In this document: piece by piece, positions 1 through 64,000 of the stretch
Position numbering within the stretch: position 1 is the stretch's first letter
Layout: every line of letters begins with the position of its first letter
Assembly (NCBI GenBank): GCA_949317995.1
Contig: OX439052.1
Span: forward strand, 41,288,599-41,352,598
Source: Acholoe squamosa
Lineage: Eukaryota > Annelida > Polychaeta > Phyllodocida > Polynoidae
Direction of reading: 5' to 3'
Length of the DNA stretch: 64,000 nt
Position numbers and translations under genes: made by a program
The notes under the pieces: model-generated
Seen by the model: the letters and a program-made list of their open reading frames with translations, nothing else
Database searches by the model: none
What the model was told of the DNA's origin: nothing

Positions 1-1
1 C

Positions 2-3000
2 ACAGAATCAGACTGTGAGTCCACATATGCTGACCCTGAACCCAACTCAATCAGACTCTCTGAAATAGCTGCTATACATAGTGAGGCACATGACCTCGAG
101 CCAGAATTGGAAGAGAATGTTCCACCAAAATCTGTGCTCACATCCAAAGGTCAGCATGACAGATTAGAATCACTGCTGACCAAGTATGATGATATATTTG
201 TAGGAAAAGATGGAGACATTGGTGCCACACACCTGTATACACACTCAATACATGTAAAACCTGAGGCAGTACCATGTCATTTCCTACCATATAGACAAAC
301 ACCAGAAAAACAGGCCGCAATAGGGGAAGAGTGTGAAAGGCTAGTACAACAGGGCATTCTGAGAGAATGTGCTGAGGGCCCCTGGGCTTCCAGATCCTTT
401 TTAGTACAAAAATCATCGGGAGGCCATAGGCTCGTCACAGATTTTCGTCATTTGAACCAAAACACGATAAATCAAGCCTTATCTACACCCCGGGCCGATG
501 ACACTCTAGACATGATAGGGTCACTCAGACCAAGAGTATTCAGTAAGCTAGATGCCCAACAGGGATTTTTTCAAATTCCTATAAGACAGGAGGACCAGCA
601 TAAAACCGCATTCATAGCAAATGACAAAAAATATGTCTACGAAAGGATGCCGATGGGTTTAGCGACCGCACCTGCGGGATTCTGCCATCTAGTCACATTA
701 ATTCTGAACAAACTCAAATACAAATGTGCCCTACCATACCTAGATGACATATTGGTATTATCACCATCAATCGAACAACACTTCCATGACCTGGAAGATG
801 TGTTCAACAGCTTAAGAGTTGGTAAACTCAAACTGAAGAAATCAAAATGTGAATACTTCATAGACAGAATAGACTTCTTGGGAATGAGAGTCACACCCAA
901 GGGACTGCAACCATCTCCCACAAAGGTGGAATCAATCAAAACCTTCCCAACACCAAAATCAGTCAAAAATGTCAGATCCTTCACAGGCCTATGCCAATAC
1001 TTCAAAAAGTTTATCAAAGGTTATGCCCAAATTGCTAGACCATTATATGATCTACAGACACATCTCAAAGCATTTGTCTGGACAGAGGAGGCAGATAATG
1101 CTTTCAAAACATTAAAGCATGCCCTCTGTACCAATGCTCTTCTCAGATATCCAAACTATGAGAAAGAGTTCAGTTTGGCAACTGATGCTTCCAATGTGAG
1201 TTTAGGAGCTGTACTCTCACAGAGAGATAATGAAGGAGTGCTCAGACCAGTAGCCTTTGCAGGTAGAACCCTCTCCAAACATGAGAGAAATTACAATACC
1301 ACAGAGAGAGAACTACTGGGAGTAGTGTATGGAGTACTACACTTCAGACACTATCTAGAGACTAGACACTTCCAAATATATACAGACCATGCAGCCCTAA
1401 TCCCACTATTAACCAATACAGGACTCACACATAGATGGGCCAGATGGGCTCTAGACATACAACAATTTTCATTCACCATCCAACATGTGAAAGGTGATGA
1501 TAACACACCACCAGATGCTATGTCTAGAAGAGAATACCCAGACTCTGGACCCATGACTAACCCTCCACCTCCACCAAGGAGAGTTAGAGCAGCCAGTAGA
1601 ACCAAGTTTGCAAAAGTAACAAAGAAAGTACCATTCAAAAGGGATGATCCACCCAACACCATTGAAAGGCCAGAGACACCCATTAGGGGTATCTTGAAGC
1701 AATCTACACATTATGTGTTTTGCCACTGTGAGAGAGAATACTCACAACTCTTTCCAGATAATGACTTCGAGCCTATTGAATTCTCATCACTCAATCAGAT
1801 GGTGAAGGCAACTCCTAAGGAGCCACCCTTCACCCCACCTGACTCAGATGATGAAGATTCAGAAGACACAATATATGCTATTACTCAAGCAACTTCCAAA
1901 TCAGTCAGATTCTTTGAACCAATGCAGGGAGAGGAAACATCAAACCATTTGTGTCCTATGACCATACGCTCAAAGACTAGAGAAATGATTCAGGAGGGCA
2001 CACCAAAATCCCCCACACAATCACAAACTATTCTAAATGAGAAAAAGGTCACAGGAAACAAACCTACCAAAACCCCACCTGCCAGGAAAAATGTCACAAA
2101 AGACACTGCATCTACTAAATCAAAGAACTCTGAGACAAAGAAGATTGACAAAAAGCAAATTGTGCCCTTAAAGAAAAAGGTTGCCACTCCCACCAAGGCG
2201 AGAATAGGCCCTCCAAAGGAGCCTACACACCAAAACAAGAGTGACACACCCCAACAAAAGGCACAAGATAGGCCAATAGTCGATGAAAAAGAAAAAGAAA
2301 GAGACAGAATAAAACAACATGTGCTAGATATAAATCAATTACTGGATCAGATTCCCGACACATCCATCTCAGGTACAAACCTTGGCTTGGAACAAAGGAA
2401 GGACAAGGAACTATTGCCCCTCATACAATATCTTGAGGATGGGACCTTGCCCGCACCAAAAGCACAAGGAAATAGAATCATCAACCAAGGCCAGACATAC
2501 ACCTTGGTAAATGGTACATTAGTCCATATATGCCCCATAAATTGGAGAAAAACAAATACTGTACCACTTCAAATTGTTATACCACAGCAATGGGTAACAA
2601 GTACACTACAGTATTTCCATGACTCACCTACCGGCGGCCATCTTGGTTCAAGTAGGATGCTGTCAGCCCTCCGACCTAGGGTATATTGGAAGTCTATGCT
2701 AGCAGACACAACAAAATATGTTTCCACCTGCCACACATGCCTCACAGCAAAAAGGCAAGTACACTCACACAAAACACCAATGACAGTGAGAGAGTACATG
2801 GCTTCACCAATGAAGTTCCTAAACCTCGACGCGGTGGGACCACTTCCCACAACTGCCAGGGGAAACAAACATATACAAGTCTGCATAGATTATGCTACCA
2901 GATATGCAACAGCTTGGGCTACTACTGACTTAAAAGCTGAAACAACAGCAGCAGAGTTCTACAAGAATATAATTTGTCATCATGGAACACCAGCCACTCT

Positions 3001-3130
3001 TCAAACAGACAATGGGACATGTTATACAGGTGCAAAGTTCACAAAGTTAACTAAACACCTCAAGATCAAACATAAATTCTCCTCACCATACAGGCCACAA
3101 TCAAATGGGCTTGTAGAGATTCAATGCTAG
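2..3130 (+). CDS. pol: Gypsy-type Pol polyprotein, 5'-partial (RT, RNase H, integrase)
   Basis: The frame is open from the first bases, so the N-terminus lies outside the window; no start codon is claimed. The reverse transcriptase active site reads YLDDILV at about 737-757. It is preceded by a conserved palm region with FSKLDAQQGFFQIP near 540-580. RNase H begins with the catalytic ATDAS motif near 1180. A linker of roughly 270 residues, rich in Lys, Pro and Thr, follows (about 1540-2340). The integrase has an HHCC zinc finger (about 2620-2745, ending CHTC) and the DDE core: first Asp near 2828, second Asp in QTDNG near 3005, and Glu near 3115. The frame ends at a TAG just after the catalytic Glu, where a one-base indel moves the reading into another frame. 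In a live element this protein copies the RNA genome and integrates the DNA. Protease is not seen and probably lies upstream. Confidence 0.9.
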   Translation, partial: TESDCESTYADPEPNSIRLSEIAAIHSEAHDLEPELEENVPPKSVLTSKGQHDRLESLLTKYDDIFVGKDGDIGATHLYTHSIHVKPEAVPCHFLPYRQTPEKQAAIGEECERLVQQGILRECAEGPWASRSFLVQKSSGGHRLVTDFRHLNQNTINQALSTPRADDTLDMIGSLRPRVFSKLDAQQGFFQIPIRQEDQHKTAFIANDKKYVYERMPMGLATAPAGFCHLVTLILNKLKYKCALPYLDDILVLSPSIEQHFHDLEDVFNSLRVGKLKLKKSKCEYFIDRIDFLGMRVTPKGLQPSPTKVESIKTFPTPKSVKNVRSFTGLCQYFKKFIKGYAQIARPLYDLQTHLKAFVWTEEADNAFKTLKHALCTNALLRYPNYEKEFSLATDASNVSLGAVLSQRDNEGVLRPVAFAGRTLSKHERNYNTTERELLGVVYGVLHFRHYLETRHFQIYTDHAALIPLLTNTGLTHRWARWALDIQQFSFTIQHVKGDDNTPPDAMSRREYPDSGPMTNPPPPPRRVRAASRTKFAKVTKKVPFKRDDPPNTIERPETPIRGILKQSTHYVFCHCEREYSQLFPDNDFEPIEFSSLNQMVKATPKEPPFTPPDSDDEDSEDTIYAITQATSKSVRFFEPMQGEETSNHLCPMTIRSKTREMIQEGTPKSPTQSQTILNEKKVTGNKPTKTPPARKNVTKDTASTKSKNSETKKIDKKQIVPLKKKVATPTKARIGPPKEPTHQNKSDTPQQKAQDRPIVDEKEKERDRIKQHVLDINQLLDQIPDTSISGTNLGLEQRKDKELLPLIQYLEDGTLPAPKAQGNRIINQGQTYTLVNGTLVHICPINWRKTNTVPLQIVIPQQWVTSTLQYFHDSPTGGHLGSSRMLSALRPRVYWKSMLADTTKYVSTCHTCLTAKRQVHSHKTPMTVREYMASPMKFLNLDAVGPLPTTARGNKHIQVCIDYATRYATAWATTDLKAETTAAEFYKNIICHHGTPATLQTDNGTCYTGAKFTKLTKHLKIKHKFSSPYRPQSNGLVEIQC

Positions 3131-3815
3131 CATAGGCACAGCACTCAGAGCATTCTGCTCAAAGCACCAAAACAATTGGGATTCATTTATTGAACCCATA
3201 ACCTTTGCATTAAACAACACTGAATCCCAAACCACAGGATTCACCCCTTTCTTCCTACTTCATGGAAGAAACCCAGCCACTCCAATGGACTTAGGGCTGG
3301 GAATACAGGAAGACATATCCACCGTAGCAGACCATGTAGCTAACATGATAACAAATCAAGATACCTCTAGGAGGAAAGCTATAGAAAGGGTCGCCAAGCT
3401 ACAAAAGGAAAGAAAGGATAGATATGATAAGAAACTTACACCACAGGAAATCAAGGTCACCGACATGGTGTACCTAAACATACCAAGAATCCTGACCAAC
3501 ACACAGTGTTAGAAACTTCAACCCCTTTTTATGGGACCATATGTTGTAGTAGATAGACCTAGTCTGACAAGTGCCAAACTCAAAAACTTGGACACCAATC
3601 TATTGGTGGCCAGACCAGTGCACATAGACAGACTGAAAAAGGTTGTGGCTGTCAGAAACAATGAATTTGCACACAGGCTTATTCCACATGAGGCCAAATA
3701 CTACAACAAAATTGTAAGGAACAAAAATGATATCACCCTTACAAGAGAAACCACAGGCATAGGCCCTATCAGGCCTAGGCCTGCACACCACATACTAAGA
3801 AAAACATCTAGGTGA
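3120..3815 (+). pseudogene. pol: Integrase C-terminal part of pol, frame-shifted and with internal stop
   Basis: Right after the break near 3117 the integrase homology resumes in a different frame, open from 3120 to the stop at 3510-3512. It resumes again from about 3531 to 3815. The first stretch contains the usual gypsy integrase alpha-helical C-terminal region, with the TPFFLLHGRNP-type motif near 3243-3275 followed by a basic amphipathic stretch. The second holds a short beta-rich segment like the end of gypsy integrase. I see one indel and at least one further stop or shift, so this copy cannot make a full integrase from one frame. Whether the first shift is an old mutation or an assembly error cannot be settled here. 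Confidence 0.75.
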
Positions 3816-4649
3816 AATTAGAAACAAATTGAGATACCAAAAGAACATAAGATTTTCAAAATATATTACAAATTCTCTTCATCCACACATAAGACATGTG
3901 TGACTGATAATGAATTACTTATATGTATATAAAGCCAATCAAATTTGTAAATATATCAGTAGGTTATTGCCTCTGAATGGTCAAAGACTGGGACCCTCCA
4001 AGTAAAGCAGACATGAAGTCTAAGAAGAGTAAGGGTAACACAATGGAGTGTCTAAAGCCTAATCCCCACATGAAAGAGCGCGCTATGCCAACATAGCAGT
4101 CTATAGAGATCAATTGACCTTATAAGCTACACTCAGACAACTGTCTAGACGGTCATGAATGGCTGTCCTCGATGACAGGAGGAGCTAATTACCAGTACAC
4201 AGATTATACAATAGAGCCCCACAGTTGCAGACACTGGAGATTAGGTGCACTGACTCCAGAGAAACAATACCATACCCACAATGGATGTGGGTAGGGTAGG
4301 CTACATAAGAAGCACTGTGGACCATAGCCCACCATCAGTCTTCATCCAGCTGCAGTCTGGAACTCAAGTCTACAGGACCCCACTTGGGAATTAGCCAGCC
4401 CACTTCTCCATTAGGAGAGACTGCACTAGGATAAAGAACACACCTACTTCACCTTTAACCTGACCTTACCATTTACTGGTCAATCTCTATAGACTCACCG
4501 GACAAATTGCCAAGACAGCTCAATCTTGCAAAGGTACAGTTTGAACCACTTCATTTAAAGTGCTACACCATACACGTAGACTTTACCAGCACCAAATCAC
4601 TACAAATTCGACAAGACTTTAGACAGCAAACTTGCTTTACACAAGCACA
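3816..4649 (+). other. Spacer between pol and env of the gypsy element
   Basis: No open frame of note. In elements that make Env from a spliced RNA this interval would hold the splice acceptor. Several pyrimidine-AG candidates are present but none stands out. Confidence 0.4.
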
Positions 4650-7274
4650 ATGGGGAGACTGAGAGTTTCACCCATACTGCTAACTATGCTGTTATTATAT
4701 ACTACAGAACCACTTACTGCAGGTTATACACCTGTGGTGAGACAAAACATAGGAGTAGTATTCAAACCTAGCCCTCAACCATTGGTCAATGGACATACAA
4801 CCACAACACTGTTGTTAGCTATCCCCTACAAGATACCTCGGGCACCCGTTACCCAAGGATCCATAAGGGATAGAATACTCCAATTGACCACTCCTACTCT
4901 ACAAGATCATACCTCTGGTCAAATTATCCAACAAGCCAAAGAGCTTGACACCTTGCTGGAAATTGCAGACAAGGAGATAAATGAAACATTAGCCTCCATC
5001 AAATTGTTCCTATCCAACCCCATAAACACATTGGACAAGGCCAAAAGAGAGGCCATACTGGGTTTTCTAGCACCCCTGTTTCGCGGTGTGCTAGGTCTAG
5101 CCACAGTGGAAGATGTGAACCAAGTAATGGGACAGCTCAAGAACATAGATGAAATACTAAGAAAATTTGCTAAACAAGATCAGGAAGCAGCTAGTCTCAT
5201 TGAAAAGATCACAGACAGACAAGATAAGTTTGTTAAAGCATACATCCAAGATAAGAAGGTACTGGACAGCACAATCAACACCATAGGTGACACCGTCAAC
5301 CTGTGGGCCTCTAACATGTCCAGGTCACTTGACTCATATTCAAGGCACGAGAAAACTCAAAGGGAAAAAATGCAAGTATTAAATGATGCATTAATTATCA
5401 TAGCAGCAAGAATGAATACAGTTCAATCACTGCAAAGGACAAATGCAGCCCTGAGGATGCTATCATCAGGAATCCTAACCCCTGATATAGTACCACCCTC
5501 AGACCTTGCTAGATACTTAATTGACATTAATAACAAACTTAGGATTACACACCCTGGAGCACAAGTCGCAATTAATGACTTAGATTTCTATTATTCACAG
5601 AAGCTGACCTCATACACTTACTCAGCTCACCATATATATATTCATCTGGACATTATAATTCAATCTACCACCTCGACCTTCAAACTGTACCAAATGATTA
5701 CATCACCCATGCCTATAGTCACACAGGAGACCCCCACCAGAGGAGTCACCAAGTTGCAAACCACAACCGAGTTTCTAGCAGTATCGTACGACGAATCATT
5801 ATTCATCGAATTGGACTCAGCAGATATGCAGGCATGTGAAGGTACTACAGTAAAGGTATGCAGAGATGTAAATGGTAGAATTTATAAACACAGGCCTACA
5901 TGCCCTGTAGCCATTTTTACTAACCAGGCTCAACAGATTAAGGAACATTGCAAGTTTACAGTTTCACCACTGCAAGCACCTACCACCCATGCTATTTCCA
6001 TTTCTGAAGATGAGTATCTGGTCACTACTAATGAACCCCATTACTTTATCAACTGCCATGGTAAAACGTCTGAAACTCGAAAAGCACAGTCCTACTCAAT
6101 CATAGGTGTAATCTGTGGGTGCACAATCAGTGTAGGAGAATTTTCTCTTCCAAACACAAGGTTGCCCTGTAGCTCAACCTTATCATTTCATTACATTCTC
6201 AAGCCAATTAATTTACCATTCATGGCAGCGCTTAACCAAATTTCTGAAACCAAACCAGATGAAACAGAGAATCTTCCAAATTTCCCAGTAGTAAACCTTT
6301 CCAGAACCTTAGAAAAACTACAGGAAAATCCAATCATGGATGATACTACTCAACTAAATTTAGAGCCCTTTGCCAAAACATTATTGAAAGATGCCTCCAA
6401 CCTTGATAAGGCAATGGAAACACGCTACGTAGAATCACACCTACGTCGAATCACAGAGCATCCAATCTTCCAAAGCTTAGGACTCATCCTAGGGATATCA
6501 GCTCACATTTTTATAGTATACATACTACTCAAACTGTACAGACTAGGAGGGACTGTAGCCTACCTGCCTACAGCCAAAGCATTCAGACTAGTCACCGAGC
6601 TGCCCCTACACAAATTGCTCCCAGATAAGAATCCTACCAAACTAACCCCTACAGAGGAAACCCACACCCCTTTCCTCACAATTCAGGAAACCCACACCCT
6701 GATAATTGCGATATTATTCACCCTGACCATCTACTCAGCCTACAGAATAATGAAGTACCTTAAGAAATTTGCACAGACACACTGTGGCAAGAAAAATGTG
6801 GCCAAGCGCACAAATCCCACAATATATTTTAAAATATATTGTGGAGACTCAAACTTCGCGCTACCCCTGAGGCCAATACCACATGAATTTGATGAGATTA
6901 AATCAGCAGCTGCCCCAACCTATAAGGATATAGTGGTTAAAACCTTCCCACTACCTAAGGCTATATTTACCTGGAATGGACCAGCAGTTATAACAACACA
7001 GAGAGGAGAATTTGCTTATCACCTCCCTCAGGTGATACACCTACCTTGGCGCACTAGGTTCAGTACCATACCAGCCCTTAAAAACAAAGGACTGTACTAC
7101 TCCATGCTTCTCCAGAATGATTGTGGCACCAGCCCGGTGACCATGACAGCACTGGAAAATACAACAGATATAATTATTGACGAACACCAGGAGGAGACCG
7201 CAAGGTCAAACATGCAGACTATTGCTAATTTTCTAAACCACCAGCCCTCCCCGGTGACTGTGGAAACAGCCTAG
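4650..7274 (+). CDS. env: Envelope-like glycoprotein of the gypsy element, uninterrupted ORF
   Basis: A single open frame of about 874 codons begins at the ATG at 4650. A hydrophobic N-terminal segment of about 20 residues looks like a signal peptide. A basic KAKR motif near 5039-5050 (about residue 130), followed at once by a hydrophobic Gly/Phe/Leu-rich stretch, resembles a furin site and fusion peptide. A long heptad-rich region follows (about 5090-5420). A hydrophobic segment near 6475-6550 is a likely membrane anchor; a second lies near 6690-6755, leaving an unusually long tail of roughly 170 residues. Cysteines cluster at about 5830-6180. This layout matches the baculovirus F-like Env of insect errantiviruses. 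The family name is inference from layout, not a profile match. There is no stop or frameshift, unlike pol beside it. Confidence 0.75.
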   Translation: MGRLRVSPILLTMLLLYTTEPLTAGYTPVVRQNIGVVFKPSPQPLVNGHTTTTLLLAIPYKIPRAPVTQGSIRDRILQLTTPTLQDHTSGQIIQQAKELDTLLEIADKEINETLASIKLFLSNPINTLDKAKREAILGFLAPLFRGVLGLATVEDVNQVMGQLKNIDEILRKFAKQDQEAASLIEKITDRQDKFVKAYIQDKKVLDSTINTIGDTVNLWASNMSRSLDSYSRHEKTQREKMQVLNDALIIIAARMNTVQSLQRTNAALRMLSSGILTPDIVPPSDLARYLIDINNKLRITHPGAQVAINDLDFYYSQKLTSYTYSAHHIYIHLDIIIQSTTSTFKLYQMITSPMPIVTQETPTRGVTKLQTTTEFLAVSYDESLFIELDSADMQACEGTTVKVCRDVNGRIYKHRPTCPVAIFTNQAQQIKEHCKFTVSPLQAPTTHAISISEDEYLVTTNEPHYFINCHGKTSETRKAQSYSIIGVICGCTISVGEFSLPNTRLPCSSTLSFHYILKPINLPFMAALNQISETKPDETENLPNFPVVNLSRTLEKLQENPIMDDTTQLNLEPFAKTLLKDASNLDKAMETRYVESHLRRITEHPIFQSLGLILGISAHIFIVYILLKLYRLGGTVAYLPTAKAFRLVTELPLHKLLPDKNPTKLTPTEETHTPFLTIQETHTLIIAILFTLTIYSAYRIMKYLKKFAQTHCGKKNVAKRTNPTIYFKIYCGDSNFALPLRPIPHEFDEIKSAAAPTYKDIVVKTFPLPKAIFTWNGPAVITTQRGEFAYHLPQVIHLPWRTRFSTIPALKNKGLYYSMLLQNDCGTSPVTMTALENTTDIIIDEHQEETARSNMQTIANFLNHQPSPVTVETA

Positions 7275-7929
7275 GCTGCCCACAGCCTAGACTGCCCCCA
7301 GTCCACCACCAGGAGATACTGAGATGACACATCTCACACATGCCACACACCTCCACTGTCAATGAAATTATCAAAGTATTAGAAAAATTTTAGAAAAAAT
7401 ACACAGCCACTTGTTGATGTATAATATGAAAATCTATGGTATTCTCACAAAATCGATGATTAATGCGCGCATATACGCGCAAAATTGCGAAATTGCAATT
7501 TAAAAATTGTAAATTGTACAAATCCAACACAAAATATACATGAATGCAGGTAGATAACTAAGACAGTTTTTGTACCCACTAGCACTTGTATACTATACCA
7601 AGATTTACTTAAAGTAACACACTTTAGGTATCCAAGAAAATTGTTGGAAAAATGAATGGAAAAAAAAAAAAAAAAAATGTTGAGGAAAATTGTTGACATG
7701 AAAAATGTTTACTTAAGATACTCACCAAATAATCTCTTTCAGGGACACATACTCAAGAAGGCTAGGGAAAAGTCAATTAAGCAGCGGCCCACTACCGAAA
7801 TTGCCAATTAATACACCCATATAGCAAAATCAAAGAGTAACTCAGAGTCAAACAAGCCTATTGTACATGAAGTACTTTGTTTTTCCGGTCTTCGGAAAAA
7901 TTTGTCTCAAATCCCAAAAATTGTATAGT
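7275..7929. other. AT-rich region after env, no gene; 3' LTR may start here
   Basis: No credible coding sequence. There is a run of about 17 A at 7661-7677. I could not define LTR ends. Confidence 0.4.
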
Positions 7930-8232
7930 GTAAACTAGATTGTACGCTTGTACCCAATTTGCACACTAAAATTGTATGTTTGCACACCAGATTGTACGCT
8001 TGTACCCAATTTGCACACTAAAATTGTATGTTTGCACACCAGATTGTACGCTTGTACCCAATTTGCACACCAAAATTGTATGTTTGCACACCAGATTGTA
8101 CGTTTTGTACCCAATTTGCACACCAAAATTGTATGTTTGCACACTAGATTGTAAGTTTGTACCCAATTTGCACACTTAAATTGTATGTTGCACATTATAC
8201 TGTATGTCTGTACCCAATTCATACACTAAAAT
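7930..8232. repeat. Tandem satellite, 52-bp unit, about 5.5 copies
   Basis: The word TGTACCCAATTTGCACAC recurs at 7949, 8001, 8053, 8106 and 8158, with a diverged copy at 8209, giving periods of 52, 52, 53, 52 and 51. Each unit is two related halves of about 26 bp: a TTGTACGC...TTGCACAC half and an AAATTGTATGTTTGCACACC half. Open frames across it are repeat artefacts. Confidence 0.9.
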
Positions 8233-8254
8233 CAGATTTTTTTTACAAAAATCA

Positions 8255-8590
8255 ACATTTTTATGTGTATCCAAGCTGTACGCCAAATTATATATGTACA
8301 TACAGAAATTATCAATTGAACGCAAAATTATATATTGGCATACTAAAAATTGCTAAATGTACGCGAAATTATATATTTGCATACTAAAATTGCCAAATGT
8401 ACGCGAAATTATATATTTGCACACTAAAATTGCCAAATGTACGCGAAATTATATATTTGCATACTAAAATTGCCAAATATACGCAAAAATTATATATTTG
8501 CATTCTAAAATTGTCAATTGAACGCAACTACACGCGAAATTGTAAATTTGCACACTAAATTGTCATTTATGTTCAATTTGCACGCTAAAT
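8255..8590. repeat. Second tandem satellite, 40-bp unit, beside the 52-bp array
   Basis: The word TACGCGAAATTATATATTTGC recurs with its T at 8360, 8400, 8440 and 8480 (the last diverged), an exact 40-bp period. It contains AAATTG...TTTGCACACTAAAATTG blocks that resemble half of the 52-bp unit, so the two arrays probably share an ancestor. Degenerate copies run to about 8640. Confidence 0.85.
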
Positions 8591-8639
8591 TGAACATTTA
8601 ATGCCAAAGTTGCACACTATTTGCCAAATTGTATGTTGT

Positions 8640-10259
8640 ACATAAAAATGGAAAATTGTACCCAAAATTGATGTCACATAAGCAAATACGCTCAGGTATG
8701 GTAAGATATAGAAACTCGGAAATGTACTTATACCCAGGAGAAAATTGTTTATACTGACAAAGCTGTACCACAAAAATTGCATTGGAAGCACTCCCCATTA
8801 CTTCAAACCCTCTTACAAACAGTATATAACTCCAAAATAAGGTAAAAATTGTATAAATTGTACATTCCCTCGGCGAAATGACGGAGTTTCGCATTCTCTC
8901 GGGGGAGAGGGAGTATTCTATGATATACCATTTTATTATTCCATAAATTCTAACATATTTTTGTATTAATCAAAGAATATCTATGAAATTAATACAGAGG
9001 TTGGTTCTAAGAGCTATAAGAGCGCTCAAACTTTCTATAAGAGCGTTTATGCCCCACTGAACACCAAACCAAGTCAGTTAGACAGAGTTTATGACATCAA
9101 AGGGTCCGACCTAATGGTTCACTGCACAATATAATAAAAATGAGGGTCTCAGTGTGCTACCTCATGGTTCAGTGCACAAACTAATAAGTTGTAAGTGAAT
9201 GCAACCGGCCGTCACGGGTGCCTGAGCACCGCTGACGCCGTCATGAGTGTCTAAGCACTCTAATAACTGAACAATGGGTTACATAAGTACGATGCCATAA
9301 CCGTCCGGTCACTCTAACGTCACTCCTGAGCAAGCTAGGTCAAATATCAAAGCATCTATGGAAAGTTCATAATTAGACGGTCAAAATGAGCCCAAGATCA
9401 AGGCGGAACTCCCATTATTAAGGAAGTTACGCCATGGAGACTGAATGGAGCTCCGAGTGCACTACAGACAAACCGGCGCGAGTTACGCGCCAATCCAGCA
9501 GGCAGTTTAAATTTGGCATATTCAACTCCGCGCATGGGCAAAATGGCGGTTGTAGCTGCGTAAACGACCGAGTTATGAGGGTCTGAAGTTGCAGAACCGA
9601 CCAAGACAATGGGGGACACAGCGGCGCCCATGGGGGTCCTTTGTGCACCCAGTGACACATGAAAGACTCCCCTCAAACAATTGCAGAGTTAGGCAGATGC
9701 TACTGGCCCCAGTCAGTCTGGAGGTGCTTTTCCAAGATTTGCTACAAATAGCCTGTCTGCACCTCCAAGAGGACAGAACACCAAGAACCGCTCTAGAGGT
9801 AACATCTCCAGTCATCTCCTGCTACCTGCTATACCACTGCACTATGGTGAAACTATGCTAGACAGGCATTGGTTTCCATCATTAGTGGCCAGAGGGTATC
9901 TTCCTCAAGACTTCCACCAGAGGGTAAAGTTATTCATTATTACATTATTCCTCTAAGCAGCAGGCCAGGAGCTAGGTGTGGGAACCCACCTAGAACTATG
10001 CTGGACATTGTATTATTAATACCTCACAGGTGGAGTGGAACAGAACATTACACTTTATAACTTACTGTATATTTACTGTATGTACAAATTACCTACATAC
10101 TAACTACTGTATGATTGATATTTCTTACATGTTGCCTAAAGCTGAATAAACCAGTGACAACTGGAAATAACACTATTTTATGAGAGCTCAATGTATTTAC
10201 ACTATATACCACTAGTCTTATGATATTTCTCATATGACAACTTGATCATGCACAATTAC
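8640..10259. other. No gene seen
   Basis: AT-rich to 9000, then mixed composition. A TATA-like GTATATAA lies at about 8821 and an AATAAAA at about 9133. Open frames at 9398-9861 overlap on both strands and show no family signature. Confidence 0.4.
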
Positions 10260-12286
10260 TAGTATGACAATACAGAGACCGCCTCTGTTCCCTACTTGAG
10301 AGATGGGAGCGGAGGAGGAGGAATCCAGGGAGGAAGAGACGCCTATGGAGGCGGGTATTGGATCTGGGCCGGCGGAGCAGGTGCGGAGGATACTACGTAC
10401 CACACCTCCCCGATCGTGCCTCATACCTCCGACAACAACACCCCCCAGTCGGAGAGCAAGTTGGAGAAGGTGATAGCATCGCAGGTAGAAGAGAGGGCCG
10501 AGGAGGAAGAGCTCGACTGAGAGGAGGATCAGCTCGAGGGGGAGGCCACGGATTCCGCCATCCGATAACGCCCAGTCTCCTACTCCACCAGCCCGGAACA
10601 GGCGGTCACCCGTCCTGAACCATCGATCCTGAAGGATTTCCGGGTGGTCCTCCGCCGGTAGGTTGCAGAGCCAAGAGGGGATGCAGCCGTCACCGGAGCC
10701 GGAAGAGGTTCGGACCATCACCATGGGGGGCGAGATCCCACAGCTAGACAGGACACCCGGTGAGGCCGCAGGACACGCCGCGCCAATTCATGGAGAGGGG
10801 AGCCCGCCTGTGAGCTGGCAGGAAAGTGGGACCCCCGTCCCGACAGGGGCGTGCACGCAGAACAGAGTCCAGGGAAACCAGAGTACCAGTGTAGGAGAGA
10901 TGAGGAGGAAAGGGAGAGCTATCAGGCTGGAGGCAGGAGAGGAGAGTGGAGTAAGGAGTGCGGAGAGTCTGTGCCGGAGGAAGGTAGGGTGGAGCCTTCA
11001 TGTGCAGAAGGTTGCGATCCCCTGGGAGGCCGGCCGCTCTTCGTCAGCGATGGGCCAAAACAGATACCCTGGGAGCGAGTGGAGAACCCTGACCGCTTGC
11101 AGAAATGGGCGTCCGGACTGGCCCCGTCCCCGGATTTGGGCTATGAATACATAGCGGTGGGCGGCCGGGCTCATGGCTGGACAGAGTTGATTGGTCCCTC
11201 TCTATGGCAAACGCACTACTAAGCCACGACAGTGCAGCGATATACGGGCAGCCAGAGTCAGGGGATGGCCCCTCCCCCACCACCACCACCACCACCCTCG
11301 GCGCATCAGATGGCGGCGGCGTTCTAGCACCCGAGGGGGAGTGGCTCAATGATGAGCGGAGCGGCTCCCATATATCAGCAGGCGTATCCCTGAGGTGCAA
11401 CCGCTAATACCGGGTCCAGGCCTGCGTACGCCACACAGACCAGTCGACCCCCCAGGAGGGCACCTACCACCTACAAAAGTGGGATGCCGGAGCCACAGCC
11501 CAGCACCTCTTCGGGGGAGAGGGATCCTACCCCAGTGCTAAGGCCCGACCTAGAGGACCGAATCAGGAGGATGATTCGGGAAGAGATCGGTCCTGGGGGC
11601 ACTGGTAGCGGCCACCCGACCTCTTATGCAGTGACCCCCCGTAGGACCAGCGAGAGGGGAGCCAGGGGGCAGTTGGATAGTGACCTTGGTGAGGCCGGAC
11701 AAGAGGGAGGCGGAGGCAGCAGGGGACGGCACCTGGAAAAGATAAGGAGCCGGGATGAGGAGGTCATCAGGGAGGAGGGGCTGTGGTTGGGGGAAGTACT
11801 GGTGGGGGACTGAGTACCTGCTGGGAACCCCCCTTCCCTACCCTGAATCCAAGCGTGTCCTCGAGGCGCCAGACAAGACAAGCGAGAGAGAGGGTGACCG
11901 GCCAGAGGGCCCACAAGCGAGAAGTCTCCAGGCAAGAGGATCACAACAGTCCACCTACAGCGCCCTTCTAGAGCCAATCCTGCTTGTGTATATATATATG
12001 TAATCTGTGTTAGCTTGACTGTAATGTTAATTCTATAAATAAGCAAGGGCCCCTTGGTTCTTGCTACCTCATATCATCTGTATGATGTCATACTTACCTT
12101 TTTATACTCTGGTCATCATACCTACCTTGTATTTGGGTTGTTGTAGTAGTTACGGGTGTAGTGGACTAGCCGCCACATGTTGTTAATAAAGTAATACTGG
12201 ATTCCTTGTAATGATAGGGGGCCCATTGTTGGGTTGCTCGCCATTGAATTAGTATTAGCTAATAAAATGTGTATATATAATATAGA
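10260..12286 (+). mobile_element. GC-rich eroded interior of an LTR retroelement
   Basis: This block is far richer in G and C than its surroundings and leads directly into a polypurine tract and an LTR on the same strand, so it is probably the remains of a gag or pol leader. Open frames occur on both strands (for example 10296-10520, 10663-11154 and 11484-11813 on plus). They are low in complexity, rich in Gly, Glu and Arg, and show no reverse transcriptase, integrase or zinc-knuckle motif. A 5' LTR was not found. No protein is claimed. Confidence 0.4.
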
Positions 12287-12301
12287 ATAAGGAGGGAGGG
12301 A
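12287..12301 (+). other. Polypurine tract
   Basis: A 15-base tract, AATAAGGAGGGAGGGA-like with a single T near its start, lies immediately before the TG that opens the LTR. This is the expected plus-strand primer position. Confidence 0.7.
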
Positions 12302-12712
12302 TGTGATGAACATAGATAGTTCATTGTCCGCGGCTCGGTGGTGGCCACCGGACCGGGACGGTAGTTGCATGTCCAGGCCACCATGGGGAGCGCGGGTGGT
12401 GACGTCAGTGTCATGTGACGTCACATATGGGTCTCCAGACTATAAAAGAGCAGATCCGGTGGTTTAGAGTTTAGACGTAATCAGAGACTCATTGGTGGCT
12501 GACACGTAGCTGGTTTCCAGTGTCTGGTAGCTGGCAGCAAGTATGATTAAAGAGGGCAGCCATCTTAATTATAAGCAAATTAAGCAAGTAGTCAGCACAA
12601 GTGATACAAGTAAAAGACAAGTGTTAGTATTAAGGCCAGAACAGTAATAAACACAAGAAGTCGTCAGTTATCAACCTTTATTCTGTCGTTTCGCTTGTTC
12701 TTGGTTATTACA
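12302..12712 (+). mobile_element. 3' (or solo) LTR, 411 bp
   Basis: The sequence opens with TGTGATGAAC and closes with TTATTACA (TG...CA). Inside, in LTR order, are two CRE-like sites (TGACGTCA at about 12400 and GTGACGTCAC at about 12415), a TATA box TATAAAAG at 12441 and a poly(A) signal AATAAA at about 12646. The upstream purine tract supports a 3' LTR. No second copy lies in the window, so the ends rest on the TG/CA rule and context. Confidence 0.7.
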
Positions 12713-13060
12713 GTACTTTCAACTTATATTTGGCGTATAGAAAATAAATTAAGTATATGTCCAATGTGGATAAGGGAGGGGGGAATCCCAGGGGGAAGAT
12801 TTCCAGTGGGGGAATTCCGGTGGAAGATTTCCTGACACCGCAGATAGGCTTGTCCTGCCAGGTACGATACTTTATAACGGGTTGCCCCCATTGCTAAGGT
12901 ACTAGATTTTCTTCTGCTTTTAAAAGGGTAACTTGAGACCGGCTCTTATTCCATAAATACTTGGTATATAGTTAACAGCATAATTATTTTTCTATCAAAA
13001 TGCTACTGTATCCCAAGTGCGTGTATAAATATTGATGACCAGTCACTGGATGAGTGAATA

Positions 13061-13262
13061 ATAGATGTTTAAAGCCATTTTGACAACTAAGGTCATTTTC
13101 ATGGTGAGAACAAAATTACACAATTTTACAGAGGAATGTGTCCGTGCCCATACATATGAGCACCACACACATCCTAGTGGATAGGAAAGAGGAGATATAC
13201 ACCCTTTTAAGTTGGCTAGGGAAATCGGAGCTACTATTGTAAATATGTTTGTGGGAGAGGAA
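13061..13262 (-). repeat. SINE-like dispersed repeat, copy A
   Basis: On the minus strand this matches the copy at 30103-30293 in the same order: the GGGCT...AGCCCACTTAAAAGGGT start, the TGTGTGGTG and TTCCTCTG.AAATTGTGTAA blocks, and the GGCGTTAAACATCTAT end. Two copies in opposite orientation with the same 3' end suggest a SINE or the 3' end of a LINE. Confidence 0.65.
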
Positions 13263-14375
13263 TGCATCAACACTACATCATGGTAGACATATTGGACTGT
13301 ATCAACCCTGCAGGGTCGGCGTGATGGATGAATGTAGGCTTTGTAGGTAGACTCATCAGGGCTGCATACGCTATATGTATGATACGCATGATGCATGACT
13401 GTCCACTGTAAATTTGCTAAAGTGTTAGTTACAACCTTCTTGCACTAAGGTGACAATGTACTATGTGAACAGCTGCAGTCTCATAGAAAGGACTATCCGA
13501 TCACTCTTACACAGATACCTCTTTCTTCTCCTGTTTGCCCACATATGGATTTAGTTTGTCATAAGTTCATGAGCTCTATGTACAGTATCTGAGTTTTGCA
13601 TGACTCTGATTGTTTTCCTCAGTCAACACGATGACCCTAAGACTAGCCAGGAACAAGCAAACAAGAGGTGGATCCACTGGTGCTATGTTTCACAAGGATC
13701 CTGCTGGGTGTAGGCTGATTACCAGCTGAGCGATTTCAAGTTGTCTGCTCCTCAGGCAGCCATATTTATTGCATCCATTGGGTTTATGGCAAGGGCCAGC
13801 TGGCCCCACCTTGACCAATATAGCGTGAGTCTTTGCTGGCTTACAGGAATTCTGCAATAAAGTAGTTCTTTTCTAGTTATGAGACAGGTAAAATTATGGC
13901 AAGGGGAAGAACACAAGAAACATTGTTCTGGAACAAAGGGTCAAAACTTGATCTACCTATGGAAGCTTAGTATGTCCAAATTTAGTTTTAAGTATTTCCC
14001 TCACATAATGATATTTTGGTAAATTTGGTAAATTTGGAGATTTTACTTGCCAGCACTGTGATGAGGCTTGTACAAGACATACTAAAGAAGAGATGGTGTA
14101 TTGACTTTATAGGCTAGGCTACTGTGGGACGTCATTGTTTGATTTTATGCACATTTGTCGGCATGATGGATGTACCAATGCAGTGTTGAAGATCAAGAAA
14201 CCTAGACACCAGCACTGCATAAATCATCTAGTCAATACAAGCTCTCAAAATTTGACTCAAACATTGAACCCCCAGCATGGGTGCTGCATAGAAGTAATAG
14301 TAAAATTAATTTGAGGATTGACAGATCCTTTGCAGCCCAGTAGGACAAAAGCCCACTAGCTAGGGGGATATGGCT
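13263..14375. other. No gene seen
   Basis: Single-copy-looking AT-rich DNA. I see no exon with a consistent reading frame and no clear repeat. Confidence 0.4.
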
Positions 14376-14738
14376 CTGGGACCAATTGAGTGGTGATATG
14401 CAACGATCAATTAATGAAGATGCATCCCTGAAAAACCTAAATGGCATGAATTTGATATACAGGTGGTAACATCTTCACTACTTATTTAATCCAAAGTCTA
14501 AGACCAATGCACCATAAACAATCTTGCCCATTACATGAACTCTTACTTATAAAAAATTTCAAACTTAAGTCATTTAGAATGACTATGTTTACTCATGGGC
14601 ATACATTTTTTTTTATTCATAAATCCATGAGTGTTATTAAATGTATTTATCATGTCAGCCTATAAAGTTATGAACTAAAATATTGCTTACATTGTTTACC
14701 TTTGGTGGTTGAAACGAACAACTTATGTATTATTATGA
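14376..14738 (+). repeat. Dispersed repeat, copy 1 (second copy at 63324)
   Basis: From CTGGGACCAATTGAGTGGTG to GAACAACTTATGTATTAT this matches 63324-63632 almost base for base in the same orientation. The second copy lacks about 50 bp after the TTTAATCCAA block. Its function is unknown; it could be a SINE or an MITE. Confidence 0.75.
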
Positions 14739-15008
14739 TAATATTGTGAAAACGTGTAATCTTAGGCCCTTTTCACCCTTTAACATAGTAAATATAAGTT
14801 AGACACAGGTAAAACTGTGCAAGCAAAGCTCTCTCTAATGCTTTTGCTTTAGCAACACATCCACACAATGGATGTGTGGATGTGTTGCTAATGGTGTGAA
14901 TTATCACCAGAAATATGATGTCTTGTCATCACCATTTACACCCAACACAAGGGGTGTGCTGTTAACTTCCAACATGTGGGTGCAGGGTGTACTAATTGAA
15001 CTAAAGGG

Positions 15009-15163
15009 CCACTTCCATTGCCACCAGTCTATTCCGTCAGTCACGATTCCATCACAATTTTGGACAGTGACAGAATTGTATTCCTTTACCTTTCCGTCAC
15101 AATTTTGAATGGTATTGTGACGGGATCATGAGTGATGGAATAGGGTGATGCCAATGGAAGTGG
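15009..15163. mobile_element. MITE-like inverted-repeat element, about 155 bp
   Basis: The left end CCACTTCCATTGCCACC...CTATTCCGTCA is mirrored by the right end TGATGGAATAGGGTGATGCCAATGGAAGTGG. Related degenerate ends occur at about 30625-30690 and 31025-31095. Confidence 0.65.
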
Positions 15164-15345
15164 GGCTTATGAGAGAGTGGTCACTTATCATCATCAGGGG
15201 AATGCAAGGAAAGAGAAAACTGACTCAGCCACAAGGGCACCAGGTGGGTATCCAATGGGATTCCTTTGCAAGCCTGATGTAGGTACAAGCTTGTTCAGCC
15301 AAAACGAGCCCACATTTGCCCCACCTGACAGCCAATGCAGTCCCT

Positions 15346-15625
15346 TTCACCAACTCACCAGTCCTGAATGACTCTCTTAATCCTGAAGATCTACAGGCTA
15401 CATCAATAATTCCCAGCTAAATTAGTCACTGGGAATGAACTATTCATCAGGAGTCCCATTTAGCCAGTAAAGCATTTATATAACGCTTGGCTTCACCTGA
15501 AGGGTTAGCCTATTGTTACATGAAGCCTTGTAGAGTGCTGGTCATATCAACAGGTGTGCTCTATGTTCAATGTACAGGTAGGTGAGAGACGCCATCACTC
15601 ACCTACCCATGGCCCCCACCCACTG
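15346..15625 (-). other. Orphan copy of the GPCR-family upstream block
   Basis: Three stretches match the region upstream of the GPCR genes in the same order and orientation: ACTCACCAGTCCTGAAT near 15353 (GPCR 3: near 45500), CAAGGGTTAG/GAAGGGTTAGCCTATTGT near 15500 (GPCR 2: 34112; GPCR 3: 45603), and CATATCAACAGGTGTGCTCT near 15543 followed by a GGTGAG...CTCACC palindrome. A receptor should follow at lower coordinates, but none is recognisable between 13.2 and 15.3 kb. This is probably the remnant of a fourth unit of the tandem family. Confidence 0.6.
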
Positions 15626-15869
15626 GGTCTCTGCTTGAATGGCCATCTTGTCAGATACATCCAAGTGTGTGATTAATCCGCAGCCATGTATTAGCCAGAT
15701 TGTGGCTTTTGAAGAAGGCTAGAAGCCAACCCTTTTGCTTTAAAGGTTCTTTATTCTTTATTTTAGTATATATTAGATGAATAAGATTAAAACAATACGT
15801 ATATAGGAATGACGAATTTTGTGTATCGAATGTTTGTATTGACATCGAGAGCCGGTCATATTTCCCTCG

Positions 15870-17700
15870 AGTGAGTTATACTTTCAATGCTAAAATAGGC
15901 CCATGTCGACCAAAACTAAAACAGCTATAACATTCATGTAACTCGAGAACTTTCAGTACGGGGGACGCCATGACACCTTGCTCAACTGCGGACTTCGGTT
16001 TGTCAATGCACCGCAGAAAATATAGTTCTGATCCAAAAATCAATCATCTTACGATTAACTGACACTTTCATAAATTTTCAATTCAAAATAATTTTTATTT
16101 GCACTAAAATAGAATTTATGAGGGTAGTTTAGCACTTACAGGAAAGATTTTTAGTTTAAATCTACCGCACATCATTGCCAGCATACAACCGTCCCATATT
16201 CTCATTCAGTTCTATACTGAGTAGCGCCCATAGACTTATCAGTACGTGAACAAAGCTAAAACTAAATAATTTCTCCTGGGCTTAATATTTCGAATTTCTG
16301 GGTGGGGATTGCGCCAAATATTAGTTTAACTATTCTAGTTTTTAGCCTCTTAAGGATTTTTAGGGGGTTGAAGCCTAAAATGTCAAACAAAAAATAAAGC
16401 ATTTTGATGTCTGGCCGTATCAGTCATTTCCATATACTTTCAATGCTAAAATAGGCCCATGTAGACCACAAGTAAATGAGCTGTCATTAAATAAATCCTG
16501 AATACTTTTTAATGGGAATATGATGGGAACGAAGTAAAATATCCCAAGTTTAATGTGTATTAACCTCAGTGCTGAGATGTAGGCCTAACTAGCTTAAAAA
16601 AATTCGTATATTAAGTGTTCCATTCAGTGCTTCTACCGGTACAGTCCCCATAGACTTATCATTACGTGAACAAAGCTAAAACTAAATAATTTCTCCTGGG
16701 CTTAATATTTCGAATTTCTGGGTGGGGATTGCGCCAAATATTAGTTTAACTATTCTAGTTCTTAGCCTCTTAAGGATCTTTAGGGGGTTGAAGCCTAAGA
16801 TGTCAAAAAAAAAAAAAAGCATTTTGATGTCTGGCCGTATCAGTCATTTCCATATACTTTCAATGCTAAAATAGGCCCATGTCGACCAAAACTAAATGAG
16901 CTGTCATTAAATAAATCCTGAATACTTTTTAATGGGAGTACGATGGTAAACAAGTAAAATAACTCAAGTTTACTATGTATTAGTCTCAGTGCTGAAAATT
17001 AGGCCTAACCCCCCAATACAAAAATTATTCTGTAGGTGCGCCTTATAGCTGTCCCCATAGACTTATCATTACGTGAACAAAGCTAAAACTAAATAATTTC
17101 TCCTGGGCTTAATATTTCGAATTTCTTGGTGGGGATTGCGCCAAATATTAGTTTAACTATTCTAGTTTTTAGCCTCTTAAGGATTTTTAGGGGGTTGAAG
17201 CCTAAGATGTCAAAAAAAAAATAAAGCATTTTGATGTCTGGCCGTATCAGTCATTTCCATATACTTTCAATGCTAAAATAGGCCAATGTCGACCAAAACT
17301 AAAACAGCTATAACATATTAACCACTGCATACTTTTTAATAGGAATATGATGGGAACGAAGTAAAATATCCCAAGTTTAATGTGTATTAACCTCAGTGCT
17401 GAGATGTAGGCCTAACTAGCTTAAAAAAATTCGAATATTAAGTGTTCCATTCAGTGCTTCTACCGGTACAGTCCCCATAGACTTATCATTACGTGAACAA
17501 AGCTAAAACTAAATAATTTCTCCTGGGCTTAATATTTCGAATTTCTGGGTGGGGATTGCGCCAAATATTAGTTTAACTATTCTAGTTTTTAGCCTCTTAA
17601 GGATTTTTAGGGGGTTGAAGCCTAAAATGTCAAACAAAAAATCAAGCATTTTGATGTCTGGCCGTGACATTGCTCCCATAGAGATTGCACTGAGGCTCAG
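15870..17700. repeat. Tandem array, about 420-bp unit, four copies
   Basis: CCCATAGACTTATCA recurs at 16227, 16647, 17054 and 17474 (steps 420, 407, 420). Each unit continues through the TTCTCCTGGGCTTAATATTTCG and TTTAGGGGGTTGAAGCCTAA blocks to GATGTCTGGCCGTATCAG and CTTTCAATGCTAAAATAGGCC. The array starts with a partial unit at about 15882. The second and fourth spacers are nearly identical (TTCCATTCAGTGCTTCTACCGGTACAG), which suggests a higher-order two-unit repeat. No coding role is seen. Confidence 0.9.
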
Positions 17701-17954
17701 ATCAGCGGTACATTATTTGCAGTTTAAATTTTTATTTGAACCTTTTATGGGAAATTACACCACTCTCATGGTAGATTTCATCATTTTACAGTGCTTGGGG
17801 GGGTTATTTTTTTGTTTTTGTCAAAATTAAGCCGGAAAATAATTAAATTCGTTGCCTTGACCCAGATTTTCACCGATCAGCTGATCGCCTACACTTGCCA
17901 TACATATAACTTAATCTCCGAGCAGATGTTTTATCTTAAGCATTGCCAGCATAC

Positions 17955-18042
17955 AACCTACTGCATTTTTAGGATTTTTAGGGGGTTGAAGCCTAAAATG
18001 TCAAACAAAATATAAAGCATTTTGATGTCTGGCCGTATCAGC
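17955..18042. repeat. Detached fragment of the 420-bp repeat
   Basis: TTTAGGGGGTTGAAGCCTAAAATG and the GATGTCTGGCCGTATCAG block recur here, separated from the main array by about 290 bp of unrelated sequence. Confidence 0.8.
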
Positions 18043-19114
18043 ATTATTTCTTGCTTCTTGGGTAGAATTTCTATACGAAGCCATAGTTAGCAGACGACGC
18101 AAGTAGTCCCTTGCCAACCGGAAATGGGTTTGTTTCCTGCGCCCCGTGATGAGACTAGGTCAGCCACACGTCGAGCAAGGAATGGCCGGACTGGGTGGGT
18201 CCCGAATCGTATCGATGTTGAAAATCAATGGATTCTTATTTATTTTGAAGAAAATGGAGGAATTTGGCATGGCATGTTCATATAGGATATCTAACAATGT
18301 TTTCCTGTGAATAACTCCACCAGGCTCCATTGAAATCTATGCTAATGAGGTCTGCAAACATCAGGTATGTGGGAAAAAAAAATTCAAATGCTGGATATAG
18401 ATTCCTGCGCCGAGTGATGAGGCCGGAAGGAGGGGTAATACAGTCGAAATGTCAAATAACTTTTTGGCAAATACGAATCCATATATCGTAATAATCACAA
18501 TATGCTTTACCGTGCGTTAGTCTATGGGAGTCCAGAATCTTACTAAACATGTAAAAATAAAATTCTTTCCCTATTCAAAAATGCGAATCAATTTTAGTTC
18601 AATTCCAGAAGCGACCTTGGCATAAGGGATTCCAAGATTGGAGGTGCACATAGGCTTTAATCACTCACCCTTGCTAAAGACTTGGTATGACAAAAAAAAT
18701 CCATACCTCAAAGAGATTAATAATTAAATATTGCCCCATTTATCATGAAATAATACTATTGTAGCCTCCCCGTAGATGCACAATACAGCATGTATAGTTA
18801 ACACACTTTATTTCCTGTCACACCATGTCCACACTATCAAATCTTTTTGACAAACCTAATGCACATATTTGTGAAGGAAGAAACTTGGCTGATGTCGTCA
18901 AGTCAACTCCCTCACAGCACTTGGGCAGCTTTATAGAACTCTCAGGAGCCCTTTTCTCAACATGGAACAACTACATTAATCACTATGTTTTAAAACAATC
19001 CTGATTGTAGTGGGTGGTGATAGGCCTTCGGCTGCTGAATTTCAGAATACAATTTGGCACTCAGACAGCAACCTGTTTCCGCTGACCACTCTACACTATC
19101 AACCTTTCGTTGCT
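18043..19114. other. No gene seen
   Basis: Mixed sequence without a supported exon, RNA gene or obvious repeat. Confidence 0.4.
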
Positions 19115-19355
19115 AGGGTAAGTTGTCCCTGACTCGACCACAGGGCATGTTGGTACCATATGTCGACCACCCCAGATCAATTTCTCTGATGTATCATAGG
19201 AAAACCAATTGACTGTATCTCATTAACAACAATAGATAAACCTTGCCCCTGCCCAAAGCAGTACTCATAGATGGTGAAAATAACTTATGGTGGATGGGTG
19301 CTTGACTTAAGGTATGCCAACAAGTCTAGTAGTCGAGTCAGGGGTGACTTACCCT
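19115..19355. mobile_element. MITE-like element with 24-bp terminal inverted repeats
   Basis: AGGGTAAGTTGTCCCTGACTC at the left is mirrored at 19332-19355, with about three mismatches over 24 bp. The length is about 241 bp and no ORF is present. Confidence 0.65.
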
Positions 19356-19936
19356 ATAGGGCTTAATCGGGAGGTCCAGTATACACATCAATGAAAGTTC
19401 AAATCTCAAAGGCTCTTACAATGGCTGTGTAGATTCCATATTGTTCGATTGCATGAAGTGCCAGGAACAAGATCATAACTACAAGTACGTTGATGTACGC
19501 AGTATCTTTAACCCTCTTTCTCTGTGTATGTTGTTCATATAATATATTGTATTGGAGCATCCTGTCTGTTTGTCTACTCAAAGCATGACAGTATATCAAT
19601 CACTGCCTCGAAGAAGAGGGATAGAAGAGCTGTGGAGCACTATTTAAATTTGCATACAAGCTGTGGAGCACTATTTTAATTTGCGTATTATTAAGACACC
19701 AATGTTGTATGAATAACATATTTTTCACCAATGCAAAATAATCATATTTGATGCAATAGAAAATGATAAACTTTTCTGCCAAGTTGATGCGACAGTTTCA
19801 GCACCAGATTTGAATGAGTGAAAGTCCTCTTAGACCATTGAGCACCCTCATTGTTTCCATGATCCGTGTGGGAGGTTTTTGTCAAAGCACTTGCTTGTTG
19901 TAGAGTCCTGAGGCCACATGAGCATTCCTTGACCAT

Positions 19937-20181
19937 CAGGGGTGACGGAAGCTACATGACTCAGGGGGTGGGCTGACATGGGCCAAGTGGGGTGCGTCAA
20001 CAATTTTCATCACAGCAAGTGAAAGACTTTAATATTTTTAGAGGGTTTAGTGGCATGCCCCCCCCAAGGAGAATTTGATCCTGCTATTTTGGACAAAAGT
20101 GTATATAGGTTTTGAAATTTTGTTGGGGGGGGGCAAAATATAGATTGGCGGGCCATGACCTCCCCTATTCCGACACCCCTG
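19937..20181. mobile_element. hAT-like MITE
   Basis: The left end CAGGGGTGACGGAA is mirrored by TTCCGACACCCCTG at the right (13 of 14). CAGGGGTG...CGGAA ends are typical of non-autonomous hAT elements. The interior has C and G runs and no transposase. No clean 8-bp target duplication was found. Confidence 0.6.
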
Positions 20182-20244
20182 CTTTGTGAATTGTCTAACA
20201 CTTTGATGATATTTGCCATGGCTGCATCTTGAAAGGTCTCTGCA

Positions 20245-22168
20245 TCAGTTCTGGGGTGGATTTTCTCCCGCTATGGCACATGGTGGCTGGGGGATATATG
20301 CCAAGCCATGAATGTCATTCCAGTCCCTAAACAATAAGAAATAGAATGTTATCAGTAGAAGTGACTGCATGATAAGCCATTTCCTAGGGACTGGTGATTA
20401 GTTATCTACAGGGACGATGGTGAGTTTGAGGAGGGGGTTTAAAAACTGTTGACTATAGTCAAAGAGGGCCATTAAAACTTTCCCTGCCTCTGGTCCATCA
20501 GGGATGGGGAAGAAATGTTGACTGCATCATCAGAAAAACTCACCACCCAAAGTTGATAAATAATGACCACTCTCTTACTTATATGCAACAACCCTGGTGC
20601 ATTCATGTATCCTGCAAAACCTGAGGGATTGATGTACACTCTTGGGGGTCAGCCATGATGCACAAAATTTATGACTTTGAAGAACTTAGGTTTTGAATTT
20701 TTCTTTGAATTCGACACAGGTAAAAAAATTCAATCTGATAAATCACCCCCGGGAAATCACCATTAATGAATAAAAGTAGATTCTCATGCTTTGTCTATAT
20801 ATCTTAATAAAAAGAAAAAATTCTTACATAAGGATATTTTCGCTCAGTATATCAATGACCACCGGAGTGACACTGTTGATGTTGAAGCGGAGAACACCAC
20901 GGAAGGCTGTGTGGAACTTGGGCATGAGGCAGTTCTGGAGGATGGGAAAAATGGTGCTGGTAAGGTGCCACACTAGTAATCCAACTTGTTGATGGTGAAT
21001 AGTGAAGGTAGCCATTTTATGAGCCTGCAATTGAGAAAGAACATTTATTTGTCATATGAATCTTATGGTTTTGTAAATTCTAGGGGTCCCCATCTCACAA
21101 TAAAGTACCCATTCTGAATAACAAGGATATAATGTTGTTTTTCATCAACTATTTATGTGTCTAGATTTTTACTTTATAAAGCACTAACTTGATGTTAAGT
21201 GAGTGCCTGTCTTGGATAGACTTCTGGAAATCGCTTTTCGCCAGTTTAGTATTTATGCAGATACAGTATGTATCACTATAAATTCTAATTTTCTTGTAAA
21301 TATGACTCACCTGTGAAGATATTATGACCATGTGTATGGTCAGTAGAGAGTAGACAGCATACAGAATGGCCATAGTTTTTGTCAGTATGTGCTGTCTTTT
21401 CTCGATGTTCCTTAATGTTGAGTTCATCTGTTGTGGGAATACTTTTCGCTGCTTATGCATGATGAGACCAAGGATGATGTAATTTCCGATTGTAAGGGCA
21501 CTGATGATCAAATAAGGATAGACTAAGAGGATATCTACATCGTCATTGTTCAACAGCAAGGAGTATGCACAAATCGGCATACTCAATGTTGCAGCAGAGC
21601 CAAGTGTGAATATCAAGCTGAATATTGCTAATGTTCCACTCCAAATCAGAATCTGACAGATCAGAGTTCGTTGTAAGGTCAGATATTTAGCGTATTTGAA
21701 GCGGGAAGTGAGACAGATGAGTCGGTCAATTGAGATCATATAGAGAGTGATTATATTCACATAGGATGAAACCACAAATAACAACTCATTGAAAATGCAG
21801 AAACCAATCCATTTTACAGTTCCCTTGAATGAGATTGCAAAAACAGAGAATACCGAGAGTAGAGCATTGAGAATTCCAGTCACAGAAAGGTTAGCCAACA
21901 AGTAACATGTCGGGTTCTGTAGCATTTCATAACGGCTCACAGCAATTATGACCAGGAGATTACTGCATAATCCAACCAGTGACTCGATCCAGCGCAACAG
22001 ATAAAAGTAGACCCCAGTTTTTCTGTCGTGACTGATGCCAGCTATCATAGTAGTAAAGTCCAGTGAATGCGATGTTGTATCTAACAGTGCATCAGTTTGT
22101 ATATATTTGCCATTCAAGGTACTCATAATCAGAGTAGTGTTCTCCATTGGACCTGAGGTAAAATCCAT
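20245..22168 (-). CDS. Class A (rhodopsin-like) GPCR, paralogue 1, three coding exons
   Basis: Exons, read on the minus strand: 22168-21311 (ATG to donor CAG|GTGAGT, phase 0), 21024-20828 (acceptor TTGCAG, donor CTTAT|GTAAGA, phase 2) and 20326-20245 (acceptor TTTAG, stop TGA). The predicted product is 378 residues. The N-terminus has about 65 residues with N-x-S/T sites. TM1 carries the N of the GN motif, TM3 ends in IDRL in place of DRY, and Cys is present before TM3 and in the second extracellular loop, consistent with the class A disulphide. TM6 lies at the end of exon 1, TM7 and helix 8 are in exon 2, and exon 3 encodes a tail with DWNDIHGLAYI and PPC. Departures from class A: the TM2 Asp is Gly (LSVTG), there is no CWxP in TM6, and NPxxY is replaced by FPILQ. 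The ligand is unknown; an orphan peptide-type or chemoreceptor role is possible. Exons follow from splice consensus and match to the two paralogues. Confidence 0.85.
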
Positions 22169-22399
22169 TGTAATTGGTTACTCCAATATTAGGCCCAGTC
22201 TTTTTTTTCGTCTGTATGTTCTCCTTATCGTGTTAGAATGAGAATGGGTAGCTCACCATTCAAATACCTGAGTTTATAGATGTTCTATCAAGGGGTTATA
22301 CTGATCATGGCTGTCTCCTGACTGAGATATGCATTCTGTCGAGGGGCTATCCTGACTCATCATGGCTCTCTCCTGCCTAAGATCTCTAAGTGATGTAAG

Positions 22400-22800
22400 T
22401 ATGGAGATCTCCACACCTGTGTCTGTGCTGGCTGGCTACTTCAAGGCAACCCTTCAATGGCTGCAGAATGGGTTAAAGAATTACTTCTTGTTGTTTTCAA
22501 GATTGACCAATGCACTCATGACTCCTGAGATACTGACTAAACCATGTAGAATCTACATAATGTATGAATACATAGTCCATATATCAAAAGGTTTAAAGCC
22601 AATATTACAATAAAACGCTTATCTGTCCTTGAAGAACAAACTCATTATTTATTATGTGGTCAGTAACCCTATAGCCTACTAATGACACATATAGATCAAC
22701 AGGTGTGCTCTGTATAAATTCACCTGTGAGATTACACCTTCTCACTAAGCCACCCACCCCTTGTTTACCTGGTCAGTCTTTCAGGTATTCCCAAGCCTAG
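22400..22800 (-). promoter_or_regulatory. Upstream block of GPCR 1 shared with its paralogues
   Basis: TCTCCACACCTGTGTCTGTG at about 22407, some 240 bp before the ATG, recurs at 33850 and 45379 before the other two receptors at similar distance. A second block starting ATCAACAGGTGTGCTCT near 22693 recurs at about 34160, 48104 and 15546. These could be promoter elements or an untranslated first exon. Both contain CACCTG or CAGGTG E-boxes. Confidence 0.6.
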
Positions 22801-23289
22801 GAGGTATTTCATAAGATGTTCACTTATTTTGATTACTTGGTTACACTTTTGGGTGAAACTTCTCGTCCCTTACCTTGGTGGGAGGAATGACTTTCCACAA
22901 AAAAATATACAACCTAGTTCGTCAGCAGCCCGTCTGTCCTGACCGGCCACCTCTTATTTTGATTTCCATGAAAACATTGAGCCCCCATGGAATTATTCCT
23001 TCATGTAGGTCTCTCACAGAGCTTATCTTCTCAAACAGACAGAGCAAAAGCCTATTGGCTGAAAAGGATCTGTTAGTGTTAAACTATTTAAAGGCCACAT
23101 AGCATGTAGTCAGTGTACATTGTATGCCATGCTTATGAGCTTATAGCTTAAGGTTTTTCCAATGTTAAGGGTAAAAAAATATGAAATATTAGATTCAAAG
23201 GGCAGATCTAGAGTGACAAAGCTAGAAGGGTTAAAACCTTTTTAACTTATTATAAGATTATGCGAGCAAGGACCATGGATGGTACATAT

Positions 23290-24230
23290 TCATCAAATCA
23301 TTTTTATTTGGAGAGACATTTCAGATATCATTGACTGATGAAAAGGGTGTGCTACTTTATGTGCTAGAATATCAAACATTTTCTCTGATTGTCCATTTCT
23401 TAATATCTTTAAATCCTTGTGTCCACATGGCGATAAAACTGGCAAGCGATATTCACATGAGCTCCTAGTGCCAATAAGCCCCCCTATTCGCACAAGATTT
23501 TGTTGGATACAGGACACATACAATATAGGACAATTTATTTCAGAAATAGGACCACCTGAGTATAAGTCAAGACTGTATAAGAATTCCTAATATACAGGAC
23601 ATGTAAGACCCATTCAAGTAAGATACAGGACATGACCAGGATATGTAAGAAATGTGACTTCAATATAGATAGAACTCCCTCAGCCTGTAATCTTTCACGT
23701 GTTCCTGGGCCTAGTGGATAAGGCATTGTCTTCTGCTGCGAAGTATTTGGGTAAGATAAGATAGAGGACCATTTCAAAAATGCTAAGATCCTTGTGTGGT
23801 CCCGTATCTATACATTCTGTATCTTACCATTCCTTGGGATGTCCTGTATTTTATGTGTCCCATATATAAATGTCCCGTATCTTATATTTCACATATCTTA
23901 CTGCTATTATGAAAACTCATGTGAATACATGTCCTGTATCTTACCACTACTTTGTTGGTTGTCATGTATCTTACATGTCCTGTATATTACAAAATATCAT
24001 GCGAATAGCAAGTCTTATTCACATGAGATTCTTGTGCGAATAACATCGGCCCAATAAAACCGCGTTCGTCAGCTGGCAAACACCAAATATCATCAGCCTT
24101 CCACATATCACCATGTGGATGCATGTGAACGACAGAAAACTGACTGACAAAATGTTGACAACATTTCACTGGCTGATTACTCATGATGGCAAAAACTCCT
24201 AGATTCTGATCAAACATGTTGGATGTTTAA
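23290..24230. mobile_element. Foldback-like element with inverted minisatellite arms
   Basis: Left of about 23780 the sequence repeats AAGATACAGGACATG-type words; right of it the complement GTCCTGTATCTTAC-type words dominate (23820-23995). Outside these, AATCTTGTGCGAATA with CATGTGAATA on one side mirrors CACATGAGATTCTTGTGCG on the other. The arms are imperfect and the outer ends were not fixed. Confidence 0.5.
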
Positions 24231-24806
24231 TGCCTAAATAGGCCGATTTTTTATAAGGTAAACTAAATTATGAGCTGCATGTGTCCTCTTTTAGGTGCCA
24301 TGAGAACCTTTTCTCATAAAACATTTCACAGGGTAAAGCATATGCAAATCTGGCACTTCCTTTCCATCATATGTTGGACAAGTATTATAGGCATCTTATG
24401 TATAGAAGAAAGGACTCGATCAGCCCTCTGCTTAATGAGGTACTAAAGGATACCTATTAGATGCCCGCTAATTAGGCCCTTTACTCTACTCCTGGGAGTG
24501 GACCATTCAAAGTCTATCAAGATGTTTTAATGCCATGTTGACACTGGACAACTTCTCAGAAGGTGGCTGAAAAATTTTATTTCCATCGATGATAAAAGCC
24601 AACGTCAAATCATGTCTGTCATCCACTAATTTTATCGCATCTACCTGTAGATACATGTGTACAGTGAGTGGTCCTGTGTGCATACTCTTGTATACACCTA
24701 TGTCCTAGGCCTACCAGTATCCCCAATGGTCCTAAAAGGGGTTTACCTAATTAGCCTTATCTGTGTAGGTTCTCTCACTGGGGACTGCAGTTTGTAAATA
24801 GGTGTA

Positions 24807-24874
<68 letters not shown>

Positions 24875-25317
24875 TTATAGTGCACATCTCAATTCCATAT
24901 TGTCCCCAGATCTTATTAATGAATTGCAATATGATAATAACCTCAATAGGTTCAATCTAGCATTGTGCACAACTGAAAATGTACAAGGTTATCTGAGAGG
25001 AAACTTAAGCATAGATGACACCATAACTGTGTTTAAATCTGAAATACAAGTGTCTTGACTATGAGGTTGTAGCTAACAAAGGCCTTTAGGCTAACATCTG
25101 CCTTTAGGTAATTCTTATAGTCATATGAGACTTACCTCTCTCCCAAGTTGAAGCATAATTGAAGTTATTCTGAGGGAACCCGTGGGGTTCAGGGGAATAG
25201 AAATTGTTTGGGGGAGATGGTTCTCTACTTCTCTCACCCTCAATAGTGCCTCAAGAATGGAATTCATTGGGATTGGAGACATTTCTGTCTTCATTAGGCA
25301 TGCATGGTTTATAGTAT
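24231..25317. other. No gene seen; holds an (AT)n tract
   Basis: The (AT) microsatellite runs from 24811 to 24873. Apart from it there is no supported feature. Confidence 0.6.
24811..24873. repeat. (AT)n microsatellite
   Basis: About 31 uninterrupted AT units. Confidence 0.95.
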
Positions 25318-25736
25318 TGTAGGGGCACGGTTTAGTAGTAGTGTTTATGACTTACGGGTTGCCTAGGTTCAGAGCGGAGCGGCCTTTCGGGTTGAGAGCC
25401 TGGTACGCCTGGCGGGCGGTGGCAGCACCACCCTCCGGGCTGCGTGGGTTAAACACGAGAGGTCGCCACCCAACCCCTGTGGCTATATAATAGTCGGGTC
25501 GGAACCTAGGACGAGGAGAATCCTACCGGATTCCCTAGGAATACCATCTGAACTTTACTGACTCCAAAGCCTTACCTGGTAGTCGTAAATCCGAGCTTTC
25601 CGAACAGTCCCTTTACCATACGGAATCTATTTAGCTCCCTGTAACTTAGGATACTGAATAAAGAATTGTTGCCTTTTGAAACCGGATGTCCTTGTATTCG
25701 TGATCCTTTCCGAACCATTAACGGTCATACATTACA
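25318..25736 (+). mobile_element. 5' LTR of the gag-bearing gypsy element, 419 bp
   Basis: It begins TGTAGGGGCACGG and ends CATACATTACA, so the termini are TGTA...TACA. It carries TATATAA at 25484-25490 and a poly(A) signal AATAAA at 25657. One base after its end lies a primer-site-like TGGTGCCGTGACCAGG. No 3' copy was found in the window. Confidence 0.75.
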
Positions 25737-25737
25737 C

Positions 25738-25755
25738 TGGTGCCGTGACCAGGAT
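25738..25755 (+). other. Primer binding site of the gag-bearing element
   Basis: TGGTGCCGTGACCAGGAT begins with TGG, the complement of a tRNA CCA end, one base after the LTR. The identity of the primer tRNA was not determined. Confidence 0.7.
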
Positions 25756-25804
25756 CCAGTTTTCGGAAGTGCGCAGCCCTGTCTGAACAAGGCGAGAATC
25801 AGAA

Positions 25805-26221
25805 TTGGAAGGTGGGTTTCTAGGAAGCCATGGTGCCCCGGGCCTAGCCTATCAGGAATATAGGGATCCATCTCGGAATGAGGCCGAGACATTGGATTCC
25901 GGGAGTGAAGTGTCTACGGTAGAGTTGGACGCTACAACTGACGACCATCTGATCGCACCGGCTAACCAAACCGCGCCCAATATAAGATCATCAGATTTAT
26001 TGAGGGATGGGGATTTTAGTAGTCCCATCACCTTGGCCCAAGTCCCTGGTACTGAGCCACGAGGACGGGGGAGAGATCCGATTCACCTTGTGCCCTTGGC
26101 TGGTCAAGGAGTTTTTTTGAACCACCTAAATTCAGCATCCCTTTCTGACTCCATTTTCAATCACGGTGGGCCCAGTCAACCGGCTCCTGTGATAGATACC
26201 GGGAGGAAAGGAAAGGAATAA
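25805..26221 (+). pseudogene. Gag leader segment, open 138 codons then stop
   Basis: An open frame after the primer site, without a convincing ATG, encodes a Gly/Asp/Ser-rich protein with no recognised domain, ending GRKGKE and a stop. Its last two thirds are duplicated downstream. The true gag start is not clear; an N-terminal part of Gag in a frame later lost is the simplest reading. Confidence 0.45.
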
Positions 26222-26550
26222 GTATGAATCAGAAAGGACAGCTCATGCGGAATGGAAGCGGATGAATATAAGATCATCAGATTTATTGAGGGATGGGGAT
26301 TTTAGTAGTCCCATCACCTTGGCCCAAGTCCCTGGTACTGAGCCACGAGGACGGGGGAGAGATCCGATTCACCTTGTGCCCTTGGCTGGTCAAGGAGTTT
26401 TTTTGAACCACCTAAATTCAGCATCCCTTTCTGACTCCATTTTCAATCCCGGTGGGCCCAGTCAACCGGCTCCTGTGATAGATACCGGGAGGAAAAGAAA
26501 GGAATAAGTATGAATCAGAAAGGACAGCTCATGCGGAATGGAAGCGGATG
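25979..26550 (+). repeat. Tandem duplication inside gag, 286-bp unit, two copies
   Basis: AATATAAGATCATCAGATTT at 25979 recurs at 26265, and the match continues for 286 bp with only a few differences (for example TCAATCACGG versus TCAATCCCGG). 286 is not a multiple of three, so the duplication itself shifts the frame. Confidence 0.95.
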
Positions 26551-27069
26551 AGCGATCAGGAAAAGTCCAGGGGTGAAAAGCTGCTGGAATATCAGAAGAA
26601 AGAGACCGAGTGGAAACAGAATAAGGTAAAAGAGTTAGAAAGGGAGGTCGAAGACCTCATAGACGAAATTGGGGGCCTACGTAAGAGTAAGGGATTGTTA
26701 GAATGTACCACAGAAACCTTGGAACAAGAGGTGGATGTCCACCGTACTCGACTCCGAGAGATCGAGGCTATGATTCAGGGTAAGAAAGCCGAATATGAAA
26801 GGTACGGGAAGAAAGTTGAGGAAGTCGAACTGCAACTGAGTCTGGCGACCTCCACCCTGGAAGCTAAGACTTCAGAGCGGGATGAGACTATGGGACAATA
26901 CCGAACGGGGCTAGATGTCGCTGGTAAGCGCCTTACCGATTTGAAAAACCAAATCGATGCCCAACATGAGATTTACGAAAAAGAATCGGAAAATCATAGA
27001 GAAACAACAGAAAGAACATGTGGCCCTTCGGGAGAAACATATTCAGGAGAACGATCGGTTGATCACTGA
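26548..27069 (+). pseudogene. gag: Gag coiled-coil segment
   Basis: 173 codons rich in Glu, Lys, Gln, Arg and Leu in heptad spacing predict a long coiled coil, which is usual before the capsid domain in this kind of Gag. The frame is open upstream of the ATG at 26548, so the real protein probably began earlier. Near 26980, in an A-rich stretch, the coiled-coil pattern passes into the next frame (the segment starting about 26957), showing a one-base shift. Confidence 0.6.
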
Positions 27070-28711
27070 TATTCAGGATAACAATCGGGAGTTGTATCAG
27101 GAGAGAGATGATCTCATATATGAAATTACTAAGCTGCAGATGATGCAGGAGGGGTCCGAGGATTCCGAGGAAGAAGAACCAGATCTCGAGGAGTCAGATG
27201 AGAATGAGGGAGCATTGGAGGATCCCAATATCAGTTGTATCCCACGGGATGGCGGGGAGGAAGGTCCACCGATCACCTCTACCCCAAAACCCATTCTGAA
27301 GAAGGGGTATGACCCCTTTGTGAATAATCAGGCCACCCGGAATGTCGTAGGGGACACATATGTTTCCGGCAATGATAAGAACGTTCGGCTAAGTGTGGGT
27401 CAAAAGGACGCCACCTTCACCACCGACGGTAAATATCAGTACATTGACACCAGGGGGCAAGCCCCGACCCCGAGTCACTTCAACCACGCTCCTCCAGGGG
27501 GCCCTGGAGAACTAGGCGACATACCTAGCCAACTGCAGGACAGCAGTCAGTCTATTCCGAACAATCAGACCTATAGGGTGGATAGTCAGGCGTGTAGTAC
27601 CGATCAGAATAACAACGACACCCCGTGTGATAGTGGGACTTACCACACCGGTGCTCAGGCTCCTGGGGGTATAGGACCCCAACCTGGTATGAATACAGGG
27701 TATGGGTTTACCTTCTGGAATAGTCCGAACAACAGCCATCCGGGATCCGGTGGTCCGGGATCCAATGGATCTGGTGGGGGTGGTAAGAAAACCAAGGATC
27801 AGAAAATGTTAGATTGGAGTCTGGAGCAATGTACTAGGTTGAAAAGTAGGGAGATCTCAGCTAAGAAGAATCAGATCGAAACTAAGTCCTTCGATAGGTC
27901 AGAACCATGGAGAGATTGGTTTTCGGACTTCACGGATGACCGTGAGGTAGATGGATATGATGAAGACGAATCGTTACCTATACTGGTCAGATGCCTGAAA
28001 AAGGGGCCAGGTAGGATTGCGGTTGACCATTGGAGAGAACAGTATAAGAATAGGGGAACGTACACTCAGTTAGTTGAGATTTGTAGTTCCTATCTCGGAA
28101 ATATAGTGTCGGAGGATCCGATGACTCAATATAGGAAGAGAATTCAGAAGCCGGGAGAGTCGGTTCAGGTTTATGGATTGGAACTTCAGATATTACTACG
28201 GAAGGCTAGACCTAACCTGGTAATAGATGATTATGTGAGTGATGAATTGATCTCACACTTCGTGCAAGGACTACGAGAAAAAGACCACCAGGACTGTGCT
28301 TACCGAGCATGGGGTCCGGGTGCGACTATGAAAACGTTATGTGATGCCATAACCAATTTGAATAAGAAGAAAACTTTTCTTTCCGGATTTGTCCCTCGGG
28401 AAACCGCCAGTATGGTACTCCCTGATCTGAAACCAGTAATCCCTACTGCAGCAGCCGCTGTCTCGGAAACTGAAACGGAATATGAGACAGTAGAATATGA
28501 GGAAGAAGACGGAACAATCTCAGCATTGAGGTTCCCTAAGAATGCCAAGAAGTTCATTCCCAGAAGGACCTTGACTACTCAGCCAAGGTGGGGGGTTCCC
28601 GAGAGTCGCGATAAGAGTGTTTCCAAACCCAAGGAAACTATAGTTAAGAAGGATGAGAGTAGGCCATCTGGAAGCCTAGATATGAAGAGTATGATAGAGA
28701 GAGTATGCTAA
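26957..28711 (+). CDS. gag: Gag: coiled-coil end, disordered linker and capsid-like domain
   Basis: An open frame of 584 codons. The first 60 or so residues continue the coiled coil; an acidic stretch, a Gly/Asn/Pro-rich linker (about 27300-27790) and then a helical capsid-like region (about 27800-28400) follow. The last contains RSEPWRDWFSDF and a QYRKRIQKPGESVQVY segment, typical of Retrotrans_gag-type domains, where R/F-Q-xx-GESVxxY is the common signature. It would assemble the particle that packages element RNA. The frame ends in MIERVC and the basic tail with the zinc knuckle continues in another frame, so this copy is broken at both ends. Confidence 0.7.
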   Translation: MPNMRFTKKNRKIIEKQQKEHVALREKHIQENDRLITDIQDNNRELYQERDDLIYEITKLQMMQEGSEDSEEEEPDLEESDENEGALEDPNISCIPRDGGEEGPPITSTPKPILKKGYDPFVNNQATRNVVGDTYVSGNDKNVRLSVGQKDATFTTDGKYQYIDTRGQAPTPSHFNHAPPGGPGELGDIPSQLQDSSQSIPNNQTYRVDSQACSTDQNNNDTPCDSGTYHTGAQAPGGIGPQPGMNTGYGFTFWNSPNNSHPGSGGPGSNGSGGGGKKTKDQKMLDWSLEQCTRLKSREISAKKNQIETKSFDRSEPWRDWFSDFTDDREVDGYDEDESLPILVRCLKKGPGRIAVDHWREQYKNRGTYTQLVEICSSYLGNIVSEDPMTQYRKRIQKPGESVQVYGLELQILLRKARPNLVIDDYVSDELISHFVQGLREKDHQDCAYRAWGPGATMKTLCDAITNLNKKKTFLSGFVPRETASMVLPDLKPVIPTAAAAVSETETEYETVEYEEEDGTISALRFPKNAKKFIPRRTLTTQPRWGVPESRDKSVSKPKETIVKKDESRPSGSLDMKSMIERVC

Positions 28712-28890
28712 AGTCTTTCCGGGAGGACCTTGAAAGTCACCGGTATAGTAGGCCGAGGTATGATAAGTCTAGGATCAGATGTTATCGCTGTCAGAAAATG
28801 GGTCATGTAGCCTATGAGTGCCAGGCTGCTGAGCCAGTTCCCCGGAATATGTCGGCAGTTGAGGAGATGGAACCTAATTCGCAAAATTAA
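28705..28890 (+). pseudogene. gag: Gag nucleocapsid segment with CCHC zinc knuckle
   Basis: The motif CYRCQKMGHVAYEC fits CX2CX4HX4C, the nucleic-acid-binding knuckle of Gag. It overlaps the previous frame by a few bases in a different register, and that register is also open upstream across about 28680-28705. It ends in a stop at 28888. Confidence 0.75.
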
Positions 28891-28904
28891 GGAGGGTTGA
28901 GGAT

Positions 28905-29182
28905 GTGGCGGATTGCTCAACCCGGAAACTTGTTGTATGCCAGAGTACTGTCCCTGATAAGCCGTCTGATGAATCCGAAATGACTACACCCGGGGAGGAG
29001 GGATCCGAGATTGATCTCCTCGCCCCTCCTATGGCCGGGGACTCCAACAGAAGTGAGGACACCGAATTTGTAGTAAAGGAAAGTATGCGCGTTGGAGAAG
29101 AGGAAGGGTGGATAGAGGTATTCACACGTGTATGTGCGGCACACCTTCCCCCGAACCATCCATGTCTGGAGGTTGGGGGCTG
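28905..29182 (+). other. Possible start of the pol frame, cut at the TRIM boundary
   Basis: An open frame begins just after the Gag stop and runs rightwards; it is acidic and Ser/Pro-rich, with no protease motif seen. The frame runs on into the LTR by chance to 29396. The last 20 bases or so (CTGGAGGTTGGGGGCTG) look like the end of a TRIM interior, not like gypsy sequence. Confidence 0.35.
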
Positions 29183-29279
29183 TGTAGGGGAACATGATTT
29201 CCCGTGCCCGGTAGTCACATGTTCCCTATCGGTATCACACCGATCCAGGCGTAGGTGGAAGGTAGAGAACGTCAGGTCA

Positions 29280-29351
29280 GGGGAAGTAGCTCAGAGGAAG
29301 AGCTTCCGCTTCGAAGTTGGAGGGTCCCGGGTTCGAGTCCCGGTTTCTCCA
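29280..29351 (+). tRNA. tRNA-like module in 5' LTR of TRIM 1
   Basis: 72 nt fold as a tRNA: acceptor GGGGAAG/TTTCTCC (seven pairs, two G-T), D stem GCTC/GAGC, T stem CCGGG/CCCGG with loop TTCGAGT, and discriminator A. The A box region TAGCTCAGAGG and the B box GGTTCGAGTCC are intact. A TTTT run at 29358-29361 is a plausible Pol III terminator. The anticodon arm is weak (TCCGC/TTGGA, one mismatch and one wobble); a 7-nt loop TTCGAAG would give anticodon CGA. A Ser identity would need a long variable arm, which is absent, so decoding function is doubtful. Confidence 0.7.
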
Positions 29352-29377
29352 AAGACGTTTTCCGCCGACCTCTACAC

Positions 29378-29393
29378 TGGTGGAGAAACCGAG
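29378..29393 (+). other. Primer binding site of TRIM 1, complementary to its own tRNA-like module
   Basis: TGGTGGAGAAACCGAG pairs with CCA plus the last bases of the tRNA-like module: 14 contiguous matches, then one mismatch and one more match. It lies one base after the LTR end. Confidence 0.8.
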
Positions 29394-29715
29394 TAGTCCT
29401 GACCCGCGTGAGGGGGGCCTACGGAACTCGGTCCCTGGGTTGGTGTGATACGGCAAGCGCTTCGACCTGCTAGCACTGGGAGACTTGGAAACAGGTGGTA
29501 CATACAGTACGTCCTGGGAACAGGACAAATCGGAGCTGTGTGTGACTCAGTGCTGGTTAATTTGGTGGTCGAAGCTGGTTGCGGGCTGTGTAGGGGAACA
29601 TGATTTCCCGTGCCTGGTTGGCCGACCCGCAGGGGCGGGTCACCGGGTAGTCACATGTTCCCTATCGGTATCACACTGATCCAGGCGTAGGTGGAAGGTA
29701 GAGAATGTCAGGTCA

Positions 29716-29787
29716 GGGGAAGTAGCTCAGAGGAAGAGCTTCCGCTTCGAAGTTGGAGGGTCCCGGGTTCGAGTCCCGGTTTCTCCA
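29716..29787 (+). tRNA. tRNA-like module in 3' LTR of TRIM 1
   Basis: Identical over its 72 nt to the copy at 29280, with A box, B box and TTTT at 29794-29797. Confidence 0.7.
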
Positions 29788-29812
29788 AAGACGTTTTCCG
29801 CCGACCTCTACA

Positions 29813-30102
29813 GTATCAATGCATGCATGGAATGCACAGATAAATGATATTAGGGATATGATCCCCATGGACTGACATCAATGATAAAGTGTATATCAGT
29901 GTCTTTTGTGGCCTACCTTTATATTCAATACATTTGTTGTAGATTAACAAAACCTCTTGCTTTAGTTCTACACTTCTAGTTTCTGTAAAATTACAGCAAT
30001 AGTTGCTTCAACCTCAGTTGCCAGCAGAATCTTCTGTAATATTTACAGTACATTTTGTTGTTCATATACAGCAAAACTTGTTGTTTATTCACAGAAAATC
30101 TT
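29813..30102. other. AT-rich repeat-like DNA, no gene
   Basis: It contains words such as CTGTAAAATTACAGCAA that recur to about 30500 and resemble MITE interiors. No ORF is present. Confidence 0.4.
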
Positions 30103-30293
30103 GTGGGCTTCCCTAGCCCACTTAAAAGGGTCTACTTCTCATCTTTCCTATCCCCTCAGGATGTGTGTGGTGCACATATGCATTGGCACTGACACATTCC
30201 TCTGTGAAATTGTGTAATGTCGTTCTCGCCATGAATATATGACCTTAGCTGTCGAAATGGCGTTAAACATCTATAACTATAACTATAACAGAA
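30103..30293 (+). repeat. SINE-like dispersed repeat, copy B
   Basis: It matches copy A at 13061-13262 in the opposite orientation and ends in GCGTTAAACATCTATAAC followed by CTATAACTATAAC, a short tandem tail typical of SINE or LINE 3' ends. No clear Pol III A and B boxes were found, so a LINE tail is equally possible. Confidence 0.65.
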
Positions 30294-31741
30294 AATATTG
30301 CTGTTAATTTATAAGACATATTCTGTAATTTTACAACATATTTTGCTTTTAATTTACAACATGCATTTCCCTAGCTCTGAGTGGTCTTTCTGCATGATCA
30401 CAGTGGTTGTTACTGTATGATTATTGTTGATTGTGCTGTAAAACTACAGTGTTTCACCTCCTGTAGATTTACAGCAAAAGGTACTGGAACCAGAGTTGCC
30501 AATAAGATTTGCTCCATAAACCTTAGGTGTGCTGCTTAGGGTTTAAACCATGCAGTGACCAAGTAGCGTCTCCCCATGACTGCTTATATAGTGAAGGCTT
30601 TTGTATTCACATAACTTGAGTCACTTCTATTGCCGTCACCCTATTCCGTCAGTCATGATTCCATCATGATTTGGTCACAATTTTGGATGGAACGGCAACG
30701 GAATGCTGACAGAATACAATTGTATTATGATTAGGGATTAAACACTAGTGTATATAGGTTAACCACCTGTTTAAACAGTTAAATTTGTCCCATTTTTCTA
30801 AACACTTTTTAGTGCTAAATGCATTCAATTTTAAACGTGTTTAAGATTCGATGAAATGTTTAACAATTGTTTAAAAGTTAAACCCCTAAACACTTCAAGT
30901 GTTAGGTGTTTAAATGCTGCTGTTGAGAAAATTTGGTGTGTATTTTTAAACACCTTTTTTGCAATGTGGTCACTAGTATTAGCTACATAAACTAAGATCA
31001 AGTCTTGAAGTTTCCCTTAAAGGGGCAAATCCATTGCCACCACTCATTCCATTTTCCATGATTTTGTGGTGATTCTATCATGATTCAGAATCATAATGCA
31101 TCATTTAATTGACTGGATAATACACTTTTTAGGACGGGGGATGAATGACACAAAGACTTTGAATGTGGCATATGGAGTGCATCCTATAAATATTTACATA
31201 ATCCTCAATCTTGTATCAAACTAACTCAGATTGTTTGTAGATAATGATCTGTTGATTCCTGATGGGCCAGTTAGACCAACTTCAAAATATTCCATACATA
31301 AGTACTATGTCAACTGATAATTACTGCAGGCCCTTTACAATATTGGGCCACCTCAAGATCTACCATGACCAATCTACCATGAAATTTATGCACTGTAAAT
31401 AAAGGTTGTCAAAATGACAGTTAAATCCTTGTTCCAAAATTGATGATTGTAGACACTAATCTAACAAATATGACATAAGGTGCTCCTAGTAACTTAAGTT
31501 AAGTTAGGGAAATATCACCTGTGATTAAACATTTGCCAAGTACAATAAACTGTTTTAACTATGCAAGTATTTAGGTTTTAAGAGTCTTAAAGAGCAGATG
31601 AATGTTTCATATCCATGAGTGGGTTTCTTCCTTTTGAGCCTACCAGTACTTGTAGTAAAGTCCTGAAGATATGTTAAATTCCCTCAAAAGATGTCTGTAT
31701 GGCTAATTTTGGCCAAGTCTGAATGATGAAGTGTCTCTACA
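30294..31741. other. No gene; degenerate MITE ends
   Basis: CACTTCTATTGCCGTCACCC near 30625 and the related end near 31025 recall the MITE at 15009. GCACTGTAAATAAAGGTTGTC with AAATCCTTGT at about 31390 recalls the MITE at 61094. The interval 30770-30960 has many TTTAAAC/GTTTAAA words. Confidence 0.45.
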
Positions 31742-33656
31742 TTAGTTCTGTGGAAGATCTTCTGTTGTGAAGGGACAGGGCCGTGGTGGTGTCATGTACG
31801 CCAAGTTGTGAATTTCCCTGAAAAAATAGAAAATGAATCCATTAACTTTTTGAGAAACACTGTGTATAAGCTGCAAGTGCCTATAAGCCACACCCTGATA
31901 TGCTGTCTTGATATTTATAAGAAAAAATGCAGTTTAGGCATAGACAGTTTATGATGGAATTAAGGGGGCACAATAGGCTGGGTTGAACTGAACACCTAAA
32001 CCTGTATAATTTAGAAGAAATCTTTCGTACCTTTGCACATCATACGCCATTATGTCCATATTGAGGTGTTACCATGGAATGAAATAGTTTTTTTTGGCTT
32101 TTGTTGCTTTGAACAGCACTGACGGATAGAACTGATATATTTCTAAGATAGGATGAATCAAAATTGGAACTTTCTGAGGGTGTTTTCTTTCTTTAGTTCC
32201 TACCCCAAATATTAAGGTCTACAGAGGCATTTGAATTTCAATAGTTACCAAAATTGCAAAAAGAATCCCTGCTTTTTGGTAACTATGGAAAATATAAATA
32301 AAGCTCTTACATTAGGAAACCATCGGTGAATATATCGACGATTATTGGGTTGACGGTAACAGGGCGGCAGCAGGAGATATGGCGGAAGCTGAGCAGATGG
32401 TGGAATGCAGTCTGGAATTTGGGTATGAGGTAGTTCAGGAGCAAGGGAAAAATGGTGCTGTTCAGGTGCCACACTAGTAATCCCACTTGTTGAAGGTGAA
32501 CAGGGAAGGGATCCATTTTTTGAACCTGCAATTCAGATAAAAAACATTTAATTCTGACTCTTAGGGTGTCTACTTTAAAATAGGGTGCCCGTTAACAAAG
32601 ATGAATGCTGCTGTTTCTTCCCTCTATTTGTATTAATATAAATAAATATATTTGGTTGATTTTCAAATTTAACTAAAATTGTCACTTGGCCCTTTAGGTT
32701 ATTTCAATATCAATGCATCAATAATTACCCTAAGGAGATATGTGAGACTGTGTTACAATTCCAATTCTAAATTGTTCATAAATTTGACCCACCTGTAAAG
32801 AGATTATGACCATGTGTATAGTGAGGACAGAGTAGACGGCATACAAGATAGCCATTTTTTCTGTCAGAACGTGCTGTCGCTTCTGAATGTTCCGCAATGT
32901 CGAGTTCATCTGTTGTTGGTATTTTTTCCGCTGCTCTCGCATGATAAATCCAAGCATGATATAATTTCCAATGGTTAGAGCGCTGATGAACAAATATGGA
33001 TAAACTAAGAAGACGTTTATGTCTTCACTATTCAACAGCAAAGGGTATGAACAAACAGACATACTCAATGTTGCAGCAGATCGAAGTGTGAATATCAAGC
33101 TGAATATTGCTATGATTCCAATCCAAATCAGGATCTGGCACATCAGGGATCGGTGTAGGGTCAGATATTTGGCATATTTGAAGCGGGAGGTGAGGCAGAT
33201 GAGTCTGTCAATTGAGATCATATATAGAGTGATTATATTGACATAGGATAAGATCACATATACCAGCTCATTGAAAATACAGGATACCATCAATCTGACG
33301 GTTCCCTTGAATGAGATTGCAAAAACAGAGAAGACTGACAGTAGAGCATTGAGGATTCCGGTGACAGCTAAGTTAGCCAACAAGTAACATGTTGGGTTCT
33401 GCAGCATTTCATAACGACTCACAGCAATGATGACTAGGACATTACCGCATAATCCAATCACCGACTCAATCCAGCGGTATGGACCGAAGTAGATCAGACT
33501 TATTCTGTCATCACTTTTGCCAGCTATGGTAGTACTGAAGCCCAGTGGATGCAATGTTGTGTCTTGTAGTGTCTCCGTTTGATTATAGCGGCTATTAGAC
33601 ATGCTGAGAAGGCCTGTGTTAGTAGTGTTCTCCATCGTACCTGAGGTAACAGTCAT
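31742..33656 (-). CDS. Class A (rhodopsin-like) GPCR, paralogue 2, three coding exons
   Basis: Exons on the minus strand: 33656-32793 (donor CAG|GTGGGT, phase 0), 32525-32311 (acceptor TTGCAG, donor TAAT|GTAAGA, phase 2) and 31817-31742 (acceptor TTTTCAG, stop TAA). The predicted product is 384 residues, closely related to paralogue 1 through TM1-TM5. TM1 has the full GN motif (GLCGNVLVI), TM3 ends IDRL, and TM2 has Gly where class A has Asp. TM7 ends FPLLL in place of NPxxY. Exon 2 is 18 bases longer than in the other two, adding six residues after helix 8. Exon 3 encodes EIHNLAYM and PPRPC, lacking the DW of the other two. The role is unknown. The gene sits in the same orientation as its paralogues at about 11-kb spacing, so it arose by tandem duplication. 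Confidence 0.85.
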
Positions 33657-33849
33657 TGTAATCGATCACATCAATATCAAACCAGTCTTTTTCATCTATA
33701 TAATCTCATATTTATAAGTGGTAGGAAGAGGAAAGGCTTCTTGTTATTCGAAGTAATGATTTTAGGTATAGTGGAGATGTCTTGACCATGGCTGCCTTCC
33801 GAGTGAGCTGATTCTTCTAAGTGATAAATTGATAAAGGTACAGAGTTCT

Positions 33850-34270
33850 CCATACCTGTGTTTGTGCTGGCTCCCTACTGTGAGGCTAAACACATAACAA
33901 CTGCATGAGGCTTGACAAGAGTTATGCCTAAATCTTATCAAGAGGAACCAACGCAAAAAATATATATTCCATGGTGAATAAATCACTGATCTAGAGATCG
34001 ACGTTCGATCTAGAATAGCTATAATACATGAGCCTTTCTGTTCATGGTAAATTCCTGCTATATTCATGTATCAAAAAGGAAAGCTTTTAGTACAAAACAA
34101 TCAGTTACCATTGAAGGGTTAGTGTATTCTTATGTTCCTATAGACAGCCTATTCATGGCATATCAACAGGTGTGGTTCCCATCCAATTACCACTCAGGTG
34201 AGATCACACCACCCATCCCACTAACCCACCCTCCCTTACTCACCTTGCCAGTCTCTCAGGTGTTCCCAAT
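33850..34270 (-). promoter_or_regulatory. Upstream block of GPCR 2 shared with its paralogues
   Basis: CTCCATACCTGTGTTTGTGC near 33850 and GGCATATCAACAGGTGTGG near 34156 correspond to the blocks upstream of the other receptors. The second carries the uninterrupted form of the site into which the foldback element landed upstream of GPCR 3. Confidence 0.6.
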
Positions 34271-37188
34271 GCTCAATGTTCTTTTATAAGATGGTGTCTA
34301 TTTAGAAAACCATAAAACCCTCCATACAAGCTACACTCTTATAATAGGATGTAACTGGTAAAATCCCGACCAACAACTTGTTTATAAGCTTAACCCTGAA
34401 TTCAGATTAATTCTATAAATTGTCTATAAAGTCAATCCAATTTTCTTTTCTCATTACTTAATGGCATGGGAGGATTGTACCATGGTCCATGAGCAAGAGA
34501 GCCTCAATAAACTGTTTATCCATACACAGGCATTGGTAACCCTTTACAGCTGATGCAGGAGTGCTTTATGCCCATTGGTTCACATGATGGTCAAATGAAG
34601 AGCTGGCAAGGCTGCTCGCCAGCATCATGTCAACCAACCGTGCACGGGTGTATACATTGATCATGTAGGGTCAGCATGAAGCATGGATGCATCCCTGACC
34701 AGGAATGCATTATGATGACCTGTGAATAACCACTACCTTATTCAATGTAATTAGAACACTGTTTGCTTTGAAAATATCCTAAATATTTGTCCAGTGGTTG
34801 AGAGTTTAATTGTTCTTCGAGAAATGGGAAATTCTGGATGATTTATAGTCTATGAATGTCACCAAAAAGAGGAAAAGCAGTTATTAGGGTATGTGCACTT
34901 ATTAGGTTGAATACGGTAGAAATACACCATCTTGTTATTACCATCTACACCTGATACAACAGTGAGCTGCCACCTGCCAATGTGTGAATGTATGGGTTGG
35001 TGATGTGATGGTTTGAGCAAGGGACAATAGTCACTTGTTATGAACAGGGGAAGGGTACATTTTGACACCTCCTGAGGAGGGGATAAAAAGTATCTGCCTG
35101 TTTAACATGTTTCTATGGCTCAAATAGTGATTCAAAAAGATCACTGGGATTTTAGAAAATTTTAAACAACCTTAATGGTGTGATGGTATGTTAAAAGAAA
35201 TATAAGAATAAGATTAAGAACAAAATCAACATGAGAACAACGAAACAAGACACTTGGTTTGCTTTAGCCATGTTAGAATGAGCTGCATGTAGAAATGACC
35301 TCACTTACTCCATACAATTGCTCCACTCAACAGAGCATTAGAGTGCCACAAGTCATTCTCAAATACATGCTTAGATTTTTCCAGGAAGCACAAAAACAGT
35401 TATACAAAGGAAAAGGTTAAAAAAAATCAGTTTCAGCCTGGAGTGTGCATAACATGATGCATGAAGGCTGCAATGATGATCAGCAGTATCACATCATGAT
35501 GACAGATCGGCAACATGCAGCCCCTAAAGGATTAACCAATTACTCTACACCACTGAAGAGTCAAACAGACTCATATAAAGGCACATGTTTTTGTCGCATC
35601 ACGCTTACCGGCATTTAACCCTGTAAGAAGCACTAGCTGCTTCCCTGACCATGTCCATTGCTTATCTTGGTGATTAAGGTTCCTTCAAAGGGGTTCAGAA
35701 TGGTGAAGTGATGCCCCACTGGATAGCGCAATACAAATTCCTGAAAATTATTGGTCAGTTCTGAGGTTGGCAGAGGGTTGAGTGACAATGCAATTGAATT
35801 GAATAAGAATGGTCGTCTGAGTAAACCTGGTGGATGTGAGGATGTGAGGGTGGTTTACGATTGGACGGGGGATTAAAGAGATCTTACTGTTTTGATGTAA
35901 TAACCTGTATTATCAGAAAAAAGGGTATGGAGATGGTATCAGGTCGCCCTCAATGGGGTATGTGGTTGATTACTACACAATGACCTCCCCGCTTAGCATG
36001 ACATTTGACTTTACAAGTAGATATTTTTCTTGAGGTTTGTTTTGACGTTTTGACCAGGGGACCTTGTGTACTAATTAACAGAGAGAAGTGGCCACTGTTG
36101 TTTTCGTGTCGGTGGTCATCTTTTTTAGGCATGGTCCAACAACATAGCTGGAAACCAACCCTCCGGGGAGGTTGCTGGTGGATCATTCCTGTACTTTCAT
36201 CAGAATCGGTGCTCAGATTTGTAGTTGCAGTTTTTAAGAATTTCTTTGCTGGTATATTAGGCAAATCTGGTTAAGAGGTAAACTTTCTTCCCTCGTGGCA
36301 TGACCAAACCAGAATTTCAGCTGACAATTTAAGCACCTTTGAGCTCAGGGCCCTCTGACCTATCCCGACCCCCCCCCAATGCAGCCAGACCCCCCCCCCC
36401 ATCCCATTGGTAATGTTGTCCTAATAATGAGCTTGAATTTGCCTCCAGTCCCATCACTCTAAGGCTAACGATTTACAAGATATATGTGTTAAACCAATGA
36501 GGGAAGTAGAGAATCTGGGTTGTTCTGTTGAAAATTGCAAAATCTAATTTCTTGACAACTGTTGGTCCAATCCACTCAAGACCGGATCTGCATTTGATAA
36601 GAAATCAAAGCTTCTTTGTAACTGAATCTGATAGCAGTCTCTGAGCTTTTCAAAAATGTTTTAACCTTGTAATTCCCTCAATTATATATTGATATCTGAG
36701 GAGGATGGTGAAACATAGGTGTACACTCTCTTTTTCCACAAGAGAAGAAAAGGTTGTTACATTCAAGCTTCTTTTTCTCCTGTTTTCAGGAAAAGAGACT
36801 AAGGGTGGAAATCACTGCCAGATAAAGGAAATGTATGGCTCAATCGTGCAATTGAGGCCGAGTGGACTATGGGTTTTATGAATAAAAAAACCTCCAGAAC
36901 TGAGCCAATGAAAGACAGCATCGACAGAGCAGTAAAGGACCTACAGGTGGTACTGACAAGTGAGGAGATTTTATAGCTGGGTGATCAGGTGGTGGGGTGC
37001 AAGGCTTTCATCTTGTCACTTTCAGGGAATCCATAATCATCAACTTAGAATAAACATTTAAATGTGGCATGGTTAATAAGTACATTTCACTCTAATTTTA
37101 TAAACAATTGTTGAATTAACCTGCCAATAGGTTCAAACCCAGAGACACACAGAAATGAAAAGATCTCATAAATACGTTGCTATATAAG
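34271..37188. other. No supported gene; one MITE remnant and a C tract
   Basis: A diverged copy of the GATGCAGGAGTGC...CATCATG palindromic MITE lies at about 34526-34740. Poly-C tracts lie at 36368-36402. An open frame on the minus strand at 35950-36264 has no recognisable domain or splice context. Confidence 0.4.
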
Positions 37189-37314
37189 TGTAGGGGCAGT
37201 AATTCCCTGTACTCGGTGGCAGACCCCCAGGGGCGGGTCTCTGGGTAATCACTGCCCCCCCTAGTGTGTATCATACCGATCCAGGTGTGGATGGAAGGTG
37301 GAAATGTCAGGCCA

Positions 37315-37386
37315 GGGGAAATAGCTCAGAGGAAGAGCAGCCGCTTCGAAGTTGGAGGGTCCTGGGTTCGAGTCCCGGTTTCTCCA
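37315..37386 (+). tRNA. tRNA-like module in 5' LTR of TRIM 2
   Basis: 72 nt. Acceptor GGGGAAA/TTTCTCC has six Watson-Crick pairs and one wobble, D stem GCTC/GAGC, T stem CTGGG/CCCGG, discriminator A. The B box GGTTCGAGTCC is intact and a TTTTTT terminator lies at 37392-37397. The anticodon arm is degenerate (GCCGC/TTGGA) with the same loop TTCGAAG as TRIM 1. Confidence 0.7.
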
Positions 37387-37411
37387 TGACATTTTTTGCT
37401 GACCACTACAT

Positions 37412-37427
37412 TGGTGGAGAAACCGAG
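37412..37427 (+). other. Primer binding site of TRIM 2
   Basis: TGGTGGAGAAACCGAG, identical to the site in TRIM 1, one base after the LTR and complementary to CCA plus the 3' end of the LTR tRNA-like module. Confidence 0.85.
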
Positions 37428-37735
37428 CATCCTAATGCAATCACGGATTGAAGGTACGGGAACCCCGTATCTTAACGCAATCATGGATTGAGGACTCGGG
37501 AACTGGGTCGGTATGATACAGATAACGCTTCAGCCTGGTAGGGGTGAATTAGTCACTTGCTGGAGGTTGGGTTGGAGGAGCAGGGTTGGTTGAAGCTGAT
37601 GGGGAGGAGTGTAGGGGCAGTAATTCCCTGTACTCGGTGGCAGACCCCCAGGGGCGGGTCTCCGGGTAATCACTGCCCCCCCTAGTGTGTATCATACCGA
37701 TCCAGGTGTGGATGGAAGGTGGAAATGTCAGGCCA

Positions 37736-37807
37736 GGGGAAATAGCTCAGAGGAAGAGCAGCCGCTTCGAAGTTGGAGGGTCCTGGGTTCGAGTCCCGGT
37801 TTCTCCA
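37736..37807 (+). tRNA. tRNA-like module in 3' LTR of TRIM 2
   Basis: Identical over 72 nt to the copy at 37315; the T-run terminator is TTTT at 37813-37816. Confidence 0.7.
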
Positions 37808-37831
37808 TGACATTTTCCGCTGACCACTACA

Positions 37832-39613
37832 TAAGTTTGTTCCCTAGCTACTCTCTAATTAAAATGCGTATTGGCCAGCATTAAAAAATGCATATAAGTA
37901 GATTACTTCACTTTTATTCTACAAGAAATCATACTTTTGATGTTTAATTCAAATTCTACATATACCTTTATTACCTGCCACACCTTGGCCACACCATCTG
38001 ATCATAATTAGACAAAGGTGCACAAGAATATGTCACCACTGAGAATTATTACATAAGGCAGAGCGCAGTTTGGTAACACTCAGTGGTGATAGTGGTTATC
38101 AATTTGAGAGCACCATTGTATATATCTCAAGGTATAAAAATCACAAGGATATAATTATATTTAAAAAAAATCTCAACTATTTGGTATTAGAAAGGATCTT
38201 ATCACCTTGGTACAGTAATCAGCAGTGTGATAGTGGGTAGGGTTATAACACTGGGGATGTGATACAGATGTTCTCGGTAAATTCCTATAGGCTCGTCAGA
38301 TTTAATTTCTCGAATGCAACCTTGTATACAGACAGATCAGAGAATAAGGAAGCGGGTCTGCATGGCATTTCTCAATAGGCTATGCCTTGAGCTATTGCAG
38401 TTGTAGCAAAAGGATGAGGTACGACTAGATTACAGTCTGAGAATGCAGGAGGCTATTTCTTAAGGCACTAGGACTACACATCACTACTACAATTAGACAA
38501 TCCCAGGAACCAGTGCAGGTGAACGTAGGATCTGCCTACGGCTACATTGTAAGATAGGCACTTATGCCATAATTACATAAGGTTTGGTAGAACAGCCGTA
38601 CTGCTGCAGGCAATGCTAACCATTAGTGTATAATAATGTAATGGCATTATTGCAAGGATCCTCACTACGATTTGAAGTGCAGCATTTATATTATGTTACG
38701 AAATGGCATCCAGAGCAATTGTATTGTCACCAGTAGCTCCCAGAATTTTGAGGTTGAGTTTGAGTTTTGAATATTTTTATTGCTGACTTTCATTAACATG
38801 ATATTAATAAGCAATATTGGGCTGCCACGAACCTCTGGATGGTATTAGATACTGCGTTATATGTTGTCTCTGACACTATTATTGAATGTGTCACAATACA
38901 ATATTCTGTATTCATGAGCCAAGGATATTGAGGTATTATATAGGAACTAGTATACATCTATTATGCACCATAACAGAATACAACATATAATCTTACACCT
39001 TGTCTTAGCCTAGACATAGGATTGATATCCTCCCTTAGCAAAAAGAAATCTTGAGTTCCTCAAGCTTATTCAGAAAAAAACACGGTAACTCTCATGCTAA
39101 CAGTATGAAGCCCTGCCTAATACAAGTTCTATATTATATGCTAGAGATATATGATAGAGAATGGATTAATAGTGGTCGTAAACGCATGGCTTACTGCCCC
39201 TTCCTGTACTAATAATATAACATACCTTTTTCGTAACAGATGTATTACTAGACCCAGTCCTGACTTACTAAGTTACTCAAAAATGTCACCTTGATAAACA
39301 TTTCAAAGTTCTTGACATGCTGTTCCTGTACTGATGATGAATTACAAGAAGAATGATTGAGATATGAGTACTAGTGGTCCATTCATTTGATTCAGTATTA
39401 TAACAAGATAAAGAGTTCAAATGTGCTTTTGGTAAAACTTCAAAGTAAATTTTCTAAATTAAAGTAAAAAGTAAATTTTCGTACAACTGCAAAGTATGAC
39501 TTGAGGTATTCTGAGTAATATTAGCTGTGTCTACTGGCATAAAGTTGAGAATTGCCCTCTAAATTTTGTTGGTTGAGGCTTGTGGCCAGAACTGTCCCTG
39601 TTGTTCTAGAACT
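37832..39613. other. No gene seen
   Basis: AT-rich intergenic DNA without a supported exon or repeat. Confidence 0.4.
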
Positions 39614-40046
39614 ATTGTAGGGGGTAATTAACTAGTCGTTAATTAATTAAGTCCCAAGATATATACCAGGTTCTTGGCTCATTAAATTTTCATTCCTGTG
39701 TTAGTGGTAGTGGTCCTCCTGTTGTGTGTACATACGGCTACCCTCAGGCCTCAGTTTATTGCACTAAAAGTACCCTGCCATTAGCTGGTCCCTGCCCTAC
39801 TCACTTCGCGCTGCTCCCTCCTAGATCTGTCCACACCGCTGACACCCGTATCTCCTGCCCTTAGTCATACTTCTTAGTTCCCCACAGTCGCTACGTCAGA
39901 GGCCTCCATATTGAACACTACTAAGAAAGTAAGATTAGCTGCCTCTCTTACACCTTCCCGGTAGCCGCTAGTGCTAATAAAACCATTGGCATACACTCAA
40001 ATCACTGTCTTGTCTTTTCCTTCCTAATAGCGAGACTCGAACCACA
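39614..40046 (+). mobile_element. Probable solo LTR, about 433 bp
   Basis: The sequence contains TGTAGGGGGTAATTAAC near its left edge, a poly(A) signal AATAAA at about 39976, a pyrimidine-rich middle and an ACCACA end. GAACT is present at both edges (39609-39613 and 40047-40051) as a possible 5-bp target duplication. If that is right the LTR starts ATTGTAGG rather than TGTAGG, which is irregular. Confidence 0.45.
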
Positions 40047-40138
40047 GAACTGGTAAAACAAACCATTTCAATGTTAATAAATATTGTGAAGAAATGTCCT
40101 CCTGTTACACTTCATCCTTTCTTTCGTACAACTATTAA

Positions 40139-40671
40139 CCCAGATAACCCTACTGTCCTACATGTAGGACGCCTAAGTGACATCATGGGAAGAGGTCTAT
40201 ATTCGCAAGTAAACTTAACAGACATGGAAGTAAAAATGCTCCATTTGGGTATTCTTAGGTACTTTTATGACATTACACACATGTCCCAAAACACCTACTT
40301 CTTAGGAAATTACCTTCTGGTAAAGATTTGGACCTTTTCAGAGAAGAAAGACACCCAAAGTCCTACTGTCCTACATGTACGACGGTGCTGATCTCTGGAT
40401 CCGCTATAGCTAAAGCTTTGAAATTTCTTTTATGGCATTAATGGCCATATAAAACCCTATATGTCAGTTTTCGGCACTCTTCTACAGGAATTGTGGTTTC
40501 CATGGCAACCAAAAGAACACAAATTTCAAAGGACAGCAGTCCTAAGTCCTACTGTCCTACATGTAGGATGGTAAGCAATCCCTCATATCTCTGGACAAGG
40601 TGCAGGTAAAAGTCCGAAATTTTGTACAGGGTTTATTTGGTCATATATTAGCCACTTTAGGGCTATCTGGG
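40139..40671. mobile_element. Non-autonomous piggyBac-like element flanked by TTAA
   Basis: TTAA at 40135-40138 is followed by CCCAGATAACCCTA, and the right end GGGCTATCTGGG is followed by TTAA (40672-40675). TTAA duplication with CCC-starting inverted repeats is the piggyBac hallmark. The interior has three copies of a CTACTGTCCTACATGTAGGA palindrome (about 40150, 40366 and 40548) and no transposase. A second, truncated copy starts at 54573. Confidence 0.75.
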
Positions 40672-41135
40672 TTAACCGACCATTGCTTTTTTGATAAATG
40701 CCAGTATGTGGTGCTTTCCTTACGATGAGCAATACACCAGCACCATTTATCCATCTATACAGCCATATAGAAATAGAAATAAAGAGATTATAATGTCACA
40801 TCAATAAAAATAGCACATTGTCATAAAAAAAAAGAATTACACTGTCATATCAAATAAAACATCACACAGTTTGATAAACACATATTAGATCCTCAATTCT
40901 TGTATCGTCGCCCTATTGCAAAAATGTTGTAATTGCCTATAGCAGGAGAGGCTGAAGTTTTGCAGGAGATTATTGAACTTGCTCGTACCAATGAAGAACT
41001 TTGTAAGCATGCACTTGTATTATTTTCTTTCAATTTTCATTCATTAATTTATTGATAAGCATTGGCTATATATAGCGCTTTCCTTGTATGCTGTCCTTCA
41101 TTTCTGATCTTTGTTTAGTTATGGGTATTTAGTAG

Positions 41136-44100
41136 TTATGCATGTGCTTGTTCTTGTTCTTCTGCTTGTGCCTGTTCTTGTTCTTGTGATTGTACCTGTG
41201 CGACACAGGGCGGTGGGGCAATGTATGCCAAGCTGTAGATATCACTCCAATCCCTATAGAAATGAGAAAAATGTACCATTTTGAGTTCCAAGTGCTCCCT
41301 CATACCAGATAAAAAAAAATTGTGTGGTACCATGGTTTCTAAAATAGGGTGGATAAATCTAATGATATACATTTTTCTTCCAATTGTTAGACCTTGTTAA
41401 ACTCTGAATTTCTAGATGGTAATATATTATAGTTTATACCACACTTGGGTAGAAAGAAAATGGAAAAGCACAGGTAATATATTGCATATAGCTGTTGTAA
41501 GTTGATGCTGTCCACTGAGCGCACACTCTCCCCCATTGTCTAGCTTGTCAATGGTTTTGAGTGGCTGACAAGTGGGGCATAAGTGAGATAAACACCTCTT
41601 TGGGCAGTGTAGCCAGTATATAGACAACAGGCTGTCAGTAAATACAGTGACTAAACTTGGTGTTTATCTACCACATAAGCAGCTGGAATAGCGTTCCTTT
41701 AGTTTTAGAATTAACAGAGACATTTCAAGTGTTGAAAGAATAGGCCTGCATGGTGAACAAAATGACAGATGGTCCCTTAGATGCCATGAACAACATGCTT
41801 TATCAGATTCAACACAACATTTTACCATCATAATAAACTATGCTCTCTATGAGGAAAGACTATGATATATTAATTCTGCTTCAATCCAAATTTGGTCATT
41901 GAGAACAGTTGCATATAGATCCTTTTTTAACACCATGTATTCGGGGTTGAGAAATATCAAGTCATCAAAGTTTTTTTCAATATGATAAATCTATACATAA
42001 GTTTGTAAATGAATAAATAGTTATGATATGCATCAGATATTTCATTCCTGTCATAAATTGTTTTTTTAACTAAAAAAGGAGAAAATAAAAGATTCTTACA
42101 GATAGTCATCATAGCTGAGCATTTGAATGAATCCTGGAGCGACGCTGCTGGTTTTGAAGTGGAGAATACGTCGGTAGGCAGTGCTAAACTTTGGCAAGAG
42201 GAATTTATACATGATGGGGAAGATGCAGCTGTTTAGGTGCCACACCACTAATCCTATTTCCTGAATTAATATACAGACTGTAGCCATTTCGTGAACCTGC
42301 AAAAACACATAGGCAATAGATATATAGATAAAGTATCATGAGTGTGAGTTCGCTTGTCATTTATGGGGGGGGAGGCAATTCATACAAACTGACAACCAAT
42401 CTAGGTATAATGGTCACCAGTTTTTATGAATCTACCTTGGTGGAAATCTTTTGCATTGCATTTTTTTACCAGCATAGCAAGGCTACTTGACAGAATATAA
42501 TAGCTGTCAGGAGCCAGAAATGTACATTTGCATGTATATCTTCTTTTCTTTTTAAAACACATATTTCCTTTTGTATCTTCTACTGAGATTATACGCGTAG
42601 AACTATGTTTGTGTTATAGGACAGTTTCTACGGCTCTGCCTCAGTGACAATTCAAATTTACATTTTTAGCTGAAATCGTTTTAATTTCCACATGGTCATA
42701 GGAAGACATGGCATTTTGATATAAATGTGTTGATGAATGATTGTCAATTACCAACATAAATACTCAGATGAACATTATGTTGGTCGTCGCCATGGCAACA
42801 TGATAGAGACTGCATATTTCTGAGAATGACTCTAAGTTAATGTAATTTTGGAAAATGAGGTTGTTGAATGGTATAGTATTAGTTATTAATTGGGTAATTC
42901 TATTTTAAATGGAAAATAACATCACAATCTTTTTTGTTGTTGTTGTCTATTTCAAAAGGTTAGCCTTGCACTATGACTACTTAGTATGAGTAAACCCCCA
43001 AAGAACTAGGCTCTATAATCATAACCAATCGTCTTTGTGATTTCTGTATGGGTAGATATTTGACGAATAAGTTATAGGGATTATTACAGAATAAAGAGGC
43101 ATGATACATAACATTATACTTCCTTGCTAAAATTAATTGAAACTTCCCTCCCCAATCCTAAAGCAGTTGTTCAAATACCCCCATCCCTGCCCACCTTTGA
43201 ACTACTTTTTGATATGTGTTTACCAACTTTTTAAAGACAAAGCGGGGTTTGTAGCATAAATTAGTGTGTCCACAAGGGAATTTGTAAGACTAAATCTGTC
43301 TTTCATTTCAGACGATATATTCACTTTTTTTCCAATGATATGAATCAAATATATGTTTGAAGTTTGAACAAGTTTTATCGTAGGAAATGGAAAACAGAAG
43401 TGGTTTTCTGTCATTACAAGTTCCATTGCTCTGTGGACACACGCCTTAAGTAAATAATGCAACGGGTTTAGGTAGAGAAACATCAATGATAAAATTATTC
43501 TACCGAAAGAATATCACTAGGGAAGTAGATGTTTAAAGGAATATCTAAAAAGTCTAAAAATTACATAATTTTTGGGTTCTTTAAAGTTTTTTTTCTAAAT
43601 CTAGAATACCTATTTGATAACATTTTTTCACATGAAAGATGACGTTTTCCCTGCAAGTGTGTAATGAATAATACAACGCTTTGTTTGATCAAAATGATGC
43701 ATGTTGCCCAGCTCATGAGTAGCTCATGAGTAGCTCATCAGTGCTGTAAAAATCTATGTTTCTCGAAATTTGAATACAGCTCTTGTTAGTGGAATCAAAA
43801 AGACATCATTCATGCATCTTGAACACTCCCATGGAGATCTCGCCTGTCTTGTTTACTGGAATTCTCGCACACAATATTTTTCTCCCCTGAATATTCCCGT
43901 CCTCTTTAGAATTCCCAGTTCCGCCCATTAGTCTAAAGGCAAAGGATGTGAGAAAGTTAAAGGCGAAGATAAGGTTTAGAGAAAGCTCTAGGTGTGTAGG
44001 GTTAGAATCAGTGTTAGGAATCAATATTTGGATATGGTTAGGAATGAGGTTATGGATAAGGATATATGAATAGGGATAGGGACAGGATAATGTTAGGTTT

Positions 44101-45212
44101 AGAACCCTTATTTGACAAGGAAATTGATATAAACCTATAGTCTGACTGTACATCTATAGGTATGACGGGAGGAAATTTCTGGGGAGATGATTTCTAGCCC
44201 TGCTAGCACTACTCATCAAAATGATGTCTTTTTTATGTAAATAACATGAGTTTTCATGTAAGAATGACGTAAATTGTACGAGTTGTGCTAGCTGGGAGGG
44301 TAGGAATTTTTTGTTGGTTGAGGGGGGGTTGGGTCCAGGGAGAAATCTACTAGAACTGTAAGTTTGACCCACCTGAGAGGATATGATGACCATGTGTATG
44401 GTGAGGACGGAGTATACGGCATACAGAATAGCCATCGTTACTGTCAGGTCTTGCTGTCTCTTCTCAATGTTCTTCAATGTTGAATTCATCTGTTGTGGTT
44501 CATTCTTCCTCTGATCCCTCACTATAAAACCAAGCATGATGTAATTGCCGATGGTTAGAGCACTGATGAACAAATATGGATAAACTAAGAAGAGGTTGAC
44601 ATCTTCATTCCTCAAAAGTAAGGGATATAAACAAACTGGGATGTTTAATTCTGCCTTTGAACGGAGAGTGAATAGCAGGCCAAAGATTGCTGTGATTCCC
44701 ATCCAAACTAGAATCTGGCAAGTCCCTGTCCGGCTTAAAGTCAAATACTTGGCGTACTTGAAGCGGGAGGTAAGGCAGATGAGTCGGTCTATGGAGAGCA
44801 TATAGAGGGTGATTACATTTATATAGGACGAAACCACAAATAACAACTCCTTGAAGACACAGAAACCAATCCATTTGGCATTCCTTTTCATTGAGATTGT
44901 GAAAACTGAAAAGACCGATAGTGTTGAATTGAGCAAACCAGACACAGCCAGGTTAGCCAATAAGTAGAAGGTTGGGTTCTGAAGTGCTTCGTAACGCCTC
45001 ACAGCAACTAGTACTAAGATATTACCACATAGGCCAACAAGTGACTCCATCCAGCGGAATGGATTGAAGAAGGGCTTTTCTTTGCTGTCACTGATCCCTG
45101 TAGTATTGAGGTCCAATGGTGGCAATGTTGTAACTGACAGTGCCATGGTTTGGTTATAGAATAGATTCAGTAGGTCAGTAGTGTTCTCTATCGCACCTGA
45201 GGTAGAGTTCAT
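41136..45212 (-). CDS. Class A (rhodopsin-like) GPCR, paralogue 3, three coding exons
   Basis: Exons on the minus strand: 45212-44373 (donor CAG|GTGGGT, phase 0), 42296-42100 (acceptor TTTGCAG, donor TATCT|GTAAGA, phase 2) and 41253-41136 (acceptor TCTATAG, stop TAA). The predicted product is 384 residues. Intron 1 is 2.1 kb, against under 300 bp in the paralogues. Features match the family: N-glycosylation sites before TM1, GLCGN in TM1, SIDRL after TM3, a Cys pair for the class A disulphide, and TM7 in exon 2 ending FPIMY, the copy closest to NPxxY. Exon 3 starts DWSDIYSLAYIAPPPC and then adds a Gln/Glu/Ala-rich tail of about 20 residues not present in paralogues 1 and 2. The ligand is unknown. 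Its upstream region is split by the foldback element at 45659. Confidence 0.85.
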
Positions 45213-45378
45213 TATTGTGGGCTATTCCAGTCTACCTCCAATTTTCTTTGTCTGTACCTTCCAATCATATGTAATGAATTTTCTGTTATTCTAATAGAAA
45301 GATACCTTCAGCGTGGATGCCTCCAGAGCAAGATGCCGTCTCTAAATGAGGAAGTGATAGAATGGTAAATATGGAATT

Positions 45379-45658
45379 CTCCACACCTGTGTCAGTGCTG
45401 GCTTCCAGCTATGAGGCTAGCACTTGTAAGACTGCAGAATGGCCCAAAAATCATGCTCAGTTGTTATCTCTATGAACCAAAGGAGTCCTTGTGAGTGACT
45501 CACCAGTCCTGAATTTTTCTTTCAACCTTGTAGGATCTACATGGCTAAAAAAGAAAGTAAAAGTGGATAGTACATTAATGTTTTAAAAGCACTTACCTTC
45601 CCTCAAGGGTTAGCTCATTGTCTATATATGTATCCTTGGCGACTGCTGATGACATATC
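45379..45658 (-). promoter_or_regulatory. Upstream block of GPCR 3, proximal part
   Basis: TCTCCACACCTGTGTCAGTG at 45379 and TCAAGGGTTAGCTCATTGT near 45602 correspond to the blocks upstream of GPCR 1 and 2. The distal part continues at 48101 on the far side of the foldback insertion. Confidence 0.6.
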
Positions 45659-48100
45659 TACAGTGGCCCACAAGGGTCAAATTGAAGTTGAAGCAAAGAG
45701 TTGACTTTCACAAAAAAAGTTAAAGTCCAAAACCAAAATCAATGTTCAAAGTCAATTTCATTTCATTGCTGTCAAGCTGTCAAGGTGTCAACTCATGAAA
45801 ACCAACTTGTAACAGGTATCTTTTAGCATTGCATGATGCACTCTATGTCTTTCTATATGAACAAAGTTTATACCAGCAACTACTGGGTAGCTATCGGTTC
45901 CCTCACACAATTACTGATGGTTCCACACCAAGTAGTTGCTGGTTCCAGCATCCTGTAACTGGTGGTTCCCACCCACTGTAACTGCAGTTCCACACCTATC
46001 TGCTACTGGCATTGGATCCGATACCAAGTAGCTGCTGGTTCCCACACCCAGCACTTGGTGGTTCCCATGCACATTAGTTTCTGGTTCCTGTACCCAGTAC
46101 CTGCTGGTTCCCACATACAGTAGCTACTGCTTCCCACACCCACTGGTTCCTAACGCAAGTAGCTGCTGGATCCCACACCCTTGTTTGTACCAAATTGGTC
46201 AAAAGTAGGTCAATTAGGTCAAAGTAGGTTAAGCTAGGTAAAATAAAATTTAAATTTGGTTAAAACAGGTCAAATTGGTCAAAAGTAGGTCCAGTAGGTC
46301 AAAGTAGGATAAGATAGGTCAAATAAGGTCAAATATGGCGAAAATAGGTCAAATTGGCAAAAGTTATGTCAATGCGGTTAAATCAGGTCAAATATGGTAA
46401 AAGTAGGTTAAATTGGTCAAAAGTAGGTCAAATTAGGCTTAGATAGCTCAAAGTAGGTCAAATAATGGTTAAAATAGGTCAAATTGCTCAAAAGAAGGTC
46501 AATTTGCTAAGGATAGGTCAAGTTAGGTCAAATGTGTCAAAATAGGTCAAATCAGTCAAAAGTAGGTTGATAAGGTCAAAGTAGGTTACAATACATCAAA
46601 GTAGGTCAAATATAGTCAAATAAGGTCAGATTGGTCAAAAATAGTCATATTCCACCTTATTTTGACAAATTTCGACATAATTTGACCTAAATGACCTACT
46701 TTTGATAAATAGTACCTATTTCCAGCATATTTGACCTTACTTCACCTATCCTTACCTACATTGACCCACTTTGACAAAATTGACCCACTTTTGACCAAGT
46801 TGATCTGTTTCAACCATATTTAATCAATCCTGACCTTATTGGACCTAATTGACCTACTTTTGATCAATCTGACCTGTTTTCACTATATATGACCTTAATT
46901 GACCCATCCTGACCTAATTGACCTACTTTTGATCAATCTGACCTGTTTTCACTATATATGACCTTAATTGACCCATCCTGACCTAATTGACCTACTTTTG
47001 GCCAATTTGTCAAGTTTTCACCACATTTGACCTTATTGACCTATTTCTGACCATTTTGACTGGTTTTCACCATATTTGACCTAATTTGACCTATCCTTAC
47101 CTTATTGACCTACTTTTTATCAATTAGACCTATTTTCACCATCTTTGACTTAATTTCATCTATCCTGACCTTGTTTACCTACTTTTGACCAATTTGACTT
47201 AATTTCACCATATTTACTCTAATTTGTCCTATCCTACCCTAATTGACCTACTTTTGACTAATTTGACCTATTTTCAGCATATTTGACCTAATTTGACCTA
47301 TGCTACCTGTATACACCTACTTTTGACCCATATGACCCATTTTCAACATATTTGACCTAATTTGACCTATCCTGACCCAATTGACTTATTTTGACAGCTA
47401 CTGTTTTAAGGACTCGTAACCAGCTGATGTGGGAACCAGCAGGCACTGTATTTGGGAACCAGCAGGTAGTGGGTGCAGGAACCAACACCTAATGGATGTG
47501 GGAACCACTACCAGCTACTCTATGTGGAAGCCAGCAGGTACTGGGTACAAGAACCAGCAAGGGTGTGGGATCCAGCAACTACTTGGGTTAGAAACCAGTT
47601 TATATGGGAACCAGCAGCTACTGGATGTGGGAAGCAGTAGCTACTGTATGTGGGAACCAGCATGTATACTGGGTACAGGAACCAGCAACTAATGTGTATG
47701 GGACTACCAAGTGCTGGGTGTGGATACCAGCAGCTACTTGGTATGGGATCCAGTACCAGTAGCTGATTGGTGTGGAACCACCAGTCACAGTGGGAGGGAA
47801 CCACCAGTTATGGGATGCTGGAACCAGCAGCTACTTGGTGTGGAACCATCAGTTATTGTGTAAGGGAACCGATAGCTACCCAGTAGTTGCTGGTATAGAC
47901 ATATAGAAAGACATAGAGTGTACCATGCAATGCTAAAAGATACCTGTCACAAGTTGGTTTGCATGAGTTGACACCTTCACAGCTTGACAGCAATGAAATG
48001 AAATTGACTTTGAACATTGATTTTGGTTTTGGACTTTAACTTTTTTTGTGAAAGTCAACTCTTTGCTCCAACTTCAATTTGACCCTTGTGGGCCACTGTA
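45659..48100. mobile_element. Foldback transposon, 2.44 kb, built of inverted minisatellite arms
   Basis: The left end TACAGTGGCCCACAAGGGTC is mirrored by GACCCTTGTGGGCCACTGTA at the right, and the match continues inwards for about 210 bp. Inside each arm, in mirrored order, come a roughly 24-bp GGTTCCCACACC-type minisatellite (45867-46165 and 47400-47880) and an AGGTCAAA-type array (46190-46665 and 46666-47395). The arms are unequal, about 1.0 and 1.43 kb, from different repeat copy numbers. CATATC flanks both sides (45653-45658 and 48101-48106). No transposase ORF is present. Confidence 0.88.
46190..47395. repeat. AGGTCAAA minisatellite, head-to-head arrays
   Basis: Dozens of AGGTCAAA/AAGTAGGTCAAAT words run rightwards to about 46665; from there the complement TTTGACCTA/CTACTTTTGACC runs to 47395. 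A 61-bp segment near 46855-46980 is a perfect local tandem duplicate. Confidence 0.9.
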
Positions 48101-48195
48101 CATATCAACAGGTGAGCTTTATATCCAATTTACAGGCCAGGTGAGAAGCACTCACCTGGCCAGTCTTTCCGGTGGTCCCACACAAAGGTAGGAGC
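48101..48195 (-). promoter_or_regulatory. Upstream block of GPCR 3, distal part
   Basis: CATATCAACAGGTGAGCTTT and the following CAGGTGAGAAGCACTCACCTGG palindrome continue the block conserved at 15543, 22693 and 34156. Confidence 0.6.
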
Positions 48196-48732
48196 TCTTT
48201 TGTAAGATATTTTTATTCTTGTGATAACCATCAAATCATGTATATATAAGCCAAGCCCACGTCAAAGCCCTGTTCTAGCCGAATCTTCACTTTTGGGGAA
48301 TTCTTAAGCCACACCTGATAAAAGCTGCCATTTATTCCTTGAGTCTATAATATATATAAAGAATTCTATGTCTGGAGGCCATTTCTTAACATCCTACAAT
48401 TGCACCTATCAAGTTATACCAAAATCCCGATAGGATTAGCCTAGGCATGTAGTCGTAGAGTATTGTGACTGATCGTAGCACCTTAGGAAATGGCCTCCTG
48501 TGTATGTTTGTGATAAATCTCTTCAATTCCTGCTATTTATCAAAGTGTTAAATTGCAGACTGGCCACCAAATAAAATGGCTGGGTCAGCTGTGTTGTGTA
48601 ACATAAGCAAGGGAAAATCAAGAGAATTGTCTGCTGAATAACATATTTTGCTATCATAGATCTCCTTCTGAATTCTTGTATGATTTTCACACTTTCCTAT
48701 ATTTTTATGGAGTGCATGAGTTACCTGACAGG
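48196..48732. other. No gene seen
   Basis: AT-rich intergenic DNA. Confidence 0.35.
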
Positions 48733-49180
48733 GCTGCATTATTGCAATCTGACAACCAATGGGGATGATATGATTAACCCTTTACGCTGTTGCAATAATG
48801 TATCATGTCAATTGGTTGTGATGATGCACCAGTGAAATACTGCAGGCGAGACTGTTTGCCATGCCCACCCAATGGGGTTGATACACATGTACTCCCAGAG
48901 GGTCGGCATGATGGTCCAATGAAGTGCTAGCTAGCAGTGCTGCATTATTGCAATCTGACAACCAATGGGGATGATATGTTTAACCCTTTACGGGCCGCTG
49001 TTGCATTAATGCATCATGTCCATCGGTCGTGATGATGCACCAGTGATGTGCTGGTGAGATTGCTTGCCATGCCCACCCAATCGGGTTGATACATATATAC
49101 TACTGGAGGGTCGGCATGATGGTCCAATAAAGTGCTGGCTAGCAATCTAGCCAGCACTTCATTGGTGCATGCAATCAATC
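48733..49180. repeat. Palindromic MITE copies, tandemly duplicated (206-bp step)
   Basis: GCTGCATTATTGCAATCTGAC at 48733 recurs at 48939, with the whole unit repeated. The unit belongs to the family with AACCCTTTA..GGC..CTG ends and a central CCAATGAAGTGCTGGC palindrome. The palindrome at 49124-49165 has 19-bp arms around a 4-nt loop with one mismatch. Confidence 0.75.
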
Positions 49181-49681
49181 ATGTTCCAAGTCAGAACGTT
49201 CAGGGAGAAATTTATTTTGGGAACACAAGAGAACAAAGCTCATTATACTTTATTCTTCTCAGAGGTCAGGGTATTGTCATTGTCTATATTATCGGCTTCT
49301 TGACATGCAGCTAGCAGTGGACCTAGTTCAAAATACCAATAATAGTGGCCTCCCGTATAGTTATTATTTGTAAAGTTGGCTTAGAAATAGTAGGTTCATA
49401 GTTTACAGTGCCTATAAAAGAGCTAAGGCCAAATAAGGAAAGGTTTGTTTCCACTTACCCGACTAACACTAGCAAAACACTACCAACCCTACACTTCTTT
49501 TTTACATTTGCCATAATTTTCTTTAATTCTTTGATGAAGAAGGAGGACATTGATACGTCAAAACCACTGCTTAAACTAATCTTTTAATATTTTTCACATT
49601 TTTTCAAATGTCATTGAAGCATGGGACATGTCTGTGTCTACTTTTATGCAAACTTAATATATATGGAACTATATACACTCG

Positions 49682-50150
49682 TGTATATAATTAGCCGCGG
49701 ACGGTTAGGGACTACTTGCAGCTCGTAAGGATACCAATGATGTCATAGTGTGACGTCATGGTCAACAACTCCACTGGTATAAAAGGGGGCGGGTTCAAGC
49801 TAACCGTCAATTGGCTCGTATTCACCTGTACAGGTAACACCACGCTGGGTGTTCCCTGGAATTTTAAATTTTTACTATTGTTGTTACTATTGTTATTACC
49901 ATTGTTATTCTATACTATTATTATATTACATTTTACTGACTATGCTTATTGTCAACTGATTTTATAGTTGTTTTAATAAAGGCATGTATGGTGCTGATAG
50001 CCCCAAGGTCAGTAACCCACCAAACTCATGTGTTCTGTCATAGGTCATTTATTACTTGTTATATATTTATTAATACATTTTATTACCGGTTACCCTGGTA
50101 TCTATTATTATCCTATCCACGTATTACCGGTATAATTATTCCCTGGTAGC
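49682..50150 (+). mobile_element. Possible solo LTR with CRE, TATA box and poly(A) signal
   Basis: TGACGTCA at 49751, TATAAAAG at 49778 and AATAAA at 49975 sit in the order and spacing of the LTR at 12302, though the sequences are not otherwise the same. The left end is taken as TGTATATAATTAGCCGCGG. The right end is uncertain. It could instead be an orphan Pol II promoter. Confidence 0.4.
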
Positions 50151-50157
50151 GAGATAA

Positions 50158-50243
<86 letters not shown>
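50158..50243. repeat. (AT)n microsatellite
   Basis: About 85 bp of AT dinucleotides, broken once by ACACAT. Confidence 0.95.
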
Positions 50244-50247
<4 letters not shown>

Positions 50248-51468
50248 TATAAAAGAAGAAATCTGACCTATCGACCCTAGAAATTTGAGTCATGTAACTG
50301 GAAACACACAGTTATAGCAGGCCAATGTCTGTAAACACCACTTATATTCAAAATGCTATGAAAACTCCTAAGGGAGTGATCATTTTAAATAACGATGGGA
50401 GGGGATGATTGGTTTGAAATGGCAAGCAAAATTTCTTTGTGTCCCTGACATGGGGATGGGAGAAACATTTCTCAACTCCTCCAAAGGGTGGGGTCAAACA
50501 GAATTTATGGGGGTCATTGATACTATTGTACTTTCCTGTTCATACCATTCAGTAATACCACCATCATTCACATGAGGCCTTCGAAATACTTAACCACTTG
50601 GCAGGGACTTTTTCTTCGTACATTAGCAACAAAAAAAACTTCTTAAATGTACAGGCACATTTTCATTAACATTAGACGATGCTTTTCTGCTGATTGGGAA
50701 TGCTGGCCCACAGCTTGTAATTATGCATCATCTAGACTGACAGATCCCCTCCCCCTAATTATGGGCTTGAAAATGGCATTATGTTATTAGAAAGGGTTCC
50801 ACTTTAAGACACTAGCAGCTATGACATGCAGCACTTTTTCAATTCTTTGGTTCTAAAATATTTCAGTTACTATTTGGTGGGATAATACCTGTACTTCGTC
50901 AACAATGAAATTGTTAAAAGTTAAAGGAAATGCCTGTATGCTGTCAACAGAGCTCAGGGTATAGCAATATCAGAGAATGATTTGAGAAACACAAACAATG
51001 AAGATTTTGAACCTCTATCAATACATGTATATATATGTAGTACCGTTAATTCCTGGAAGAATCAGAACAGGTTGGGGTATTTAAAACCACCAAGCTTTCA
51101 CATAATACACGATAGAAGGGCATCCTAACAAGGCATTTTAATCTACTGATTGTGTCTACTCCTTGTCCTTTTGCTATTGAAGTTTTATTACATTTGTTAT
51201 CACCATTTCTTTTTTCAAGCATGACATAAGCACCCAATAACCCCAACAACACCTTTTATATCAAGTTTTGCCACTCCTTAATGATAACATTTGCACACAG
51301 CAATTCTCAATTTAGACATTTGCATTTCATAAAAAGGCCATTAATTTTGTTGAGAAATGCCATCCTGGTAACACTACCAATGTCTACTCAGAGCACTTGA
51401 TGTAGGTCTTAATAGGCGCTTGACAAGACCATCATGACATATTTTCTAGTGACCAGAATTTATTAAAA
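50244..51468. other. No gene seen
   Basis: AT-rich DNA; short frames only, none with family features. Confidence 0.35.
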
Positions 51469-52535
51469 TCAACTAGGTTTCATCAATGTGGCATTGCAAA
51501 GCTCATGATCAGAGATCTGACAGTAAGCTAGACCTACGCCTGACAGCACCCAGTAATCCCTCCTCCATGCATGGTAGGCTAAGTAGGCACCAACATTTTT
51601 GTTGAGATAATGGAGATATTTAACAAGATGCTTTGGTGATGTAAAGTTGCCAACATCAACGTATGCATTTGACGGGAAGAGAGGTTTGTATTGTTTTTCA
51701 CTATTGCCTCCTAGAACAACTGGTACCATGGTATTATTCAGTGCCTGATATGGTCAAAGGCTCAAAGGGTAGATGAAACTTATACAGTCCTATTTTGCTT
51801 GGGTGTTCAGGCATTTGATGTTTTTTTCAGTTGTGTTATTTGCAGCTGTGCCTTTAGGACAAGGTTTTCTTCATTTCCCAAATATGTCAATTTTGATATA
51901 GCGGGCTATTTCTTGGACATAGTGCCTATTTCCATCTCTGGTGTCACATTGATTTGGGATCCATAAAATAAATGTGCTGTCCTTCGGTCTTTGTTTCTGG
52001 CGCTGTGGTATTGTTTTGAGTGCAGTGGGATTTAGTTTTTGAAGTGGAGACCCCATGTTTCATCACAATATCAGAGTTGATGTTGTATCCTGATGTTCAG
52101 TTATAAAACTTTTTTCTTTTTCTCCGAAAACCACCCCTATGTATGGAGGATTCCCACAGGTACATGATATACACTTTTTCAGGGTTGCACTGATTTGGCA
52201 CAGAGAAGTACATTGTGACCATTAAACAGGAGTGCATCATAGTGTAACTCGTTAGTTCTGTTTGCGGACAAAATACGCCTTCTTCTGTTAAAAGAACTAA
52301 TCTCCTTTTACAAAAAATTATTCGGCCAATGAATATACCATGTTTTAGAATGAAAAAAGGTATTTAACAGAACAACTTTCTTCGAAGACATGTTAAAATG
52401 GTCATGAGAACCACTGTTGTGGGGAAGTTCATGTCTAATGATGTTTAGATACTGGTGGCTGATAACCACACACACTGTGTAGAGGAGTGAGACACCACAC
52501 AGCAATTTTACGACAAATGTGTTTCTGGTCCTCAT
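51469..52535 (-). pseudogene. Alpha-1,3-fucosyltransferase (GT10) pseudogene
   Basis: Read on the minus strand from 52535, a short cytoplasmic end is followed by a membrane anchor (VVKLLCGVSLLYTVCVVISH), as in Golgi type II enzymes. Then KKVVLLNTFFHSKTWY resembles the start of GT10 catalytic domains. Past an in-frame TAA, ANRTNELHYDALLFNGHN fits the conserved domain. After a frame change, VYIMYLWESS recalls the ES(P) motif, and GYNINSDIV fits the xSYRxDSDI signature, preceded by TGA where Trp is usual. ILWIPNQCDTRDGNRHYVQE and YIKIDIFGK follow, then VPVVLGGN...PSNAYVDVGNFTSPKHLVKYL at 51550-51729, the donor-binding end of the domain (VPVV...SFIDVxDFxSPK). At least four stops or frameshifts make it non-functional. 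It has no introns over about 1.07 kb; it may be a processed copy or a decayed single-exon gene. The live enzyme would add fucose to glycans in the Golgi. Confidence 0.8.
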
Positions 52536-52745
52536 TATGTCTGAGTGAAAGATATTGGTGGGTTAGGATGAATTCATATTTGATGGAATAACAGAAATTA
52601 GTCTACTCTTTGATAGCACTATATAAACCTATCAAGCAGTTTGTACCAAATAAAGAGTCAACATAGTATATCTTATAGGCAGGGGAAATATCTGCATGGG
52701 TTTTGGGCACCCCTTCTTCAAGAGGTGTGCCATAGTGAGATATCT

Positions 52746-53018
52746 CTAACCCTTTAAGGGCTGCTGATGCATTAATGCATCATGCCAATTGGTCGTCACG
52801 ATCAGCAAAGAAGCGCTGGTATGGTCAAAGGGTCAAAGGGTAGATGACTGCTGGCCAGCACTTCATTGGAGCATTATGCTGACCCTCCGCGAGTATATCA
52901 ACCCTGCAAGATGCTCCAATGGAGTGCTGGTGAGTAGTCTCGCTCGCACTTCATTGGTGGATCATGACGACCAATGGCCATGATGCACTCCTGCATCAAG
53001 GGCTTTCAAAGGGCTAAC
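52746..53018. mobile_element. Palindromic MITE, full-length copy
   Basis: It begins AACCCTTTAAGGGCTGCTGATGCA and ends in the mirror ATGCACTCCTGCATCAAGGG...AAAGGGCTAA. The interior has the CCAGCACTTCATTGG and CCAATGGAGTGCTGG pair. No ORF is present. Confidence 0.7.
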
Positions 53019-55017
53019 TATGAATATAAGCTTACCTCGTATTTGTTGGTGAACTAGGGGCTTGTTCTGGTGCTTATCCTTCAGATGGTATCAGGAGGAA
53101 AAGGTTTAGCCACTTACAGGGCTCTACTATAATATTCTCTATACAGAATTAGCATAGACTTGACCTTACCGATGCTACCGTGTGGAGACCATTCCTAAAG
53201 GTACTATGACTCCACACAGCCACTATGATTTGACACCCTAAAAGTTTGTGTCAGTGCTTGGAGGTATTACCTTACAAATGCTTTGTATGGTCAGGGGTAT
53301 GTTCCAAAAGGATTAACGATTTGGCCCTTTTTGGGATCGTTAATGATGACAATTGTAAGGTTTATACAATCATTATGGTGAGTTTCAATTGCATAGCATA
53401 ATAATCGCACAGATTCCTAACCAATACCATAGACTATCTACAACTATAGAACAAGTAGTACTGGCGTACGTTATGTAGACTTATTTGTCCAATCACCTTG
53501 TATGTTCTGCACTGTAGAATTAAGTCGGTGATCAGGGCCTGGTTGACTTCTACTAGTGACCCCCTACCCCCCGCCACCCCCCACTGCCCTTTTTCGAAGC
53601 CCCCCTGTTTCTTTGTCACCCACCATCCCCCCGTGAATATCAACCAAACAGTCAAGAGCAGGGACACATGACCCAGGCTCAACTTATACCCACACCACAC
53701 CTAATCAATGACCTCCAGAGGACTACTGTGATGTAAACACTTGTTTAGTACCGAGTCTGTCAGAGAATGAATAATAGATACTTAGCAATAGGGTATTCTC
53801 ACACACCGTTAGTCTTAGGATATCTTTTTTATGGGGTAAATAGATAACTCAGCTGAGGCTGATACAGGTAACAAAAGTTTTTATGTGAATGATTATACTA
53901 AATTGTGACATTATATAGTGGTTAGCGGGTGATAAGATGGGAATAGGATTTAGCATTCAACCTTTCGTCTGCCACTAATTAACACTGAATTATGCCCATT
54001 GGTCATCATAATGCATCGATGAAGTGTTGCTAAATCTGGCAACCTGCACTTCATTGCTTGTCACAGATCCATTTAACAGTTATCCAGGTATCTTCACTTT
54101 TGCCATTCAAAATGCCACATCCACTAATGGTTATGAAGGAATTAACATGTTTTAACATAAGTTCTTAACATTTAAGCCCCATGACTCAAATTACCTCTCA
54201 CCATACAATATCTTCACAATGTGTTACAAAACATCCACAGAACACACCATGTTTGCCACATTTGACTTCTTGCGGTATGATAAAAGATATCCCTTGGAAG
54301 CATTCACATTATGATATGCCTGGGAATCTTTATCCAGAAAGGAGACCCCATGCATTTACCACGGGTTATCATTTCTGACTGCCTGTTCACAAGTATTGTG
54401 CTATTGACATAATTGTAATTATCATGTTTGTTGCTGGTGGGTGCATCTGACAGGTAGAATTAAATAAGCAGAAGACGGGGACGTAGCAAAGTTGATTTGA
54501 TCTACAGTTCAGGTGACACAGCAGTCAGTAATTATTTATTGTACCACATCCTTACTTCTAAAACATCTTAAAACCCAGATAATCCTGCTGTCCTACATGT
54601 GAGAAGTGTTCTATATCCAAAAGTAAAACTTAGTATTGAGCTGAAGTAATATTAAGTAAAAAGTTGAAGCTTATACTGCTAGGTCCCTGGCTTAAAAATA
54701 GGCTCTTAGCTATTTTGAAATAAATCCCTAGGGTCCTGACATATTCAGTCCCATCCGCCTGTGATACCCCCACGCCCCTCCACCTCCCCAGCCTGAACCC
54801 ACTCTATCCCACAGTGAAGTCTCTACCCCGGGAGAATTAAAAAATAAGTCATAGATACAATGTAACTTTCCAGGCATGCCTTCATTAGTAGTTGTAGAGG
54901 GGAGATAAGTGACTTATCCTAACAGGTCCTCTGTGCTGTCAGCTGTAAGGAATAGATCAGACAAACTAACCTTCTCCCAATCACATCTTAACCTTATCTC
55001 ATACCCCTGTCTTTATA
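53019..55017. other. No gene; piggyBac-like end fragment at 54573
   Basis: TTAAAACCCAGATAATCCTG and CTGTCCTACATGTGAGAAG near 54570-54607 match the left end of the element at 40139. MITE fragments of the CATCATG family lie at about 54000-54060. No exon is supported. Confidence 0.5.
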
Positions 55018-55440
55018 CCCCTTAAGGACTGCTGATGCAGGAGTGCATTATGCAAGTTGGTCGTCATGATGAATTAATCAAGTGTTGGTGATTCTGCTAG
55101 CTAGTATTTCATTGGAATATCATGCCCAAATACCCTGGATACAAAAAATGAATACCGGTTTTTTGCTGATCCTTTTACATCATGTTCTATGGTACTTTAA
55201 GATGCTAAAGTCAGGGTGTGTCCTAGCTATGCCATAACTTTGTCAGCAATAAATAATACATGCAGGTGTAGCACTGCAACATACGTACCTTTAAGGTCTG
55301 CTGAGCCTGGAGTGCATCATGCACCTTACTCCGTATGATACATGAAAGAAAGTGCCAGTGAAACTACTCGCAAGCACAAGTTTTATTGGGGCATCATGCC
55401 AACCCTCTAGACATTAACCATTCCTGATGGTCAGAATGAG
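55018..55440. mobile_element. Two partial copies of the palindromic MITE
   Basis: CCCTTAAGGACTGCTGATGC at 55019 and CTTTAAGGTCTGCTGAGCCTG at about 55290 are diverged left ends of the family, each followed by its GTGCATCATGC block. Confidence 0.55.
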
Positions 55441-55494
55441 GCAAGTATGAAGACCCGTGAGTTAATCACCAGTGCTGCATTTCTGAATGATGAC

Positions 55495-55710
55495 CACCAA
55501 TTGAATTGAATTGAATTGTTTATTGACAATACATTCATGCAAGATGATTTACAAGTATGCGAAGAGGAACAAGGCATAGGCTTAATAAACAAGATCCCAG
55601 ACTTTGATGAAATACACATAGCTAACATCAACCAGTATACAATCAATGTATGGCAAAAAGTAGGTAGGTTGCACAAAACTAAAATGTTCATCATCCATTC
55701 ACAGGACATG
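55495..55710 (-). repeat. Probable LINE or SINE 3' tail
   Basis: On the minus strand the segment ends in TGTCAATAAACAATTCAATTC and further ATTCA repeats, a short tandem tail typical of non-LTR retroelement 3' ends. No reverse transcriptase motif was found. Confidence 0.4.
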
Positions 55711-55939
55711 AAATCGGCCTCACGAGGGTGCTTTCAGCAAGATGCATCCATGCATCAGTGACCCTCAAAGGGTACACATAACGCTTCAGAAAGATTATGT
55801 AGAGCAGCATTAGGATGTCTGTAGGGACCTTGAGGCCAATTGCCACAGACTGACACTGAATACTAAAAAGACTCAGTGTCTTGAGACTGGATATGTGATT
55901 CAAAGTTTTGGCAGGATTGGAATGCTGTGGTTCGTATGC

Positions 55940-56510
55940 TGACTCGGTGACTCATTACTTATTACTCACTCAGTGACTTACTCACTTGCTTACTCATCAC
56001 TCAATATTGCTCACCCCCTCACTCACTCACCCACTCACTCACTCACTCACTCACTTGCTCACTCACCCACTCACTTTCTCACTCACTCACTCACTCACTC
56101 ACCCACTCACCCACTAATTTACTGACTTCCTCATCCACTCACACATTCACCTACTCATCACACACTGTCATGCACACACCCACTCATTCACTCACTCTCT
56201 TATTTCCTTTGCTCAGTCAGTCATGGCCACAACTCTTCACTCACTCACTCATGCACTCATCCGTTCACCCACTCACTCATTCTACCACTTACACACTCAC
56301 TTAACCACCCGTGTTTGTGAGTGAGCTCTGACTGATCCATTCACTTACTCATCCGCTCACTCACCCACCCACCCAGTCCCCACCACTCACCATCCCCAAC
56401 TCTCTGACTCACCTACTCACTCATTCACTCACTCATGCACTGACTTACTCACCTACTTACTCTCAGACTTACTGCCTCACTCAACCAAACACTCATTTAC
56501 TCAGTCATAG
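55940..56510. repeat. (CTCA)n-rich low-complexity tract
   Basis: Imperfect ACTCACTCACTC repeats over about 570 bp, interrupted by unrelated words near 56170-56240. Confidence 0.9.
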
Positions 56511-57959
56511 ATCCATTTGAAGCCAGGAGAGACAATTTGGCCACTACAGCTTGTCAGCCCTGATACAAGAGGAGGGTAACGAAGTACACGACTCAGCGTC
56601 AATTCCTACCCCATCCAACCTCGTTCTGCGCCTCGTTTCAGCACGACAATGGGCAGCTAACAAGGCTAAAACCGACCGGCGAGTGCCTTCTTCCGGACAA
56701 ATTGGAGCCAGAGGAGAATAAAAGGAAGGAAGGATGTGGGTGGGGTGGATGATGTTGGGCAGGAAGGGGGTAAATGTATGATAGGGTGAATGGAAGTGTA
56801 GGGGGAGTGGGTTCTACATGGGGATGGTTTAAGAGAAAAGGCTTGATGACCATTATATAGGAGATATGAGAAGGCAGTATAAATCTTTAGGTCCGTCAAA
56901 AATGTTTTACTCTACCAGTGTAAATGGCACATATGGCATAAACCTTCATTTGCTTTAGAGGTCTAACATGATATCAAATTGTGACATATTGTGACCTAAC
57001 AATTGGTGGCATTTGACTTATGCACCCTGTGATAAAAAGTATCAGTCTTGTACAGGAGTCAGGATGTACCATAAATTCCTGTCAAAAGCAGAGGTTTATG
57101 CACAAATCAGAAGCGTCCAAGTGCTTAAAGACACAGACACTGATTGTCATATCTTGGTCTATATCCAGAGGGTACTAAATATGGACCAATATGGACCAAG
57201 TGAAATATGATGCATGTTGTATTCTGAGATTTTAGAGTCAGTTCTAAACAAATTAATAACTAAAGTGCTCAAAAGCTACTCCCAAATTCACCTAATGATT
57301 TCTCCTTTAACTCAGAGCGCATCTCTAATGTGGAGTGCACCTCACACGCGAGCTAGTGTATAACATCTTTGAACGCACATGCCCCCTGTTGGCATGTGGA
57401 CGAACGATACTGGGTATAAGAGCTCCATTTGATCATAATGAGTTGGCATGGTGTCAAGCCCTGTCGGTGGTCTGTCATTCTCAAACATAAACCAGCCAAT
57501 TTGTCTCTTTGTGGAAAATCAGATATACTGTAAAGCCACTTGTAGTAGAGGTCCGTGGGCACTTAGATCTATTTTAAAACCTCTTTTCCAAGCCTTTAGC
57601 TGAGACAGGTGCTTATTTCAATGATGCTCTGTACTTAATACTGTTTTCAGTTGCCATGTACCCCTAGCACTTATTTGAGACCCCTAAGCTTAAACTAGCC
57701 ATTATGGTTTATGCATGATTTCTAAATATATGTTTCTATTTACAATTTAATAATATTAGAAAGCAAGTTCACCGCATATAAAAGAAATATTCATTTCATA
57801 CTTATACTACAAGGCTAGACAGATAACAGAGATTTGGGCGAACTTGTGTAGCGCATGGAGAGAGCTTCTGTGTTAACTATCGATGTGTGACGGGACGTAA
57901 GTATGATTGTATTACACTGGAGAGGGTGGAAACAATGACATGAGAACATCAAAGTAAGG
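56511..57959. other. No gene seen
   Basis: Mixed sequence. Short frames on both strands lack family features. Confidence 0.35.
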
Positions 57960-58360
57960 GCAGTATCATGATGCACCAATAAAGTGCTGGCACAACTGCC
58001 CACCAGCACTTCATTGCTACATCATGCCGACCCTCCTGGAGTTTATGTATCAACCCGGCCGTGGCGGATTGAGAGGGGGGGGAAAGGGGGTGGGCCCCCT
58101 CCTTTTTGCCAGTACTTAAGAGTTTAATTGCATATTTTCAACCCCGAAATTTGCTCAAAATTGGTGGTGTGTGCCCCCTCCTTTTGGGCCTTGTGTCCTC
58201 CTTTCCAAAATCTTGGATCCGCCACTGAACCTGAAGGGTAGGCATGATGCTCCAATGAAGTGCTGGCGAGCAGTCTCGCCAGCACTTCATTGGTGCATCA
58301 TGATGACCAATGGGTATGATGAACTCCTGCATCAGTGACCTTTAATAAAAGGGTTAAATT
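57960..58360. mobile_element. Palindromic MITE interrupted by a second MITE
   Basis: It starts near CATGATGCACCAATAAAGTGC and ends CTCCTGCATCAGTGACC...AAAAGGGTTAA. At its centre, 58252-58293, lies a perfect hairpin: two 19-bp arms (CCAATGAAGTGCTGGCGAG and its complement) around CAGT. A different element sits at 58059-58227. Confidence 0.75.
58059..58227. mobile_element. Nested MITE with GTGGCGGAT ends
   Basis: The left CCGTGGCGGATT is mirrored by GGATCCGCCACTG. The same host words (ATCAACCC / GAACCTGAAGGGT) continue on both sides, so it inserted into the older palindromic MITE. CAGTGGCGGATC ends are common in hAT-type MITEs. Confidence 0.65.
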
Positions 58361-59812
58361 AATTAATCTATAGAAACGAATTTTTGAAGCCCACAGTGGA
58401 TGCAGTCATTCAACCATCATGGTACAAGCATGAGTAATCTATGTTGCATCTCTGCATCATACTTTGCATATGTTGATACACTCCTGAATAGTTGGCATGA
58501 TACACCAATGCAGTGCTCGTGAGTTGGCCAACCAGAATTGCATTAGCCAATCACCAAGTACTAGGGGTATGAACCTTGAGGCACCATGCTGCATTTAGCT
58601 ATTCAAATGCCACTAATGCCAAAGCGCATCATGCAATCGGTGCATCAGGAATTTCATAATGGAGAGATGTTGCTCTGGCATGGAACTTGCAAGAACAACA
58701 TTCATGCATCATAGTTACACTAGTCCATTGGGGGAAATACACTTCTTTGGCACATCATGGCAAGCCTACTGACAAGCATAATTACCAGTACTTCACTAGT
58801 GCATCATGGCAACCAATTAACATGATACGAATGCCTGTGCATTAGTGCATGATGCACCTCTGCATCAGCAGCCCTTATAGGGTTAAGAGATACCAAGACT
58901 TCCTGTAGCTTTGTCCTCTGTCATTAAGGCACACCGGATATGGACATAGCATCCCTCCACACGTCACGTGACACCTAATCAGGCGCATGAGCACAAGGTG
59001 AGGAACACAGGAAGTATGTGTTACAGACGCCAGAAAGGTGTTGATACACCCGCCTAGCTTCTTTTGACCATGTAATAATCGCTTTTCACACTCTGTCTAT
59101 ACAGCTGATAAACCAATCAATGTTCGTAAAACTGCTAAACTCACGTAAACAAACTGAACCATCGTAAGTGTATTACAGTAAAGCAGTATAATTTCTCCTG
59201 CATCAGTGACCTTTAATAAAAGGGTTAAATTTATTAATCTATAGAAACGAATTTTTGAAGCCCACAGTGGATGCAGTCATTCAACCATCATGGTACAAGC
59301 ATGAGTAATCTATGTTGCATCTCTGCATCATACTTGGCATTATGTTGATACACTCCTGAATATTTGGCATGATACACCAATGCAGTGCTCGTGAGTTGGC
59401 CAAGCAGAATTGCATTAGCCCATCACCAAGTACTAGGGGTATGAACCTTGAGGCACCATGTTTTATTTAGCTATTCAAATGCCACTAATGCCAAAGCGCA
59501 TCATGCAATCGGTGCATCAGGAATTTCATAATGGAGAGATGTTGCTCTGGCATGGAACTTGCAAGAACAACATTCATGCATCATAGTTACACTAGTCCAT
59601 TGGGGGAAATACACTTCTTTGGCACATCATGGCAAGCCTACTGACAAGCATAATTACCAGTACTTCACTAGTGCATCATGGCAACCAATTAACATGATAT
59701 GAATGCCTGTCTATACAGCTGATAAACCATTCAATGTTCGTAAAACTTGTAAACTCACTTTAACTAACTGAACCATCGTAAGTGTATTACAGTAAAGCAG
59801 TATAATTTCTAC
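58324..59812. repeat. Tandem segmental duplication, 871-bp unit, second copy with internal deletion
   Basis: CTCCTGCATCAGTGACCTTT at 58324 recurs at 59195 and about 515 bp match closely. A second block (TCTATACAGCTGATAAACCA) at 59096 recurs at 59710. The 257-bp difference in offset (871 versus 614) shows the second copy lost 257 bp between the blocks. Differences such as ACCATGCTGCATT/ACCATGTTTTATT show moderate age. Confidence 0.9.
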
Positions 59813-61093
59813 CATGAAGTTTTAGATGGCATCATGGTGGCAGAAGGCATTTCTGTGGAGAATTTGGGACAAGAGGTTCAACATTATTTTGATAACATTA
59901 TTTGTACACTGTGTAGAAATTTATCAAAATTGGTGAGCTTTACTCCCGGCCATTCATTGCAGTACTGGAAGGCATTTCAACATATTGAAATACCCAAATT
60001 CCTCAAGGTTTGGCTGTTAAGCGAGGATGAAAATCTCAAGAATACAGAGGAGTCATAGCACTGAATATAAATTAGTGTAAACTTAAGTACGCCCTGGAAA
60101 ACAATAGTAAATAATTAGTGCTACATGAATGCATCACACTGACCCTATAACGATATTGATACATCCTTTTAAGGTATCATGGACTTTTGCAGCACTTGAA
60201 ATGGAATAGGTGCACCACAATAAAAATCAATTTGTGAAGCATCACTTCTCAGTAATTAGACCTCATATCAGTTAGCAGTTAAGGCGTAGGCCTACCTATT
60301 CCAGCATATTGTACACAGCCGCTGGTGGTGACAGTGAGGTGGTATATTCTTGTCTCACTAAAGACTGGACACAATTTGTATATACCATGAGTGACTGGTG
60401 TGTCCCCTAGTGTTAGTCTATGGAACTATTGTGTTATAGGTGAAGGGACATCTAATAGCAAATGTAAATGATAGCATGTGGATGAAAGCTGTAAATCATG
60501 AACAATGTATACATGTGATGAATGTGGTTAAGGATTTCAGTATATAACACCTCAAACTATTGAAAAATAACATGACAAGTAGTTCCTTCATAGATTCTGT
60601 AATTGGTGAGTTGGCAAACAGAAGCAATGATCAGAAACCTCTCATCCTATATTTGTATACAGCAACTTCCCCACATCTATTCCAATATCTTTTCACAACA
60701 CTGTTCCAGACTTGAAATAACATAACATTTATTTACTCTTGGCTGACAATTTTGGAGCCATTGTGGCCTGTAAGTGGCCATAAAGAGACACAAAATCCCT
60801 AGAGTACGAAGAAAAATGACTCTCACTTTCCCTCATAAAACCAATGCGACAAGGCGGTAAAAGGATGGGTGTGTATTTGTAATTGAACCTGCCAGCTGCA
60901 ACAACAAAAATCCATATGGGCCCCTGGGTTGAAGTAAAGCCCTCTCCTGACAAGGGGTGTTCTTACAAAGGGGTGTTTTTTTTCCAAGGGTGGCAAGTTT
61001 CTTTTCCAAAGTCCCTTGGGGGCTTTTAGTGTATGAATTCAATTTGGTGTGTGAGGAAATTGTCATGGTAAAGGACACAATGCAGAACAGTGT
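59813..61093. other. No supported gene
   Basis: A 74-codon frame at 59834-60058 (plus) has a protein-like composition but no recognised domain, homologue in the window or splice context. The remainder shows nothing clear. Confidence 0.35.
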
Positions 61094-61303
61094 ATACACT
61101 GTAAAAATTATGTCGTCAGAATGACGGTAAAATCCTTGTCCCTGGTTGCCAGATATCCATCATTGTTTTAACTAAGATTCCTTTGTACTGCAACACTTGA
61201 TTGTAAAAACTACAATGCTTCACTGCAATGCAATTGATGTGGTTCATTGTTCAGGTTAACAAGGATCCCTGGTAGATTCAGCAGTTATTTCTTAGTGCAT
61301 GTG
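61094..61303 (+). mobile_element. MITE with CACTGTAA ends, copy 1
   Basis: It starts CACTGTAAAAATTATGTCGTC and ends TCCCTGGTAGATTCAGCAGT with TTATTTCTTAGTG. It is matched in reverse by 62572-62786. A degenerate relative starts near 31390. Confidence 0.7.
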
Positions 61304-62571
61304 TGCAGCTTAATTCTTTATAGAATACATAGTGCGTCAGTGCATTATGCCCATTAGTCATCATGAATGATACATGGATGCAGCTCTTTGGAGTAACTCG
61401 CCACAAGAGTAACTCACTAGGGCTACACCCATGTATCATTTCTAGCCCTACAGACTTTAAATTACACTTCTGAAGTTTCTAATGAGAAAATTTGGAGACA
61501 CTGGTTTGGGTTGGGTTGGTAGGCAGGTGATGCTTGGTGACCCTCTATTGAGAAATTAAAAAGAAAGTGGAAAACACCTGTCCTAGCACTTCTCAAGGAA
61601 TGTGTTGAAGACGAGGCTAATACTCACAATCCGACACGACCACATATTCTTTTATGTATGATTACATAGGAAAATTCTACAGAAAAAATATTTCTCAAGG
61701 AATGAGAACTTTCACCAAAGAAATAAAAAAAAATGCAGTTAATAAATTTGTTAGCAGTGCAACCTTGCTCTCAGTCATTTCCATGCACTCTGAGCCCGAA
61801 TTGTGAATCTGCAGCAGATACCACAGTAGCAGTTACAGTAGAACCCCAGTCAAGTCAATTGATTTGTACTTACATCAACTTACCCTGTAGATCACAATAA
61901 CAAGCCTTTCCAATGTAAAACCGGGTCGCTGGGCTCACAGTATGGGGCACTAATTAACAGATTGTTAGTGGGCCACTTGCTTTCATTGCATTCATGTATT
62001 ATGCTAACTTATGTTATATCATGGTCATCGAGTTACAGAACCATTTTGGGTGCCCACACTGGATAGTATGGACCCCTCTATAGTGAGATAGAGGCATTGT
62101 CCCCGTCTGGTGTGTAGTGATTGGACTAGACCATGATATAAACACAATGTGTGATGAATATACTTGAACTCATGCCTTTCAAGGGCTTGATTGAGGCATT
62201 CCGCTTCATGTTGTGCCTCTATCATCCCCTGCAAGGCATTCGTTCAAGTCTATTCGCTATATATTACATTCATAGGGCTGATTATTAAGCACTAGCCACA
62301 TCATACTCAGCATGAATGCATTCAGCAGCTCCCAGAGGGTGAATTATTGATAAGTATAAGGTAGACAGGTAGTGTGTGGTCATGGATGAAGAGGGATTTA
62401 TTCCTAAGGCATATACTGTGTACATTGAGCATTCCAAGATGGAGAGGGGATCCTGGGATTCAGAGCTAGTTATACTCTAGTCTGTGTGGTGGAGCCACTA
62501 GCTTATGTATGAGTCAGTAAATGCTATGATCAGCCACTAGGTGGTGTACTGTTAGAGAGGGTGCACACCAC
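61304..62571. other. No gene seen
   Basis: Contains CATCATG-type MITE scraps near 61330-61440, nothing else clear. Confidence 0.35.
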
Positions 62572-62786
62572 ACTGTAAGAAATAACTGTTGAATCTACCA
62601 GGGAGGCTCAGAACGTTGAAGAGTGAACCACTGTTATCAAATTTCAGTGAATTGGTGGAGTTTTTTTACAACAAGCATTGGATGACACTTAAGTAGTACC
62701 AGAAATCTCTGAGAAGATACCAATGGATCTCTGTCAACTTTGGGACAAGGATTCTACTTTTTTTCTACGTCATTTTTAACAGCACA
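62572..62786 (-). mobile_element. MITE with CACTGTAA ends, copy 2 (reverse)
   Basis: CACTGTAAGAAATAACTGTTG followed by AATCTACCAGGGA is the complement of the right end of copy 1, and GGGACAAGGATTCTACTTTT...CACTG is the complement of its left end. Confidence 0.7.
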
Positions 62787-63323
62787 CTGAATGGGTGAAC
62801 ATGACTTTCAATGCATCCATCCAATCTTATTGTCTTTTATATTGCATTCCCTAAATAAGTCTAGCCTATTTGGAAGCTGACACAGTTTTATTAATAGTTG
62901 CATAGTGAAAGCTGTACCAGACACATTTCTGCTCTGATGTAAAAGAGCACTAACAAGTTGGCTATACTTTGTTCAGTGTCATAGATACGGTCGTACCTCG
63001 GCAAATTCATACACGCTGCATGTTGAGCACCAATTCCAAGGTACACATTTTGCCACTCAGCACCACCTAGTGGTGGCCAAGGGGTGGGCAGAGTACTTCC
63101 GGTCCCCCCTTGGTTCATGAGGGTACCACCAGATGGTGTGGTCACATGCGGACCTGAGCTGGTGTCTGGTTGGTGCCTGACTGGTCCCCATAGGGAGTTT
63201 TTAAACCATTCTGGGCTACATACTGTAAAAGCTTTATGTTTATTTAAGCACCATGGCATCTATTTTCTAAACTAGCCTTCACCCCCAGCCCTTACATATG
63301 TTATAACTTCATCGGCTAGCATT
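62787..63323. other. No gene seen
   Basis: Short frames on both strands overlap each other at 62891-63275 without family features. Confidence 0.35.
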
Positions 63324-63632
63324 CTGGGACCAATTGAGTGGTGATGTGCAATGATCAATGAATGAGGATCCTGAAAAACCTAAATGGCATGAATTTGATA
63401 TACAGGTGGTAACATCTTCACTACTTATTTAATCCAAGGACTTATAAAGAATTTAAAACTTAAGTCATTTAGAATGACTATGTTTAAGTGTGGGCATATA
63501 TTTTCATTTTTATTCATGAATCCATGAGTGTTATTTAATGTATTTATTATGTCAGCCTATTAAGATATGAACTAAAATATTTCTTACATTGTTTACCTTT
63601 AGTGGTTGAAACGAACAACTTATGTATTATGA
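63324..63632 (+). repeat. Dispersed repeat, copy 2 (first copy at 14376)
   Basis: Near-identical to 14376-14738, with about 50 bp missing. It is followed by CCAATAAAAACCTTCAAACTG, which includes a poly(A)-signal-like AATAAA. Confidence 0.75.
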
Positions 63633-64000
63633 TTCTTTGACCAATAAAAACCTTCAAACTGAAACTCTTTATTTCTTTTTATTTAGAATACATTCACAGG
63701 TTTCATTCTCACACCATAATGAGAAAAGGACACATGTAGGCACCATATGATTGTTTTTTCATGAACATGAAAAATAAATTTGAGATTTAGTCATGATAGA
63801 CAACAATACACAGCAATTCTCTTCAACAAGTGGATGCTGAAGAAAAAACAGGAAATATATTGACACTAGGTGAAATCAGCCAGTAACAAGACTCTCTGAG
63901 GTCACGTGACCTGCAAAGACATTGGCCTGCAAGGTCCCCTGATGATGAACGGCCATATTGCATTAACCTTTAAGCCTCAATGGAAGTGACCGAACCCCTG
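63633..64000. other. No gene seen
   Basis: AT-rich DNA to the window end. Confidence 0.35.

Follow-up and report, generated by a model that had tools for sequence, protein, structure and literature searches.

The window, by which we mean the whole 64,000-nucleotide stretch of Acholoe squamosa DNA analyzed here, contains two miniature LTR retrotransposons (TRIMs) on the forward strand: copy 1 at 29183-29812 (630 bp) and copy 2, a second member that the earlier note had not listed, at 37189-37831 (643 bp). Copy 1 has a 5′ LTR of 194 bp (29183-29376), with a 30-bp deletion relative to the 3′ LTR, and a 3′ LTR of 224 bp (29589-29812), directly followed by GTAT at 29813-29816. Each LTR contains a tRNA-like module, called by both ARAGORN and the Rfam tRNA model RF00005 (50.1 bits) at 29280-29351 and 29716-29787, which bears out the earlier description of a TRIM with a tRNA module in its LTR. 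TTTT at 29358-29361, behind the first module, is a possible Pol III terminator. The primer site (PBS), TGGTGGAGAAACCG, lies one base past the 5′ LTR (29378-29391, 14 nt). As the earlier note had stated, it pairs over 14 contiguous bases with CCA and the 3′ end of the module, here CGGTTTCTCCA, the final 11 bases. The matching ends there. A PPT-like stretch (29577-29588) precedes the 3′ LTR. The module and its tail are identical between the two LTRs of copy 1, while 33 of 127 aligned U3 columns differ, 30 of them through the single deletion in the 5′ LTR.

Copy 2 repeats this anatomy. Its 5′ LTR (37189-37410; module 37315-37386, RF00005 47.6 bits) is preceded by TAAG and followed by the same 14-nt PBS (37412-37425); a PPT-like GATGGGGAGGAG (37598-37609) then leads into the 3′ LTR (37610-37831; module 37736-37807, called by ARAGORN), and TAAG follows again, giving a 4-bp target duplication (TSD) on both sides. 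The LTRs of both copies start with TGTAGGGG and finish with CTACA. ARAGORN reports four tRNA-like genes in the window, all of them the LTR modules of these two copies, and Rfam likewise gives four matches across the window (gathering score 29), every one a tRNA, with no 5S rRNA-type LTR module of the Cassandra kind among them. Box A (TAGCT) and box B (GGTTC) are present in the window modules, to be compared with the Helenus pattern TRGCY/YGG and GGTTC; the second part of box A is AGG in the fam1 modules of the window and TGG, which fits YGG, in a second family (fam2) described below. The anticodon stem of the fam1 module is poor, and the folding energies of three isolated modules were no better than those of shuffled sequences (z -0.5 to -1.1). 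We dropped folding energy as support for a cloverleaf and base the tRNA calls on ARAGORN and Rfam. Two LTRs, a PBS, a PPT and a 4-bp TSD set these elements apart from tRNA-derived SINEs, which have no LTRs and rely on a non-LTR element for insertion.

Elsewhere in the window, three similar long ORFs resembling rhodopsin-type GPCRs lie on the minus strand (21161-22177, 32730-33665 and 44154-45221), the third of which matches 7tm_1 (1.6e-20). An 883-codon ORF on the forward strand (4623-7274) looks envelope-like by eye, with no Pfam family above the cut-off.

A chimeric insertion and a candidate helper

Copy 1 lacks its own target duplication on the left, where a PPT-like remnant of the TRIM family (29172-29182) adjoins the 5′ LTR instead, because it makes up the right portion of a chimeric insertion that spans 25318-29812, with GTAT on both sides (25314-25317 and 29813-29816). 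The left-hand part is a Gypsy-type element on the forward strand, with a 5′ LTR (25318-25736) that starts with TGTAGGGGCACGG directly after GTAT, a PBS (25738-25750) and a gag-like ORF (26945-28711) whose match to Retrotrans_gag (E 0.057, 14.1 bits) falls below the cut-off of 24.1. The PBS, TGGTGCCGTGACC, which we take to be tRNA-His-like, differs from that of the TRIM; the LTRs of the two elements are alike at their ends, both starting with TGTAGGGG and finishing with TACA. We rejected the gag-bearing element as an autonomous form of the TRIM LTR: it comes with an LTR and a PBS of its own, and the boundary between it and the TRIM falls at 29171/29172. Within this element, a 287-bp segment is tandemly duplicated (25979-26265 and 26265-26551, 99% alike).

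With a query taken from just left of this junction, 38 of the 40 matches listed end at query positions 458-460, where the window switches to the TRIM; the remaining matches come from the window and from a segmental duplicate some 107 kb distant. Four other copies of the Gypsy-type element run on into different sequence at this point, and one other copy carries reverse transcriptase, RNase H and integrase domains. The simplest reading is that a Gypsy-type RNA and a TRIM RNA shared one particle, that template switching joined them in one cDNA and that this cDNA integrated once, although the chimera may be a segmental event that left GTAT on both sides by chance. On this simplest reading, the Gypsy-type element would be the likely helper of the TRIM. 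The segmental duplication just mentioned relates window positions 19489-32000 to C18:41201500-41214000, is 98-99% alike and carries the chimera.

Related families in the genome

The genome from which the window comes (1,481,437,319 bases, or 1.481 Gb, in 63 contigs) contains at least dozens of relatives. The 72-bp module matched at least 41 places, all at 100% (40 scored of 709 first-look candidates); since a perfect module match was the basis of selection, the sample of those places leans to close copies. The 5′ end of copy 2 gave at least 44 matches at 95-100% (40 scored of 2697 candidates). A search with RF00005, in which the best 63 of 97417 candidates were scored and 20 stretches were fetched from these, revealed fam2, whose module is a near-perfect tRNA-Ala(TGC) of up to 68.8 bits; all 20 fetched stretches are LTR copies, judged by their flanks. 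Seven of the 20 include a PBS-bearing 5′ end of fam2, with module end CGGTGTCTCCA and PBS TGGTGGAGACACCG. A third family, fam3, combines a fam2-like U3 with a fam1-like module ending in CGGTTTCTCCA and the PBS TGGTGGAGAAACCG; for this family, nine of 20 stretches include a PBS.

Script-called members measure 541-1064 bp, the longest being a three-LTR form. Exact 4-bp TSDs flank 34 of 43 script-called insertions, a set in which two rows are duplicated insertions (copy 2/L047 and L075/L142); four more show one mismatch and five no match, and two of these five are script mis-calls (L003, the three-LTR form, with flanks TGAG/TGAG, and L021 with AAGA/AAGA). In 8 of 21 elements compared, the two LTRs are identical, and these copies therefore inserted recently. 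TTTT occurs within 18 nt after the module in 144 of 162 script-matched modules, 17 of the 18 exceptions being arms of the fusions described below. The module is better conserved than U3, at 94% versus 68% identity between fam1A and copy 2 and 76% versus 58% between fam1A and fam2, and module, T run, PBS, PPT and 4-bp TSDs are recurrent features of the families examined. The earlier note had named two outcomes that would speak against its reading, namely that the module is a chance insertion absent elsewhere and that the LTR boundaries fail in more copies. Neither occurred: the other members examined also carry the module, and their LTR boundaries hold.

Some insertions have unusual structures. 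Standard reverse transcription is expected to yield two identical LTRs. Three single insertions on C2 (L005, L009 and L011, with TSDs CTAT, CAGG and CATG) have a left LTR of subfamily B and a right LTR of subfamily A. Tandem forms with three LTRs occur at L003 (C2) and L047/L048 (C18), with matching outer flanks TGAG and TAAG, respectively; the LTR types in L003 are, in order, A-B-A.

Pairing between the primer site and the module

Script-matched pairing between a PBS and its own module spans exactly 14 nt in 40 of 63 rows, 20 nt in 5, 11-13 nt in 10 and 3-5 nt in 8, the last group comprising mostly 3′ ends or deleted PBSs and one mutated PBS. Most PBSs match the module over 14 nt only, not 18. 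The two sites have changed together: fam2 and fam3 share their U3 and the sequence after the PBS, while module and PBS both differ. Among 67 ordinary 5′ ends (L030/L043, one place, being counted twice, and one row coming from the rearranged L102), the distinguishing module/PBS base pair is T/A in 60 and G/C in 7, with no mixed case. A CCA-tailed module RNA would carry the module end GTCCCGGTTTCTCCA in fam1 and CGGTGTCTCCA in fam2. In the loci sampled, this covariation amounts to a single evolutionary step, with one change in the module and one in the PBS. A further candidate, L068, in which a module C is changed to T and a PBS G to A, was set aside: both sites are CpG, such changes occur singly elsewhere, and the module in its 3′ LTR lacks the change.

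The modules are of tRNA-Ala type, and we compared the host's tRNA-Ala genes with each PBS. Two typed queries matched at least 41 and at least 40 places, and we examined 28 genes (5 from the first list and 23 from the second); the TGC/CGC type is clustered at C15:5089891-5140629 and the AGC type at C12:51451691-51461350. The fam1 PBS pairs less well with 27 of the 28 than with its module, and the fam2 PBS less well with all 28. The five TGC/CGC genes end in CATCTCCA, with two mismatches to either PBS. Among the AGC genes, 22 of 23 end in GGGTTCTCCA, with one mismatch to the fam1 PBS (13/14) and two to that of fam2. The remaining AGC gene, L143, ends in GGTTTCTCCA and fits the fam1 PBS without mismatch (14/14) and the fam2 PBS with one. 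Judged by base pairing, each PBS is thus best fitted by its own module among the tRNA-Ala sequences compared, with L143 tying for fam1.

These comparisons bear on the main alternative to priming by the module, in which the true primer is a tRNA-Ala of the host, most likely AGC, the module acts only as a Pol III promoter that stems from a tRNA-Ala gene or a SINE, and the match reflects shared tRNA-Ala descent. The close fit of the host AGC genes to the fam1 PBS is in keeping with this idea, as is the use of host tRNAs by Helenus families in the accessible text of Kojima's report (PMC10886601). The fam2 PBS speaks against it, with two mismatches to 27 of the 28 host genes, one to L143 and none to its own module. 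Together with the imprint considered next, this leads us to regard host priming as rather unlikely, though it is the strongest of the alternatives.

A candidate primer imprint

One element, L075, has a PBS that reads TGGTGGAGAAACCGGGAC before the usual sequence resumes, the usual form being TGGTGGAGAAACCGAGCA. Positions 15, 17 and 18 are changed so that they fit the module tRNA up to A58, an 18-nt imprint. The m1A58 of tRNA normally halts reverse transcriptase. The imprint contains GGGAC, whereas a copy of host Ala-AGC would give GGGTA, which counts against the host tRNA as its source. Both modules of L075 bear a base change that is missing from the imprint, and the primer therefore would have come from another copy, in trans. 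The imprint is a single event: the exact pattern was found in no other subfamily, and a second candidate, L142 (99% match), proved to be a segmental duplicate of L075, the same insertion with its flanks. Another possible origin of the imprint is a double strand switch through a module.

Fusions of primer site and module

Recurrent rearrangements join the PBS directly to module sequence. Searching with sequence from both sides of an unusual junction in L016, we obtained at least 78 matches, 23 of them spanning the junction; 22 of these and L056 make up the 23 loci examined. The order in 21 of the 23, as fitted by script, is LTR end, TGG and reverse-complemented module sequence; L121 was not fitted by the script, and L105 (C17:15696750-15697400) has five additional bases at the junction, AGCTC, between module and CCA. 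The extent of the fusions varies, from L056, where module sequence reaches only a few bases beyond the PBS, to L016, L076 and L102-L105, which continue into U3; in L104 and L117 the opposite arm lacks an intact module. We had considered L016 as a copied full-length primer tRNA, but its second arm continues through U3 and the PPT, as in a PBS/module fusion. Fusions are found in several subfamilies and at different sites, although L113, L114, L119 and L120 seem to derive from the amplification of a single lineage. In L107 and in L108 the module variants differ between the two arms, which means that two molecules were joined. Fusions would arise either through transfer of a DNA strand with the PBS at its end to the module of another RNA or through priming on the PBS by an RNA that ends in module-CCA. 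Both routes need pairing between PBS and module during reverse transcription, and the fusions favor neither.

Strand transfer might by itself maintain the match, with PBS and module being copied into each other and the module RNA playing no part in priming. Fusions at no fewer than 23 places, and the joining of different molecules in L107 and L108, are in keeping with such exchange. Nevertheless, ordinary PBSs keep their normal sequence beyond 14 nt, where fusions instead continue into the module, and strand transfer leaves the fam2 PBS, which fits no host tRNA-Ala gene examined, without a named primer. We find this explanation improbable.

Discussion

LTR retroelements are generally described as borrowing a host tRNA for priming, with exceptions such as Tf1, whose own RNA serves as primer. 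The elements described here are Helenus-type TRIMs with a tRNA-Ala-type module in the LTR, and on balance we favor the view that they encode their own primer, while a helper supplies the enzymes. As far as sequence can tell, tRNA derived from the module is somewhat more likely than not to be the usual primer. We also lean toward a retroelement-encoded primer in a fuller sense, in which the Pol III tRNA gene of the LTR would evolve in step with the PBS and make the element independent of host tRNA choice and of the primer used by the Gypsy-type helper.

In this mechanism, Pol III would transcribe the LTR module into a short tRNA ended by the T run, and the host would mature this tRNA and add CCA. 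Module tRNA from any copy would then be packaged, acting in trans, and would prime minus-strand DNA on the element RNA, a template that could arise via Pol II or by Pol III read-through. Reverse transcriptase and integrase would be provided by a Gypsy-type element with a different PBS and would copy and integrate the TRIM DNA.

The suggestion in the earlier note that the element makes its own primer gains support from the covariation, the imprint and the recurrent fusions. Because this evidence includes one covariation step and one imprint event, priming by host tRNA-Ala(AGC) keeps the low but real probability given above. The companion suggestion, that the element captured the gene of its primer tRNA, is possible, the module being of tRNA-Ala type and host tRNA-Ala(AGC) pairing with the PBS at 13/14. 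A last alternative, that the module yields tRNA fragments which sit on the PBS and restrain copying as a self-limiting device, predicts the same PBS/module pairing and has a precedent in 3′-tRNA fragments described, in the accessible part of one report, as targeting LTR elements dependent on tRNA primers (PMC7472051), but the recent insertions marked by identical LTR pairs (8/21) and an imprint that points to priming make it very improbable.

If a self-encoded primer is confirmed, primer and primer site would reside in one element, making primer switching, packaging and small-RNA control of the PBS directly testable. Furthermore, the chimeric insertion names a candidate helper; none is reported for Cassandra (PMC10886601) or for biv-TRIM (PMC6934838) in the accessible portions of those papers.

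Comparison with known systems

The closest known elements are the Helenus/TRIMp3 TRIMs with tRNA-like LTR modules, described by Kojima in 2024 from six animal phyla, fungi and one plant (PMC10886601). The earlier note's statement that no animal case had been described therefore does not hold for the class. The present elements resemble Helenus, as portrayed in the available text, in being TRIMs under or near 1 kb (the screen there was for less than 1000 bp), in having a box A/B module in both LTRs, a PBS and a PPT at the internal ends and the 4-bp TSD of animal members (PMC10886601). A Gypsy helper is proposed there for animal families, and the Gypsy-type element of the chimera is a candidate for that role here. 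A T run directly 3′ of the module distinguishes the present families, at least from Helenus as characterized in that text (PMC10886601).

Other comparisons are more distant. Cassandra of plants likewise carries a small-RNA gene in a TRIM LTR; unlike the present element, it has a 5S rRNA module and a PBS, TGGTATCAGAGC, that fits an unrelated tRNA, according to the accessible sections of the two sources (PMC7215508, PMC10886601). The molluscan biv-TRIM of bivalves is also a TRIM, with 202-218-bp repeats, a short internal part and tandem forms, but its report, where accessible, describes no tRNA module in the repeats and identifies no canonical PBS (PMC6934838). The nearest other case we met, going by the available text, is cqgypsy_1 of Culex, a Gypsy-lineage element with tRNA sequences and CCA beside its PBS; it differs in being autonomous and in carrying a head-to-head tRNA-Lys/tRNA-Glu dimer at the LTR/PBS border, rather than a module in both LTRs (PMC3286476).

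The self-matching PBS, for which we found no earlier report in the open-access literature, is the part of the earlier novelty claim that may stand. Kojima weighed the Helenus module as a primer and rejected it for want of complementarity between module and PBS, the PBS there fitting host tRNAs of other types, as the accessible text relates (PMC10886601); the present PBS fits its own module, with 14 of 14 bases paired. The families described here are an exception to that non-complementarity within a class that is itself already known.
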